Below, in pieces: positions 1 to 64,000 of a stretch of 64,000 bases of DNA. The notes under the pieces were generated by a model. It was not told where the DNA came from, did no database searches, and worked only from the letters and a program-made list of their open reading frames with translations. The stretch comes from Amphiura filiformis (taxonomy: Eukaryota > Echinodermata > Ophiuroidea > Amphilepidida > Amphiuridae). The DNA lies in assembly GCF_039555335.1 (NCBI RefSeq), contig NW_027305494.1:1342001-1406000 (forward strand). The letters run 5' to 3'. A program made the position numbers and the translations under genes. The stretch's first letter is position 1. Each line of letters starts with the position of its first letter.

Positions 1-245
1 ACAAAATGGAAAATCACACTATTTAGGGGGCATACCCCGGAAAAAATAATCAGTAAATGTCTTTACATATCAGGCCAGTCAAACTATGATATCACCCACC
101 ACTAATTGAAATAGAATCCATTTCACATGCGTCCATCTCCCAAAAATCATATCAAACGTCACCGAAAATCCAAGTAGTGAAACAGTGGCTAATTTATGTG
201 TATACCCACACACATAGTCAGTCAGTCAGTCACAACATTTCCCTA

Positions 246-246
246 T

Positions 247-285
<39 letters not shown>

Positions 286-288
286 TTT
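246..288. repeat. (TTTA)n microsatellite
   Basis: About ten uninterrupted ATTT units. It lies where unit 1 and unit 2 of the segmental duplication diverge. Confidence 0.95.
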
Positions 289-485
289 GTTGAAAAAATA
301 TTTTGCAAAAATGTTTGCCCAAAATATATTACAATAACGTTTTAAAACGTTTTCATGACCTTTATATAACTCGACATTTAAATGTTATTAAAACGTTTTG
401 AATAAAGGTTTTAAGAACATTTTTGTGTTTGCTGGGTTGACACTAAAAAATGTCTGTCTTCCTTTCTTGAACCATACGTATGTTA

Positions 486-624
486 GAAAGATCTAGAAAT
501 GAGTCATCAGTTGGTCATGATCATCGACCTTTACTCACATAGCTGATGCAACTAATATCGGAAGCGTTATAGGCTAATACGTGCCAGAAAAATCTAGAAA
601 ACGTCAGCTAAAAGCTATATAAAG
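486..624 (+). promoter_or_regulatory. Promoter-like block with TATA box and heat-shock-element-like motifs (copy A)
   Basis: A TATA-type motif, CTATATAAAG, lies at 615-624. Upstream, two copies of the pattern AGAAA-nATCT-AGAAA (about 485-499 and 587-600) match the heat-shock element spacing nGAAn-nTTCn-nGAAn, except for one base in each central pentamer. The block is kept in copy B at 3453-3590, including both motifs and the TATA box. It could be the promoter of a lost gene, an LTR-like or SINE-like element, or chance. No downstream open frame longer than about 20 codons follows it. Confidence 0.35.
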
Positions 625-1384
625 ACAAGCAGAAGCCAACTTTGGTTACACCGCTCCCGTCGTTCACACCGTCTTTTTTCCCAAAGCTTTCCAGTCGGTT
701 TTCACACCGATGGACCGGGCTGGCAGTAACAAGGTCTATGCTCATGTCTACTGTTAGTTCCACAACTCTTGCACGTTCCTAGGACTGCACCATAACCCTG
801 GTGCGCGGCCTGGTATAAGCTTTGATCGAGGCGAGCTTTCTAGCTAGCCGACCAGGTCGTGTAGCACTCCAGGCTTTTAGCAACTCCCCCTTGTTTGCCT
901 CACCCTTTTTCGGCTCTCCTACTGAAGACTGTGAAATCACATACCGACGGCGCCATCACTTGATTGGTTACTCCAGTTTTGTGCTAGCCGGTGATTGGTC
1001 AGAAGTTCGAGGGCCCCCACTTGGCACATGACTGATATGCAGTGAGATTAACTGTCGTTTTGAGCCTGTAATTTATTATCGGTTTGATTTGGTAGTTATT
1101 CTAGTTGAAAATCTCATATCTGTTGAGTGCCGCATGTGGAGGCCTATCGATAATTTCATCACTGACCTACAAGGACTACCGAAGACTTTGGTGCACCATG
1201 GATGGACCCGTCATTTTGCGAGCAGTTTACTGGACCAGATGATGCCTCTGGATATGCTAAATTCTAAGACTGATACTTTAATAAGTTCTATGGACTCAAA
1301 ACAAGACCAGACTAATAAATCAAGGCTACAGTAATATATTTTTTTGAACTGACTGAACTCACAGCCCGGACTCACAGCTACAAT

Positions 1385-1655
1385 CCAGGAAAAAAATAGT
1401 TGGCACACTTGCACTAAACAATGGAAATGCGTGCCCTATCAAAATTGGAGAGGCGAGTGAAACATGCATGCAACATAGGGCCTATGTGAAGTACAGACTC
1501 CCCTATATATCTCACCTTCCCCACTCCCCATCTTTCAATGTTGGAGGGTCTCACGGACCTGTTGACAACATGGCTTGGTCCAATATTGAATTGGGGGAGC
1601 GGGGGCAGAGATATACCAAAAGACAGGCAAAGTGTGCCAACCTTTTTTTCCTTGA
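1385..1655. mobile_element. Foldback (palindromic) MITE remnant
   Basis: The arm at 1387-1410 (AGTTGGCACACTT core) is the inverted complement of 1629-1653. A second inner pair, around 1503-1545 and 1581-1614, continues the palindrome. No coding capacity is present. Confidence 0.6.
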
Positions 1656-1821
1656 TAGTAGGTGCACGGTCTGGTTTCCAGTGTGATGTTTTGGACAGAG
1701 AGTTTGGTGGAAATAACAGGCACTCCCTTTAACTATCCGGCCATGCTTTCCTACAGTCTGACAAAATGGAAAATCACACTATTTAGGGGGCATACCCCCG
1801 GAAAAAATGATCAGTAAATGT

Positions 1822-2247
1822 GACGTGTCATGTCAAAAGGAGACACTTTTGGGCAGGTTAGCAATTTTGAGGTTTTTACATATTTTAAATACGGAGATAT
1901 TTTGCTCCATAACGCCGTTTTCCCCAATGAAATTGGACATTCCTAAGCAAAGATATTGAGTTCGTAAGCTATGGTATTGTAAAATTGGAAATGGAGATAT
2001 CGGCCTTTAAAAATTTTATTGACAATGTTGAGAGTAGGAATTACCTTGAAAAATGTCTGAAAAAATACAAGATGCCAGTTATATTCCGGTCTGAAACTAT
2101 CAGACAATAATTTTAACATTACTAACATCACAAATTCGCAACAAATCCAAATTGTGAAAAAATCAACCCCGCGCCCGGGCAGATTTTTGGCTATTTCTCC
2201 ATTTACGATCCTGCCCAAAAGTGTCTGATTTAGACATGACACATCAC
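1822..2247. mobile_element. 426-bp inverted-repeat element with AAATGT target duplication
   Basis: The ends form imperfect inverted repeats: GTGTCATGTC, a variable spacer, then AGACACTTTTGGGCAGG, with the complement at the right end. The element is flanked by AAATGT on both sides (1816-1821 and 2248-2253). The duplicated unit 1 has a single AAATGT (55-60) and no insert, so the pre-insertion site is preserved in the same window. The element is non-autonomous and its superfamily was not recognised. Confidence 0.85.
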
Positions 2248-3452
2248 AAATGTCTTTACATATCAGGCCAGTCAAAATATGGTATCACCCACCATTAATT
2301 GAAATAGAATCCATGTCACATGCGTCCATCTCCCAAAAACCATATCAAAAGTCACCGAAAATCCAAGTAGTGGAACAGTGGCTAATTTGCATAAATCCAA
2401 AATGGCCGTTTATGCACGGGGTGAAATTTCAGAGCTGGTCAAATCTAGCATGTCTAGTTAAAAACCATACCAATGTATTCCTCTCGTCATAAGAAAAAGT
2501 ATAGTTTAACATATCTGACGATATACAGTTCTTGAGTTATGGAAAAAGGTCAAATGTTAAAATTTGGATTCCAGGGGACAAAAATTGAAAAATTATTTGA
2601 TTTTAATTTTTTTTTAAATGGTCTCAGATATTGCTCCGCTTGCAAACAACATTTCAATAAAAGAATAGCTTGACATATCTCAGGTGGTTTGTTACCGGAT
2701 ACCTTGGTAACATGGCCAAAAAGATCAAAATCCATTGAGCCCTATTGTTGACCTTGACCTAGCCATTTGGTGGACCATTTTAGCAATATTATTGTTTAAA
2801 AGTTTGGTTTGAAAAAAACCGAACGTTTCTGAAACGACAGCCTTGTGTGATACGACCTAAAACCAGTGATATTTTTCGTATTGCATGAACAAACAGGGGA
2901 TAACTAATAATATGAAAAGGATCCACAATATAAATATTGACCCAGGTCTTACGAGAGGTGTCACCCCGGTGGGGAAAATATTATTTTTTTATTATATTCT
3001 TTACTTCTTTCTCTTTCATTTGACACCACTCGGGGAATTATTATTTTATAATGCACAGTGCAGTGTGCATTTTTTATATTATTAATTTTTATTGCTCTGC
3101 ACAGTTCATGAAAACGTTATATTGCTAATGTTGACGTTCATAATGTGATCACCGTTATTTATAATTTTAGTCAAAATAATTATGTTATTGTAGGCCTACC
3201 CTGGAATAATTATGTGAATAAAAATTACTAGTAATTGTTTTAAAACAGAATGATATTTGTGTTGAAAAAATATTTGCCAAAAATGTGTGCCCAAAATATA
3301 TTACAATAACGTTTTAAAACGTTTTCATGACCTTTACATAACTCGACATTTAATGTTATTAAAACGTTTTGAATAAAGGTTTTAAGAACATTTTTGTGTT
3401 TGCTGGGTTGATACTAAAAAATGTCTGTCTTTCTTTCTTGAACCATAAGTAT

Positions 3453-3590
3453 GTTAGAAAGATCTAGAAATGAGTCATCGGCTGGTCATGATCATCGACC
3501 TTTTACATAGCTGATGCAAACAATATCGGAAGCGTTATAATACGTGTCAGAAAAATCTAGAAAACCTCAGCTGAAAGCTATATATAAAGA
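3453..3590 (+). promoter_or_regulatory. Promoter-like block, copy B
   Basis: Counterpart of 486-624. The same two AGAAA-nATCT-AGAAA patterns lie at about 3455-3469 and 3549-3563, and the TATA motif TATATATAAAGA is at 3579-3590. Retention of these motifs while neighbouring sequence has diverged is suggestive but not proof of function. Confidence 0.35.
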
Positions 3591-4384
3591 CCAGCAGAAT
3601 CCAACTTTGGTCACACCGCTCTCGTCGTCCACATCGTCTTTTTTCCAAAGCTTACCCGTCGGTTTTCACACCGATGGACCCTCACCGGGCTGGCAGTAAC
3701 AAGGTCTATACTGATCATGTTTACTGTTTGTTTCACTACTCTTGTGCATGTTCCTAACACTGCACCATAACCCTGGTGCGCGGCCTGGCGCTTTGATCGA
3801 GGCCCGGGATGGAGGCGATCGGCGAGTTGTCTAGCTAGCCAACCAGGTCGTGTAGCACTCCTTTTTTCGGCTCTCCTACTGAAGACTGTGAAATCACATA
3901 CCGACGGCGCCATCACTTGATTGGTTACTCCAGTTTTGTGCTAGCCGGTGATTGGTCAGAAGTTCGAGGGCCCCCACTTGGCACATGGCTGATATGCAGT
4001 GAGATTAACTGTCGTTTTGAGCCTGTAATTTATTATCGGTTTGATTTGAAAGTTATTCTAGTTTAAAATCTCATAGGCCTATCTGTTGCGTGCCGCCTGT
4101 GGAGGCCTATCGACAATTTCATCACTGACCTACAAGGACTACCGAAGACTTTGGTGCACCATGGATGGACCCGTCATTTTGAACGAGCAGTTTACTGGAT
4201 GGACCAGATGAGCTCAGATGATGCCTCTAGGATATGCTAAATTCTAAGAATGATACTTAAAAGTTCTATGGACTGAAATGAAAAATTCACATTTTTTTTC
4301 AGGGCCCCACTTTCGAACCTAAAATTATTTCCAGCCCCTCCCCTTTTTGGCAATGAAAATTGTACGTCAACCCCATAGAAAATA

Positions 4385-4906
4385 CAGTAAGCCAAAAAAT
4401 TAAGGTACCAGTTATGTTCACCCCTTGCATATCCTAAACAAAGACAGATATGTCATAATTGGAACCAGCAGCCAATATCTGCATCTTTTAGCTCGAATTT
4501 AAGACCTCGTTTGTTGAAATTGTTCAAGAAATAAAGACACGACGATCCAAAAATCCATGGAAGATTCCAATGTAAAAGTTGCAGTTTGCTACATTGCGTG
4601 CCCTATTGATTTGCACACAATGCGTTCACGAACAAGAGAACCAGCGCCGTGCTTCCATTGATTACCACGTTAAAATTAGCGTCGTGCTTTCATTGATTAG
4701 AACACGAAAGTGCAAGTTTTGATTTCGTTTCTTTATTAGGTTTTAGACCACCGTTTCTTTAATTTTCAACCAATTTCAACAAATGAGGTCTTAAATCAGA
4801 GCTAAAGAGTACAGGTATTGGCTGTTTGTTTTAATTTTGACACATTTTCTTTATATAGGATATACAGGGGTGAACACAACTGGTACCTTAATTTTTTGGC
4901 TTACTG
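4385..4906. mobile_element. Palindromic Tc1/mariner-type MITE with TA target sites
   Basis: Terminal inverted repeats of about 40 bp start CAGTAAGCCAAAAAATTAAG and are mirrored at the right end. TA dinucleotides flank both ends (4383-4384, 4907-4908). Inner segments (about 4491-4520 and 4786-4806) are also inverted copies, so almost the whole 522 bp folds back. No transposase is present. Confidence 0.85.
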
Positions 4907-4908
4907 TA

Positions 4909-5692
4909 GTGTAAACTCATGTTCTACAGAAAAATTAAGCTGATTTTTTTTAAAGGCCCCAAAGGCGTAGTTCGGGGGGGGATAAATCAGGCCCAATATT
5001 TTGTCAGGTGGGATGGTCCATCATTGGTAGTTCACAGCATCTTACGAATGGTAGTGAGCTTTGGCAAAAATTGCATTGCTCAATTCATAGCGAGCGTGTA
5101 GAAGAATTAAAATATCACAGATAGGCCTATACTTTTATAGGTGCTGCGGTTCTTGAGTTACGTTGTGAAGAGGGCTGAAACAACAACACTTTTGTAAAAC
5201 GTACATAACTAATTAACAACAATAAATTAAGCAAGTTTGCAGAGTATACGATTTGTAGAATGAACTTTCGCAAAACATCAAGGTGTTAATTTTCAATACT
5301 ATATTGATCTAGATAATGAAACTCGATTTTTAGGTTGCTTCGACCAACAATACCTCGTGTAGCCTGTTACATAAAAAAATATTCAATTAATGATACAGAT
5401 TGTACAAAGTGTTTGGACATACTCAGTAACTAATAGATTTTGAAAACAAGATATGAAGATAAATATAAATTGGTGAAAAAATAAGGGGAGACCAGGCTGG
5501 GCCTCGCCTTAGCAAATTTGATAATATAGGCCTATCATGATAAGTGTGAGATCAATCGTGAATCGGTCAAACAAAGAAATAAATTATTTTGTGGTTTTAA
5601 ATATTACATTTGTATAAGTCATAAAATTTAGAATTAATGATCAGTATACCTGTAACCTACTCATGATGTGCCCGATGAAAGCTGATTTGCAG
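4909..5692. other. Intergenic, no gene seen
   Basis: AT-rich sequence with two TAGGCCTA palindromes (near 5123 and 5526). Open frames are short, lack homology signals and have no splice context. Confidence 0.6.
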
Positions 5693-6241
5693 CAGGGTTC
5701 GGTTTTTGCCGGTAAAAACCTGTTTTTGCCGGCAAAGTGGCAACAATTGGCAATAAAACTGTTTTTGCCAGTTTTAAACCGGCAACAATGGCAAAAACTC
5801 ACATGTAGTCAGTCAAATATTAAAAAGTAACACAGACAGCTCATAAACAATAGGCCCTAAACTGATACCATAAGGTATTATGGTCTCAGGCCCTAACACC
5901 CCGGCCTAACACACAACTTTTGATTAATCATACAACACGGTATTTTTTGTCTCGTCAAGTCCTTAAAATGAAAAAGTTTTTAATTTGATATGCCACATTA
6001 CAATTAAATGCACTAGTGAGCAATGAAAACCCACTGTGTTTAATTTCTTACTTATAATTACCAAATCTGGCCTTGTTAGGCCTACACTCAGGAAATTATC
6101 TATTTTTGTAACTTAAATAATTTGTTTTGAGATGACTATTTGTCACTTTTTAATTTTTGCCATTTTTGCTGCCAAAAACTGTTTTTGCCAAGAGGTTAAA
6201 ACCGCGTTTTTTTCACCTGCGGCAAAAACCTGCGAACCCTG
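5693..6241. mobile_element. hAT-like non-autonomous element (CAGGGTTCG termini)
   Basis: The ends are CAGGGTTCG and its complement, followed by GGTTTTTGCC-type inverted sequence. Flanking octamers ATTTGCAG (5685-5692) and AGTTGCAG (6242-6249) agree at 7 of 8 positions, as expected for an aged 8-bp hAT target duplication. The interior repeats GTTTTTGCC motifs. No transposase frame is present. Confidence 0.75.
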
Positions 6242-6394
6242 AGTTGCAGTTTTTTTCTGCAACATCACCATGCGACATGTCCTATACAACTGGCATGGAG
6301 CTTGTCCTTTTTTAAGGACTCTTCTTGTTGAAGGCATGTACTGTTTTAAAGGTCAAAACCAGGTCAAAACGATGTAAACAAAAACGTACACAGA

Positions 6395-9300
6395 ATGGAC
6401 AGTAAGATGCCTCAAAATAACGCCGAATATGGTGGTGTTGAGTATTGGGATGATCGTTATGAATCAGAGGAGAGTTATGACTGGTTAGCGAGTGTCAAAT
6501 TTACTGATCTTATTATGCAATATCTGAAGACATCTCATCGAATTCTTATACTCGGTTAGTACATGGTTTAGTAAGCTTAGAATTACAACAAGTTACATAC
6601 TATTACTATAGCTAGGTATGAGAGGGAAACGTCAGTTAACACATTTGCTAGTCAGCCAAAATGGCCTAAACCGGCAATACAAATTTACATTGAAATTTAA
6701 AAGAACCGCTTGCTCAAGGAAACCTACGGCTACATAAATATGTTGTCTATTCTATACTTCACTTGACCCAAATATATTCATGATTTTTTTTGGTGATGAG
6801 AGACTCGCACATGGAATTTCAGAGGGATTTTGATAGCAGTTCCATTAAAAAAAGCTGCTATCGTCATAAGATCTAGAAACACCCCCGAAATGCTTTTTTT
6901 TGGGGAATTTTGCTAGCTGAATCTTTTTGATGAAAGTCAATCTTTGACTAGATGTAACTTTGCTACGGAAAGTGCTATGACAAAAAGGTTTTCAGTGTTG
7001 GCTTTCTTTACTCAAGGGCTTTAATTTGATATATAAAATGATGCAGTTTGATGGCAAATTTGAATTCACCTGGCATACCTACATTATAACATACTACATA
7101 GTAGATACATAAGGGACTCAATTATATTTCACCGTTGTTCATCACCGTTTAACAACGATGCATCTGCATCGTCTACTTCGTGAGGGCAGGTTAGCTGCCC
7201 TAGCGAACTAAACCCCGGGAGTAAACCCCGCAGATGCGCCGGATGCGAGTTCTTAAACGGTGATGAACAACGGTGATGAACAATGGTGAAACATGATTTG
7301 ATTGAATCCCTTTCAACAATGAAACAAGCTAAAGACCGTATAATTCAAAGGATTATTTCATGAGGAATGTCAATTAATCATTGCCACTCAGCCTTACAAA
7401 AAGATCGGCGGTGATTTCAGCAATAAAACTACAGAATAAAGTGGCATTGTTTAGCCGCCAGCTCTAAAAGATACAGAATTCAACTTGTAAGTGTGTAGGC
7501 ATGACGAATTTACGCGCTCACACATATTCGCGTAGACGCTATTGTATAAGTGTACGTGGATTCATCACGGATTAACAATGGTTGACTCCTGTACAAAGGT
7601 ACCGGTATAGGAAGAGTTGTTGAAAGACATAGTAGAACCGTCTCACCGGGGTGATATTAGTTTTATTGATAAACATTTGCAAAGGGACTACATAGTCAGA
7701 GGCAAGGTTCATATTGATCGGATAATAAGTATTTATTTAGACAATAATAGCTATTTTGAGGCAATTATGGGAAATTGGATGGTTTTGTTTTGGGCCGAGG
7801 TATTTTTCTGAGGGCGTGGTAAGTGCCGACAACAAGAGATACCAATCACAAAAGCGGGTTTGGTTTTGGGCCTCGGGAAATAAATACCTCGGCCCAAAAC
7901 AAAACACTCCAATTTCACACAATGACCTCAAAATAGATGGTACCGTACATAGTTATTATTGTCTAATTAGTGACCATGCAATAAGTGTGCGGTCAGGCAA
8001 TCAATTTCTTTTGATTGGATCACAGGCTTTGCGTATATACATGAGGTTATGAATACAGTAGTATTTACAAATGTATAAGTAATAGAGTTAGTACGTATTA
8101 TTGTGCTGGGATATTTGGTCAATACAATCTGTAAATAAGGGAGTGTTCAGAAATACTTTGGTGGGGGGGGCTGGAAAAATTTTTTTTTCATGTAGAAATT
8201 TTTTAACACCCCTCTTCAAAACCCAAAACTTTGACCCCCCCTCTTAATGGACCTAAAACTTTTTGACCCCCCTCATATAGGTTCAAAACTATTTTGACCT
8301 CCCCCATCATAATGTACCATTCTACTAATTCAATTCTACTACCATTCAAATGGCATTAATGATACTAAAATTTGTATTCAAGTGCAATGAAATTGGACCC
8401 ATGTCATTGATATAAAATATGTGGAATTTTGGAAATGTTTTAAAGTAGCACGCTAAAAGGGGATTAAATACGTGCGAAGCGCGCAAAATGTTGTACTTTG
8501 GGAGCTAAAATGGCCAAATTTGGTCAGAAACACACATACAGGCGTCAACAATGGGGGGATGATTGTATGGGCCACCCCCCCGCCTACATGTATGTTTACT
8601 GGGACTTTTTGTTGCGGCGCAGCGCGCAAAAACAAGACTATTTTAGCCCAAAATACAGGGCGTAGCCAGTTTTCTTGGTCGGGGGTGAATAAAATTTCGG
8701 GGCACAGACGAAAAAAGAAATTGCAGTTGCAAATACATATACCGGTTTTGTTTTTTAGAGAGACTGTACATGTATTTGAGCTTCCAAAAAGGCTTTATTG
8801 GGACAAAACGCGTGCAAAAATTGTGTATTTCGCCCATGATGGGATGAAAATGATGTTATTGTGACAATGTGCGCACACAGCGTGCAAACATTTTGTATTT
8901 TATTTTGGCCCATGATCGGGTTGAATTTATATGGAAAAGGGTCTCCTTGCTCCTTTTCTTTGCCCTCCAGATTTTCTCTTTCATTTTTTGTCAGAGGGCA
9001 CTTTTCTCTTTCATTTTTTGTCAGGGGCCCGTCCGCCCTGTCTACACTACTGCCGAAATGGTGTGTTTTGCTATTAAATTGATGGCCAGTTCGCGTGATC
9101 GCGAAGCGCAAAATTGTGCAATTTTACCCTATTTGGGCCCAAAACATGGTGCTTTTCGATGTGCTAAAAAAGTTGCACATGGCAATTGAATTATTGCTTT
9201 ATTTTTTCTTCTTTAAGGATTTTTAGGGGATGTCCCCCATGGAAAAAATTAAGGGGGGGGGGGGGACGTGTACCCCGGTTTTCTAAGCTTCCTCCGCCAA

Positions 9301-11592
9301 CATGATTTTTTATATCAGTGATAATAAATTAATAATTTGTACTACATGAAACATTATTGTAAACATTGTCAACACTAAAGAAGAGCAAAGATATTGCAGC
9401 TTTTAGTGATTTAAACAGCTTTACCAGAAAGAACTGACACAAAGCTCAAAATTAAGTTGTGACAATTTTTAACACTGGATCGAATGTACTTTTGTTCTGC
9501 TTTAATATGGGAACATTTGTGCGCACAGTGCGCGAAAATTTTTTACACCCCCCCTCTATGTGCCGAAAAACTTTTTAACCCCTCCTGTTCATACACCCAA
9601 AACTTTTTTAAATCCCCCTATTCAGAACTCATAAAATTTTATGACCCCTACATATTTTCCAGCCCCCCACCAGAGTATTTCTGAACACTCCCTAAATTTA
9701 AAAGTGTGCAAACAGAGGTCCTCAAAAGTAAAGGTAATTTGAAATTCAAATTGTAAATTGCTCCGATTGACTAAAAGTTGCGGAAATAACTGAGGATGGG
9801 AATAGAAATCAACAATTTGCACAAAACTTTTTGTGTACTTATTTTCGAGTTCCAAGTCAAATTTTTGAGTTTGAATTCAATTCAGGTATTGCTTTTACAG
9901 TAAAACCTCATTATAACGAAATCTGATACAAGAAAAACCCTGTTATAAAGAAGTATTTTTCCAGAACCAAGATACAAAATTCTTTTGTTATTTATTGTTT
10001 TTACAACCTTGATATAACGAAATTTGGATATAAAGAACTAATTTCTTTGTCCCTGACAACTTCGTTATAATGAGTTTCCACTGTATAATATTGGTGGTAA
10101 CAAAATTTAATACTTGTACTCAAAATTTTTATTTTATCCTAGGTTGTGGCAATAGCAAGATGGGTGAAGAGTTGTACAACAAAGGTTACGTACACATCAC
10201 AAATATAGACTACTCACAGGTGTGCATCAACAAAATGGTTGCCAAACATAAACACTGCCCTCACATGACATGGGAGTTTATGGACATGCGCAATTTGGAT
10301 TATGCAAATGAGATGTTTGATGTTGTGTTGGAAAAAGCTACCCTGGATGTCTTAATGGTGGAAGAAAAACACCCGCATAATTTATCACAGGAATGCTTGG
10401 ACAACATGGACAAAGTTCTATCAGAGGTATGAACCTTTTTCTCAGGCTGAGTTCACATGAGTATACTGTATATGGTATACAATAATTAAAAAATATGCTC
10501 ATTCGATCAGGCTGAGTTCACATAGTATACTCCTATGTAAACTCAGCCTGATCGAATGAGTGTATACTATAGCGAATACCGTATGCAATGCATTATATTC
10601 CTACATGTATGCGAACTCATCAGCCTAATGAAAGATAATATTGGATGAAAAGAAAAAGTACATTCATGAGAATCATTCATATTTTTTAGCAGTTTCTAGC
10701 TGTTTCAGGCTTTTAAAGTGGTACTTAGTGGCATATCTGCTATACTGTTTTAGTTACCCCAGCTACACGTGTATGCTGATATGCTCTCTATTCACCATCG
10801 AAGTGGTTACGTAATTATATTGGTTACCGGATCACACTATTTTGGTATGCCTTCGAGTGTCATATACTTTGTGTGGTGATTGTTTCGACCATGGTTCAAT
10901 ACTCAGGCGTGTGATTTAATTGACATGGTAACATTGCGGAACTTTGCTGGCAAATAAGGGTCGATCCTTCATGTAATTATTTTGTGTAATCTAATCCTAA
11001 CTCTAACCCTAATCCTAATCACAACCCTAATCCTAACCCTAAACTAACCCTAACCTTAACCCTAATTTCGTGTAAAATTACATGAAGGAATATAAGCCTT
11101 CTATGAAACATGTATAACACTGCCCAGTGGGGCATCACAGTTTTTAGATGAGTTCAGTTCTTGTTCTGAACTTACATCATTGTGAGATGAGTTGAAATTT
11201 CAAAAAGTGGCTATGAAGGAGACTACATTCCACTACCCCTGCATAGAAAATTCTTATAAAATTCATATTATTTCCTATTCATTTTGCAGGTTTCCAGAGT
11301 CTTATCTCCAGAAGGCATCTTCATCTCTTTCACATTTGCACAGCCTTACTTTAGAAAACCTCTGTATGCAAGGTCAAAGTTCAACTGGTCTGTAAATCAC
11401 AGGACATTTGGTGAAACGTTCCATTATTTTTTATACATCATGCAGAAAGGGCAAAGTTTGAGCCAAGAGGACTTGGCAAAAGAAAAATTGCGGACTAGTG
11501 AACCACAGGAGAATGACAATTTGCAACGTAACTTTGGTGATGTTAACGAACTACCTGAAGATGAAAACTATTTGCTAAATATTGATTTATGA
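6395..11592 (+). CDS. EEF1AKMT4: EEF1A lysine methyltransferase 4-like protein (3 exons)
   Basis: Predicted class I SAM-dependent methyltransferase of 248 aa; the human member has about 255 aa and methylates a lysine of elongation factor eEF1A in the cytosol. Exons read by eye: 6395-6554 (donor G|GTTAGT), 10143-10426 (acceptor CCTAG, donor GAG|GTATGA) and 11290-11592 (acceptor TTGCAG, stop TGA); all joins keep frame. Exon 1 gives the family N-terminus with EYWDDRY and YDWL. The SAM-binding motif LILGCGNS is split by intron 1. Exon 2 carries IDYSQV, MDMRNLDY and FDVVLEKATLDVL, and exon 3 carries RVLSPEGIFISFT and FHYFLYIMQKG. These strings follow the order seen in vertebrate EEF1AKMT4. Introns 1 and 2 hold several MITEs and a CCCTAA-rich element. 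The GPCR lies 1.6 kb downstream on the same strand. I am confident of the family; the start codon is the only ATG in a suitable context upstream of the YWD motif. Confidence 0.92.
7111..7313. mobile_element. Foldback MITE in intron 1
   Basis: Outer arms AAGGGACTCAAT and its complement (7301-7313) lead into TTTCACCGTTGTTCATCACC (7127 onward), which is inverted at 7253-7291. The core is GC-richer. Non-coding. Confidence 0.8.
7735..7967. mobile_element. Foldback MITE / long hairpin in intron 1
   Basis: Arms about 70 bp long are imperfect inverted copies. TTTTGGGCCGAGGTATTT near 7789 pairs with the complement near 7882-7898, and the outer TTAGACAATAATAGCTA pairs with 7949-7967. Confidence 0.8.
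8138..9693. mobile_element. 1.55-kb TIR element with periodic GCGCGCAAAA motifs
   Basis: Termini of about 40 bp start AGGGAGTGTTCAGAAATACT and are inverted at 9655-9693 (CAGCCCCCCACCAGAGTATT onward). The interior has repeated variants of a GCGCGCAAAATTGTG-like string (near 8471, 8615, 8808, 8871, 9100 and 9521). A segment at 8480-8600 matches 40365-40520 in inverted orientation. No clear target duplication or transposase. Confidence 0.7.
9898..10083. mobile_element. pogo/Tigger-like MITE
   Basis: Starts CAGTAAAACCTCATTATAAC and ends with the inverted ACTTCGTTATA...CCACTG, flanked by TA on both sides. This is the terminal pattern of pogo/Tigger-class Tc1/mariner MITEs. It sits about 60 bp upstream of exon 2 of the methyltransferase gene. 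Confidence 0.8.
10497..10561. repeat. Near-perfect 29-bp-arm hairpin in intron 2
   Basis: GCTCATTCGATCAGGCTGAG (10497 onward) is the inverted complement of 10533-10561, with a loop of about 7 bases. A partial third copy of the arm lies at 10443-10462. As RNA it would form a very stable stem within the methyltransferase pre-mRNA. Confidence 0.85.
10965..11089. mobile_element. Short inverted-repeat element with a CCCTAA-rich core
   Basis: TCCTTCATGTAATT at the left is inverted at the right (AATTACATGAAGGA). Between them, 10990-11066 is a degenerate (CCCTAA)n tract, the complement of the TTAGGG telomere repeat. The arms suggest that the tract moved as part of a small element and is not a chromosome-fusion scar. 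Confidence 0.65.
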
Positions 11593-12180
11593 TAGTGGTT
11601 AGATCAGGGTTCAAAATATACGGGGGCCCAAAGGTGATGGAGATGTTCAGCCTTACGACATATGTGTATGGGAGTACCTAAGTGCATTTCAGTCTCAGAT
11701 ACTGAAATTGAAATTTTAGCTTTTATGATGTTTTATATACCGGTAGTGAAAGTAGTAAAACATTCATATTTTTTTTAAAGAAAATGGCTAATTTTATTTT
11801 TAAAATGGAGTCAAATCACTACTTAGCAGGATATGTGCAATTTTCTCTCTTTTCAGACAAATTTTCTGTTTAATTATGCTTACTTCAAACTACAGATTTG
11901 ATTTCCACATGCAAGCATAAGATCAGTTGCTTTGACTAGTGATTTGACCAACCAGATGCCTTAAATGTCATACAAACTCAGATTTTGGCAGGCATGAAAA
12001 CAAGGTAAACCAGAAAAACCAAATATCAAAAAAGTGAATTATTTTACTTTTTGCCCGGGGCACTAAACTTTAAAGGGACCAGAGAAAACATTTTTGAATA
12101 ACATTTTGTGCCAAAAATATTTTCAATTTAAAAAATGTTTGCATGACCTTCATATAGCATTGTGTATAGCCTGTCATTAT
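11593..12180. other. 3' flank of the methyltransferase gene
   Basis: AT-rich, with no second gene seen. No canonical AATAAA lies close behind the stop; the first clear one is near 12711, so the true 3' end is uncertain. Confidence 0.5.
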
Positions 12181-12466
12181 AAGGGAATTTCGTGATCCAC
12201 AGCATCATCCCCTCACTTTCCTCAAAAAAAATTTCTTGCAGATTAATTCATTTCTAAGCAAAAATATCGTGAAATTTGAATTTTGTTCTGGTATTCCAGA
12301 ATGAAATTACAACACATTGTCAATGGAGCAGTGTAATACACATAATCATGCATATCACGTTAACACAAAATCGGAATCAACTGAAATTATGGGAATAAGT
12401 TTTTTTGTGGATATCTACTGACAAATTTCATAAAAAGAGAATGCTAGGATCACAAAATACTCCTTT
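12181..12466. mobile_element. MITE of the GTGATCC family, copy 1
   Basis: Left end AAGGGAATTTCGTGATCC and right end, inverted, AAAGGAGTATTTTGTGATC. The same family occurs in opposite orientation at 32846-33159, and the interiors match (CAGTGTAATACACATAAT versus its complement). Confidence 0.8.
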
Positions 12467-13229
12467 AAATGAACAAAACCAAAACATGTTTATAACATTT
12501 TAAAAACATTGCCTTTGTTGGAATATAACAAAAGTTACACAGTGAAAGTTGTGTAATATATGGCCAATTGAAATGAAATACGATAATAATACAAAACTCT
12601 CTGTAGTTTCTGTTTGACTAGCACAATGTAGACTTGTATTATATTCGTATCATAATCAGATACCGTATTATACTGAGTCGCAAATTGTGCAATCTGTAGA
12701 AACACATTGCCAATAAAATAATTTTGTTCATAGCTAACCAAAGACTTGTACAAAGATTAGTATAGACTAAGGTACTGATATTATAATAATATGAACACTT
12801 AAAAAAAAGTAAGTTCCCCTTTCTATTTGGCATGATATCTGTAAAACTAATAATTCAATTAAAATGGGTCTTGGTAGTGGATCACATCACACTAACTGAG
12901 AATTAATTGTTGGTACAATGTTCTTGATGTGTGTGCCAAAATCAATTTCAATCAAAAAATTTGCTTTGAAGATATAATTCCAAATTGAAAGGGGAACTTA
13001 CCTTTTTTGAAGGAAGAGCATGTAGAAACATTGTTTACATTTCAGTTTTGAAATGGTATTAATTTTCATTCGCAATGAAACAGAAATTCACCAACAAATT
13101 GCTTTCAAGTTTCGTATGAAGAAATTAACCTAGTACCTGATCTGATCTTAACACGAAAATGATGAAATCAATACCCAACCAAAGAAGTTGGTATTCAGGT
13201 AGCTATAATGAGAGTGTCATTTGAATACC
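12467..13229. other. Region upstream of the GPCR
   Basis: AT-rich with no second open frame of note. Contains an imperfect 20-bp inverted match (AAGTAAGTTCCCCTTTC near 12809 against GAAAGGGGAACTTACC near 12987). An AATAAA lies near 12711. Promoter elements were not recognised. Confidence 0.5.
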
Positions 13230-14348
13230 ATGTACACCATGGAAACAGTCAATGCAACCACTAATGGCTCTATCAATTTTCCCATGAGTGTGAATTACTG
13301 GGAGCAAATTTTTACAGCCATCCTTACTTTGCTTATCTCCGTAACTGGTATCATTGGGAACACACTAATTATTTTAGCAGTGGCCTTCTGCCAGAAACTA
13401 CAAACCTCTACAAATGCTTTTGTGACAAGTTTAGCAGTGGCTGACTTGTTGACATCCATATTCCTGATCTGGTTTTCTGTTAGCATTCTTGGTCATAATG
13501 AATGGCCTATTCCTAATGCTATATGGTTGTGCGATATAACGGGGTTTACAATATACGCTTGTAGAGGTACGAGTCTGTACACTCTCGCAGCCATTGCAGT
13601 CAATCGTCTTATCCTGATCACCAAATCATACACGTATAGTAAGATATTCACTTCATGGAAGCTTGTCATGTTAATCGCAATTCCTTGGATCATACCATGG
13701 GTGGCTTTCATCATTCTCATACTGGCAGGAGTGGGTCAGTTTGGTTATGACATTGGTGACCTGTCGTGCTCTGCTATAGGGTCCGCCTACCTTCCTGATA
13801 TAATGGCAATTTGCATTGCAGCCATTGGATTCCCTGTTCCATTGTCCTTGGTGGTCTTCAGCTACACCGGGATATATCTGTACTTGAGGAGACACTTCCA
13901 TGCTAAGAAGAGTACTATACAGATTCCATCGTCTCACGGAACAGATGACACTGGATCCAATGCACTGGATCTTGACGCGAAGGACAAACAGCTGCAGGTA
14001 TCAACACCAGATTTATCCGACAACGCTAATATGAACCAAACCAAACGCTATAGACAAATATCCCGAGACCAAATCAAGATCACCAAGAATCTCTTCTTGA
14101 TAGTGTGCTCTGTATATGTCTGTTTTCTACCTTATTTCATATGTCTCTTGTTAATTCAGAAGTCTTATATACGTGTACATTTCTATGCTCGCATAGTAAC
14201 ATTTGCTAATAGTGCGATAAATTTTGCGATCCATACCAGTAAGCATCCAGATTTTAACATGGTGATAAGAAATATGGTGCGGGGCTCATATTCGAACATC
14301 CCTCAACCGTCTCGACTTTTAAGGTTTCTCTTGTCAAAGTGGAAGTAA
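13230..14348 (+). CDS. Rhodopsin-class GPCR, moody/melatonin-receptor-like orphan
   Basis: Intronless 372-aa frame. A second ATG three codons later has a better Kozak context (ACCATGG at 13238) and may be the real start. The N-terminus has glycosylation sequons NAT and NGS. Seven hydrophobic segments are visible: TM1 with GNTLIILAVAF, TM2 with LAVADLL, TM3 after the conserved Cys of WLCDITGF, TM4 with PWIIPW, TM5 after GDLSC (the likely disulfide partner), TM6 with CFLPYF, and TM7 with ANSAINFAIH. It probably couples to heterotrimeric G proteins at the plasma membrane; the ligand is unknown. Oddities: the DRY position reads NRL, the CWxP tryptophan is Phe, and NPxxY is replaced by NFAIH. The TSKHPDF and IPQPSR strings after TM7 resemble the moody-like invertebrate receptors, which is the basis of the sub-family call. 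Confidence 0.9.
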   Translation: MYTMETVNATTNGSINFPMSVNYWEQIFTAILTLLISVTGIIGNTLIILAVAFCQKLQTSTNAFVTSLAVADLLTSIFLIWFSVSILGHNEWPIPNAIWLCDITGFTIYACRGTSLYTLAAIAVNRLILITKSYTYSKIFTSWKLVMLIAIPWIIPWVAFIILILAGVGQFGYDIGDLSCSAIGSAYLPDIMAICIAAIGFPVPLSLVVFSYTGIYLYLRRHFHAKKSTIQIPSSHGTDDTGSNALDLDAKDKQLQVSTPDLSDNANMNQTKRYRQISRDQIKITKNLFLIVCSVYVCFLPYFICLLLIQKSYIRVHFYARIVTFANSAINFAIHTSKHPDFNMVIRNMVRGSYSNIPQPSRLLRFLLSKWK

Positions 14349-14866
14349 CAACTGAAACACCAAATTTGAACTTTATGTAATTTAGCATACCAAGCCAGGA
14401 CACCAAGGCTATATAAATCCATGTACAGTTAAGATTAAAAAAAAATGGAACAAACTAAACAGATGGATGAACTCTACAAACAAAACAATTTCATTACAAA
14501 GTCCCTTCCCCCACCACCATTGATATATCAATAGCCACTTTTCTAGGCCAATTTTGGGATATATGGATGGGTACTATTTCCACAATTTCTTGGGAAAATA
14601 GCAGAATTTTGCCTCATTGTAGCCAAAATTGTCAAAAATTCAAGAAAAGTTTTAAATCTCAGCCAATTTATATAGATAGTTCTACGTTCAGATATTCAGC
14701 AGTAGATCCCTATCCAAACCAAACTTTACCCCAGATACAAAGCTTATAACTTCTACCTGACTATGCGAAATGAAACTGAATGACTGTTGTTTTAAGATGC
14801 AAGATATGTATGGTCATCAGCATTTTTATTAGTACCCATCCTCCCTAATGAAACAAATTGCCTATT
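14349..14866. other. GPCR 3' flank
   Basis: AT-rich with no other gene seen. The nearest AATAAA-type signals are near 14938 and 15005, inside the next MITE. Confidence 0.5.
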
Positions 14867-15294
14867 AAAGCCATATTATAACATTTGCTGAGGATTTTAA
14901 ATTCTGGTTTTTACACGATTGTAATGTACTTTAGTCAATAAAGATGTTCTGCAAAATTAAATCAAGACTTTTGTGCTGTAGTTTTGTCAAAATCCAAGAT
15001 TTTGAATAAAACAATGGAACCGGCGTTTTATTATTACGATGGAAATATTAGTCGAACACGTATGCACAGTACGTACACAGCGTGTGGGATACACATACAC
15101 ACACCCCGAGGATCGTACCGTATTACAACCGCGGGAGTAACATGCATGGGCGCTAGTAGTAAATTCCAATTTTCTCTGCTTGACCTCACTTGTTCGGCTC
15201 AAAATTAAAAGGGGACATATCTGACAGTAAAAGCTAACATTTAATGGAAAATAAATACTAATCTACTTTTACAGAAATGTTATAATATGGCTTT
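14867..15294. mobile_element. MITE with AAAGCCATATTATAACAT termini
   Basis: AAAGCCATATTATAACAT at the left is inverted at 15277-15294. The element ends directly at the TTAA that forms the left target site of the next MITE, so the two abut. Confidence 0.8.
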
Positions 15295-15296
15295 AA

Positions 15297-15942
15297 GGGA
15301 TGGGGTATGAAACGTTTGGACAGTATTTATTGTGGGACATTAGAGCACATCAGACATATCAATTGCATTCTGAATACGAAGAATGTCCTTCTGATATCAA
15401 ATAATTTTGATTTTTGAAATTGCAATGTAATACACATTTTATGGCAAATGATTAAAATTGATATTTTTGATATTTAACAGTACTCGGTAAACTTTATAAA
15501 TCTGATGATTTATACTTAAAGTGTATGTAAGTGGGATGAAAAGCCGACGATCAATTGAAAATGTTGACCTTTCAGTATTTTAGATATGGATTTTTTTCCC
15601 AAAACACCAAAAAAATTAGGTCTTTTTGGGAAAAAAATCCATATCTTCAATATGAAAGATCAAAATTTTCAATTGATCGTCGGCTTTTCCTCCCAGTTAC
15701 ATACACTTTAAGAATATATCATTAGATTTATATAATTTACTTCGAGGACTGTTATATATCAAAATGTGAAACATATCAAATATTTATAATTTGTCATAAA
15801 ATTTGTATTATATCGTGAATTTCAAAAAATGAAAATTATTTGATATCAGAAAGACATTCTTCGTATTCAGAATGCAATTCGATATGGCTGATGTGCCCCG
15901 TGTCCCACAAAAATACTGTCGAAACGCTTCATTCCAGATCCC
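15297..15942. mobile_element. TTAA-flanked fully palindromic MITE, copy A
   Basis: 646 bp, flanked by TTAA (15293-15296 and 15943-15946). Left end GGGATGGGGTATGAAACG; right end, inverted, GGGATCTGGAATGAAGCG. The whole element folds back on itself around about 15605. A second copy is at 44501-45160. The TTAA site is typical of piggyBac-type elements, but the GGGAT terminus differs from the usual piggyBac CCC end, so the superfamily is left open. Confidence 0.88.
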
Positions 15943-15946
15943 TTAA

Positions 15947-16276
15947 GTAGGACTTCATCTATTATCTGTTGATTATGATTTATAGGTTAATAAATGCGTA
16001 TTACTTGTTGGGAGAGAAATTGGACAAAATAATGCACGCGCGCTGATGTTGATGCGTCTAATCCACGAGCCCCGATGCGTCTAATACACTGCGCGTAGTA
16101 CGCGGAGTGCAATTAGACACAATCAATGCATGGTTTGGATTTTTCTAACGCTTGCTCTGATTGGTTCTCGCTATCGAAGAGTGTATGAAATACCTATAAT
16201 CTCTTATGCTACTATTCCAAATCTCCTTTGTTCTAGCTGGATAGGTGCACATTATATTGGCTATGCAAAACAAATA
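15947..16276. other. Non-coding stretch
   Basis: Contains GC-rich words (GATGCGTCTAAT, twice, near 16050 and 16073) that may be the edge of another repeat. No gene seen. Confidence 0.4.
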
Positions 16277-16550
16277 AGTGACCGTTCACAAACACTGGTT
16301 AGGGGGCCTGATGCAAAAGGGGCACTGAAAATTTTGATCCTCCTAGGGGGGGGGCATGAAAAAATGACCACAAATTTTACTGGGAAAATTGAGTTTATAT
16401 GCTTTTCTATGGGGTTGACCATAATTTTCATGTAAAAAAAGGGGGGGGGGCCTGACATTTTTGAGGTCTGTAAAGGGGGGGCCCCAAAAACATTTTTGTG
16501 ATGAAATTGTTTTGCATCAGCCCCCCAACAAGTGTTTGTGAACGGTCCCT
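16277..16550. mobile_element. MITE with GACCGTTCACAAACACT termini
   Basis: ACCGTTCACAAACACT at the left is inverted at 16531-16545. The interior is G-rich (AGGGGGCCTGA). A truncated relative lies at 43559-43770. Confidence 0.8.
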
Positions 16551-16778
16551 AACTGGTTCACATTAACTTCGCAAGTACCCTTCTTTAATTTGAAGGCACA
16601 TACATGGTAGCTGTAATCACATTATAACAGACGAATACAAACCAAAAGCAGATGGTTATCATGTATGGATGAATGGAGAAGATATATAAGTAAAATTTGT
16701 AGTAAAATAATTTTTTATCGATATTGAGTGGCCAATATAGATATTTTTAAAAATCGACGGTCCTTAGAAAGTGCTGCT

Positions 16779-17048
16779 ACAGACTCTGAGTATTCCATGT
16801 AGAATATTTGATGTAACATTTCTATGTTATTTAATCTAGTCCCATTCTATTTCCAGTGATGTTTATGTTGTTACAAAAGTTTGATGACGTAAAATCGATA
16901 ATATGTTACATAAAATATCTGGTAGAATTATCTTACGTCATCAAACATTCGTTAGAACTTAAACATGCTGGAAATAGAATGGGAATATGTATAAATAACA
17001 TAGATAATGTTACATCAAATATTTTATGTCGAATAAAAAGTCTGTAGG
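16779..17048. mobile_element. Foldback MITE of the TGGAAATAGAATGGGA family, copy 1
   Basis: CCCATTCTATTTCCAG (about 16841-16856) and CTGGAAATAGAATGGG (16969 onward) are inverted, and the outer arms TTTGATGTAACAT and its complement extend the palindrome. A second copy is at 57636-57953. Confidence 0.8.
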
Positions 17049-17180
17049 GTCACTGAAGGTACAAGCTAGCGTAGACTGATGAGTTTCACTTTCTTGTATG
17101 AAATCTGTATTGAAACAGTTTTGATAATTAAATGTAGGTGACTCCATGCACATACCGTATCCCAGAAAGAAAGTGTAATA

Positions 17181-17345
17181 CAGTTGAACCTCTTTAACAT
17201 GAAATCTATGGGGACACAGGTTTCAGTTTGTGTATTAAGATTTTGTATTATTATAGGTACTTTTAACTTACAAAAAGCAATGCCAGAAACTTCACTTTCA
17301 AAATCACTTTGCGTTATTAGGTTTTGTTGTGATGAGGTTCCACTG
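17181..17345. mobile_element. pogo-like MITE in the K4 module
   Basis: CAGTTGAACCTCTTTAACAT at the left and the inverted GATGAGGTTCCACTG at the right, flanked by TA. The same insertion is present at 20798-20986 in the next module, so it preceded the duplication. Confidence 0.75.
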
Positions 17346-17700
17346 TATTGCTTTAACAAAAGTGTACATTGTATGTCCATTGGACACACAGACTACAATC
17401 ATTATGAAAATGTTTAAAACTACAGTCTTTGTTAATGTTGCTTGTAAGTATTTTTAGTCCACTGTAAATATATGACTACTAGCAGTGACATACCGATCAA
17501 GGCGAACAAAAGGCGATCAAAACAGGGACAAAATTGACCACAATTTGTGCACAGCTTCCTTTAGGTTTGTCCCGGTAATTTCATTTTGGTAGCGGGTCTG
17601 TGGGATGATTTCGCAATTCCCCCCCAGACATTTTGCCTGGTATGCCACTGATAGTTGTAAAGCTATCAATATAAAGTAAAATAAATATTTAAAATGTTCA

Positions 17701-17901
17701 TCTGGACTTACTATTTAAGTTGGCTACAGTATCACGTTTCATCCCAGACGCATCTTCAGGCCTATAAATCAGTTGGGGCTAAAATGTTGACCTGTGACCC
17801 AGCTGGAGTGATGTCAGTAGACGCCAGCCCATTAGGCCTGAAGATGCGTCTTGTATGAGAAGACTCTGGAGAAGTGATACTGTAGCCAAATAAGTCCAGA
17901 T
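17701..17901. mobile_element. Foldback element in the K4 module
   Basis: Arms begin TCTGGACTTACTATTTAAGT and include GACGCATCTTCAGGCCTA, inverted at about 17836-17901. Its counterparts are 21268-21479 and a remnant near 25270-25310. Confidence 0.75.
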
Positions 17902-18258
17902 TAACAGTTTAAGTATTTTACTTTATCTATCTACACTGTACCTAGATGATTTAGAATATTCACGAATAATTATATAGTAAACAAGAAAACAAATCATGGC
18001 TATAACTTATTTTACAATATTTTCAAATTCTACCAAAACCAGCCATCCCTTGCCACCTCTGCTTGCTATGACACAAATTTTACCCAAAGGAGACTACACT
18101 AAACTGAAAAGTTCAGATGCAAACACCGATATCCATTTTTCTCAGTAAGTAATAACTGGTCAAATATAAAGCACATAATAAGAAAATATGTGCTATTTTT
18201 AATCATAGATTCAGTTTACTTGAAACTTTTGGAATAACCCTGCGAGAAAGTATATATA

Positions 18259-18331
18259 ACCCTAACCCACCCTAATTATAACCCTAACACTAATCCTAAC
18301 CCACCCTAATTATAATCATAACCTACCCTAA
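18259..18331. repeat. Degenerate telomere-like (CCCTAA) tract
   Basis: Alternates CCCTAAC and CCCACCCTAATTATAA units. The paralogous tract at 21856-21938 shows it was carried in the kelch-exon duplication. Confidence 0.85.
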
Positions 18332-19340
18332 AATACAGGGTGTGCAGTACCAGAATTGTACCAAACTTTTAAAGTGGGGAATCAATTTACAGCATGAATT
18401 TTGCAGCAGATTTTGGTGGCCTGAGCCCCGAACTCAAACAATTTGAAAATGGCTTTTATCGTCTTTTGCATCTGAACTCTGAACAGAATTACACAATGTA
18501 GATACAATGAGTACAATACATACATGCACAAGCTCTAAAACATTTTACATTTATTGGTATAATCAAAGACAGAATTAAAAAGACTAGTTTAAGCGTCTGA
18601 CATATCATCTGTCAATTAAACTCTGGCACGGTTTGTTTACTAGTGTTGTGATGACTTGAGAATCTAAACGCGGCGGTAAAAAAGTGCAACTTATGTTCAC
18701 AATGCCTAGAAAGGTTGCTTTTTACCTTGTAAAGTACCGTAATTTTCTGTGATTCCCTTTTATCCGATCGACACCAGATGAATCAACCTTTTTTATGCTA
18801 TTAATTAACCAATCAAGGGTCATGGTGAGTTTGATTGACTGTGACATCAGATGCAAACTAGTCTTTTTAATTTTGTCTCGGATTATGAGAATATTTTTCC
18901 TTCAGGAATGTAAATTCAGTCCTCTTTTCTAGTGTTTGTTGCTCTGTAGTGTATGGACTTTTTTAGGGGCCTTGGGTTCCCAAACTGTGCTTCATAGCTG
19001 AGTAACTTTGCAATTGCATAAATAGAACTAATGATTGACATTAGGTCGCAAGGTATGGTACTCAAGAAATGGGGTATGGCCCAAAAAAGTTAAAATCAAA
19101 ACTTCTTATGACTCCTATTTGAGATATAATATACCTACATGTAGGCCTGTATATTGTTTCTATATATAGGTATAGGTGATCAGATTCTCATAGAATCAAT
19201 GTCGTAACACTACAACTGTTAGTTTCGGTATCGCCCTTTTTTCCTTTCTGCAATATTGTTACTTTTGATAGAAATATTTTTTGGATGCATCATCCCCTCT
19301 TCCATACCCCGGTTCCATACATGTTCTTGCATCAGCTAAT

Positions 19341-20237
19341 CTAGCACACCCAATGGGAATGGGACTCACATTCACATGCAATCTTTGTCATTCCTAGCTT
19401 CCGCTTGTCAAATGTGAACAATGGTTGGTCTAAACACCCCGCATATGTGCCAAATGTCTCTATCTCATCCACCCTCTCTGCAAAAGTAACAGTGGGCTCA
19501 TTGTTATCAAAGTTGCAAGCAAGCCGGATCACCTTAATGTCACGTACATCCCCTTCAACATATTTGGGTACATGGACAAAGTAGCAAATCCCTTTGTGAA
19601 CTAGCAAGTACTGTTTGTGGCTTCTCTCAGTAATGTATCTTACCGTTTCGTGGACGCTAACAGACACTTCAAACCATTTATTCTGCTCTGGTCTATAAAG
19701 TACAAATTGCTGAAGGAAACCTACGCACAATATGTCTCCACCAATCACTACAGCACTTTGTATGCTGAGATTCAGTTCATCTCCTGGTATACGCTCCCAA
19801 GTCTGATGGGATAAACTGTACCTCTGAATTATCTCCGTAGGTATTATTTCAAACTGCATGAATGCAATGGAGTATAAATAATCATCCAACTGAAGAAGAA
19901 TCGGAAGCGACTGGACGCTAGGCATCGGTGGGAGGACTATCCACTCATTCTTATCCCAATCATACTTGAAGAAGCTATTTTCAGATGCCCACTTGATATG
20001 TTCTTCATCTTCTTCTGGGTCTATTGTTGGAGGATTATCATTTGAACCAGCAACGTATAAATGGCCTGTATCCATAACAATTGCTTTAAAACCATGCACG
20101 TAATCTGGATCTTCTTGTGAATGATAAGGACATTTGTTGGGGATGTCGGCTAGTTGAGTAAGTTTGTAGCAGCCTGTATTGGTAGTGCATTCTATAAACA
20201 ATGTAGAATCCTTAACATCTTCTGTGGAAATTACAGC
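19341..20237 (-). CDS. Kelch terminal exon K4 of the kelch-like gene
   Basis: Minus-strand exon with acceptor TTTTTCAG just above 20237 and a stop at 19341; 897 nt, 298 residues, phase 0. It starts AVISTEDVKDSTLF. Degenerate kelch blades are visible: GHLYVAGSND then FFKYDWDKNEWIVLPPMP; DDYLYSIAF then IQRYSLSHQTWERI; IGGDILCVGF then FVLYRPEQNKWFEV; and a last repeat with GICYFVHV and VIRLACNF. The C-terminus is FDKRKLGMTKIACECES. In kelch-like proteins this propeller recruits the ubiquitylation substrate to Cullin-3. It is the kelch exon farthest from the BTB exon (13 kb away), and no BTB or BACK sequence lies between. The strict GG pairs of classical kelch motifs are mostly missing, as in divergent family members. 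It could instead be an orphaned duplicate that is never spliced in. Confidence 0.85.
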   Translation of the reverse strand, partial: AVISTEDVKDSTLFIECTTNTGCYKLTQLADIPNKCPYHSQEDPDYVHGFKAIVMDTGHLYVAGSNDNPPTIDPEEDEEHIKWASENSFFKYDWDKNEWIVLPPMPSVQSLPILLQLDDYLYSIAFMQFEIIPTEIIQRYSLSHQTWERIPGDELNLSIQSAVVIGGDILCVGFLQQFVLYRPEQNKWFEVSVSVHETVRYITERSHKQYLLVHKGICYFVHVPKYVEGDVRDIKVIRLACNFDNNEPTVTFAERVDEIETFGTYAGCLDQPLFTFDKRKLGMTKIACECESHSHWVC

Positions 20238-20690
20238 CTGAAAAATCAAAATGAATGGAGTTAGAGGGGAGTATATCCTCACCTAGTGGTGTTTGCATTC
20301 ACATATTGAGATAAATAAAGCTGACACATATGAGGAATGGTATGGGTTCTATAAGGAGATCCCAAGGCTTGTTAAAATAAGGCCTGAAATGGGTGCCATT
20401 TCTGCCCCATGCACGATTTTTCTCAGGTGGGAAAAATTACCCAAACTTTATTGGCCGTAACTCTTAGACTGATCTGACTGATGTAAATGAACTATTACAT
20501 GATTTCAAGAGTTACCTCTATTGTCTGATAAGAGTACATCACACTTGAAAACTTAATGTTTGTGATCTATAAAGTTTATATAAACAAATTTTATTCAGAT
20601 TTACTCCTGATCACTTCGATACAGTACTTATACAATGTATAACAGTCTTCAATTGTTGGTTTTGATATCATATCCTAGTTAGTAAAGGTA
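20238..20690. repeat. Intron segment conserved upstream of kelch exons
   Basis: The roughly 450 bp preceding each kelch exon (here 20238-20690) is also present at 24756-25230 and 28201-28700. Shared strings include ATAAATAAAGCTGACACA, CATGCA..GATTTTTCTCAGG and TAATGTTTGTGATCTATAAA. The duplicated unit therefore carried its own splice acceptor region. Confidence 0.8.
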
Positions 20691-20797
20691 CATAGAGTGT
20701 AGACTGATGAGTTTCACTATGAAATTTGTAGTGAAACAGTTTTGATAATTAAAGGTGGGTGGCCCCATGCACATATTCTATAAAGAAAGAAAATATA

Positions 20798-20986
20798 CAG
20801 TGGAACATCTTTAACATGAAATCTATGGGGCCACAGGTTACAGTTTGTGTTATCAAGATTTTATGTTATCAGGTACTTTAGCATACAAAAACAATGCCAG
20901 GGACTTCACTTTCACTTTCAACATCACTTTGTGTTACTGTATCAGGTTTTTTGTGTTAACAGATTTGGTTTAACGAGGTTCCACTG
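20798..20986. mobile_element. pogo-like MITE in the K3 module
   Basis: TA-flanked CAGTGGAACATCTTTAACAT with the inverted right end ACGAGGTTCCACTG. Orthologous to 17181-17345. Confidence 0.8.
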
Positions 20987-21267
20987 TATTGCTATAACAA
21001 AAGTGTAGATTTCATGTCCATATAAATTACACGGAGACTACAATCATTTTTAATATTTACGTACATGTTCAAAATAACATTCTTTGTTGCTTGTAAGTAT
21101 TTTTAGTACACTGTAAATGACTACTAGCAATGACATACTACTGATCAAGGTGCAGGAGATGGGGCAAGTTGGCCCCCTGAAAATACAGGGTCAAAATTGA
21201 CCACAATTTGTGTGCATCTTCCTTTTAGCAATTTAAATGAAGTAAAATAAATATTTAAAATGTTTAT

Positions 21268-21479
21268 CTGGATTTACTATTTAGCTACAGTATCACATTT
21301 CATCCCAGACGCATCTTCAGGCCTAAATGAGTTGGCGCTGAAATGTTGACCCGTGACCCAGTTGGAATGACGTCACAGGAGAGTTGTCACAGGACATTTA
21401 GATGCCAGCTCATTAGGCTTGAAGATGCGTCTTGGACGAGAAGTAAATACTGTAGCCAGCTTAAATAGTAAGTCCAGAT
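21268..21479. mobile_element. Foldback element in the K3 module
   Basis: Counterpart of 17701-17901, with the arm CAGACGCATCTTCAGGCCTA and its inverse GCTTGAAGATGCGTCTTGG. Confidence 0.75.
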
Positions 21480-21855
21480 GAACAGTTTAATATTTTACTT
21501 ATCTATCTATACCTGGATGATTCAGAATATTCACAAATAGTTATATATAGGAAAGAAGAAAACAAATCATGGCTATAACTTATTTTGAGTGGTCTGGTAA
21601 TTTTACAATATTTTCAAATTCTACCAAAAACAGCCATCTCTTGCCACCTCTGCATGACACAAATTTTACCCAAAGGAGACACTAAACTGAAGAATTCAGA
21701 TGCAAACACCGATATCCATTTTTTTCAGTAAGGCCAATTAATTTAACTGGTCAAATATAAAGAAAAAAATAAGAAAATATGTGCTATTTTTAATCATAGG
21801 TTCAGTTTACTTGGAACTTTTCGAATAATTCTGGAATACTCTGCACATAAGTATA

Positions 21856-21938
21856 ATCTTAACCCCAACCCACCCTTATTATAACCCTAATTCTAACCCA
21901 CCCTAATTATAATAACCCTAATCCTAACCTACTCTAAA
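21856..21938. repeat. Degenerate telomere-like (CCCTAA) tract
   Basis: Counterpart of 18259-18331 within the duplicated kelch module. Confidence 0.85.
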
Positions 21939-22722
21939 ACTCAGGGTGTGCTGTACTGTGTAAACCAGAATTGTACCAAACTTTTAAAGTGGGGTATTAA
22001 TTTACAGCATGCATAATCGGGCAGATTTTGGTGGCCTCAAACAGTTTGAAAATGGTTTTTATCATCTTTTGCATCTAAACTAGAATTTTCCTTAAGTTAC
22101 ACATTGAAGTACAATGAGTACAATATACATACAAGCTCTAAAACATTTCACATTTATTGGTATAATCAAAGACAGAATTAAAAAAACTAGTTTGCATCAA
22201 TTAAACTCAGGCATGGTTTGTTTACAAGTGTTGTGATGACGTGAGAATTGAACGTGGCGGTAAAAATTGTGACTTACATTGTATGGTTAATTTTACACCT
22301 TCAAACCTTTCTTTCCTGTTGGCACCATGTCCACAATGCCAAGAAAGGTTGCTTTTTGCGTTGTAAAGTACAGTAATTTTCAGCCATTTTCTGTGATTCC
22401 TTTTTATCCAATCAACTCCATATGAATCAACCTTCTTTTTATGGTACCAATCAAGGGTCATGGAGAGTTTGATTAACGTCAGATGCATACTAGTCTTTTT
22501 TAATTTTGTCTCGGATTGTAAGAATATTTTTCGCTTCAGGAATATCAGTTCTCTTTTCTAGTGTTTGTTGCTCTGCATGGACTTTTTGTCTCAAATACAA
22601 TTTTGCCAAGCATGACTTAAAAATATGCCTTTTCAAAGGGATAAAATCAAAAATGCAACAGTCAATGCACTAGGCCAGGGGTACACAAACTGTGTGTCAT
22701 AGGTGAGTAACTTTGTATTTAG

Positions 22723-23170
22723 AGAATAAACGATAGGAATTTTTATTTTGACTATCCTCTACCGTGTGATAGACGACAGGCAGGTCCAATACTACGATAA
22801 AAAAAAAAGAGGATAGTCGAAATAAAAATTCCTATCGTTTATTCTCATTCTTAGTCAGTTAAATATTATTTCAATAACTGGAAACTATTTTTTTAAAGCA
22901 AAAATTAAGTTACCGTCATAAAAACTTTTTCTAAAATGAACAAAACTTGTTTACAACTTCACATCTTTTGTTGCGTGCACTGTTAGCGTGTGTGAGTATT
23001 CTGCACTGCGTCTACGCATACAACGCGATACATATGCGCACCTCTACGAGCGTGTTACGCGTTGTCAACACTCATGATGATGTGGGGTCGTCTACCGCCT
23101 GATAGACGACACTCAAAATCCAATCAGATTATGTGTCTACGTAGTAGACCACTCCCACTGACTAAGAATT
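22723..23170. mobile_element. Hairpin and foldback element
   Basis: A 38-bp near-perfect inverted pair (GAATAAACGATAGGAATTTT at 22724 and its complement ending at 22845) with a 47-base spacer. A second pair, ATTCTTAGTCAGT (22847) and ACTGACTAAGAAT (23157), encloses GC-rich sequence with CTACGCATACAACGCG-like words. The element is absent from the other two kelch modules, so it is probably a later insertion. Confidence 0.75.
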
Positions 23171-23816
23171 AATAATAATTACTATACAGTAGTTAACAGT
23201 TGACATTGGGCTTGGCCGATTGTTAAAAACAATTGATTTTGATTCTTTCTTTTTTTTAAAACCACCTATCAGTTGAAAACATTGCTTAAAAAATCTATTT
23301 GCTTAGAAAAACAATAGATTATTTTAAAAATAATTGAGTACCTGATTAAAAAAAGTAATTGATTAATGATTATTTTTGATTAATCTAAATATCGCTCAAG
23401 CCTGGTTGACATTAGGTCGCAAGGCATGGCACTCAAGAAATGGGGTATGGCCCAAAAAAGTTGGAGCCTCTCCGCTGCCATAATCAGAACTTCTTACGAC
23501 ATTAATTCTAAACCAATTACCAAATATAAATACCGGGTATAGTTTAGGTATGGCCCTATGGCCAGCATTGGATAGTGGCTTGGTGTTGCAAAATGCTACT
23601 CAATTTTATAAATTTACTATACAATTTTGGAACTGGATAACATTTTTATGTCATAGACTAATACACTGAAATGTGTGAAATATACAATGTACCTCGAGAT
23701 ATTGTGACAGCAGATTTTGTTATGCAAAAAAAACCGTTTCTTAATTCCAACATTGTGCCATTATTTTATTTTTTTCTGCGATATTGTTGCTTTTGATGGG
23801 AATATTTTTGGATGCA
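23171..23816. other. 3' flank of kelch exon K3
   Basis: AT-rich; includes the ATTAGGTCGCAAGGCATGG string common to the modules. No separate gene seen. Confidence 0.5.
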
Positions 23817-24755
23817 TCATCGCCTCTTCCACACATGTGTTCTTGCATCAGTTAACACATGCTTCCATTGGAAGTGGGATTTGCATTCACATGCAATCTT
23901 TGTCATTCCTAGCTTCCGCTTGTCAAATGTGAACAATTGTCGGGCTAAACACCTCACATATGTGCCAAATGTCTCCATCTCATCCACGATCTCTGCAAAA
24001 GTAACAGTGGGCTCATCGTTATCAAAGTTGCAAGCAAGCCGGATCACTTCATTGCCACATACATCACCTTCATTATATCTAGGTATTTGGACCAAGTAGC
24101 AGATACCTTTGTGAACTTGCAAGCACTGTGTGCTGCATCTCCTGTTTTTAGTGACGTATCTTACCGTTTCATGGACACTCACAGACACTTTATACCATTT
24201 ACTCTGCTCTGGTTTATACAGTACAAACTGCTGATAGAAACCTACAAACAATATGTATCCACCAATCACTACAGCACTACTTATGCTGAAATTCAGTTGA
24301 TGCCCTAATAATATACGTTCCCAAGTCTGATGGGATAAACTGTACCGCTGAATTATTTGCACATGTGCAAACTCCATGAATGCAATGGAGTATAAATAAT
24401 CATCCAACTGAAGAAGAATCGGAAGCAAGTGGATAGTAGGCATCGGTGGCAGGATTATCCACTCATTCTTATCCCAATCATACTTGAAGAAGTTATTTTC
24501 AGATGCCCACTTGATATGTTCTGCTTCTTCTTCTGGGTCATCTGTTGGAGGGTTTTCATTTGCACCTGCAACGTAAAGGTGGCCTGTATCTATAACAAAA
24601 ACTTTAAACCCATGCACATAATCTGGATCTTCTTCTGAATGATAAGGACTCTTGTTGGGGATGTCTGCTAGTTGAGTAAGCTTGTAGCAGCCTGTATTGG
24701 TAGTGCATTCTATAAACAATGTAGAATCCTCAACATCTTCTGCGGAAATTACAGT
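23817..24755 (-). CDS. Kelch terminal exon K3 of the kelch-like gene
   Basis: Acceptor GATTTTTCAG above 24755 and a stop at 23817; 939 nt, 312 residues, phase 0, starting TVISAEDVEDSTLF. It has the same blade order as K4, with FFKYDWDKNEWIILPPMP, DDYLYSIAFMEF, IIQRYSLSHQTWERI and FVLYKPEQSKWYKV. Its C-terminus is extended by about 13 residues (ending HVWKRR) because the stop used by K1 and K4 is altered. Intact over its whole length despite many substitutions and three-base indels relative to K2 and K4, which points to selection on the protein. Confidence 0.85.
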   Translation of the reverse strand, partial: TVISAEDVEDSTLFIECTTNTGCYKLTQLADIPNKSPYHSEEDPDYVHGFKVFVIDTGHLYVAGANENPPTDDPEEEAEHIKWASENNFFKYDWDKNEWIILPPMPTIHLLPILLQLDDYLYSIAFMEFAHVQIIQRYSLSHQTWERILLGHQLNFSISSAVVIGGYILFVGFYQQFVLYKPEQSKWYKVSVSVHETVRYVTKNRRCSTQCLQVHKGICYLVQIPRYNEGDVCGNEVIRLACNFDNDEPTVTFAEIVDEMETFGTYVRCLARQLFTFDKRKLGMTKIACECKSHFQWKHVLTDARTHVWKRR

Positions 24756-25239
24756 CTGAAAAATCAAAGTGGTCGAATGGAGTTAAGGGGAATTAGAGGG
24801 TAGGGTATTTGCATTCAAATATTCAGGTAAATAAAGCTGACACATATGAGGAATGGGTCCTATATAAAGGCGATCCCATCAAAGCTTAATAAAATAAGGC
24901 TTAAAGGGGTGTCATTTCTGCACCATGCAGGATTTTTCTCAGGCGGGAAAAATTGCCCAAACATTTGTTTTAATAGATTGGCCGTAACTCGTAGATCAAC
25001 TGCTCTGACTGATGTAAATGAACTATTACATGATTTCAAGAGAGTTACCTCTATTGCCTGATAAGAGTACATCACACTTGAAAACTTAATGTTTGTGATC
25101 TATAAAGTTTATTAAAACAAATTTAAATCATATTCAGATTTAATCCTGATCACTTGGATACAGTACTTATAATATAACAGTCTTCAATTGTTGGTTTTAA
25201 TATTCTTATCATATCCTAGTTTGTAAAGGTATATACTGT

Positions 25240-26809
25240 ACATGTAGTGTAGACGGATGAGTTTCACTATGAAATTTGGATGAGAAGCTTAAATAGTAAG
25301 TCCAGATTGAACAGTTTAAATATGTATTTTACATTATTTATATATCTACCTGGATGATTCAGAATATTTACAAATAGTTATACATTTTTTGTATTTTAAT
25401 AGCAAAGAAGAAAACAAATCATGGCTATATAACTTATTTTGAGTGGTACTGGTAATTTTATAATATTTTCAAATTCCACCAAAACCAGCCATCCCTTGTC
25501 ACCTCTGCTTGCTATGACACAAATTCTACCCAAAGTAGACTACACTAAACAGAAGAGTTCAGATCGATGCACACACCGACATCCATTTTTCTCAATTCGG
25601 CAAATTTAAATGGTCAAATAATAAGAAAATATCTGCTACTTATATAATCATAGGTTCAGTTTACTTAGAACTTTTGTATCAACTTACAGCATGCATTTTA
25701 GGGCAGATTTTGGTGGCCTTAAACTCAAATGGTTTGAAAATGGTTTTATCATCTGTTGCATCTGAACTTTCCAATTTTTACTTTACACAAGTAGCTACAA
25801 TATATACAACCACTAAAACATTTCAAATTTATTGGTATAATCAAAGACAAAATTAAGAAGACCCAAGTTTGTGTTTGACGTCACCTGAAAATCAAACTCG
25901 GGCATGGTTTGTTTAAGAGTGTCGATCGTAACGACTGAGTTTCTGAACGTGGTGGTAAAACAGTGTGCCTTTTGGTTAATTTTACACCTTCAAATATACA
26001 AACCATCTTATAAGTCAGGTACATGTATCAGTAAACTTTCTTTCCTGAAGGCACTGTGTTAACAATGCCTAGAAAGTTTGCTTTTTGCCTGGTAAATGTA
26101 CCATAAATTTTCGCCATTTTGTGTGATTCCTTTTCTGAGCTAGGTTTCTCCGAACGACACCAGATGAATCAATTACCTTCCTTTTATGCGCTACTAACTA
26201 ATCAAGGGTCGTGGGGAGTTTGATTGACAGTGACACAAACTAGTCTTCTTAATTCTGTCTCGGGAAAAATAAGAATATTTTCCCTTCCAGAATGTAAATT
26301 CAGTTATCTTTTCTAGTGCTTTGTTGCTGTGTATGGAAACATGTTTTATCCCCGGGTTTTATCCCATACATAATTTTGTCAAGCATGGCTAAAAAATATG
26401 CTTTTTCAAAGTTTAATCAAAAATGCAACACAGTCAATGCACTAGGCTAGGGGTTCACAAACTGTGTGTCATAGGTGAGTAACGTTGCATTTAATAATAG
26501 AACTAATGATTAACAATTGACATTAGGTCGCAAGGTATGGTACTCAAGAAACGGGGTATGGCCCCAAAAAGTTGAAACCTCTGCACTACCGTATGTAAAA
26601 ATCAAAACTTCTTATGGCTCCTATATGAGATATATACCTACATGTACATAGGCCTATATATTAATTGTGTCTATACAATGTAGGTAGCTAGGTTCTCATA
26701 GAATCGATGTCGTAACACTTTGAAATGCACTACAACTGTTAGTTTAGGTATTGCCATTTTTTCTGCAATATAGTTGCTTTTGATGTATTCTACATGTAGC
26801 ACAATTTTG
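25240..26809. repeat. Flanking module of the decayed kelch exon
   Basis: A third copy of the module blocks, with a remnant of the foldback near 25270-25310, the CCAATAAA-type minus-strand signal near 25828 and the ATTAGGTCGCAAGGTATGG string near 26521. The pogo-like MITE and the CCCTAA tract are missing here. Confidence 0.7.
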
Positions 26810-27234
26810 AAGTGGGATTTGCATTTACATGCAAAATATCTTTGTCATTCTTAGCTGTGCATAATGGCTCATCTAAACACCACGCAAATGTGCCAAATGT
26901 CTCTTATCTCATCAACCATCTCTGCAAATGTAATAATGGGCTCATTGTTTTCAAAGTTGCAAGCAAACTGCATGGATCACCTTCATCCTTCCTGGGCATT
27001 CTGACAAAGTAGCAGATACCTTCGTGAACTACAAAAGTCAGTGGTGGCACCAGGATTTTTTTTTCGGGGGGAAGTGAATTTCAGGGGGCAAAATCAACAA
27101 ATTTTGTGCAAAAATGGCACCAAAGAGTGGAAATTTACATGATTTTGGGTTTTTTTGCATCAAAGCGGAGGGGGGGGGTACTGATTGATGTATCTTCTAC
27201 TGTCATCAGTGTATACCATTTTGTTGACATATTT
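26810..27234 (-). pseudogene. Decayed kelch exon (psi-K), interrupted by an insertion
   Basis: The minus strand matches the C-terminal third of the kelch exons, most closely K1 (shared TCATCCTT..TGGGCA and ATACCATTTTGTTGACA). It has an ATG-rich frame break, a deletion around 26973 and an insertion of about 150 bp (27034-27183). The 5' two-thirds of the exon is missing. It lies directly against the 3' flank of K2. It cannot encode a propeller and shows that the array has had at least five kelch exons. Confidence 0.8.
27034..27183. mobile_element. Short G-rich repeat insertion within psi-K
   Basis: Begins CAGTGGTGGCACCAGGATTT and ends in a G run. A related sequence lies in inverted orientation at about 41890-42070 (CAGTGGCGGCGCCAGGAATT as complement). 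It splits kelch-homologous sequence on both sides. Confidence 0.65.
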
Positions 27235-27285
27235 TTGGGTATGCATCCTGGGGAATGTATCATCCACATTCTCTTCTTGCATCAG

Positions 27286-28200
27286 TTATTCTAACACACC
27301 CATTGGAAGTGCAGGGTGGGACTTGCATTCACATGCAGTCCTTGTCATTCCTAGTTTCCGCTTGTCAAATGTGAACAATGGTAGGTTTAAATACCCCGCA
27401 TATGTGCCAAATGTCTCCATCTCATCCACCCTCTCTGCAAATGTAACAGTGGGCTCATTGTTATTAAAGTTGCAAGCAAGCCGGATCACCTTAATGTCAC
27501 ATACATCCCCTTCAATATATTTGGGTATATGGACAAAGTAGCAGATCCCTTTGTGAACTAGCAAGTACTGACGTTTGTAGCTTCTCTCAGTGATGTATCT
27601 TACCGTTTCGTGGACACTCCCAGACATTTCAAACCATTTATTCTGCTCTGGTTTATAAAGTACAAATTGCTGAAGGAAACCTAAAAACAATATGTATCCA
27701 CCAATCACTGCAGCACTTTGTACGACAAGATTCAGTTTATGTCCCGATATACGCTCCCAAGTCTGATGGGATAAACTGAACCTCTGAATTATCTGTGTAG
27801 GTATTATATCACACTCCATATATGCAATGGAGTATATATAATCATCCAACTGAAGAAGAATCGGAAGCGACTGGATACTAGGCATCGGTGGCAGGACTAT
27901 CCACTCATTCTTATCCCAATCATACTTGAAGAAGTTATTTTCAGATACCCACTTCATATGTTCTGCTTCTTCTTCTGGGTCATCTGTTGGAGGATTTCCA
28001 TTTGCACCTGCAACATACAAGTGGCCTGTATCTGTAACAAATGCTCTAAAGCCATGGTCGTAATATTCTTCATCTTCTTGTGAATGATAAGGACATTTGT
28101 TGGGGATGTCTGCTAGTTGAGTAAGCTTGAAGCAGCCTGTATTGGTAGTGCATTCTATAAATAATGCTGAATCCTCAACCTCATCTGTGTATATTAAAGC
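27286..28200 (-). CDS. Kelch terminal exon K2 of the kelch-like gene
   Basis: Acceptor CCTTTTTCAG above 28200 and a stop at 27286; 915 nt, 304 residues, phase 0. The exon start reads ALIYTDEVEDSALF, which has no in-frame initiator, so it can only be used as an internal or terminal exon. Blades: HLYVAGANGNPP, FFKYDWDKNEWIVLPPMP, DDYIYSIAYMECD, IIQRFSLSHQTWERI and FVLYKPEQNKWFEM. Its C-terminus, GVLE, differs from the WMC/WVC ends of K1 and K4. Confidence 0.86.
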   Translation of the reverse strand, partial: ALIYTDEVEDSALFIECTTNTGCFKLTQLADIPNKCPYHSQEDEEYYDHGFRAFVTDTGHLYVAGANGNPPTDDPEEEAEHMKWVSENNFFKYDWDKNEWIVLPPMPSIQSLPILLQLDDYIYSIAYMECDIIPTQIIQRFSLSHQTWERISGHKLNLVVQSAAVIGGYILFLGFLQQFVLYKPEQNKWFEMSGSVHETVRYITERSYKRQYLLVHKGICYFVHIPKYIEGDVCDIKVIRLACNFNNNEPTVTFAERVDEMETFGTYAGYLNLPLFTFDKRKLGMTRTACECKSHPALPMGVLE

Positions 28201-28756
28201 CTGAAAAAGGAAAGTGATTGGAGTTAAAGGGAGTCAGAGGGGAGCATAACCTCACCTAGCGATGTTTGCATTCAAATATTGAGATAAATAAAGCTGACAC
28301 ACTAGAGGAATGGTATGGGTTCTATAAAGGAGATCTCAAGGCTTGTTAAAATAAGGCCAAAAGGGGTGCCATTTCTGCCCCATGCAGGATTTTTCTCAGG
28401 CGGGAAAATGACCCAAACATATGTTTTAATAGATTATTGACCGTAACTCATAGACTGATCTTACTGATGTAAATGAACTATTACACGATTTCAAGAGAGT
28501 TACCTCTATTGCCTGATAACTGATAAGAGTACATCACACTTGAAAACTTAATGTTTGCGATCTATAAAGTTTATTAAAACAAATTTAAATTATACCATTA
28601 TATTCAGATTTACTCCTGATCACTTGGATACAGTACTTATATAACAGTCTTCAATTGTTGGTTTTGATATTCTTATCATATCCTAGTTTGTAAATGTATA
28701 TTGTTTAGGCAGGGATTTTCGGGCTGGCTCACAGGTGCCCGCCCAAGATTACATGA

Positions 28757-29770
28757 CCCGGGGGTACTCACATACAAATGCTATACGGGGATGTGCCGCC
28801 CAAATGGGTAGGTTTTCCACAAAAAATCCTTAGCTATGGGTCTGTGTTTTGAAGAAAAAATCCTTTAAGGAAATCTGTACCATAAACTAATCAATGGCTA
28901 TATAGTTGCAGTAATAATAAAAACGACAAACAGTAAAAGTCCCAAGCTTATATACGTCCAATTAAAGGAGAAATTCTTAATTCCTTACGACAATCAGCGA
29001 TCAGTTTGTAATCCATGGTGGCGGCCATATTGATACCAATGTATTTTATTACGCTGTAACGGTACCCCGATTTTGAAACCAGCGAAATCCGTGCCACCAG
29101 CACTCGCGCTCGTGAACTTTGGTGACACGAAGAGAATACTACCAAAGTTCAGATTTAACATTCGTTCAAAAGAAAACGTGACAATTTTTACCCATAAAAC
29201 TACAGAACATAAAAAAATGTATTTTTAAGTAATATTTATGATCAACAATGTCTTTTTGAGAACGAAAAGTAAAAACAGCACTAAAAACCAAAATTCGCTG
29301 TGGGGGTCGCGAATGCCATAGCAATATACACGCTCGCCGCGGGTCTGTGTGAAAGGTTACACTATACCGCTTGTGGCAGAAAGGACTCGCAAACAGCTAT
29401 CATGGCGGCTTCCATGAATCGCAGAAACGAAGGATTAAAAGTGCTTTTTCTTTGTTAGGAATATTCCGAAATTCATATAGACCATCTGGTATGTTTAATT
29501 TAGGGGTATATAACTATATTAGCCATTGATTAGTTTATGGTACAGATTTCCTTTAATAGACATGGGTCTCCCTTTTAGATTTTCCATGCTATGTGTGAAA
29601 AACATGCGGGAAAACATGTTGCTTTTACTACTTTCAAGCTCAAATCCTTATATGTGGGTCCTTATTTCCTGAAAATCCTTAGGTAAAATTACCCTTAGAA
29701 ATGGGTATGGGTTCTGAGCTTGGGCCACACATCCCCATCGAAATATAATCCAAGTACCCCCAGCCCCGGG
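28757..29770. mobile_element. Outer TIR element disrupted by a nested MITE
   Basis: CCCGGGGGTACTCACATACA at the left and, inverted at the right, CCCGGGGCTGGGGGTACTTG, followed on both sides by CGGGGATGTG/GATGGGGATGTG. The interior is split by the element at 28867-29553. Confidence 0.8.
28867..29553. mobile_element. Inner MITE with AAGGAAATCTGTACC termini
   Basis: AAGGAAATCTGTACCATAAA and its inverse bound 687 bp, with the next 18 bases (CTAATCAATGGCTA) also inverted. Inserted inside the element 28757-29770. Candidate minus-strand AATAAA for exon K1 lies within it near 29044. Confidence 0.85.
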
Positions 29771-29930
29771 TTCTATACCTATTAATTGTTTCTATAGGTA
29801 TAGGTTCTCATAGAATCAATGTCGTAACACTTTGAAATGCACTACAACTGTTAGTATATTGTTGCTTTTGATGGAAATATTTTTTGGATGCATCATTGCA
29901 TCTTCCACACATATTCTTGCATCAGGTATT

Positions 29931-30824
29931 CTAGCACATCCATTGGGAATGGGACTTGCATTCACATGCAATCTTTGTCATTCCTAGCTTCCGCTTGTCA
30001 AATGTGAACAATGGCTTGTCTAAACACTGTGCAAATGTGCCAAATGTCTCTAACTCATCCACCATCTCTACAAATGTGATAGTGGGCTCATTGTATTCAA
30101 AGTTGCAAGCAAGCCGGATCACCTCATCACTTTCATCCTTATTGGGCACTCTGACAAAGAAGCAGATACCTTTGTGAACTACCAAGTACTGTTTGATGTA
30201 TCTACGGCTGTCTTCAGTATATACCATTTTGTTGACAGACACTTCAAACCATTTATTTTGGTCTGGTTTATAAAGAACAAACTTCTGATGGTCAAATCCT
30301 ATGTTATAGACATCACCAACAAACAATATGTATCCATCAATCACTACAGCACTTAATATTTGGCAATTCAGTTTCTGTTCTGATATGCATTCCCAAGTCT
30401 GATGGGATAAACTGTATCTTTGAATAGGTACTCCATTCTCCAAGAATGCAATGGAGTACAAATAATCATCCACCTGAAGAATAATTGGAATGAACTGGAT
30501 AATAGGCATCGGTGGCAGGACTATCCACTCATTCTTATCCCAATCATACTTGAAGAAGTTATTTTCAGATGCCCACTTGATATGATCTGCTTCTTCTTCT
30601 GGATCCAATTCTATCGGAGAACTATCGTTTGCACCTGCAACATAAAGATGGCCTGTATCCATAACAAATGCTGTAAAGCCATGCAAATAATCTTGATCTT
30701 CTTCTGAATGATAAGGACTCTTGTTGGGGATGTCGGCTAGTTGAGTAAGCTTGTAGCAGCCCGAATTGGTACTGCATTCTATAAACAATGTATAATCCTC
30801 AACATTTTTTGTGGAAATCACAGC
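29931..30824 (-). CDS. Kelch terminal exon K1 of the kelch-like gene (most proximal)
   Basis: Acceptor CTTTCCAG above 30824 and a stop at 29931; 894 nt, 297 residues, phase 0, starting AVISTKNVEDYTLF. Joined to the upstream exons it gives a 587-aa BTB-BACK-kelch protein, normal for the family. It is the most divergent of the four kelch exons: it has an extra segment with DVYNIGFDHQKFVLYKP in the third blade and shorter loops elsewhere (LENGVPIQRYS). It retains the core strings FFKYDWDKNEWIVLPPMP and FDKRKLGMTKIACECKS. Confidence 0.88.
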   Translation of the reverse strand, partial: AVISTKNVEDYTLFIECSTNSGCYKLTQLADIPNKSPYHSEEDQDYLHGFTAFVMDTGHLYVAGANDSSPIELDPEEEADHIKWASENNFFKYDWDKNEWIVLPPMPIIQFIPIILQVDDYLYSIAFLENGVPIQRYSLSHQTWECISEQKLNCQILSAVVIDGYILFVGDVYNIGFDHQKFVLYKPDQNKWFEVSVNKMVYTEDSRRYIKQYLVVHKGICFFVRVPNKDESDEVIRLACNFEYNEPTITFVEMVDELETFGTFAQCLDKPLFTFDKRKLGMTKIACECKSHSQWMC

Positions 30825-31046
30825 CTGGAAAGAAATGAGTTAAGGCAGGTCAGAGGGGGAAGCATGACCTAGTTGTGTTTGCACTCAAATATTGAGCCAA
30901 AAAGCTGACACACAAGAATGGTTTGTGTTCTAGACAAGGTGTATAAAAAATGCCACTAGATCAACTAGAATTACGCTGTTGTGCCCCCACACAAAGGTGT
31001 GCAAATAAAAGGTTTGTAAATACAAATAACATGCAATGCAAATAAG

Positions 31047-31501
31047 TAGGCCTGCACGAATAAGTCGCCAATAGTCGCAACCTCGACTATTTGGCGACAG
31101 TTGTGACTACTACTAATGATTGCCAATTAGCGACTATTCCTGAAAGTTCAACAGCAACAAAATTGAATTAAAGGGCTCTAAAAATGAAGAACATGTGCTA
31201 CCGCCTTAAAAAAGCAAAGACAACATCAAGAATGAAGTGTGTTTTATTGATTGTAATTTTTTTGAGTCATCATGGTCTTCACTTGTCAGTTGTATGTGTG
31301 TACAATAATAATGTCCCCAGCAGTGTTCTGTAATCGTCCCACTTTTTACTGCACAAAGAGTGTATATTTTTAAGTGCTGGATTCTGAACCACAAAAAAGT
31401 AAGCTTGAACTTTTGACCTTTGATAGTCACCGATAGTCATAGTCGCTACTATTTGGGTGGCGTTTAGTCGACTACTAAAAAGCCCATGTTGTGCAGTCCT
31501 A
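31047..31501. mobile_element. hAT-like MITE in the intron before K1
   Basis: Termini TAGGCCTGCAC and, inverted, TAGGACTGCAC resemble the hAT end pattern. The interior repeats GTCGACTA/AGTCGCCA-type words around CGACTATTTGGCGAC. Flanking octamers CAAATAAG and CAATAATG are only partly alike, so the target duplication is not proven. Confidence 0.6.
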
Positions 31502-31509
31502 CAATAATG

Positions 31510-31765
31510 CAAATAACATGAGTCAAAACTATCACAATACCAAGTTTGATATAAAATTGGACGGATTGAGCATGATACCTTGATCGGTTATTGCGTTTTA
31601 GCTACAGAATGCATTGATGAAAATATATGCAAATAAGCTCATTAATATTCATAAATATTCAAATAACATGACACAAAATTATACAGCACATCAAGTCACC
31701 ATATCCATTCCCCATACCAAGTTTGATATAAAATTGGATGGATTGAGCATGATACACAAAGATAT
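31510..31765. repeat. Imperfect direct repeat of about 160 bp
   Basis: CCAAGTTTGATATAAAATTG followed by GA(C/T)GGATTGAGCATGATAC occurs at about 31541 and 31697, each preceded by AAATAACATGA. Intronic. Confidence 0.7.
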
Positions 31766-31891
31766 TGGTCAAGCTGTGCGTTTTAAAAGATTCAAAGAAT
31801 TTCACAAGTCTTCCTGCAAACCTTGATGAACTAATTTGCTTCTAATGAGGCTAATGAAGTTCTGTCTGTACAAACATGCATGTGTACATAC

Positions 31892-31966
31892 CTTTATTGT
31901 GTTTCTAGTAGCAAATAAGGCAGGATGACTAATCATCAAAGGCACCACAGCTTCCTCCATCGTAGC
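31892..31966 (-). CDS. Exon 3 (25-residue linker) of the kelch-like gene
   Basis: Exactly 75 nt between acceptor AATTGCAG (above 31966) and donor AAG|GTATGT (below 31892). It encodes ATMEEAVVPL then MISHPALFATRNTIK, in phase 0. Position and sequence fit the end of the BACK domain and the bridge to the first kelch blade, where kelch-like proteins typically have a variable linker. Too short to stand out as an open frame; found by splice signals and frame. Confidence 0.75.
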
Positions 31967-32428
31967 CTGCAATTAATAGAGATGTTCAATTGTCAAGTAG
32001 GATATTTCACATGGAAAAAGGTGATTATTTTGATTTAAGTTAATGAGGGGGTCAACCATGTCTGCCGGGAAAAAATTAACAAAGTTATGGGCAAATGTCT
32101 TTTTTCAAAATTATCCAGCCATCATTGACGTCTGTGACAAGGCTTTAGAATGCTTTACTGTACAAAAAAATCAAGAAATGCACCATTTTTCACCACACCG
32201 ATCCATTTTACACGAAACACAAGCTATTTTATTTGATGAAATCTACTGAATGGTAACTTCTGTATCAAGGATAAAGTACCCAGCACTTTTTTACCTTCAT
32301 CCTCTAGTTTGTGGTGTCCACATTTCAAATATTTGTATTGTATAGGGATTACACAAGCCATTTTATACTGTGGTTTCAATTTTGAGTCGAAGGAGTCCCT
32401 CTATAGTAAGCAATGTGGCCATGCCTAC

Positions 32429-32605
32429 CTGTAACTTGACAACCTCCTCCATCATCTCCTCGCACCCTGGTTTAGCAAGTATCTCATCACCAAGGATCTC
32501 CTTGAGTCTGTCTCCTGGTATCAAGCCAAGGCGTATTTTCTTCAGGATATCAACTGTATAGCATTGACGATCCTCCCATTTATGTCTAACCCATTTGATG
32601 GTCAC
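32429..32605 (-). CDS. Exon 2 (C-terminal BACK domain) of the kelch-like gene
   Basis: 177 nt, 59 residues, phase 0. Acceptor TCTTACAG above 32605 and donor CAG|GTAGGC below 32429. It reads VTIKWVRHKWEDRQ and then a helix-rich segment with ILKKIRLGLIPGDRLKEIL. The W-x4-R and LL..IRL..IP patterns are those of the BACK domain, which orients the kelch propeller relative to the Cullin-3-bound BTB. Confidence 0.85.
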
Positions 32606-32845
32606 CTGTAAGATCTGGATGTGAACAAATTGTGGGAAAAAATAGTTAGGGGTATACTATACATACACTGTATATTCACTACACTACATGTAGGCTAGGC
32701 TTTAAAGACAGTAAAAGTAATTTCATATTTATCATTATCATCAAATCTGTAGTATATATTAATGACCTACATAGAACTACTTGGTATCATTAGCCAAGTG
32801 TAAATGACTCAAAAGTCACTAAACATCAAATAAATATATGTTCTT

Positions 32846-33159
32846 AAAGGAGGATTCCGTGATCATAGCATCCTCTTTTTATGATATTTTTCAGTAGATA
32901 TCCACGAAAAAGCTTATTCCCAAAAATTTCAGTTGATTCTGATTTTGCGTTTACGAGTTATGCATAATTATGTGTATTACACTGCTCCATAGGCCACTGT
33001 TGTTCAAATTTCACGTTATCTTTGCTAAACGAATGAATCTGCAAGAAATATTTGGTACATAAACATTATGTAGCCAGAGGTATCCAGTGGTATAAAAATC
33101 TTAAATTTTTTTGAGAAAAGTGAGGGGATGAGGCTGTGGATCACGAAATGCCCTTCTAA
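32846..33159. mobile_element. MITE of the GTGATCC family, copy 2
   Basis: AAAGGAGGATTCCGTGATC at the left; the right end, inverted, matches AAGGGCATTTCGTGATCC. Opposite orientation to 12181-12466. Sits within intron 1 of the kelch-like gene. Confidence 0.82.
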
Positions 33160-33407
33160 GTTAAAGATGTTTCAATGATGTTCTTTCGATCGCACATGGC
33201 ACATATGTTGCAGTACATGTACCAGAAACTATTTAAAACCTTATTCAGAGATAAATGATTTGTGAATTACAGAGATCTGATACTTGTCTCACTTGACATG
33301 ATAATACACTTTATATAGTTGATAAGAACAAAACTGACTCAAATGCAAGATGTTCTTGCAAGTTACATTCACATGGTAATAAATGCTTAGTAAAATGTTT
33401 AACTCAC

Positions 33408-34047
33408 CTGCTCTTCAGTACATGAATCCGTCTCAATTTCTTCATCGCAAAGTCCTTTCAAGATGAAATCTACAGGAACAGATTCCAGACACAACTCCGA
33501 CTCAATGCACTTGATAAAGTTTTTCATGAGATGTTTATGATAACACTGGGCAAGGTCAGACAGCAGATCATGATCCTTTGCATGGAACCAGATCTTTAAA
33601 CAGTCATCAATGGAGAATGAATCTGTCAAACTAATCAGGAAGTCAGCACATTCTTGCATGACCTCTGTGAAACCCATGTAACAAGCTAATCCCAGAATCC
33701 CTACAACTGTGTTCAGAGACACATAAAACTTTCCAGTATATGCAAAGTCTAATATTGGTTCAAAAAATTCCCCAATTCCAGGAACTTCAACCTCATTTTC
33801 TTCATTTTCTTTCCAATGACATGCGAACATGTTACGGAAGTAGCTGGTGGCGCAACTCAGAACGACTTTGTGCGCCTGGAACCTGTCATCTCCAGCTGTA
33901 ATGGTGACGTCACAGAATCGACCTTCTTTTCTCAGTTCATTGAGTTCTGATGATGTGCGAGTTAAGTACGTATGATTTATCAATTGCTGTTTTGTGTCAA
34001 ATTTATTTTGCCGAGATGATGCCATCTTTCTCTTCAGTCGATGTTAC
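33408..34047 (-). CDS. Exon 1 of a kelch-like BTB-BACK-kelch protein (shared by all kelch exons)
   Basis: Codes 206 residues from ATG 34025-34023 to donor CAG|GTGAGT; bases 34047-34026 are 5' UTR behind an acceptor (TTTTTACAG), so at least one upstream non-coding exon exists. The BTB fold spans about residues 20-130: HTYLTRTSSELNELRKEG, FCDVTITAGD, FQAHKVVLSCATSYFRNMF, VEVPGI, FEPILDFAYTGKFYVS and NTVVGILGLACYMGF. BACK begins with ADFLISLTDSFSIDDCLKIW. Such proteins dimerise and bind Cullin-3 through BTB, with the kelch propeller choosing the substrate. This is the only BTB exon in the window, yet four intact kelch exons lie downstream. I place it in the KLHL family but cannot name the orthologue. 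Confidence 0.92.
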
Positions 34048-34359
34048 CTGTAAAAATGATGAAAATGTTTTGGTCTATTAGTCTACAGATCACATCAATG
34101 CTTTCAATACATACATAAGGTGGTATATAAGGAATTTTCTGGAAACAAGAAAATGGTCTGGTCTGAGCAGGTTTTAAATAGATTAAATAGGATAAATGGT
34201 AGCTCCTGGATCCTGGTCACCTCAGATTCATATCACGGATGGCGTAATGACGTCAGTATCAAGCTGCTCATTAAATATTCATGAAACCGAACCATGTGGT
34301 CACAATCGGGGAATCGATGTGGTTGGAATTAACGCGACGTGCTCGACCTTGACCAGAGA

Positions 34360-34600
34360 TAGCGTGGCCTAGCGGTTAAGGCACTGGACTGTGAATCCAA
34401 GGGTCAAGGGTTCAAATCCCAGGTCCGCCTGAGTTTGGCTGGCTCTTTGTGAGGGTACTTTAAGCTGTCGGTCCCGTGTACATGCATATTTTCTCACATT
34501 AATGTACATTTCTTTTGTAGTGTGCACGTAAAGAACGTCACAGGCTATTAGAAAAAAGCAGGGGATCATCCTAGTACTGTTGACTGTACTTCAAAAATAC
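34360..34600 (+). mobile_element. tRNA-derived SINE
   Basis: The head has an A-box-like TGGCCTAGCGG (34365) and a B-box-like GGTTCAAATCC (34409). The tRNA-like part (anticodon position GTG in CTGTGAA) has a broken acceptor stem. It is followed by a body with GTGCACGTAAAGAACG and a downstream ATAATATAATA tail. This combination is typical of V-SINE-like tRNA SINEs of marine invertebrates. Length is approximate. Confidence 0.75.
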
Positions 34601-35268
34601 ACTCATCTGCTCTAGGTTCTTGAGTAAAAAATATAATATAATACTCATACATATCAGAGAGGCACTTATAAGGAAGAAGTCATGTACAGTACTACATGTA
34701 TGAATCATAAGAATGGCTGCTGGCTAAACAGCGATGCGGATATAGTATTCATCACTGGGACTAGACTTCGCCGTAGTCCACTTGCCCATTTTGCATACTC
34801 TGGCCATTACATTTAAGCATAAAACTGATTTATATCGATTTGTGTGCAACTGATAGATTTTCACATCTGTATCTGATCTTTTCAGTCACTGCACTCCCTC
34901 CGTTTGTTAGCTTCCCAAGTGGACTACTGACTTTGCCTTGCGGTTAAGATTTTTAACACGGGACTCTATGGAGAGTTAGGCCAATTTCTGGCCTAACTAA
35001 AATTGGCCATGATGTAATGCATCTTTAAATGAATCTGCCTTGTGATTGGTCGCCCATATCTCGCTATTGTTTAAATCTTCCGGGCCCGCGCCATTACCAT
35101 TAACTACACTGTACACAACTATCTGTGGTATTTGCGGCGCTTTTGTGTTGACGCGAAAGTTAATCTCTCATCAAACATCTAGCGCGTCTTGTACTATACC
35201 ATGCTTAGTACTTGTGGTTAATGGACTGATAAACAAGTATGCTTGACTGTGTGCTTTTAGAGAGCAAA
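34601..35268. other. Region upstream of the kelch-like gene, no gene seen
   Basis: Mixed repeat-like sequence including AGTTAGGCCAATTTCTGGCC, partly palindromic with the following bases (near 34975-35007). No splice-supported coding exon recognised; the 5' non-coding exon of the kelch-like gene may lie here or further upstream. Confidence 0.4.
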
Positions 35269-35276
35269 GTCCCGGG

Positions 35277-35639
35277 CAACCCTCGAATTAAGGATCTGAA
35301 GGGGCACAGCAACTTTTTAGGGCAAGTTGACAACTGCCTTGGATTTTCACTGAAAAGGCAAGGCAGCACAGCAGTTTGTAATATTTCAAGAGGGCATCAT
35401 GGCAACTGTTGAAAATTTAAGAAGGGCACCAAGGCAATTTCTCAAAAGTGAAAAAAACACACACAAAACGTGGATGATTTTATAATGAATGGGCAGGGCT
35501 GGGGCACCGACGGCAACTTCATTAGAGGGCACGGCAAGTGACTGCCTTGGGTAAAGGACATATTTTGAGGGCATTACGGCAGTGGGGTTGGGCACCCACG
35601 GCAAAATGCCTTGGGTGCCGTGGGTTAATTCGAGGGCTG
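35277..35639. mobile_element. hAT MITE with perfect 8-bp target duplication
   Basis: 363 bp. Termini CAACCCTCGAATTAA and, inverted, CAGCCCTCGAATTAA. Flanked by identical octamers GTCCCGGG (35269-35276 and 35640-35647), the hallmark of hAT transposition. The interior is built of repeated GGCAC(G)GCAA-type words. No coding capacity. Confidence 0.92.
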
Positions 35640-36652
35640 GTCCCGGGGTAAAGTTCTGCTTAAAATTCAAAGTCCATAGTCGGATTTTCGGGGTTCGCTA
35701 TCAATAAAACTGGTAGATTCCAAAATCAGAATTGTTCAGTATTAAAGTGAGCCATTATAATTATGCAAGATAATGTTGCATTCAGTTACTTTTATTGTCA
35801 CTAATTACATGTATCTGATATTTTTAACTCTTTATGACCATTTTACTATTGAATATTTTAATTTTAATAAACATCAGTATAATTTTGAGTTCAACGAAAT
35901 GGGTTCATCATGACTAATAATAACATATTTTTAATAAAATTCGACTATGGCATAGTCTACACTGGGACTGAAAAATGCGACATTTTTGACGTTTGTACCG
36001 GGGAATTTCAGACACGGAGACTTCTACAAATTCGTCCAAGGTAACCAAAGGGTTGGGGATCGCATTTTTAACTATCACTAAATGTTTCGGAATTGAGGTA
36101 GGCCGGCTAAAAAGTAGACCATTTGATTTCGGGCCGGGATTTCAGGGACTGTAATTGGTGTAAATGTCACATTTTGAACAGTGAGCTTTAAAGTGAACAA
36201 CTTGGCTTTCACTTCAGCATAGAGTCTTAGCCAGAAATCAGAAACCACCCGTCCGAGCAGACACCAAAATTTGACCCTCAAATATAAAACAACTTGTCTA
36301 ATACCCATGGAAGGGTCACTAGGGTGAAATATGTCCTCATTTGGCCTTTACATGTCACTCTGAATTTATAGTCTCAAGTTCATATAACCTTAAAATTATC
36401 TGTTTTAGAGCTATCACATCTGTAAAATCCATAAATCCACCCGTCTAAAATTAGATTAGGGCGTCTTAAAGAGAGGTAGACGCATGGCTGCCTAAGACCT
36501 TGCTTCAGCACAAGCATTGGGCCTTGCTCAGGGACTGTGCATTATTATAAACACTTTATTCTGTCGGTCAGACATCCGGGCATGAACCGGCTGACAATAG
36601 CCATGCACTGGAGTGAAAACAACATTCGCATTCACTGAACTCTGGAGTGTAT

Positions 36653-37036
36653 GCCCGGTCCCCACACTCGGTGCATCCGCGGGTATGCATGCGCGTCGAA
36701 AATTTCGCGAAATAAGGGGTGTTTTTAGATGAAGAAACATGATTCGCGAAACACACAAAAAAGGGGTGTTTTTTCAAACCACATGTTCACGAAATTGAAG
36801 AAAAGGGTATTTTCATCGAGCAGCCTACGTGTTTCTGCCAGAAAAGGGTATATTAGAAATATCGTTCGCGTTTTAGCGAAAATAGGGGTATTGTCAAAGG
36901 GCAAATAATTCGCGAAATCGCTATAAAAAGGCGTGTTTTTCCCTAAAAACGTCGCGAAATGAGATACAAAAGGGGGTATTTTTAAAGTTCACCGACAAGC
37001 ATGAATACCCGCGGATGCACGGAGTGCGGGGACCGG
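36653..37036. mobile_element. TIR element with GAGTGTAT target duplication
   Basis: The arm CCGGTCCCCACACTCGGTGC and its inverse, continuing through GCATCCGCGGGTAT. Flanked by GAGTGTAT (36645-36652 and 37037-37044). The interior has about six imperfect units combining TTCGCGAAAT with GGGGTGTTTTT. Probably hAT-like. Confidence 0.88.
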
Positions 37037-37066
37037 GAGTGTATCACAAGCTATCACACTATTGTG

Positions 37067-37079
37067 CCAGGTTCGACTC
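37067..37079 (+). other. Isolated B-box-like motif
   Basis: CCAGGTTCGACTCCC matches the Pol III B-box consensus GGTTCGANTCC fully, but no A-box or tRNA fold is seen around it; probably a SINE scrap. Confidence 0.4.
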
Positions 37080-37092
37080 CCTGCAAATAAAA

Positions 37093-38948
37093 ATATGGTC
37101 ATTTTCACAGTAAAGGGTGTAACTTTTGATTTTTAGGGTCAAAATTTCAAACCACTTAAATATGTTTCTGTTTACTGAAATCATGCATAGAAGCAACTTA
37201 AATTCCAGTAAAATAATGTTTCAAGGCTTAAACCTTTTGATTTCTAATAAAAATTTGACATTTCCTTAACATTTTGGTTAAAATCTAAGAAAAAATGTAT
37301 TTTACATAAGCTCAGAAAATTATGACATGAAAGCTGGAATACATGTGAAATCCCATTCCAAAGTAAGTCAACAGATATAAGTTAAATTTTATACCATGTT
37401 TTGCTATGTTTGTAATTGCAGTTTTGAAAATTTTTAACATCAAGTGTCATTTACAATGGAAATTTCCCAACCTTAAACATATTTTTTAAGTTTTAATTGG
37501 GTTCCTAAAATAATTTGAATGTCTAACTTCATGTACAAATACTACTTGATGAAAGGAACCTCCCAGCCAAGTTTCACAGAAATTGGAGTTATTTTTTAGA
37601 ATTGGCAATTCAAGCGATTTGTGTTTCGGAGGCTTCAGTTAACAACACAGGTGATCATAAAAGTAAAATATTTGGCTAACTACTACAAGCTGACATGAAA
37701 AAATAGGTAAAAAATATCACAAAATTACCAATGTTCATGCTTTGCTTCTAAGTATTGAATTTCAGTTGTGACAAAAATTAAATTATCACATGCAGCAAGT
37801 CATTTTTTTTGTTGAATCGGAAGCTTCATGTTAACAATGGTTCAACATTGCAGAAGTAGATTTTTTGAAAACAACACTGTTGGGATCATCTAAGCTATTA
37901 TTTTCTTGTGTGTATTGAATCAATGATTCTATGCGGCAGATATTGTAAATTCATCACATGTTAATTTTTTCACCCATTTGTTAAGTATGGTGTTAACTTG
38001 CATGTGAAGCCTCCGAAACAGGCTTTTTTGGGTACCGGTATCGGTATATTTTTCAAACATAATTAACCATAATATCAAAATGTTTTTTAATTTATGACAT
38101 TCTGCACATATCAAGTAACAATTACAATGCAGATATCAGTATGAAACACACCAATATGCATAGATGATAATTTATCTTATTGTTGTTTCGGAGGCTTCAT
38201 TTGTTTCGAAGGCTTCAATTGTTAACGGAAAGTTTGTATTGGGTCCCATTTTCAAACGGTGATATATATCTCCACGATTTAAAAACAAGTGACTTGAGGA
38301 TCTACTTTGCTACATTTTGATAAATAGATTGGATGAGCTCTTTTATTTATATTTGCCCAAGCTTGCTGAACAGTTTGTTTCGGAGGCTTAAAAAAAAACC
38401 GGCTCTTTGAAGTCAAGAATTTATAAAAATTTTAAAAGCTTGCAAATCGACTAATTTTTGTTACGCATTTCAAGTTAAGATATCAACTGTTATGAATCAA
38501 GAAGAAGTGAAGAAATAACCAAGAATTATGAACCAAAGCTATACCCACAAAGTTTGTTAACAATTGTTAACGGAAAATGAAGCCTCCGAAACGACAAATA
38601 TCGAAGTCCGGTTCTCAAAAATACAGGGCTGTTCACAATTAAATCTAATGTGGCAGTGTTTACCGAACATATGACCGTACTTTCAGGATAAGAAAAATTA
38701 TCCATTATGAACTAACTGAAGAAAACACAGGGTTTTACAAAAATGTTACTGTTTTTTATAGTTTTTCAAAATGGCAAGCCTGCTAAAACTGAATGCAGTA
38801 ACTCCCAAAGATTATGCTACCCAAGGTAGCTGCTAACTAGATGACTTATGTGGCCAAAAATCATGGAATTCTGTGGCTTTATTAGAACACTACGGATCAA
38901 AATGTTAAAAATCCAAAGTTACACCCTTTCCCGTGAAAATGACCATAT
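37093..38948. mobile_element. 1.9-kb TIR element with TTTCGGAGGCTTCA subterminal repeats
   Basis: ATATGGTCATTTTCAC followed by AAAGGGTGTAAC at the left is inverted at 38906-38948. Inside, the motif TTTCGGAGGCTTCA (or its complement) recurs at about 37625, 38006, 38185, 38203, 38377 and 38579, several times next to GTTAAC. No transposase frame is present. Outside, CACTGGAGTGAAAACAAC (36607) and its inverse (38958) suggest a larger element into which 36653-37036 later inserted. Confidence 0.75.
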
Positions 38949-38982
38949 GCGATAAGTTGTTTTCACTCCAATGCATGAATGG

Positions 38983-39538
38983 ATGTGACGTGGTCCCGAC
39001 TAGACTCGCTTGCCAGTCCTACATGTATATATATACGCCGTACCTATGTATATTAAGGACCAGTTGGCTTACGCCATTTTGGATGTCAATGGGAAATACA
39101 CACTTAATGATTTGCGCCGGTTATAGAAACTTGAAAAAAAATCTTTAAAATTTCATCAATGTATAAAGTGGTAGGCCTACCAACCTTATTGTGCTTGCTA
39201 ATTTAAGACTCGGTTGAAACAAAATTAAGGATCAAATGCATTTTAGTGCCCAAAAAGGCAAAATTATCGTCAAAGTTCTGCCGAAATCGGCACCCTTGCG
39301 AAGGGTTCAGAATTCGAATCACGGGAACAAAAATATCCGATTTTTGCGATCAAAAACACAAAATTACAACTTAAAACATAGGCCTACTATATTGGCAAAA
39401 GACATTATTACCAAACAATATATAGAATAGAATATTTGACATCATTTTCTCAAAATATTGAAGAAATTTGCTCACTAGACATCGAAAAAGTACGCAATCC
39501 AATTCCCGTTCAAATGCATGGGAAACTGAAAGTACATA
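38983..39538. repeat. Repeat copy related to 59930-60240
   Basis: Shares AAAATTTCATCAATGTATA and TTTAAGACTCGGTTGAAACA with 59943-60240, in the same orientation. The copy at 59930-60240 has a 57-bp insertion (59982-60038) absent here. Confidence 0.75.
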
Positions 39539-39960
39539 CCCAGTGGGCACAAGTTGACATGTCAACGTTGAATCAACGTTGAATCAACGTTGAAATGCAA
39601 ATCAACCTGATTTCAACGTGATTTCAACCTGAAGTTGAAATCAGGTTGATATTTCAACGTTGATTCAACGTTGAAATCTGGTTGAAATTTAAATCAACTT
39701 GATTTCAACCTTATTTCAACCTAACATTGAGTAAGGTTGAAATAAGGTTGATATTTCAACATTGAATCAACGTTGAAATTAGGTTGAAATAAGGTTGATA
39801 TTTCAACGTTGATTCAACGTTGATTCAACGTTGATTCAACGTTGAAATGTCAATTTCAACGTTGATTCAACGTTGAATCAACGTTGAATCAACGTTGAAA
39901 TAGGGGTCTATCAACCTTATTTCAATATCACTTCAACCTCATCTTGCGGGCTTTTATTTG
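39539..39960. mobile_element. GTTGATTCAAC array with CCCAGTGGGCACA terminus (left-ended copy)
   Basis: Begins CCCAGTGGGCACAAGTTGAC, then about 400 bp of near-tandem variants of the palindromic words CAACGTTGAATCAACGTTG and GGTTGAAAT. The matching right terminus is not present. Related to 59430-59846, which has only the right terminus. Confidence 0.8.
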
Positions 39961-41880
39961 CACCAGAGCTAAATACTCAGAAGACAAATTCTATTAAAAC
40001 ATAGCATGTGTAGCAAGTCGGCCTAAATGGTTAATGAAAAATATTAATGTGCATGCACGATGTGCACCATCTGCAAGACTGGGACAAACAGTGTCGGAAA
40101 CCATCTTGTAGGCCTATTCTTTTGCACCAATAGAGCTAAATAGTAACTGAATACCTTCAGAACAAGACATTAACATGCATATGTGTAGACGTATAATAGC
40201 AGTTATATGGTTAATGAAAAATATTAATGTGCATGCACGTAAAGTAAAATTTAGGCTAATATAGGCCTACAATAATATATGGTTTCCGACATAATATTTG
40301 CAACACTTTCGGATCGTGCATCCACATTAATATTTTGTATAAACCATCAGCCTGCTACACATGCTAGTGGGTGGGGGGATCCATACAATCCCCCCTTCCC
40401 ATGTTGACGCCTGTATGTCAGTACATATGTTTCTGACCAAATTAACCTCATATTTGCAAGCTACCGGCCATTCTAGCCCCAAAAGGACCAAATTTTGCCC
40501 GCTTCGTGCGAGTTTATTCCATCTTTGCACCATATTTATCATAGGCCTATCACTTTAGCTTTAAATGGCATTTTTTCATATCATTATGGCCTATTTTCAA
40601 CCAATAATATAGATTGCTCAAATTTTGGTAGGGGCCTACCATTTCTGTATATCCACCTTTTCGTAATTCAAGGTATTGACCACTTCGCTGCCGTTTTGAA
40701 AATTGAGATGAGAGTAGGCCCTTTTTTCTCTTTAAAGCAATATATTTAAATAGGTGTAAAAATGATGCACCCTTAAATGGCTTCAATTGGACCTTCATTT
40801 TGCAAAATTTTCCAACTTCTGGCGGGGGAACAGTCACCTCAGACACCCCCCTGCGTATTATGCCTAATCGATATGTAACTGGCCATATTCGCTTTTGCTT
40901 TCGTGCATTGCATTTGCCAATGTTTAACACAATTTATAGGGATAAATGAGGGAAAACTTGTCCACGAAAGGCTTCATGGACCACTCATTTCACAAATTCG
41001 GCTTTTTCAAACTACAATTTTACAAACTGATAGTGCCAAAATGGTCCACCAAATCGCTTCAATTAGGTCTTCATGTGCAAAAGTTATACTTCTGAGGCGG
41101 GGGAGGGGGGGCACATCCCCTCAGACACCCCTTGCGTTGTGCATGCAAGCGTCAAAACTTGCCCCCCCCGCTCTAGATCCACCACTGCTATCACCCCCCC
41201 CATGACGCCTGTATGTATATAGGTTCCGACCATTTTTTGCGCGACCATCTTTGCACCGTATTTATCAGTTTCGCTTCAATATGGCAAAACGTTTCGTCCG
41301 CTTTGCGCTAATTAATACATATCAACGTATTCTAAGTAATATAGTGCTAGGTGCGCGGGATTCACATTACTTTAAGCACTTTTTTTCCAACTCCCCCCAT
41401 GTCAAACAGAAATCTATGCCATTATACTGTCTGCATGAAAGGTTTTGTTTTTAATTATGTTTTTAAATTTTCATGCAAAATGGAGTCTTTCTACATCGTT
41501 TAGTTTTCCACATCTTCCTTTCATCTTTTCTTCTTCCTGTACAACATTTCTGTTATCATAACCCCGTACCCGTGACCCGTCCATGTACATTTTTGTCCTT
41601 TCTCTTTTTCATTTTTGGTGAGAATTTTCCTCCTGAATGATTTTGAGGTAGGCCTAATGGTGGTCTTTTGGAGGTGCAAACGATCAAAACAAATGTTCTT
41701 TCTTGCCTTTCTGGTTGGAAAATCACCTATACCAAAATTAGTTTAGGTGTCGTTTAGAACTGATATCAGTCCCGGGGGATCAGTCAGCGCTTAATTCAGG
41801 GGCTTTCGGAGCTGTGCGCGGTCTTTCCAGGGAAGCATACCCGGCGGGTCATTTGTTTCGTGACGGCCTTACGTGAGGCT
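39961..41880. other. Repeat-derived intergenic sequence
   Basis: Contains ATGGTTAATGAAAAATATTA twice (about 40028 and 40208, direct repeats), a segment (40365-40520) inverted relative to 8480-8600, and a third GACGCCTGTATGTATAT copy near 41207. TAGGCCTA palindromes are frequent. No gene recognised. Confidence 0.55.
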
Positions 41881-42121
41881 GGGAGTGAGGGAGAATTTCC
41901 CCATCCAATTTTCTTTGCCCCCCCGCTCTTTTAAGGCAAAACCCCAACTTCTTACAAAAAATCCCCTTTTGTGGCAATTTTGTGCAAAAGTTGTTGCTTT
42001 TTTGCCCCCTCCCCTGAAATTCACCCCCCCCCCAAAAAATAATAAATAAATTCCTGGCGCCGCCACTGTTTGTGTTACGACCCCCGGCCCGGCAAACATA
42101 ATGAGCTGCAATACCCCTATA

Positions 42122-42898
42122 GGGGAAAGTTGGGTAATCCCGGGCACCTTTTGTTAAGGCTACACAGGTACAAGATTAAATAAAGTTCATCAGTGAAAAT
42201 CATATCAATGCAAAGCAGGAGTAATGTTCTAACTAGTAACCAGTTTTTAATAACTCAACATCTATAGTTAATAAGTTATAATTAAAAAACAAAATGGTAA
42301 AAAATGATGGGGTAATGCCGGACACGGGGTAATCCCGGACACAATGATTGTTGCTAAGAGGAAAGTGGAGTAGGATGATAATCCCTAGAATGCATTAGGT
42401 ACTTCTGTTACCTCAAGTATACAACTATGGGGGCTGTTGTTGTTGTCTATATTTTCGAAATAACAAGTGTCCGGCATTACCCCATCTGTATAGAGATGCA
42501 TGTGTGTCCGGGATTACCCCTCACGGTCCCGATTTAATTTTTCAGTGCTTGTTCTACTAATCCATTTTTAAGATATACCAAAATTCATACATCCAGCTAA
42601 CAATCAAATATCAAACATAATGTTCATCCATACTTCATCTGTGTCCCTTGTCGTATTAACTGTCACCCAGCTAATAAATCACTTTTCAGATAAAAAGTCA
42701 AAAATGACAATTTATGTTTTTTCGCAATTTTCACAAAGAAAGACGAGTCCCAAAGCGCTGGTAGTAGTAGGCCTACACGTGAGGTACACCTTGAGGTAGC
42801 TAATACCCCAAGGTAATATGATAGTGCCACCCTTCTCCGTTTAGCTGCAATCGATGTGTCCGGGATTCCCCACAGTCAGGTATTACCCCATTTTCCCC
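42122..42898. mobile_element. 777-bp MITE with GGGGAAA termini and TA target sites
   Basis: GGGGAAA then GGGTAATCCCGGGCA at the left; TATTACCCCATTTTCCCC at the right, with TA on both flanks. The words GTCCGG(C/G)ATTACCCC or complement recur at about 42310, 42333, 42468, 42508 and 42857. The TA site suggests a Tc1/mariner-type origin. Confidence 0.82.
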
Positions 42899-43139
42899 TA
42901 ACCCTTAGTGTATAGGTTGACATATCAGTATATATGACGCTAACTAGTTAATCTCCTATACCTACAGCACAGCGCTTCTAGTACAGGTCAATTACCTATG
43001 TGAGTGCCCCTGTGTTGTGTGCATACATAACTGCATGATAAGGGTTACCGTATTGCAGCCCTGTAGGCCTATGATGGGCAAGTTATAGGCCTACGGAGAA
43101 CGGGAGAATTTTTCTCCAATGCAATTTGAAGTAAAAGTT

Positions 43140-43560
43140 AATACAAAAAGGGGGAGGGGTGCGTTACCTATAGGGGTTCGTAAAAAGTAAAGAAAACATA
43201 TCTTAATGGGCCCATAAAAGCAAAGAAACGGGTAAAGAAATGATACCTTGTAATTATGGCATATATAATCTTTGCTTTATTATGCGGGCCAACTAACTAT
43301 ACATGTAACTAGGTATCTTTTCTTTGCTTTTACGGGCAAATTAAGAAGATATACGGTATATCTCTTCTTTATTTACGAGCCCGTGGTGCCTTGCCTTTTC
43401 TTATTTACGGGCCCACTACGGTCTCTTCTCTTATACGGGTTCATTAGGGCCTACAAGATTTTTTCTTTAAAAATGTATAACCCGATGATTCCACAAGTAC
43501 GACTAGTCCTTCAAGAATGGTTAAAAACTATACCGTAGGCCCTATATAGGCCTAGTGAGG
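43140..43560. repeat. Foldback repeat built on GGGCCC(G/A)TAAA words
   Basis: GGGCCCATAAAAGCAAAGAA (43209) is complemented by several TTTCTTATTTACGGGCCC-like words (43314-43450). Non-coding. Confidence 0.55.
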
Positions 43561-43770
43561 TTTCCACAAATTTTCCTGGAAAAATTGAGTTTATATGCTT
43601 TTCTATGGTGTTGACCCATAATTTTCATGTCAAAAAAAAAGAAGGGGGCCTGAAATTTTTGAGGTCTGTAAAGTGGGAGGGGGGGGGGGACAAAAATGTT
43701 CGCGATGAAATTTTTTGCATCATGCCCCCTAACAAGTAAAGTGTTTGTGAACTGTTCCTTAAGTGGCAGC
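43559..43770. mobile_element. Truncated relative of the element at 16277-16550
   Basis: Shares AAATTGAGTTTATATGCTTT and TTTTGAGGTCTGTAAAG with 16386-16480 and the right terminus GTGTTTGTGAAC. The left terminus is missing. Confidence 0.75.
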
Positions 43771-43859
43771 TAAACGCGCTACTTTCGCTCCGGTTCAACA
43801 TGTGTTCAAGGATTTCACACCAATGTCACAAAGAAATTTCCACTGCTGTTAACATGCGG

Positions 43860-43945
43860 TTAGTGTCTCGGTCTCGGTTTCGGACCTGCTGGTCTCGGTC
43901 TCGGCCCTCCTGGTCTCGAGGTCTCGGTTCGAATTCGAGACCGGC
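43860..43945. repeat. GGTCTCG-rich low-complexity tract
   Basis: Repeated GGTCTCGGTCTCGG-type words alternating with GACCTGCT/GCCCTCCT; includes direct and inverted (GAGACC) copies. Confidence 0.75.
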
Positions 43946-44344
43946 TTTGAGACCAAGTAAAATAGCACCATTCTGGTCATTTGGCTGCCCTTTAATTAAT
44001 TCTGCTCAAACAGTTTTCATAAATTGAATCATTACAGATTAATTAGGCCCAGTTATTAATTGTTCAAAATATCATAAACTCTATCTCAATAATCCTAGAT
44101 CATATTTAAGCTCCGTTAAAATCTATTTTAAGCAACACATCATATTTCTTAACATTTGCCCAATAATCATATACGTTACGTACATCATTCAAAACGTAGC
44201 AACATCAGTTAATCCCAACAAACATGACCCTTCTTGGTTTTCTTCATAACACTTCAAAGGACTCGAAGGTTACCAAATAATGTTAAAATGTATACTCTAG
44301 ACGCTAGGAAACTAAGGAAAGATTATGAAACGTTTTCTTTTTTT

Positions 44345-44500
44345 TTTACTTAATTCAATAATTGTTTAATATTAATTATTTATTTAATTATTAATTAATT
44401 GTTTATTTATTTATTTGAATTAATTATTTAATTATTTACTAAATTACTTATTATAATAATTATTTATTAAATAATTTGATTAACCAAGTAATTGCTTTAA
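44345..44500. repeat. AT-rich satellite-like unit 1
   Basis: About 150 bp composed of ATTATTTA/TTAATTA words ending TTGATTAACCAAGTAATTGC. The same ordered unit recurs at 45161-45320, 46925-47030 with 50607-50642, and 50643-50740. Confidence 0.75.
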
Positions 44501-45160
44501 GGGCTGGGGTATGAACGTTTGGACAGTATTTATTTTGGGACATCAGAGCACATCAGACATATCGAATTGCATTCTGAATACGAAGAATGTCATTCTGATA
44601 TCAAATAATTTTGATTTTGGAAATTCGCAATTTAATACACATTTTATGGCAAATCATTAAAAATTGATATTTTTGATATTTAACAGTACTTGAAGTAAAC
44701 TTTAGAAATCTGATGATTTATACTTAAAGTGTATGTAGGTGGGATGAAAAGCCGACGATCAATTGAAAATTTTGACCTTTCGTATTGAAGATATGGATTT
44801 TTTTCCCAAAACACCAAAAAAATTAGGTCTTTTGGGAAAAAAATCCATATCTTCAATATGAAAGGTCAAAATTTTCAATTGACTGTCGGCTTTTCCCTCC
44901 TGCTACATACACTTTAAGAATATAACATTAGATTTATATAATTTACTTCGAGAACTGTTATATATCAAAAATTAAAAAAATATAAAATTTTTTATAATTT
45001 GTGATAAAATTTGTATTATATTATAATTTAAAAAAAATGAAAATTATTTGATATCAGGAAGACATGCTTCGTATTCAGAATGCAATTCGATAGGTCTGAG
45101 GTGCTCTCATGTCCCACAAAAAATACTGTCGAAACGCAATAAACGCTCATTTTAGATCCC
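44501..45160. mobile_element. TTAA-flanked fully palindromic MITE, copy B
   Basis: 660 bp, TTAA at 44497-44500 and 45161-45164, homologous over its length to 15297-15942. Inserted between AT-rich satellite units. Confidence 0.88.
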
Positions 45161-45320
45161 TTAATTTAATAATTATTTAATATTAATTATTTATTTAATT
45201 ATTAATCCATTGTTTATTTATTTATTTAAATTATTTATTTAAATTATAGGCATATATTTAATTATTATAATATAATTATTTATTTATTAAATAATTTGAT
45301 TAACTAAGTAATTGCTTAGT
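45161..45320. repeat. AT-rich satellite-like unit 2
   Basis: Same word order as unit 1, ending TTGATTAACTAAGTAATTGC. Confidence 0.75.
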
Positions 45321-46924
45321 TTAAGGTTATACAGGATTTTGAACTCTTGTGTAGGCAAATTGGCTGCACGTAGCCACCTAAAATATTTTGTTTTTCAAAA
45401 AATAAACATGGCAGGCCTAAAAATCATACTTCATCTTAAAGTTGACACTCTAATGATTATTATTGTAATACTTTTAACGTCATAGCTCATACACAAATGT
45501 ACTTTGTAAGTGTTTCAATTTGTGTTCAATTTCATGAGCATGAGGTTTTTTGGGAAAGAGGCCAGGAAAATATGGGGAGAGGGTCCGATTTCATTGCGAT
45601 TTCGCATATGTGTTACAAACAAACCAATGAAATAATGTACCTATTTATTCTTTCGATAGGTCCTCCTGATTTAAAACAGTAAGCTTACATGTTCACAGAA
45701 TGTCAATGAAAATGATGGGGTAAATGTCGTCTTTTTTGCAACAACAATATTAATTTAGTGTGCCAATATATTGACACAATTATTCCCTACATTATTTCTT
45801 TGAAGTATCAGCTAACACATGCATATCAAAATTTTATGAATCAGCTACGGGAAACATTAAAAATAATTTATTTCATCTCAGCATATCAGGCCAAATGGTC
45901 CAAAATGGAGTTCTGAGATATCCACACATTTAGTTTCAAGTACTCACATTTTCTGCTATTTCACAGTATCAATTCACAATCCCATAATATTCCAGGTGCA
46001 GTGCTCCTGTATTACTACTGATAATCCTTACTGCATGGGAAGTATCAATTGATTTTCACAAAACTTGCAGAAATTGACAAATTTCTGCCAAAACTTCCAC
46101 ACTATCTATTATCATGTTCAAACCATGTGCTAACTTGTTTACAATGCTAGTTAGTGTTGCCAGGGCCAAGGTGATAGTTTATTGATTATTTATTGATTTT
46201 GTCTAGTATAGTGCTGGTTGAATACTCATGCTCCACTGTGCATATGCTTCAGTGATTTTAGCAATCAAATGAAAATGATAGGGTTGCCAGTTCATGCACT
46301 GGAATAATAATCACTATAAGGGGCACATCACTAAATAAATGTCCCATTGAAATACATGTGAAAATACAATAAAGTAACTAGGTGCATAATAATTATGAGT
46401 CCTGGGGAGGGTAGAATGGGGGGGGGGAGCAGTTTTGGCAAACATTTACAGTGCATCTTTATAAGGCTTAGGAAACACTACAGAAACATTCAAATCTGCA
46501 TCATAATATCTAGGCCATTTAAAGTTTCCACATTGGCAAAGTTAGGCTGGCCGAGAGCAGGGCCAGGGAGGATGACAGGAAATGTTGGCATACCTTTTAA
46601 AATCTAACCCACGGGCCCCCATGTATATTTGGGATTCCCCTTCCAAAGAAAATGATAGCCCTCACACCTTCTCTTTCTTCCATGAGTTACACCAAATGCG
46701 GAAGGATTTAGTGTAGTGTCCCCTTAAAACAAGAACTGTCTTTAAAAAAGAATTAGTGCTGTGGGATATCTAGAGCAAATATTGATACACAAAAATAATT
46801 TAAAAAATACTTTGTTGATACAATTTTTTCAATCTACATCTCTGAGATGTTTAATATATACATATACTTCATAAATAAAAATTAAAAAACAAAAGACAAG
46901 TTGAGTGGAATTTTCACCCTCCGT
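45321..46924. other. Intergenic sequence between AT-rich units
   Basis: No gene, splice-supported exon or clear terminal repeats seen. Contains one G-run (about 46419) and ordinary AT-rich sequence. Confidence 0.5.
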
Positions 46925-47030
46925 AACCTTAATAATTATTTAATATTTATTATTTATTTAATTATTATTTAATTGTTTATTTATTTATTTAAATTATTCA
47001 TTTAAATTATATATTTTAAAAATTATGATA
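46925..47030. repeat. AT-rich satellite-like unit 3 (left part)
   Basis: The unit is cut after about 105 bp by the retrotransposon and seems to resume at 50607 with ATTTATTAAATAATTTGATT. Confidence 0.65.
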
Positions 47031-47101
47031 ATTTCAAGCCGCCACGCCCATACTTTTCCCAGCCGACTAACGGCAACATAACTTTCATTGTAAAACAGAA
47101 C

Positions 47102-47365
47102 TTGTACAATGTTTATGTCAGTACGTATTATCTCTACAAAATCCACAGAAAGAAAACCGGTAAAGGCGTTCAGTACAATTTGCATGCAGGTGTTAGTTTG
47201 CTTGTTGCTGCAGGGGACATAGAAACAAATCCGGGACCAGTAAAGAAGGGGAGAAAGCCAAAGTTTCCTTGTGGGCTTTGTCAATACGCTGTTAAAAACA
47301 ATGATGCTGCTCTTGAGTGTGACTCTTGTAAAAACTGGATTCATAACAAATGTTCAGGGTTACAG
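47102..47365 (+). pseudogene. N-terminal part of the retrotransposon protein: 2A-like motif and PHD finger
   Basis: The open frame runs through hydrophobic HAGVSLLVAA into GDIETNPGP, which fits the D-x-E-x-NPGP consensus of 2A ribosome-skipping peptides. It continues with basic KKGRKPK and a zinc-finger pattern (CGLC, CDSC, WIHNKC, then ICPSC after a frameshift at about 47365). No ATG is present in frame near the start; the true initiator may lie in missing 5' sequence. 2A-like motifs at this position are known from sea urchin and other invertebrate CR1-group elements, where skipping separates an N-terminal leader from the replicase. Confidence 0.8.
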
Positions 47366-49222
47366 ACACTAGTTATGAAACTTTCATTTCCATGAAAAAC
47401 TTCAATTGGATTTGCCCATCGTGTGAGGTTTTGAACTTTGCTAGCTCACTTTTTTCAATTGATCAGATTGATGTGCATAACTCCTTTGATAGTTTGACAG
47501 ATGAAGTAAACAGAGAAACATTTAATCCAGGGGTTACCTCTAGCCCCCTTGGTAAGGAGAAAGTTAATGGTGCTGGGTACAGGAAACCTACGTTTGTGCC
47601 AAAGTTTCCTAGCACCGATCGTGGTTCATCAGAGACGATTAACCGTTCTTCAACCCGAGATAAAACCAACTTTAAACCAAAAATAAAACCTAATCAGAGA
47701 AATAAAAAGACTAAAACCATCCAGCACAATGGTATCAAGGTGGGCATTATAAACTGCCGTAGTATCAGTGGAAAAACTGCATTGTTTGATGCTTTTGTTG
47801 ACCTCGAAAATCCCGATGTCATCATAGGATCGGAGTCGTGGTTGAATGATTCTGTACAGTCATCTGAAGTATTCCCCCCCAACTTCACGGTCTACCGTAG
47901 AGATAGGAACTCCAGAGGTGGTGGTGTTTTTGTAGCGGTTAGAGACAATATTACATCCCTTGAACGTAAAGATCTGGAAGTTGATGGCTGCGAGATACTG
48001 TGGTGTCAGCTGTCCCTCAAGTCCAAGGATGATGATATATTCATCGGAGCATACTATAGATCAACTGATTCATATAAACCCGAAACCTTGAATGGTCTTG
48101 AAGAGAGTTTACACAAATTACAGAGCAGTGTGAATGTACCTTTCATAGTGTTAGGTGGTGATTTCAACATACCAGGTATGCTTTGGAAAGTGGATGATAC
48201 TACTTTCCCTGTGAATGGTCTTCAAAGTAAGATTTTATACATTGCAAATGACTATAACCTCGACCAGAGAGTTGATTTTCCTACAAGAAAAGACCCAGTT
48301 TCTGGAACAGAGAACATATTGGACCTTCTTTTCACAACTCGTCCGTCTTTGATTAAAAACACAAGACCTAGTTCTGGAATTAGCGACCACATAGCTGTGT
48401 TAGCAGACATCAACATCAGAGCTCCTAGAGTGTCGAAAGCGCCCAGAACTATTTTCAGATGGAAAGACGTTGAGGAAGCGACTTTTATTGAATCTGTGTC
48501 CAAGCTTCAGACTCAGTTTATGCGATCTTCGCCTAAGTCCAAACCAATTGAAGAGAACTGGAATTTCTTCAAGGATGGGTTAACGAACATTATCAACAAA
48601 ACAGTGCCTCAGAAAATTGCTCAGGGAAAACCAAGACCTTCGTGGCTCTCAACAGACCTTGTTCGCCAGTGCAGAAAGAAAGAAAGAAGCTATGTTAAAG
48701 CAGTGAAAAGTGGACTGCCATCAGATTGGGATAACTTCAAAACTCTGCAGAAGAAGGTTAATAAAGAGATTCGCGGAGCTAAAAGATCTCATCTCCAGGA
48801 AATGACATCTTCTGAGAACCCGCGGCAATTCTGGCGGTTTATAAACTCCAGCCGCAAGGACAGTTCAGGTGTTCAAGTGCTCAAAGTTCAGGATACAAAT
48901 ATCACCTCTGATAAAGGGAAAGCTGAGACTTTGGCTGACCAGTTTAGTAGTGTCTTTACAAAAGAAAGCGTGGCTGATTCAAAACCTGAATTACCTCCAA
49001 GTCCGTATCCAGATATGCCAAATATCACAGTATCTGTTGATGGTGTTGCCAAACTTTTGAAAGAACTAAAAACAAGTAAGGCTGCCGGACCTGACGCAAT
49101 TGCAAATAAAGCACTCCAACTAGCGGCCGATGCCATTGCTCCTATGCTTGCAGTCATCTTCCAGCAATCCTTGGACACAGGGACTTTGCCTACTGATTGG
49201 AAGAAGGCGAATGTGACCAAAA
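47366..49222 (+). pseudogene. APE-type endonuclease region of the retrotransposon
   Basis: About 620 residues in one frame. Endonuclease motifs in order: INCRSISGK, IIGSESWLN (catalytic Glu), RDRNSRGGGVFVAV, GAYYRS, LGGDFNIPG and SGISDHIAVLA (catalytic Asp-His). The frame then enters the region before the RT (KTSKAAGPDAIANKAL) and ends in an A12 run at 49219-49230. Would nick target DNA to prime reverse transcription. Confidence 0.88.
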
Positions 49223-50515
49223 AAAAAAAAAAGGCTCCAGAACTGACCCAGCAAATTATAGGCCCGTCTCACTGACGTCAGTGAGCTGTAAACTGTTAGA
49301 GCATATTATTGATAGTCAGCTTATGAAACACCTGGAGAAACACCAAATCCTGAACGGAAATCAACACGCGTTTCGCAAGGGCTTATCGTGTGAATCACAG
49401 CTCGTCATGACCATGCAAGATTTCACCAGCAACTTTGACAGTCAGATTACTACAGATATCGCGGTGTTGGACTTTTCCAAAGCATTCGACGTGGTACCGC
49501 ACCAAAAGTTAATCCATAAACTTGGTCACTATGGCGTTAGGGGAAGCGTACAGAAGTGGGTTAAATCATTCCTGTCGGACAGACTGCAAAGAGTCGTCGT
49601 CAATGGTGAAACATCCGAGTGGCATAAGGTGGAGAGCGGCGTCCCACAGGGGACAGTTCTTGGCCCGCACTTGTTCCTGCTTTTCATTAACGACATAAAT
49701 GCTGCAGTCGGTGGAACAACCCGCCTTTTCGCGGACGATTGCTTATTATACCGGAAAATCCAGACGTCAGCTGACGAATCTCTTCTCCAACAAGATCTGG
49801 ACACCCTCGCAGACTGGGCAGATACCTGGGGGATGAAATTTAATCCCAGTAAATGTAACATCATGAGAATCTCCAGAAAGAGAAACGGCGACCAACGAGA
49901 CTACACCATGCAAGGTGTCAACTTGGAAGAGAAATCTGAAATCACATATCTTGGCATCATTATCCAGAATAATTTGAGCTGGAATCGCCAGACTGAACAT
50001 GCAGCCTTCAAAGCTACACGCATTCTCAATTTCATTATGCGTAACTTCTACCCAGCATCAAAAACAGTCAAAGAGAAATTATACTCAACACTGGTGAGAC
50101 CTCACCTTGAGTATGGGAGTGTTGCATGGAACCCATTTACTTCTAAGAACACTTCGTCTCTGGAAAGAGTCCAGCGACGAGCTGCCCGCTTTGTTTGCGG
50201 AGACTTCAAGAGGAGGAGTAGTGTCTCCAAAATGTTATTTGACCTGGGATGGACGTCCCTTGAAGACAGGAGGAATCAAACCAACTCACTTATTTCTATA
50301 AAATCATCAACAACATTGTTCATATTAAACCGGATGTCATCCAACCCAAGAGCATCAGATCACGCAGGGGTAACAACACACAGTTCAATGAAATAACAGC
50401 AAAAACCAACATTTACATTCAGTCATTTTTGCCAAGAACAGTGAGAAAGTGGAACAAATTATCGCAGGAAGTTATTAGCGCCCCCAACCACAACCAATTT
50501 AGAAGCAAGATTTAG
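49223..50515 (+). pseudogene. Reverse transcriptase region of the retrotransposon
   Basis: Reads RTDPANYRPVSLTSVSCKLL, then LDFSKAFDVVPH (motif A), SGVPQGTVLGP (motif B), LFADDCLLYR (catalytic FADD box) and NNLSWNRQTEHA. The frame breaks near 50285. The last part, with FLPRTVRKWNKL and a TAG at 50513, continues in another frame. Not continuous with the endonuclease because of the A12 run. Confidence 0.9.
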
Positions 50516-50606
50516 CGCCACTCATCCAGGGCCTCTTCGTCAGACTTCCTTGCGGAGTACTAGAGAGGACAACCACCAAGTACCAAGTACCAAGTATTAA
50601 AGTATA

Positions 50607-50740
50607 ACGTAATTATTTATTAAATAATTTGATTAACTAAGTAATTGCTTAATTTAATAATTATTTAATATTAATTATTTATTTAATTGTTAATTAATTG
50701 TTTATTTATTTAAATTATTTATTTAAATTATATATTTATT
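50607..50740. repeat. AT-rich satellite-like unit 3 (right part) and unit 4
   Basis: Resumes with ATTTATTAAATAATTTGATT and starts a further unit at about 50643 that decays after 50740. Confidence 0.7.
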
Positions 50741-51414
50741 TACTTTTAATAATATGAAGTTGAAATGTATTGCAAATTTGCAATACCTAATTCTACCGAT
50801 TGCATTGCATATCACCCAACACTGTGACACCTGAGTATTGGATACTGCCCAACACAACTTAGTTACCAGCTAATTAATTGGAACAAGCAGCAGGAGAAAT
50901 GATGCACGTATTTTTGAACTTATTTTGCAAATAAAAACAGGTAAGTACACCTTTATTTTTCTGTAAATTATTGTATGAATTTTGATTGATTGTGAATTGT
51001 GCATTATCAGGAAACAAAATAAAGTATTTAAGTTTAGCCAGCTTGTAATAATATGACTGTATCGTGTGTATGATAAGCTTAAATTTACCATGGCCATGCA
51101 TGCATGTTTACCTTGCTCATTGACCATGTTGACTAATGACTATGATGGTAATTGGTATGTATTGTTTTGTATAATGACCTGTCTAAGACTAGCTAGCCAT
51201 AGCATTTCTACGTCCAACTTACTCAGTTACTCTACCTTCATTTTGGTGTCTGGTGAATTGAATTTTGCATGGATTGTAGTCTTAGGCTTACATGCATGAC
51301 ATGGCCTGGGCTTAGCCTTAACTGTTTACATGCTTAGGCGACGTTAGGGCAGGCACTAAGTCTAAGCACATGACATGAGCAATTGAGCATGCTTGGTACC
51401 GTCTAGCTGTTACT
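50741..51414. other. Intergenic, no gene seen
   Basis: Mixed-composition sequence with no repeat ends or splice-supported exons that I could recognise. Confidence 0.5.
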
Positions 51415-51415
51415 A

Positions 51416-51669
51416 AGGGAGCGATCGTTATTTATGGCAGGGGGGGGAATGGGTATATTTAGGGGGAACACGAAATTTTTTGTGATCTTGAGGGGGAACC
51501 TGAAATTTTAGCTGAACCAGGAGGGGGATTGTTAAATTTTAAATGGAGAAAATTGGGAAAACAAGGGGAATGCGAAAATTTTGAGCGGACGCGAGGGGGA
51601 ACGTGAAATTTTTATCGATATTTTGCCAAAACACCCATTCCCCCCTGCCGTAAATAACGATCGGTCCCT
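51416..51669. mobile_element. MITE with CGATCGTTATTTA termini
   Basis: AAGGGAGCGATCGTTATTTA at the left; inverted at the right as AGGGACCGATCGTTATTTAC. Followed by GGCAGGGGGG on both arms. The short flank TAA is shared, so a 2-3-bp target duplication is possible. Confidence 0.85.
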
Positions 51670-51840
51670 AAGTACGAGTATAAAGCTGATACAAAACTAG
51701 TAGTACTAGTACTGACTGGGTTAGGCCTAGCCCTAGGCATAAATAATGTAGCAAAACATGATCATGATGATTGTCTTATTTTGGATTTTATTATGGTGTA
51801 CATCACTACATGTGTAGCCTACCCTACGGCGCATGCTAGA

Positions 51841-52082
51841 CTAAAGTTGTTTTCTTTAAACTTCCGTGGTCGTGCCTGTGCGAATCGCGTACACGAGCGT
51901 AAACACAAAAGCAATAAACAATCACGCTGATTGGTTGATCAATGCACTTGACAACAAGCCGGCTGACCGGCTGACCCATTGGTCTTCGGCGCGGCGCGTA
52001 GTAGGCGACCTTGTCACTTCTACGCGATCGCAATTCACCAGCGCGTACCCGGACCACGGAAGTTTAAAGAAAACAACTTTAG
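51841..52082. mobile_element. MITE with a perfect 31-bp terminal inverted repeat
   Basis: CTAAAGTTGTTTTCTTTAAA at 51841 starts an arm that is perfectly inverted at 52052-52082. Perfect arms suggest recent activity. The core is GC-rich with CGCG-containing words. It abuts the next element directly. Confidence 0.9.
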
Positions 52083-52238
52083 CCTAAAGTAATATTCAGA
52101 TTTCCTTTTACAAATTAAGCGTACTGCTAGCCGTCGAGCGGGTATTATTTTGCACAAGGTCCAATGGCAATGCACGTGCTTGACGTCGCGCGCGTATACG
52201 TGATGGTCTGTCAAAGGAAATCTGACTATTACTTTAGG
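52083..52238. mobile_element. MITE with 26-bp inverted repeats, abutting the previous one
   Basis: CCTAAAGTAATATTCAGATT at 52083 is inverted at 52213-52238 with one mismatch in 26. It shares the CTAAAG start with the neighbouring element, so the two may be halves of one composite. Confidence 0.85.
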
Positions 52239-52249
52239 GCAGGATACAG

Positions 52250-52521
52250 CAGGGCTGTCAACTCTCACGCATTGGGTCACTTTCTCACGGTCTCACGCCA
52301 ATGTAGTATAATCTCACGCCTAGGTAGTAAATGTCACGCAAAAAGCTGGAAAATGAGTAAAATCTCACGCATCATCATGAATAATTTGTCGTTCCTACCC
52401 CCCCCCCCCCTTTTCACATTCTTGTGCGCCGTGTGGCTCAAATAATCATGAATATTGGAGTCGGCAAATCTCTGTACGCCTCTGTCTCACGCCAAGCAAT
52501 TCCAAAAAGTTGACAGCCCTG
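52250..52521. mobile_element. hAT-like MITE with CAGGGCTGTCAACT termini
   Basis: CAGGGCTGTCAACT and, inverted, CAGGGCTGTCAACT at the right. The interior repeats TCTCACGC. Flanking octamers do not match, so the target duplication has decayed or the ends are slightly misplaced. Confidence 0.8.
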
Positions 52522-52725
52522 GTATAGGCCTACAGTTTACAATGAAATGTACCTGACAATACATTGCAAATATTGTAGGCCTAGCCTAGACGAGAAACCG
52601 GGTTTTTCTATCAAGAAACCAGAGTTCTCAATTATTTGTGCATTCATTTAGGCTTGCTATGCATAAATTTGAAGTTCACATGTAAAAGGTGATACGTGTA
52701 CATGCCATTTTTAAACCGTTTGCAC

Positions 52726-52888
52726 CAGGGTTAGCGGTGACCTGCCAAGGCCAGGGGTCCAAATTGGCAAATAAAGGGGTCCAGGCATCTAATTCTACAC
52801 AGACGCACAAAATTAAGGGGTCCAAATCATGGGGACCTGCCAAACCAAGGAGTCCTGGACCCCAAGACCCCTTAAAACGCTACCCCTG
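52726..52888. mobile_element. hAT MITE, 163 bp, with perfect 8-bp target duplication
   Basis: CAGGGTTAGCG at the left and CGCTACCCCTG at the right, flanked by identical GTTTGCAC octamers (52718-52725 and 52889-52896). The interior repeats GGGGTCCA words. Confidence 0.9.
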
Positions 52889-52896
52889 GTTTGCAC

Positions 52897-54950
52897 TAAG
52901 ACCACCAGCATCTGCCATAAAAGTATAAAGCATGGTTTGCTAGGCATAGGGCCCATTGAATGCCTGTAAAATGAGGTCTAAAAAAAACTAATGCTGATGC
53001 AGAAGAAGTGACAATCCATGATGCAATCGATTTTAAAATGGCATGTATCGCCTTTTGCATCTGAATTATAAGTTGATCTCAAATGTTTTTGTAAGAAATA
53101 ACTGGACATGTCTATTTTCAAGTATTAAAACAATTAATTTTTGGAAATATACTTTTAGTAACCTCTGTATCTTCTTTTGTTCCTTAGATGCATTGGTGCA
53201 TCAACACAATCCGAATCATGCATCAAGCAGAAGAGGGAGTATGTTGTTAGGTGATAAGAATTCAGGAGAGCAGTGGTACCAACAATAATAATAACAATAA
53301 CAATGTAATATCATAGGGCTTCGCATTTAATTAAAAAATAAGGATGTAGACCCAACTTCAGAATAGACACGGATGATATAAAACGGGATCAAAGCTTCGC
53401 CATAAACACCTTGCGCAAAGCAGTCGCAAATTTTCTTTTACATGCATTGGTTGATTACACTTGGAGCAACAAAACTGGTATCGGTTCTCTGATGTGCTAT
53501 GGAAAAGAAGCAGAAGTAAACTTTTCTGAGTCCTAGAAAAGATGAATCAAAGCCAACAGAAGTGACTTGGCCCTAATTAAACAAAAGTTTGGTACTTTAA
53601 TACGCTGATAATAGTGATATTGAAAACTTGTCTGGATTTGATGAAAACCATATAAATGGTGATAATGTAGGCTATGCCTTCTCCCAGAAACAAGAAGCAA
53701 ATGCCATCAAAGACCCCCAGCAAAGACCAGGGTGAATAACCCTATACTGAAAACAAGGTTTTTTTCTATCGGAAGTGGGGAAAGAAGAATTAAACGAAAA
53801 AGAAGAAAAACATATAATATGAATTATTAAGGTAGTAGCTTGGAATATACTTTATATTAATGTATGCCAACGTCTGCAATTCTGTGAAGTTCTGGCCAAT
53901 AGCAAATAATGTAGAAACGCTGCCCAAAAATATCTGTGCCAAAAAATCGCTTGCCCTGCCTCCTATCGCTTGTCCCCACCCTTTTTGACATGCCAAACAA
54001 GTTGCCCCCCGTTTTTGGCCTGCCAAAAATATTGTTGCGCCCCCCCCCCCTCATAATTCACCGGGGTACACATAATTATTGAACCACCCCTACCCTATAT
54101 AATTTAAAAACATATTGAAAGTGTGCAGATAGATAGGTCGAGAGAACAAACCAAAAGTTCGATTATGTCCTTTAAAGAAACGCCCATTTGTTAGAGGGAA
54201 GGGGTCAAAAAGTCTGATTATGTTTAATAGTTAAAAATCTGTAAAATTTTATCTTTTGGGTTGGAATTTTCAACATTTCACACTTACGTTTAAGGAGGGA
54301 GAGGGATCACACCAAAAGCACTTTATAGGATTAGGGCGTCATCGAACCTCTGTTTTGTTCTATAAGGCCAAATAAAAAAATAACATGTTTCACGTCCCTC
54401 CGGGGCCCGCTTCCTTTTTGAGGTTTCTTCAATTATATTTTTATTTTTTGAAATTCAGTCATAACTTTTTCTAAAAATATGTCTAGGACCTAGAGATGCT
54501 TTCAATAGCCTTGCTGATAATCAAGAAACACTTTTGGAAGGTTTTGTGATAATTAGAGGGGGTCTATCTCTCGGAACAATAAAAAGAGGCCTCCTCCTTT
54601 TCCCCGGCATTATTGTGTGCCCTAAAACAGCTCTAGTTATGGGTATTTACACTGATTTTGCGATAAAAAATAAAAAGCCCCATCTTCCTCATTTTTTTCA
54701 AAAACCCGGACGTGAAATATGTTTTTTTATTTTACTTGGCCTAATGTTGTTACGTTTTCTCTCTACTTTCCTGACTGCTGTGCCATTTGTCTCTATTTCT
54801 TGTCTCCTCCTTGTTCTTTCGCTTAGTTATTTTGATTTTTGATTTTTGGTTTGCTATTAACTTGATGCCTTTTTTAGTATATACTTTTACTTATTAATTT
54901 CTTTCCCTCATACTATAACTTCAATCCTCCTTACTTTCAATTCTTTTTTT
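52897..54950. other. Intergenic, repeat fragments only
   Basis: No splice-supported gene seen. Around 53930-54060 is a C-rich fragment with TTGCCCCCCGTTTTTGGCC and a C9 run. The 54534-54842 open frame is hydrophobic low-complexity sequence without recognisable domains. Confidence 0.5.
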
Positions 54951-55649
54951 ATGCCTCCACCGGAGGTATTATGTTTCCTGGTTGTCCGTCCGTCCGTCCG
55001 TCCATCCATCCATCCATCCGTCCGTCTGTCCGTCCGTCCGTCCGAGCTTGCGGGTGCAATATCTCGGAACTGATAAGATGTACAGTGATGCAATTTGGTG
55101 GAGGGATGGTCATTAACGGTCTTCAAATTCAGTAGGTTTGGTTAGTGGGTCAAGGTCACCCAAGGTCATCTAGGGGTCATCTGAGGTTTAAATTGGCAAA
55201 AAACGTCGTATGGGCATGAAACTTGGTGGGTACTGTAAACATTTAGAACCAAATTTGTTGAGGGTCATTTTGGGGTCATCCGGGGTCACCCAGGGGTCAT
55301 CTGAGGTCAAATAACTTAAAACTGTCGTATGGGCATGAACCTTGGTGGGTACTGTAAACATTTAGAACCAAATTTTTTGAGGGTCATTTTGGGGTCATCC
55401 AGGGTCACCCAGGGGTCATCTGAGGTCAAATTTTTTGGAAGGTCATTTTTGGCCTTACATTCCACTCGGATAGTATCAAAATACTTCCTTGCTTCTGGTA
55501 CCAAAATCAAACCATTTTGATGAAGACAAAATGGGTCAAGGATCTTTCATTTGTTACACTTTTTCTAGAAACCTACACTGTCATCTAGAGATGGCCAGTT
55601 CGTAGTGAAATTGCACCAGTTAAAATGATACGCATCAAGGTGGAGGCAT
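54951..55649. mobile_element. Element with ATGCCTCCAC ends and 120-bp internal tandem repeats
   Basis: ATGCCTCCAC at the left is inverted as GTGGAGGCAT at the right. Inside are a (CCGT)n/(CCAT)n microsatellite at 54985-55043 and two to three tandem units of about 121 bp (about 55200-55440) containing GTCGTATGGGCATGAA and AGGGGTCATCTGAGGTCAAA. Non-coding. Confidence 0.7.
54985..55043. repeat. (CCGT)n/(CCAT)n microsatellite
   Basis: Fourteen or so tetranucleotide units, switching from CCGT to CCAT and back. Confidence 0.95.
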
Positions 55650-55776
55650 TGCGGCCGGCGCTTTGCGTCGAGAACCGCGCAAGTCGAGAACCGCTCTAGT
55701 TCATTTCTGAACTAATTAATTAATTTTCTTCTTTTTTTGTGATTTTTCTCTTTAAATAGAATTAAGTACCGGTATA

Positions 55777-57361
55777 CAGGGTGGGCCATTAAAAAGTTCA
55801 CACTTTTTTGATGGCTTATTTCTCAAAAGTGCAAACACATATTGAAATAAGTTGAACATATTTGTAAACCTCTATGTCTGGACTGTCATTGCTGAAAAGG
55901 GCATTAACATCCATGGTCTAATTACAAAATGGCGGCCATTTGAAGCAAGGGGGTCAAAAACCACTTTGCACACACGTAAGTCAAATGGAGCGGATGATCA
56001 CGCGATATATGGTGGTCGTTGGTTCACACCACAATGGATTAGGAACAAAGGAAGAAAAATAACAGTACGCATGAAAGTTCTGTCAATATTTCTCTTGTAA
56101 ATTAACCATATTTAAATAAATATTTCTTTTTCAAACAGAATATGTAGCCTTCCAGTTGAACAGAATATGTAACAGTAGCTTTAAATAATCTGCGCAGTTA
56201 ACGTTTGTTTGCAGTCGCATTCTAGATAATGTACATAATTTTATACCCGAGTCTTCATGATGGTTATTGCACTATAACATAAATCTTATATTGAGATATA
56301 ATAAGATAAATTTATAAATAGGTGTCAGGAATGTCTCTCCTTCTCTTCGGAAATTATTTCTTCATATAGACACATGTAAACCGTAGCAGTGCTTCAATGG
56401 AAACGAGTTATTTGTCTCAAATTGTCATGAAATTAAAAATATTGCACTAGAAAAGTAAGAAAACAAGTAAAATCATATTTGACTCTGATAAAAATAGGAT
56501 CTTGTAAGGGTGCCATTCGATATCATGAGTGATGATTCGTCTGAACGTTGTCCTTGGAATATGTTCCGTCGAGTACTCAATCTTGGGTTAGCTTGCAAAT
56601 CCCTTCTAACATCGGCAATGTGATTGGCTGATCTTCCTGTTCGTGGTCTCCCACTGTTAGATTTGTTCCGATTGAGAACAGTTCCATGTAAGTGAAACTT
56701 TTGTTTAATATTATAGATGTGTCAGCGACTAGGAAGTCTGGTATTCGGAAACTGGTTCGGCCATGCATTCATGACAGAGCGCACCTTTCCGGTTCTTGAA
56801 ATTTCCTCCTCGATGAAAATTCGTTCCTCCTTTGTAAACTGCCGCATTTTGAACAGCAAGAATCACCTCAAAGTACTGACACGGGTATCTCTAACATAAA
56901 TGACAAGAACGCACGCAAGGCATTTTAAATTTGAAGTTCCCTCCAAAACTAATGTATTTGTTATGTAAATGAGCATGTCTAATCAGCCTTTTGTGTCAAT
57001 TTCACAGGTGAATGATTTTCAAACAGTAAACAACTCATACACGCATGAGTCCGATGACCCCGGCAATGACACTCAAGTAAATGCATATAGAGTCATCAAA
57101 CTTTTTTAAAACTTGCTTAAGCCTAAAAACTTTATATGCATGATCATTGTCTATAGTCTTACGTGTGTGCAAAGTGGTTTTTGACTTCTCTGCTTTAAAT
57201 GGTCGCCATGTTGTAATTAGACCATGGATGTTAATGCCCTTTTCAGCAATGACAGTCCAGACATAGAGGTTTACAAATATGTTCAACTTATTTCAATATG
57301 TCTTTTCATTTCTGAGAAATAAGCCATCGAAAAAGTGTGAACTTTTTAATGGCCCACCCTG
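55777..57361. mobile_element. Tc1/mariner-like transposon with long inverted repeats
   Basis: Ends CAGGGTGGGCCATTAAAAAG and its inverse, flanked by TA on both sides. The inverted homology continues for about 250 bp (55777-56030 against 57115-57361). A decayed transposase start lies between the arms on the minus strand. The arms differ by scattered substitutions, so the copy is not recent. Confidence 0.9.
56497..56847 (-). pseudogene. Tc1/mariner-like transposase N-terminus, broken
   Basis: Minus-strand translation from ATG 56847 gives QFTKEERIFIEEEISRTGK, then PNQFPNTRLPSR, an in-frame stop, GTVLNRNKSNSGRPRTGRS, and after a frameshift HDIEWHPYK. These are the helix-turn-helix and GRPRT linker region shared by mariner-type transposases. 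The catalytic DDE/D domain is absent. Dead remnant. Confidence 0.8.
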
Positions 57362-57635
57362 TACAATATATGAATTTGTGAAACATTATGTGCAAAAAAA
57401 AGAAACGTTGTAATTAAAATAAATGCAAATTACACAACGTTATAAAACTACTTGCATATCATTTTTGTAATGAATGATCTTATTCAAATTCTTTCTAGTA
57501 CATGTTTAAGAGAATGAAGTGATTATAGGATTGATTACTATTATATTAGGGGCGCTATAAAACAAAGACTCCAAGGTTGGAATTCCGAAAGGTGGTTTAA
57601 CTTAAACCGGTGCTAACTTAAACCTGGGTCTAACT

Positions 57636-57953
57636 AGTATTCGACGTAGACTATTTTGATGTAACATATCTACGTTATTTTTTGTTTTTTTATAGTCCAG
57701 TCCCATTCTATTTCCAGTTATGTTTAAGCAGGGAATTGAGACAGACTTCCCTGGTTTAAGTTGTAACGAATGTCGAAAATTGATAAAATAATATGTAGAA
57801 TATCTGGTAGAAATATATTATCGATTTTACGTCATCAAACATTTGATACAACATAAACATAACTGGAAATAGAATGGGACTAGATTAAATAACGTATAGG
57901 CCTAGGTAATTATGTTACATCGAATATTCTACGGCCGAATAATAAGTCTATAG
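57636..57953. mobile_element. Foldback MITE of the TGGAAATAGAATGGGA family, copy 2
   Basis: CCCATTCTATTTCCAGTTAT (57703) and ATAACTGGAAATAGAATGGG (57859) are inverted; outer arms TTTTGATGTAACAT pair with ATGTTACATCGAATA. Homologous to 16779-17048. Confidence 0.82.
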
Positions 57954-59429
57954 GACCTATAGGTTTTCCCAAGTATTTCGCACTTTGTCATTGATATTCG
58001 TGCAAAAGACGTTTTAATTTCCTCCCGAGATATTACATGTAGTCCGACGAAATTATAGGACCCGTTTTTTTTCTCAGATACTTAAGTTCTATTACTATTA
58101 GGCCTACTCATGCAGACTCTGATCGCTCAAGAAAGATTGTAAAATGTAGCATTAAGGTTCGTGTTTGAGTCATTGATTTTCGTCAAATTGCAGGTCAAAT
58201 TCGTCATAAAATACTTAGCGATACGCAAAAGTATTTTAAAAGTAATTCGCCATTTGTCATTGAAATTCATTATCGTTTCATTTTGTCTCCTATTTATAGG
58301 CCTATATGGAATATTTATTAATCGTTCATGCGTTCTTTCATGGAATTTTTTTTTTTTTTTTTTGGTCTTTTTGTTTTAAATGTTTTTATAGACATTTTTG
58401 TCTTTTATTTATGCTTAAATGAGCTCATCATGTATGGAGGCTATAATTTCTTTTTACTTTTTTAAAATCTTTTGTTAATCGAATAAATTGTTACAAAGAT
58501 TAAACATGTTAAATCTTAAAATTTATATTTATAAGTCCAAAACATTCTTCTTAAGTTATTTTTGTTCGGGGATCGGATGGCTTTTATCATTGCATGCCAT
58601 TCTGTTCTGTCGTTCTTTCTTTCTTTGATGTTCTTCTCTGATAACTTTACGATATAGGCCCCTATAGATATTATATTGATGCAATTATATATAACATGTT
58701 TAAGATCATAATAGGCCTACATTCCTTCAGGTTATACTATGTATATTTCTCTTCTTTTCTTTAACGTTACTCTATTTGTAATCTTTGATATTTCTTAGAA
58801 TGTGTTTTCTTTCATTTTCATAACTTTATGATTATTTTCTTTTTAAGAATAAGATCATGCAACATCATCTAAAATGAACACCGTCCTTTTAAATAAGCAT
58901 GTTGTACATCCATTAATAACATATGATGAATGACAAAAGACGAAATTGCTTTAATGACTCAGTAACCACCACCATGCGAGACGAAATTGAACCCTGATTT
59001 GACCAATATTAATGATACAAATGTGAAATATGATTATAAAATTCAATTATCGAATAATTATGAAATTGGTTTTGAGTTTGTGCGACTTCGATTTTTAGGA
59101 CAAATTTAAACTGTCCTTTTTACAAATATGAATGATGTAGGCCTAAGTGCGAAATACTCTGGGAAAACTTAAGGTCTATAGATGATAGTATGTCGTGTTC
59201 AAGCTTTTGCATATCGGACTTTAAATCATCTGTAGATAACTATAACTGGTTGAAAGTACGTTAAAATCATGCAGATGGAGTTTGGCTTTAAATTCTACAA
59301 AATTATTAACTTCCCCAATCGCCGCGCGCACCCTTTCAATGCAATATTCATGAAAGAAATTTGAAAATGTGCACAAAGCGTGCATCGCTTTTCTTCAAGG
59401 AATTCGCCCCCTCCCAAGAATAAAGCCTA
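57954..59429. other. Intergenic, no gene seen
   Basis: AT-rich, with a T run at 58345-58363 and several TAGGCCTA palindromes. Confidence 0.5.
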
Positions 59430-59846
59430 TGAAAATTAGGTTGAAATGAAGTTAAAATTAGGTTGATATCAGGTTGAAGCTAAAAAGTAATGTTGAAATC
59501 GGGTTGAAATCAGGTTAAAATTAGGTTGATATCGGGTTGAAATGAAACGCAAGGTTGAAATCGGGTTGAAAGTGGGTTGAAGTCAGGTTGAAGCTTCAAC
59601 GTTGATTCAACGTTGAAATCAGGTTGAAATCCGGTTGAAATTAGGTTGATATCAGGTTGATCATGAAACACAAGGTTGAAATCAGGTTGAAATCGGGTTG
59701 AAATTAGGTTGAAGCTTCAACGTTGATTCAACGTTGATTCAACGTTGACGAAAAGGTTGATGTCAACTTTCACTTTTCAACGTTGAATCAACGTTGATAT
59801 ATCAACGTTGATTCAACGTTGATTTCACGTTGATGTGCCCACTGGG
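59430..59846. mobile_element. GTTGATTCAAC array with CCCACTGGG terminus (right-ended copy)
   Basis: Near-tandem AGGTTGAAAT(C/T)(A/G)GGTTGA words pass into CAACGTTGATTCAACGTTG units and end GATGTGCCCACTGGG, the complement of the left end at 39539. Flanking sequence downstream is related to 38983-39538. Confidence 0.8.
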
Positions 59847-59981
59847 TAGTCCCAAGTCCCGACCGAGAGAATAATTATAAAAGTTTATTAAAAACGATCA
59901 TTTGCCATGTTTGCGCAGGTCAGAAATTTGAAAAAAATTCTTTAAAATTTCATCAATGTATATAAAAGTGGTACCAACCTT

Positions 59982-60038
59982 CCCAGTGGGCACATCAACG
60001 TGAAATCAACGTTGACATGCCAACTTGTGCCCACTGGG
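59982..60038. mobile_element. 57-bp minimal CCCAGTGGGCACA MITE
   Basis: CCCAGTGGGCACA at the left and TGTGCCCACTGGG at the right enclose only about 30 bases including TCAACGTTGA. The paralogous flank at 39178-39200 lacks it. It appears to be a minimal member of the same family as the long arrays. Confidence 0.85.
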
Positions 60039-62870
60039 TTTAGGCGTGTGAAAGTCGATGAAAAATGAAAAAGTCACCTCGGCTCACCAACCTGGGAAAA
60101 AAAGGGGACGATAAACTCGGAATTGACTTTCATGGGCCTTATATTGTGTTTAGTAATTTAAGACTCGGTTGAAACAAAATTAAGGATCGAATGCATTATA
60201 GTGTCCAAAAAGGCAAAATTATCGTCAAAGACTAAGTTCTGCTGAATTCTGCACCTTTAGCTAGTTACCGTACACCAATGTGATTCTGCCAGAAAATCGA
60301 TATATTGAAAATAAATTGGGCGCTCTATCATGTCTATTGGGTGTAACAGTGTGGTATTCACAGTACGTCGTCTTAAAGCAAGATAGCACACCACTCAATC
60401 CTTCCGCATTTGGTGTAACCCTTGGTAGTTTCAGCAAAAATAAAAATTCCTTTAAAAAGGAACAGGGCGAATCAAGAGGAAGTGCCATGATAGGTGTAGT
60501 TATTTTATTCGAATTGTTTTTATAATTATTCATAATAATCACTTGGTGTTTGTCAAATGACAAGTAGGGCATGTAGTAAAAATACACTGGATAATTCTTG
60601 ATAGGCAATTGTTGGCTAAAGGTTGGTTAAAAGAAACACAAATAATTACTACAGACACATGCAATGTAGTTTTGTAATTTTAATAATACTAGAAATAGAA
60701 TCTTATAAAGATCGAGATAACATAAAAGCATTATCATAACACAGTAGTTATTACGTTGACATTATTATGTAAATAAGTTTATGTGCATCAGTCATATCCA
60801 TAACAAAATATGAATGTCATTAGAAGGTTAGTGGTGGTTGGCATATGAATTGTTTTCATGTGTTTGTTAAGTCACTTATAATGAAGATGAAAGACTTAAA
60901 AGTGAAAGTTTGGCATTATATTGAGTTTTGTTCGTGCAAAAATATATAGTAATTTTAATAATGTACATATTTACATTTGTAACTGGCAGGCTTTTGAAGT
61001 TACTGATATATTGTACAAGGAGGAGCATAGTGTTAAAGCTTACGTTTGAAAGTTACAACATTACATAGTATTAAGTGATGGTACATAAATTGCTTAAAAT
61101 TGTTGATATAAATTTTAGACAAGGTGACATTTGTGAACATGGTAGAGAGCTGTTTAAAAAAGGAAAGAAATAAGTATTTTGCTGACAAATATGTATTAAG
61201 AGTAGAAGTTGTAAAGGTTACACTAATACACATTATGTGATGGCATCAAGCAGAAGTTGGAACTTTGAAATGTTAAATTTGCTATAGGACATTTGTTAAG
61301 TTGCCTATAGGATAGTAAGCAGCATTTACAACCCTGCATTTTTCAGAGACTTCATTGAATTTGAATAAGTAGTCCTAAAGATATGAGCAAGTACAGTGTT
61401 TCCAAAAGAGGAATGAAAAGGAAATATTGCTTTGGATCATTTTTTCCAATGAAATATGTTTGTTTTTGTTGATGGCATCACATAGTTATTAAGTTGTTAG
61501 CTGGATAAAAAAGTATAAAAATATATGTTGATATGTAAATAGTAACTATAGTTATGAGCATACAAGGTTTACGCAATAAGAATGTTATTATTGTGCATGA
61601 ACGTAATGTCTTTGATACATTGCATATTAATACAATGAAAGTTTAGATAAATACTAACAGCTGATGATATCAAAAAGGATTATTAGCATGAGAAAACTTA
61701 TAAAAGGATGTTCAATTGTTGGCAAATTATAGATATGTGTTTTTATGGGCCTGGTTTTTATTATGTTATACATGTATTTCTTAATATACTGGATTGAAAA
61801 GATTGTACACGTTGATGAAATTCATAAGCATTGAATAATACTTAGTGCAACAGTCAATGAACGTGAATTGTTAGCATAATAAGCAGTTTAGGTATTGTGT
61901 TTATTTAAAGAAATGTGGTTACAAATGAATAACTTTTGTTATATATACATCTACTTCCTAATACACTGAAAATCTAATAGAAATGAAGAATAAAGAACTA
62001 TTACAGAACACATATTGGTCATTAAAGTAGGTTTTCAAACACGGGGTCCAAAATTTTAAATGTTGTGAAATTGTGGATCTAAAACAATAGAAATAAAAGG
62101 TCCAAATGACCCTTTAGTAACCTCTACATTGAAGTTTGTGCGCTAAAAGCTAAAAGAATGCGTTCAGATTCCAAGCGCAGGTTAGTGCTACCCCTGAGCT
62201 ATTGGTATACAATATTTACATGATAAGAGCGTTGGTGTTTACATGAAGTAAATGTCTTTGATACATAGCTAGATACTGGTAGTGTACAGTGTTGTCATTA
62301 ATGATAATTATCATGATAATTTAATATTATTATAAGTGAATGGTCATATTTGTCACATAAACATACTAAAATTATTAGTACAAGCGCAGTTTGAAGTTAT
62401 AATCAAAGAATGCTGTATTGGTTTTAAATGTGGTATACCATATTTGAGACTATATATTGGCAGTAATAATGACTTTTTCTTATTTATACTTGAACATTAA
62501 ATTTCAATATGTTAATGAGAAAAATCTGAGCTTTCACTGGATTCCAAATCTACCTTTGATGATTAGTAGGGGGATGACGCGTTCAACCAAGATACTTCCT
62601 TCAATCAGAGATGATATTTTTGGAGTTGTAATTACTTTTTGCAAAACTAGCAACGTATTAAAGGTACACTCAAACAATATCTGTAAGCTATCAAAATTGA
62701 CTTTCTAAATGATTGGTCAGAAGTCTATTCAGACGACAGTCTTTTGGAGCTGACAGATTTGAAGCTATCGATGTTTAGGTCCTTAACGTCTCGAGTCCAG
62801 GCACAAAATTGAGAAGATTCAACAAAGTCTTTGTCACGATATTGACAAGGCACGCCGATCGATACCGATG
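60039..62870. other. Intergenic, no gene seen
   Basis: AT-rich (notably 60650-62400). An 81-codon plus-strand frame at 60280-60525 and an overlapping 115-codon minus-strand frame were examined; neither shows a recognisable domain. Confidence 0.5.
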
Positions 62871-63130
62871 CTACTTCAAGTTTATCACCAAAAGTATCCA
62901 ATGAATACAATTGTAAGTATTGCACATCAACAACAATTGACCAATGAAAACACAGGTAAGAGGAAGTCAAGTGGAAGAAGTGCATGATCAAAGCGTGCCA
63001 AGCTACTTCAAGTTTGACACCAAAAGTATCCAATGAATACAATTGTAAGTAATGCACATCAACAACAATTGACCAATGAAAACACAGGTAAGTGAAAGTC
63101 AAGTGGAAGAAGTGCGTGATCACATCATGT
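62871..63130. repeat. 132-bp tandem duplication, two copies
   Basis: CTACTTCAAGTTT..CACCAAA at 62871 and again at 63003. Copies share CCAATGAATACAATTGTAAG and AATTGACCAATGAAAACACA. The period is a multiple of three, and a 140-codon minus-strand frame (63147-62725) stays open through both copies and beyond; whether it is coding is unknown. Confidence 0.88.
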
Positions 63131-64000
63131 AATTTACCTGATATCATGATGACTATGATGATGGCTTGCGTGTATTGTGAGATAGAAGTGCATCAATCTT
63201 CTAACAATTCAATGCTATTTTATCTCCGTGTTCTAACAATAAATTTCATCCGCAGAATAACATTTTCACATGTAATTTTGCCTTTAGCCTTAAATGTTTG
63301 ATAAATATAAATGACGTTCTTTGTAAGTTAACTTCCACGTTTACCCAGATATTATTACCAGTATCAGATCTCTCATACAGATTTACGAGTCATCTTACCC
63401 CCCCCCTTCAGAAAGTCAAATTGGCACGGTACATGTACAATAATTTACTTCCGAATGGTACCTTGCGCCTTTTAGCTCCACTTATTCATTTACACCGATT
63501 AAAGGATTCTCCTTAAACCAGCAAGCCTGAGTGAGGGCGTTACGGTGTTACATCAGCAGAGCCAAGTGAAGGCGTATAGTATCATTAACACATTCTATAC
63601 GCTACAGTAAAGCAACAAGCACATGCAAGCAAGTATTTCGACAGTATCAATAAAACTAAATGAGGCTAAATGTAGCCCAACTGTACGTACAATCTGGCAA
63701 TACCGCTCAGTCTGAAAGAAATGAAAAATATATGTTGCAATTTTCTGATTTGCATAAAAGTAATGCTAGTTCATGGAAGTTGTAAAACAATTATTTCTTT
63801 TAATACAAACACATTTCTTGGTACGACAACTTTATAGCACTGTTTGAATATCAACATGAAGTAGTAATGACAAATTTTAATGGATACTAACGCCTCTGTA
63901 GTTTCGTGATTACATAGACAGCACGAATATTTCGTTGTTATTCTGAAACGCCGTGAAGAAGTAAGTAGAACAAAACCCAGCGCAATATGGGTCGAAAATC
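63131..64000. other. Window end, no gene seen
   Basis: AT-rich with a C9 run near 63401. No exon or repeat termini recognised. Confidence 0.45.

Follow-up and report, generated by a model that had tools for sequence, protein, structure and literature searches.

The window, a 64,000-nucleotide stretch of Amphiura filiformis DNA, contains a BTB exon, two further exons encoding BACK sequence and four kelch exons, all on the minus strand. The features are as follows, in the order in which they would be transcribed.

33408-34047, minus strand: BTB exon (Pfam BTB, 8.2e-24, cut-off passed), 100% identical to residues 1-206 of the database proteins P0005 and P0006.
32429-32614, minus strand: BACK exon 2, defined by its acceptor sequence and by the ILQ codons in P0005 and P0006.
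31966-31892, minus strand: exon 3, 25 codons in phase 0, flanked by AG and GT; the ends are switched at its donor.
29931-30824, minus strand: kelch terminal exon K1, 297 aa and a stop; nearest database protein P0007 (90%).
28201-28701, minus strand: intron block preceding K2, also present before K3 and K4.
27286-28200, minus strand: kelch terminal exon K2, 304 aa and a stop; the end of isoform X2 (P0005).
26654-27035 (approximate limits), minus strand: decayed kelch fragment, the 3′ part of a K1-type exon with downstream sequence, frameshifted.
24756-25234, minus strand: intron block preceding K3, also present before K2 and K4.
23817-24755, minus strand: kelch terminal exon K3, 312 aa and a stop; the end of isoform X1 (P0006).
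20238-20693, minus strand: intron block preceding K4, also present before K2 and K3.
19341-20237, minus strand: kelch terminal exon K4, 298 aa and a stop.

The coding part of the BTB exon spans 34025-33408, comprises 206 codons and ends in phase 0; the preceding 34047-34026 is probably 5′ UTR following an AG. A preliminary description, made from the letters alone, had placed this exon on the same strand as the kelch array, and this was confirmed. Its limits for exon 3 were likewise right, but exon 2, given there as 32429-32605, most likely starts 9 nt further upstream, at 32614, because the two annotated isoforms are longer here by three codons (ILQ) and an in-frame AG is found there. Among the paralogs listed, ILQ is also present in P0008, P0010, P0012 and P0018. 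Exon 3 is identical in P0005, P0006 and P0007, and the BACK domain was recognized in the joined K4 form (Pfam 1.6e-8, 35 bits against a cut-off of 20.9).

As predicted, translation showed all four kelch exons to be complete and open in phase 0 from the acceptor to a stop codon of their own, each preceded by a pyrimidine-rich stretch ending in CAG. Kelch_6 was detected at or above the curated cut-off in every one (1.6e-8 to 1.5e-5, with K1 exactly at the cut-off), and the exons matched each other at 66-81% amino-acid identity in a tblastn search of the whole window. In our judgement, chance does not account for four homologous exons that each stay open over ∼300 codons. None opens with a methionine, in agreement with the earlier reading, and the open frame extends just 15-45 nt upstream of each acceptor, again without a methionine. 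When the BTB and BACK exons were searched against the whole window by tblastn, no second copy of either was found (other matches were short, with E 0.36 or worse); no other BTB exon lies between the kelch exons, and no separate one for K2-K4 was found in the window. Poly(A) hexamers follow every kelch stop (at +47 for K3), but such hexamers are common in AT-rich DNA and were not used as evidence. Rfam at its gathering threshold returned a tRNA-like match only.

Two of the four kelch exons occur in separate database isoforms. The NCBI isoforms X1 (P0006) and X2 (P0005), which are database models, begin with the same 293 residues of BTB-BACK sequence, which match the window; X1 ends in K3 (100% over 312 aa) and X2 in K2 (100% over 304 aa). 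No protein joining K1 or K4 to the BTB-BACK part was present among the database proteins found, in a database clustered at 90% identity and with one relatives search scoring 7,999 candidates that shared most words. A K4-joined form hidden in the P0005 cluster is unlikely, because it would be ∼90% identical to P0005, whose cluster consists of one sequence. P0007 is a close relative encoded on another contig (71.7 Mb) and carries exon 3. No kelch-only protein for K1-K4 was found in the protein database; the family does include the kelch-only proteins P0060 and P0061. The proposal of one scaffold with four interchangeable propellers is therefore partly supported: the joins to K2 and K3 occur in database isoforms, which are models, whereas K1 and K4 are joined in no protein found, and the domain family suggests both CUL3 binding and distinct substrates.

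Since K2 and K3 alone appear with this BTB-BACK part among the database proteins found, K1 and K4 might be silenced duplicates that have kept open frames, leaving two ends rather than four. Coding constraint bears on this reading. The dN/dS comparison called for by the preliminary description gave pairwise omega values of 0.49-0.66 among K1-K4, not near 1, with the bootstrap interval below 1 in five of six pairs (that of K2-K3 reaches 1.02); the six pairs are not independent of each other. Omega was 0.49 for the K1-K4 pair and 0.51 for K3-K4, both with intervals below 1. No copy contains a stop. In neutral simulations the probability of this was 0.0135 for K1, 0.0465 for K2, 0.0425 for K3 and 0.187 for K4, so that the open frame is unremarkable for K4, the shortest branch, as silencing would allow, but not expected for K1, the longest. 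Of the indels, 4 of 30 in the exons were not multiples of three, versus 22 of 31 in the homologous introns preceding K2-K4, counted in pairwise nucleotide alignments alone; codon alignments were left out because their gaps are multiples of three by construction. Two sets of stretches were dropped from the nucleotide comparison because they were not clearly homologous: those downstream of the exons (all six pairs, 43-52% identity) and, upstream, those of the three of six pairs that include K1 (49-51%). The acceptors of K1 and K4 are intact, and the decayed fragment is an internal example of a copy without constraint, of what an unused exon can become. We consider silencing of K1 and K4 rather unlikely, and favour a gene with four alternative ends.

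The sequences immediately upstream of K2, K3 and K4 also resemble each other. Substitution identity among the three was 91.6, 93.0 and 87.0% upstream versus 86.5, 90.3 and 87.4% in the exons, and the exon dS of 0.20-0.23 exceeds the divergence of the upstream intron block; the block may be either constrained or recently exchanged. A longest-complement test gave no docking-like complement of the Dscam or PGRP-LC type between intron 3 and the stretches preceding K1-K4 (longest words 9-10 nt). Complement words of 9-14 nt were present between introns 1 and 2 and the K2-K4 stretches, the 14-nt word pairing intron 1 with the K3 stretch. With ∼450-500 nt, the shared block offers putative room for a promoter, and K2-K4 could belong to separate genes, each with a first exon or promoter to itself, encoding kelch-only proteins such as P0060 and P0061, in which case the joined models would be annotation chimeras, as gene models can be. 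We regard this as improbable: the kelch exons and the short open stretches before them offer no methionine, kelch-only proteins were found for none of K1-K4, P0007 carries exon 3, and the same kind of switch in eight groups is hard to obtain from random chimeras.

These eight A. filiformis groups, this gene included, switch ends near the end of BACK (17 of the 52 named matches). The other groups were compared at the protein level, and six sets of ENA proteins listed on contigs of equal length were left out of the evidence for alternative ends. In one group, isoforms with a single N-terminus are named KLHL15, KLHL21 and ENC1-like; alternative kelch ends may explain such differing names for isoforms sharing an N-terminus. 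That the array arose in assembly, perhaps by the head-to-tail stacking of alleles, is very improbable: although the P0005/P0006 contig measures 1.4 Mb versus 60-103 Mb for those of other named relatives and the close relative P0007 lies on the 71.7-Mb contig, the longer spacer matches between copies are ∼71-80% identical, too diverged to be alleles of a single site, both the length and the content of the units vary, and the isoform structure recurs in the other groups, on contigs of 65, 86 and 103 Mb.

An AlphaFold2 model of the K3 form had a mean pLDDT of 88.6. Its best PDB match by Foldseek was KBTBD2-CUL3-RBX1 (E 1e-21), KBTBD2 also being the best PDB match by sequence, and it matched the kelch domains of KBTBD2, KLHL20 and KEAP1 with an rmsd of 4-5 Å to the kelch chains. 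From residue 291 on the model contains 21 strands of at least 3 residues. By this strand count the propeller is perhaps five-bladed rather than six-bladed. In KEAP1 the substrate face is made up of the BC and DA loops (PMC4668279). Among K1-K4, variable positions made up 64 of 116 in the BC/DA loops versus 8 of 38 in the AB/CD turns, with class limits set from the model and any column gapped in one or more of K1-K4 counted as variable (P 0.0003, post hoc, because the test was made after the table was seen). Strand positions (47 of 126 variable) did not differ significantly from all others (80 of 171; P 0.12). In this post hoc comparison the differences among the four exons K1-K4 concentrate on the modelled substrate face. 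Structure also limits variation in the AB/CD turns, which are short. The same loop bias was seen among 38 other family members, and is thus a family property, not special to the alternative exons.

In Drosophila, mod(mdg4) joins a constant BTB 5′ part to alternative 3′ exons. The lola gene also carries alternative ends on a BTB part, with at least 20 isoforms generated by cis- and trans-splicing (PMC1947980). Our locus resembles both in its anatomy of a constant BTB 5′ part and alternative carboxy-terminal exons, two of the four joins being present in database proteins. In contrast to lola, a transcription factor with mostly zinc-finger ends, the variable ends here are kelch (Pfam) rather than zinc fingers, whole propellers behind BTB-BACK. 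Homologous alternative terminal exons are known from pip and PGRP-LC, the latter with mutually exclusive 3′ variable regions (PMC9013439). Like those of pip, the exons described here are homologous and tandem, each with its acceptor and stop, but the proteins are others altogether. Choice in PGRP-LC involves competing RNA structures, whereas our simple complement search gave no docking-like match. Domain order and fold, with BTB, BACK and kelch propeller all present, are those of the KLHL and KBTBD CUL3 adaptors (KBTBD2, KLHL11, KEAP1). Unlike in KBTBD2, the kelch part has diverged (15% identity over 249 aligned residues), and unlike these adaptors the gene has several kelch ends as alternatives behind a single constant part and, by the model's strand count, perhaps five blades. 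Consistent with the earlier statement that such an arrangement was unfamiliar, a literature search gave no report of alternative kelch terminal exons among the matches listed, in titles and abstract beginnings. The words 'kelch', 'BTB', 'isoform' and 'alternative splicing' were absent from the main text of the genome paper (PMC11310086). Alternative terminal exons that are homologous to each other are in themselves nothing new; what seems new here is a BTB-BACK-kelch variant of the lola/pip design.

The locus is very probably one gene, in which a scaffold of the CUL3-adaptor type is combined with alternative terminal kelch exons. A constant 5′ part of BTB and BACK (exons 1-3) would be followed by alternative last exons arranged in tandem, every one of them encoding a complete kelch propeller and a stop codon. 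The exon 3 donor would splice to one kelch acceptor and, because of the stop at the end of every kelch exon, the protein would carry one propeller whichever acceptor is used. By analogy with the domain family, CUL3 binding and dimerisation would fall to the constant part, while substrate selection would depend on the propeller that was chosen, with a different substrate for each. Splice choice, together with poly(A) choice, would then re-target one ubiquitin-ligase adaptor; here we infer both the use of K1 and K4 and the way of choosing.

Animals mostly change ubiquitin-ligase targets through separate KLHL genes. One gene in A. filiformis seems to swap the whole substrate-binding propeller by choice of the last exon, and the isoforms suggest likewise in seven further groups. 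Tentatively, brittle stars may possess a genome-wide adaptor repertoire, with many BTB-BACK loci bearing arrays of kelch ends, diversification of the substrate face, and cassette-like duplication, exchange and loss. Through the dimerisation of BTB proteins, even a small number of exons at each locus would in such a repertoire yield many adaptor pairs, which would perhaps recognise fast-changing targets, for example pathogen proteins. The alternative ends would provide a natural set of near-isogenic adaptors, with the same CUL3-binding part but propellers that differ, and a case in which the re-wiring of protein degradation by splicing can be tested.

Translation of the minus strand revealed a BTB exon followed in order by BACK exon 2, exon 3 and four kelch terminal exons (K1, K2, K3 and K4):

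33408-34047, minus strand, BTB exon (start codon at 34025; ends at 33408 in phase 0)
32429-32614, minus strand, most likely extent of BACK exon 2
31892-31966, minus strand, exon 3
29931-30824, minus strand, K1 (297 codons, then stop)
27286-28200, minus strand, K2 (304 codons, then stop)
23817-24755, minus strand, K3 (312 codons, then stop)
19341-20237, minus strand, K4 (298 codons, then stop)

All four kelch exons start in phase 0 behind a pyrimidine-rich tract with a terminal CAG, so the preliminary description of intact exons, each with its own acceptor and stop, was borne out for every one. The upstream border of exon 2, formerly placed at 32605, most likely lies at 32614, because the database isoforms carry three additional residues (ILQ) ahead of that position and an in-frame AG fits the longer exon. 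When the BTB and BACK exons were searched by tblastn against all 64 kb, no second copy of either was detected, consistent with the earlier claim that no other BTB exon exists here. In the AlphaFold2 model of the K3 form (BTB-BACK plus K3), residues 291-580 hint that the family's propeller could be five-bladed, not six-bladed.

Two Amphiura filiformis proteins from the first homolog search (55 proteins) contain this scaffold: P0005 (kelch-like protein 32 isoform X2) and P0006 (uncharacterized protein, isoform X1 in UniRef). Each is listed on a 1,406,000 bp contig, from which we infer that both lie on one contig that includes the window. Both are 100% identical to the BTB exon, exon 2 and exon 3 over 206, 59 and 25 residues; P0005 then ends in K2 (100% over 304 residues) and P0006 in K3 (100% over 312). 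Without any input from the preliminary description, public gene models thus already attach a single constant part to K2 as well as to K3. That account had proposed one scaffold with four propellers; the joins to K2 and K3 support it, but no protein among the homolog matches listed carries K1 or K4 behind this BTB-BACK part. Isoform models at NCBI are usually backed by transcripts, as these two may be.

The locus is best read as choosing among alternative last exons. The donor of exon 3 would splice to a single kelch acceptor and the transcript would terminate after the chosen exon; because every kelch exon carries a stop, one propeller per protein would be guaranteed. The constant half would bind CUL3 and dimerise, and the kelch half would pick the substrate.

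The dN/dS comparison proposed earlier gave Nei-Gojobori values of 0.49-0.66 (K1-K2 0.57, K1-K3 0.53, K1-K4 0.49, K2-K3 0.66, K2-K4 0.56, K3-K4 0.51). Bootstrap intervals excluded 1 in five of the six pairs, that of K2-K3 reaching 1.02. Indels that are not multiples of three made up 4/30 in pairwise nucleotide alignments of the exons and 22/31 in the upstream 500 nt, counted for the three K2-K4 pairs only, the other flanks being not clearly homologous. In neutral simulations on the fitted branches, the chance of acquiring no stop was 0.0135 (K1), 0.0465 (K2), 0.0425 (K3) and 0.187 (K4). Within 26654-27035 lies a fifth copy, corresponding to the 3' end of a K1-type exon; it aligns to K1 at 74% and is disrupted by frameshifts, so an unconstrained copy has decayed at this locus.

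Spacers between the units share longer matches of ~71-80% identity and short stretches of up to 95%. Blocks of ~450-500 nt directly precede three of the exons:

28201-28701, minus strand, upstream intron block of K2
24756-25234, minus strand, upstream intron block of K3
20238-20693, minus strand, upstream intron block of K4

These are 87-93% identical by substitution, with many indels (87-99% in 75-column steps across the far half), and match one another roughly as well as the exons do, if not better; K1 has only about the final 100 nt in common with them. The shared block may be a control element, and is a candidate for setting acceptor choice, or may reflect recent exchange. P0007, a close relative on a 71.7 Mb contig, preserves exon 3 in full, together with the final nine codons of exon 2, without a change. 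Its kelch part is a mosaic: over the first 90 columns it is closest to K3, and its second half matches K1 almost completely. This suggests that kelch exons have exchanged sequence, or that an allele was left unplaced; P0007 could be an allele, a paralog or a conversion product.

Degenerate telomere-like CTAACC-type short repeats occur at 18257-18335, 21848-21937 and 10991-11066, two of the three in kelch-array spacers. Other features of the window were:

47347-50393, plus strand, LINE-type element (endonuclease and reverse transcriptase domains, overlapping open frames)
13212-14345, plus strand, rhodopsin-type GPCR reading frame, 378 codons
10034-11592, plus strand, probable exons of a methyltransferase-domain gene (Pfam match in the first stretch only, 10034-10429)
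34365-34422, plus strand, tRNA-like sequence (weak Rfam match) a short way upstream of the BTB exon, perhaps a SINE of tRNA origin

At least 52 of the proteins listed are named as A. filiformis (at least 51 in one homolog listing, plus P0007). A comparison of 120 family proteins brought out ten Amphiura pairs whose members are identical over 293-313 residues, counted from residue 1, and differ immediately beyond that block. The switch lies no more than a few residues past an RNT or RGT motif near the BACK end. The pairs make up eight groups, 17 proteins in all:

W, window locus
A, P0115/P0116
B, P0096/P0097/P0109
C, P0095/P0107
D, P0090/P0091
E, P0086/P0092
F, P0084/P0088
G, P0089/P0094

P0145/P0150 also share a long block, but reflect truncation and were left uncounted. 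Where they align, the kelch parts of one group show 52-74% identity. Since three of the 17 proteins have short tails (88, 88 and 100 aa), only six of the eight groups possess two near-full kelch ends. Groups A-G were read from proteins alone, and their isoform pairs are therefore possibly chimeric models. Four lineages can be told apart among the BTB-BACK parts, with 34-48% identity from one lineage to another and 95-97% inside each. In the kelch tree K1-K4 and P0007 form one clade (100/99), and two pairings, each at 100/99, cross loci: D2 with G1, and B3 with C2, where both rows are short. Such pairing would be expected if the arrays were older than the locus duplications, or if kelch exons had moved between loci. 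Relatives within A. filiformis also combine a conserved BTB-BACK part with strongly diversified kelch parts (P0011/P0017, 90% versus 39% identity).

No kelch case of alternative terminal exons was present among the literature matches listed, which covered open-licence papers. In the passages available, pip has tandem homologous terminal exons and PGRP-LC mutually exclusive 3' regions (PMC9013439), and lola joins a BTB part to alternative ends (PMC1947980). The present locus resembles pip in its homologous tandem terminal exons and would resemble lola in joining a BTB part to alternative ends, but here the ends are kelch.
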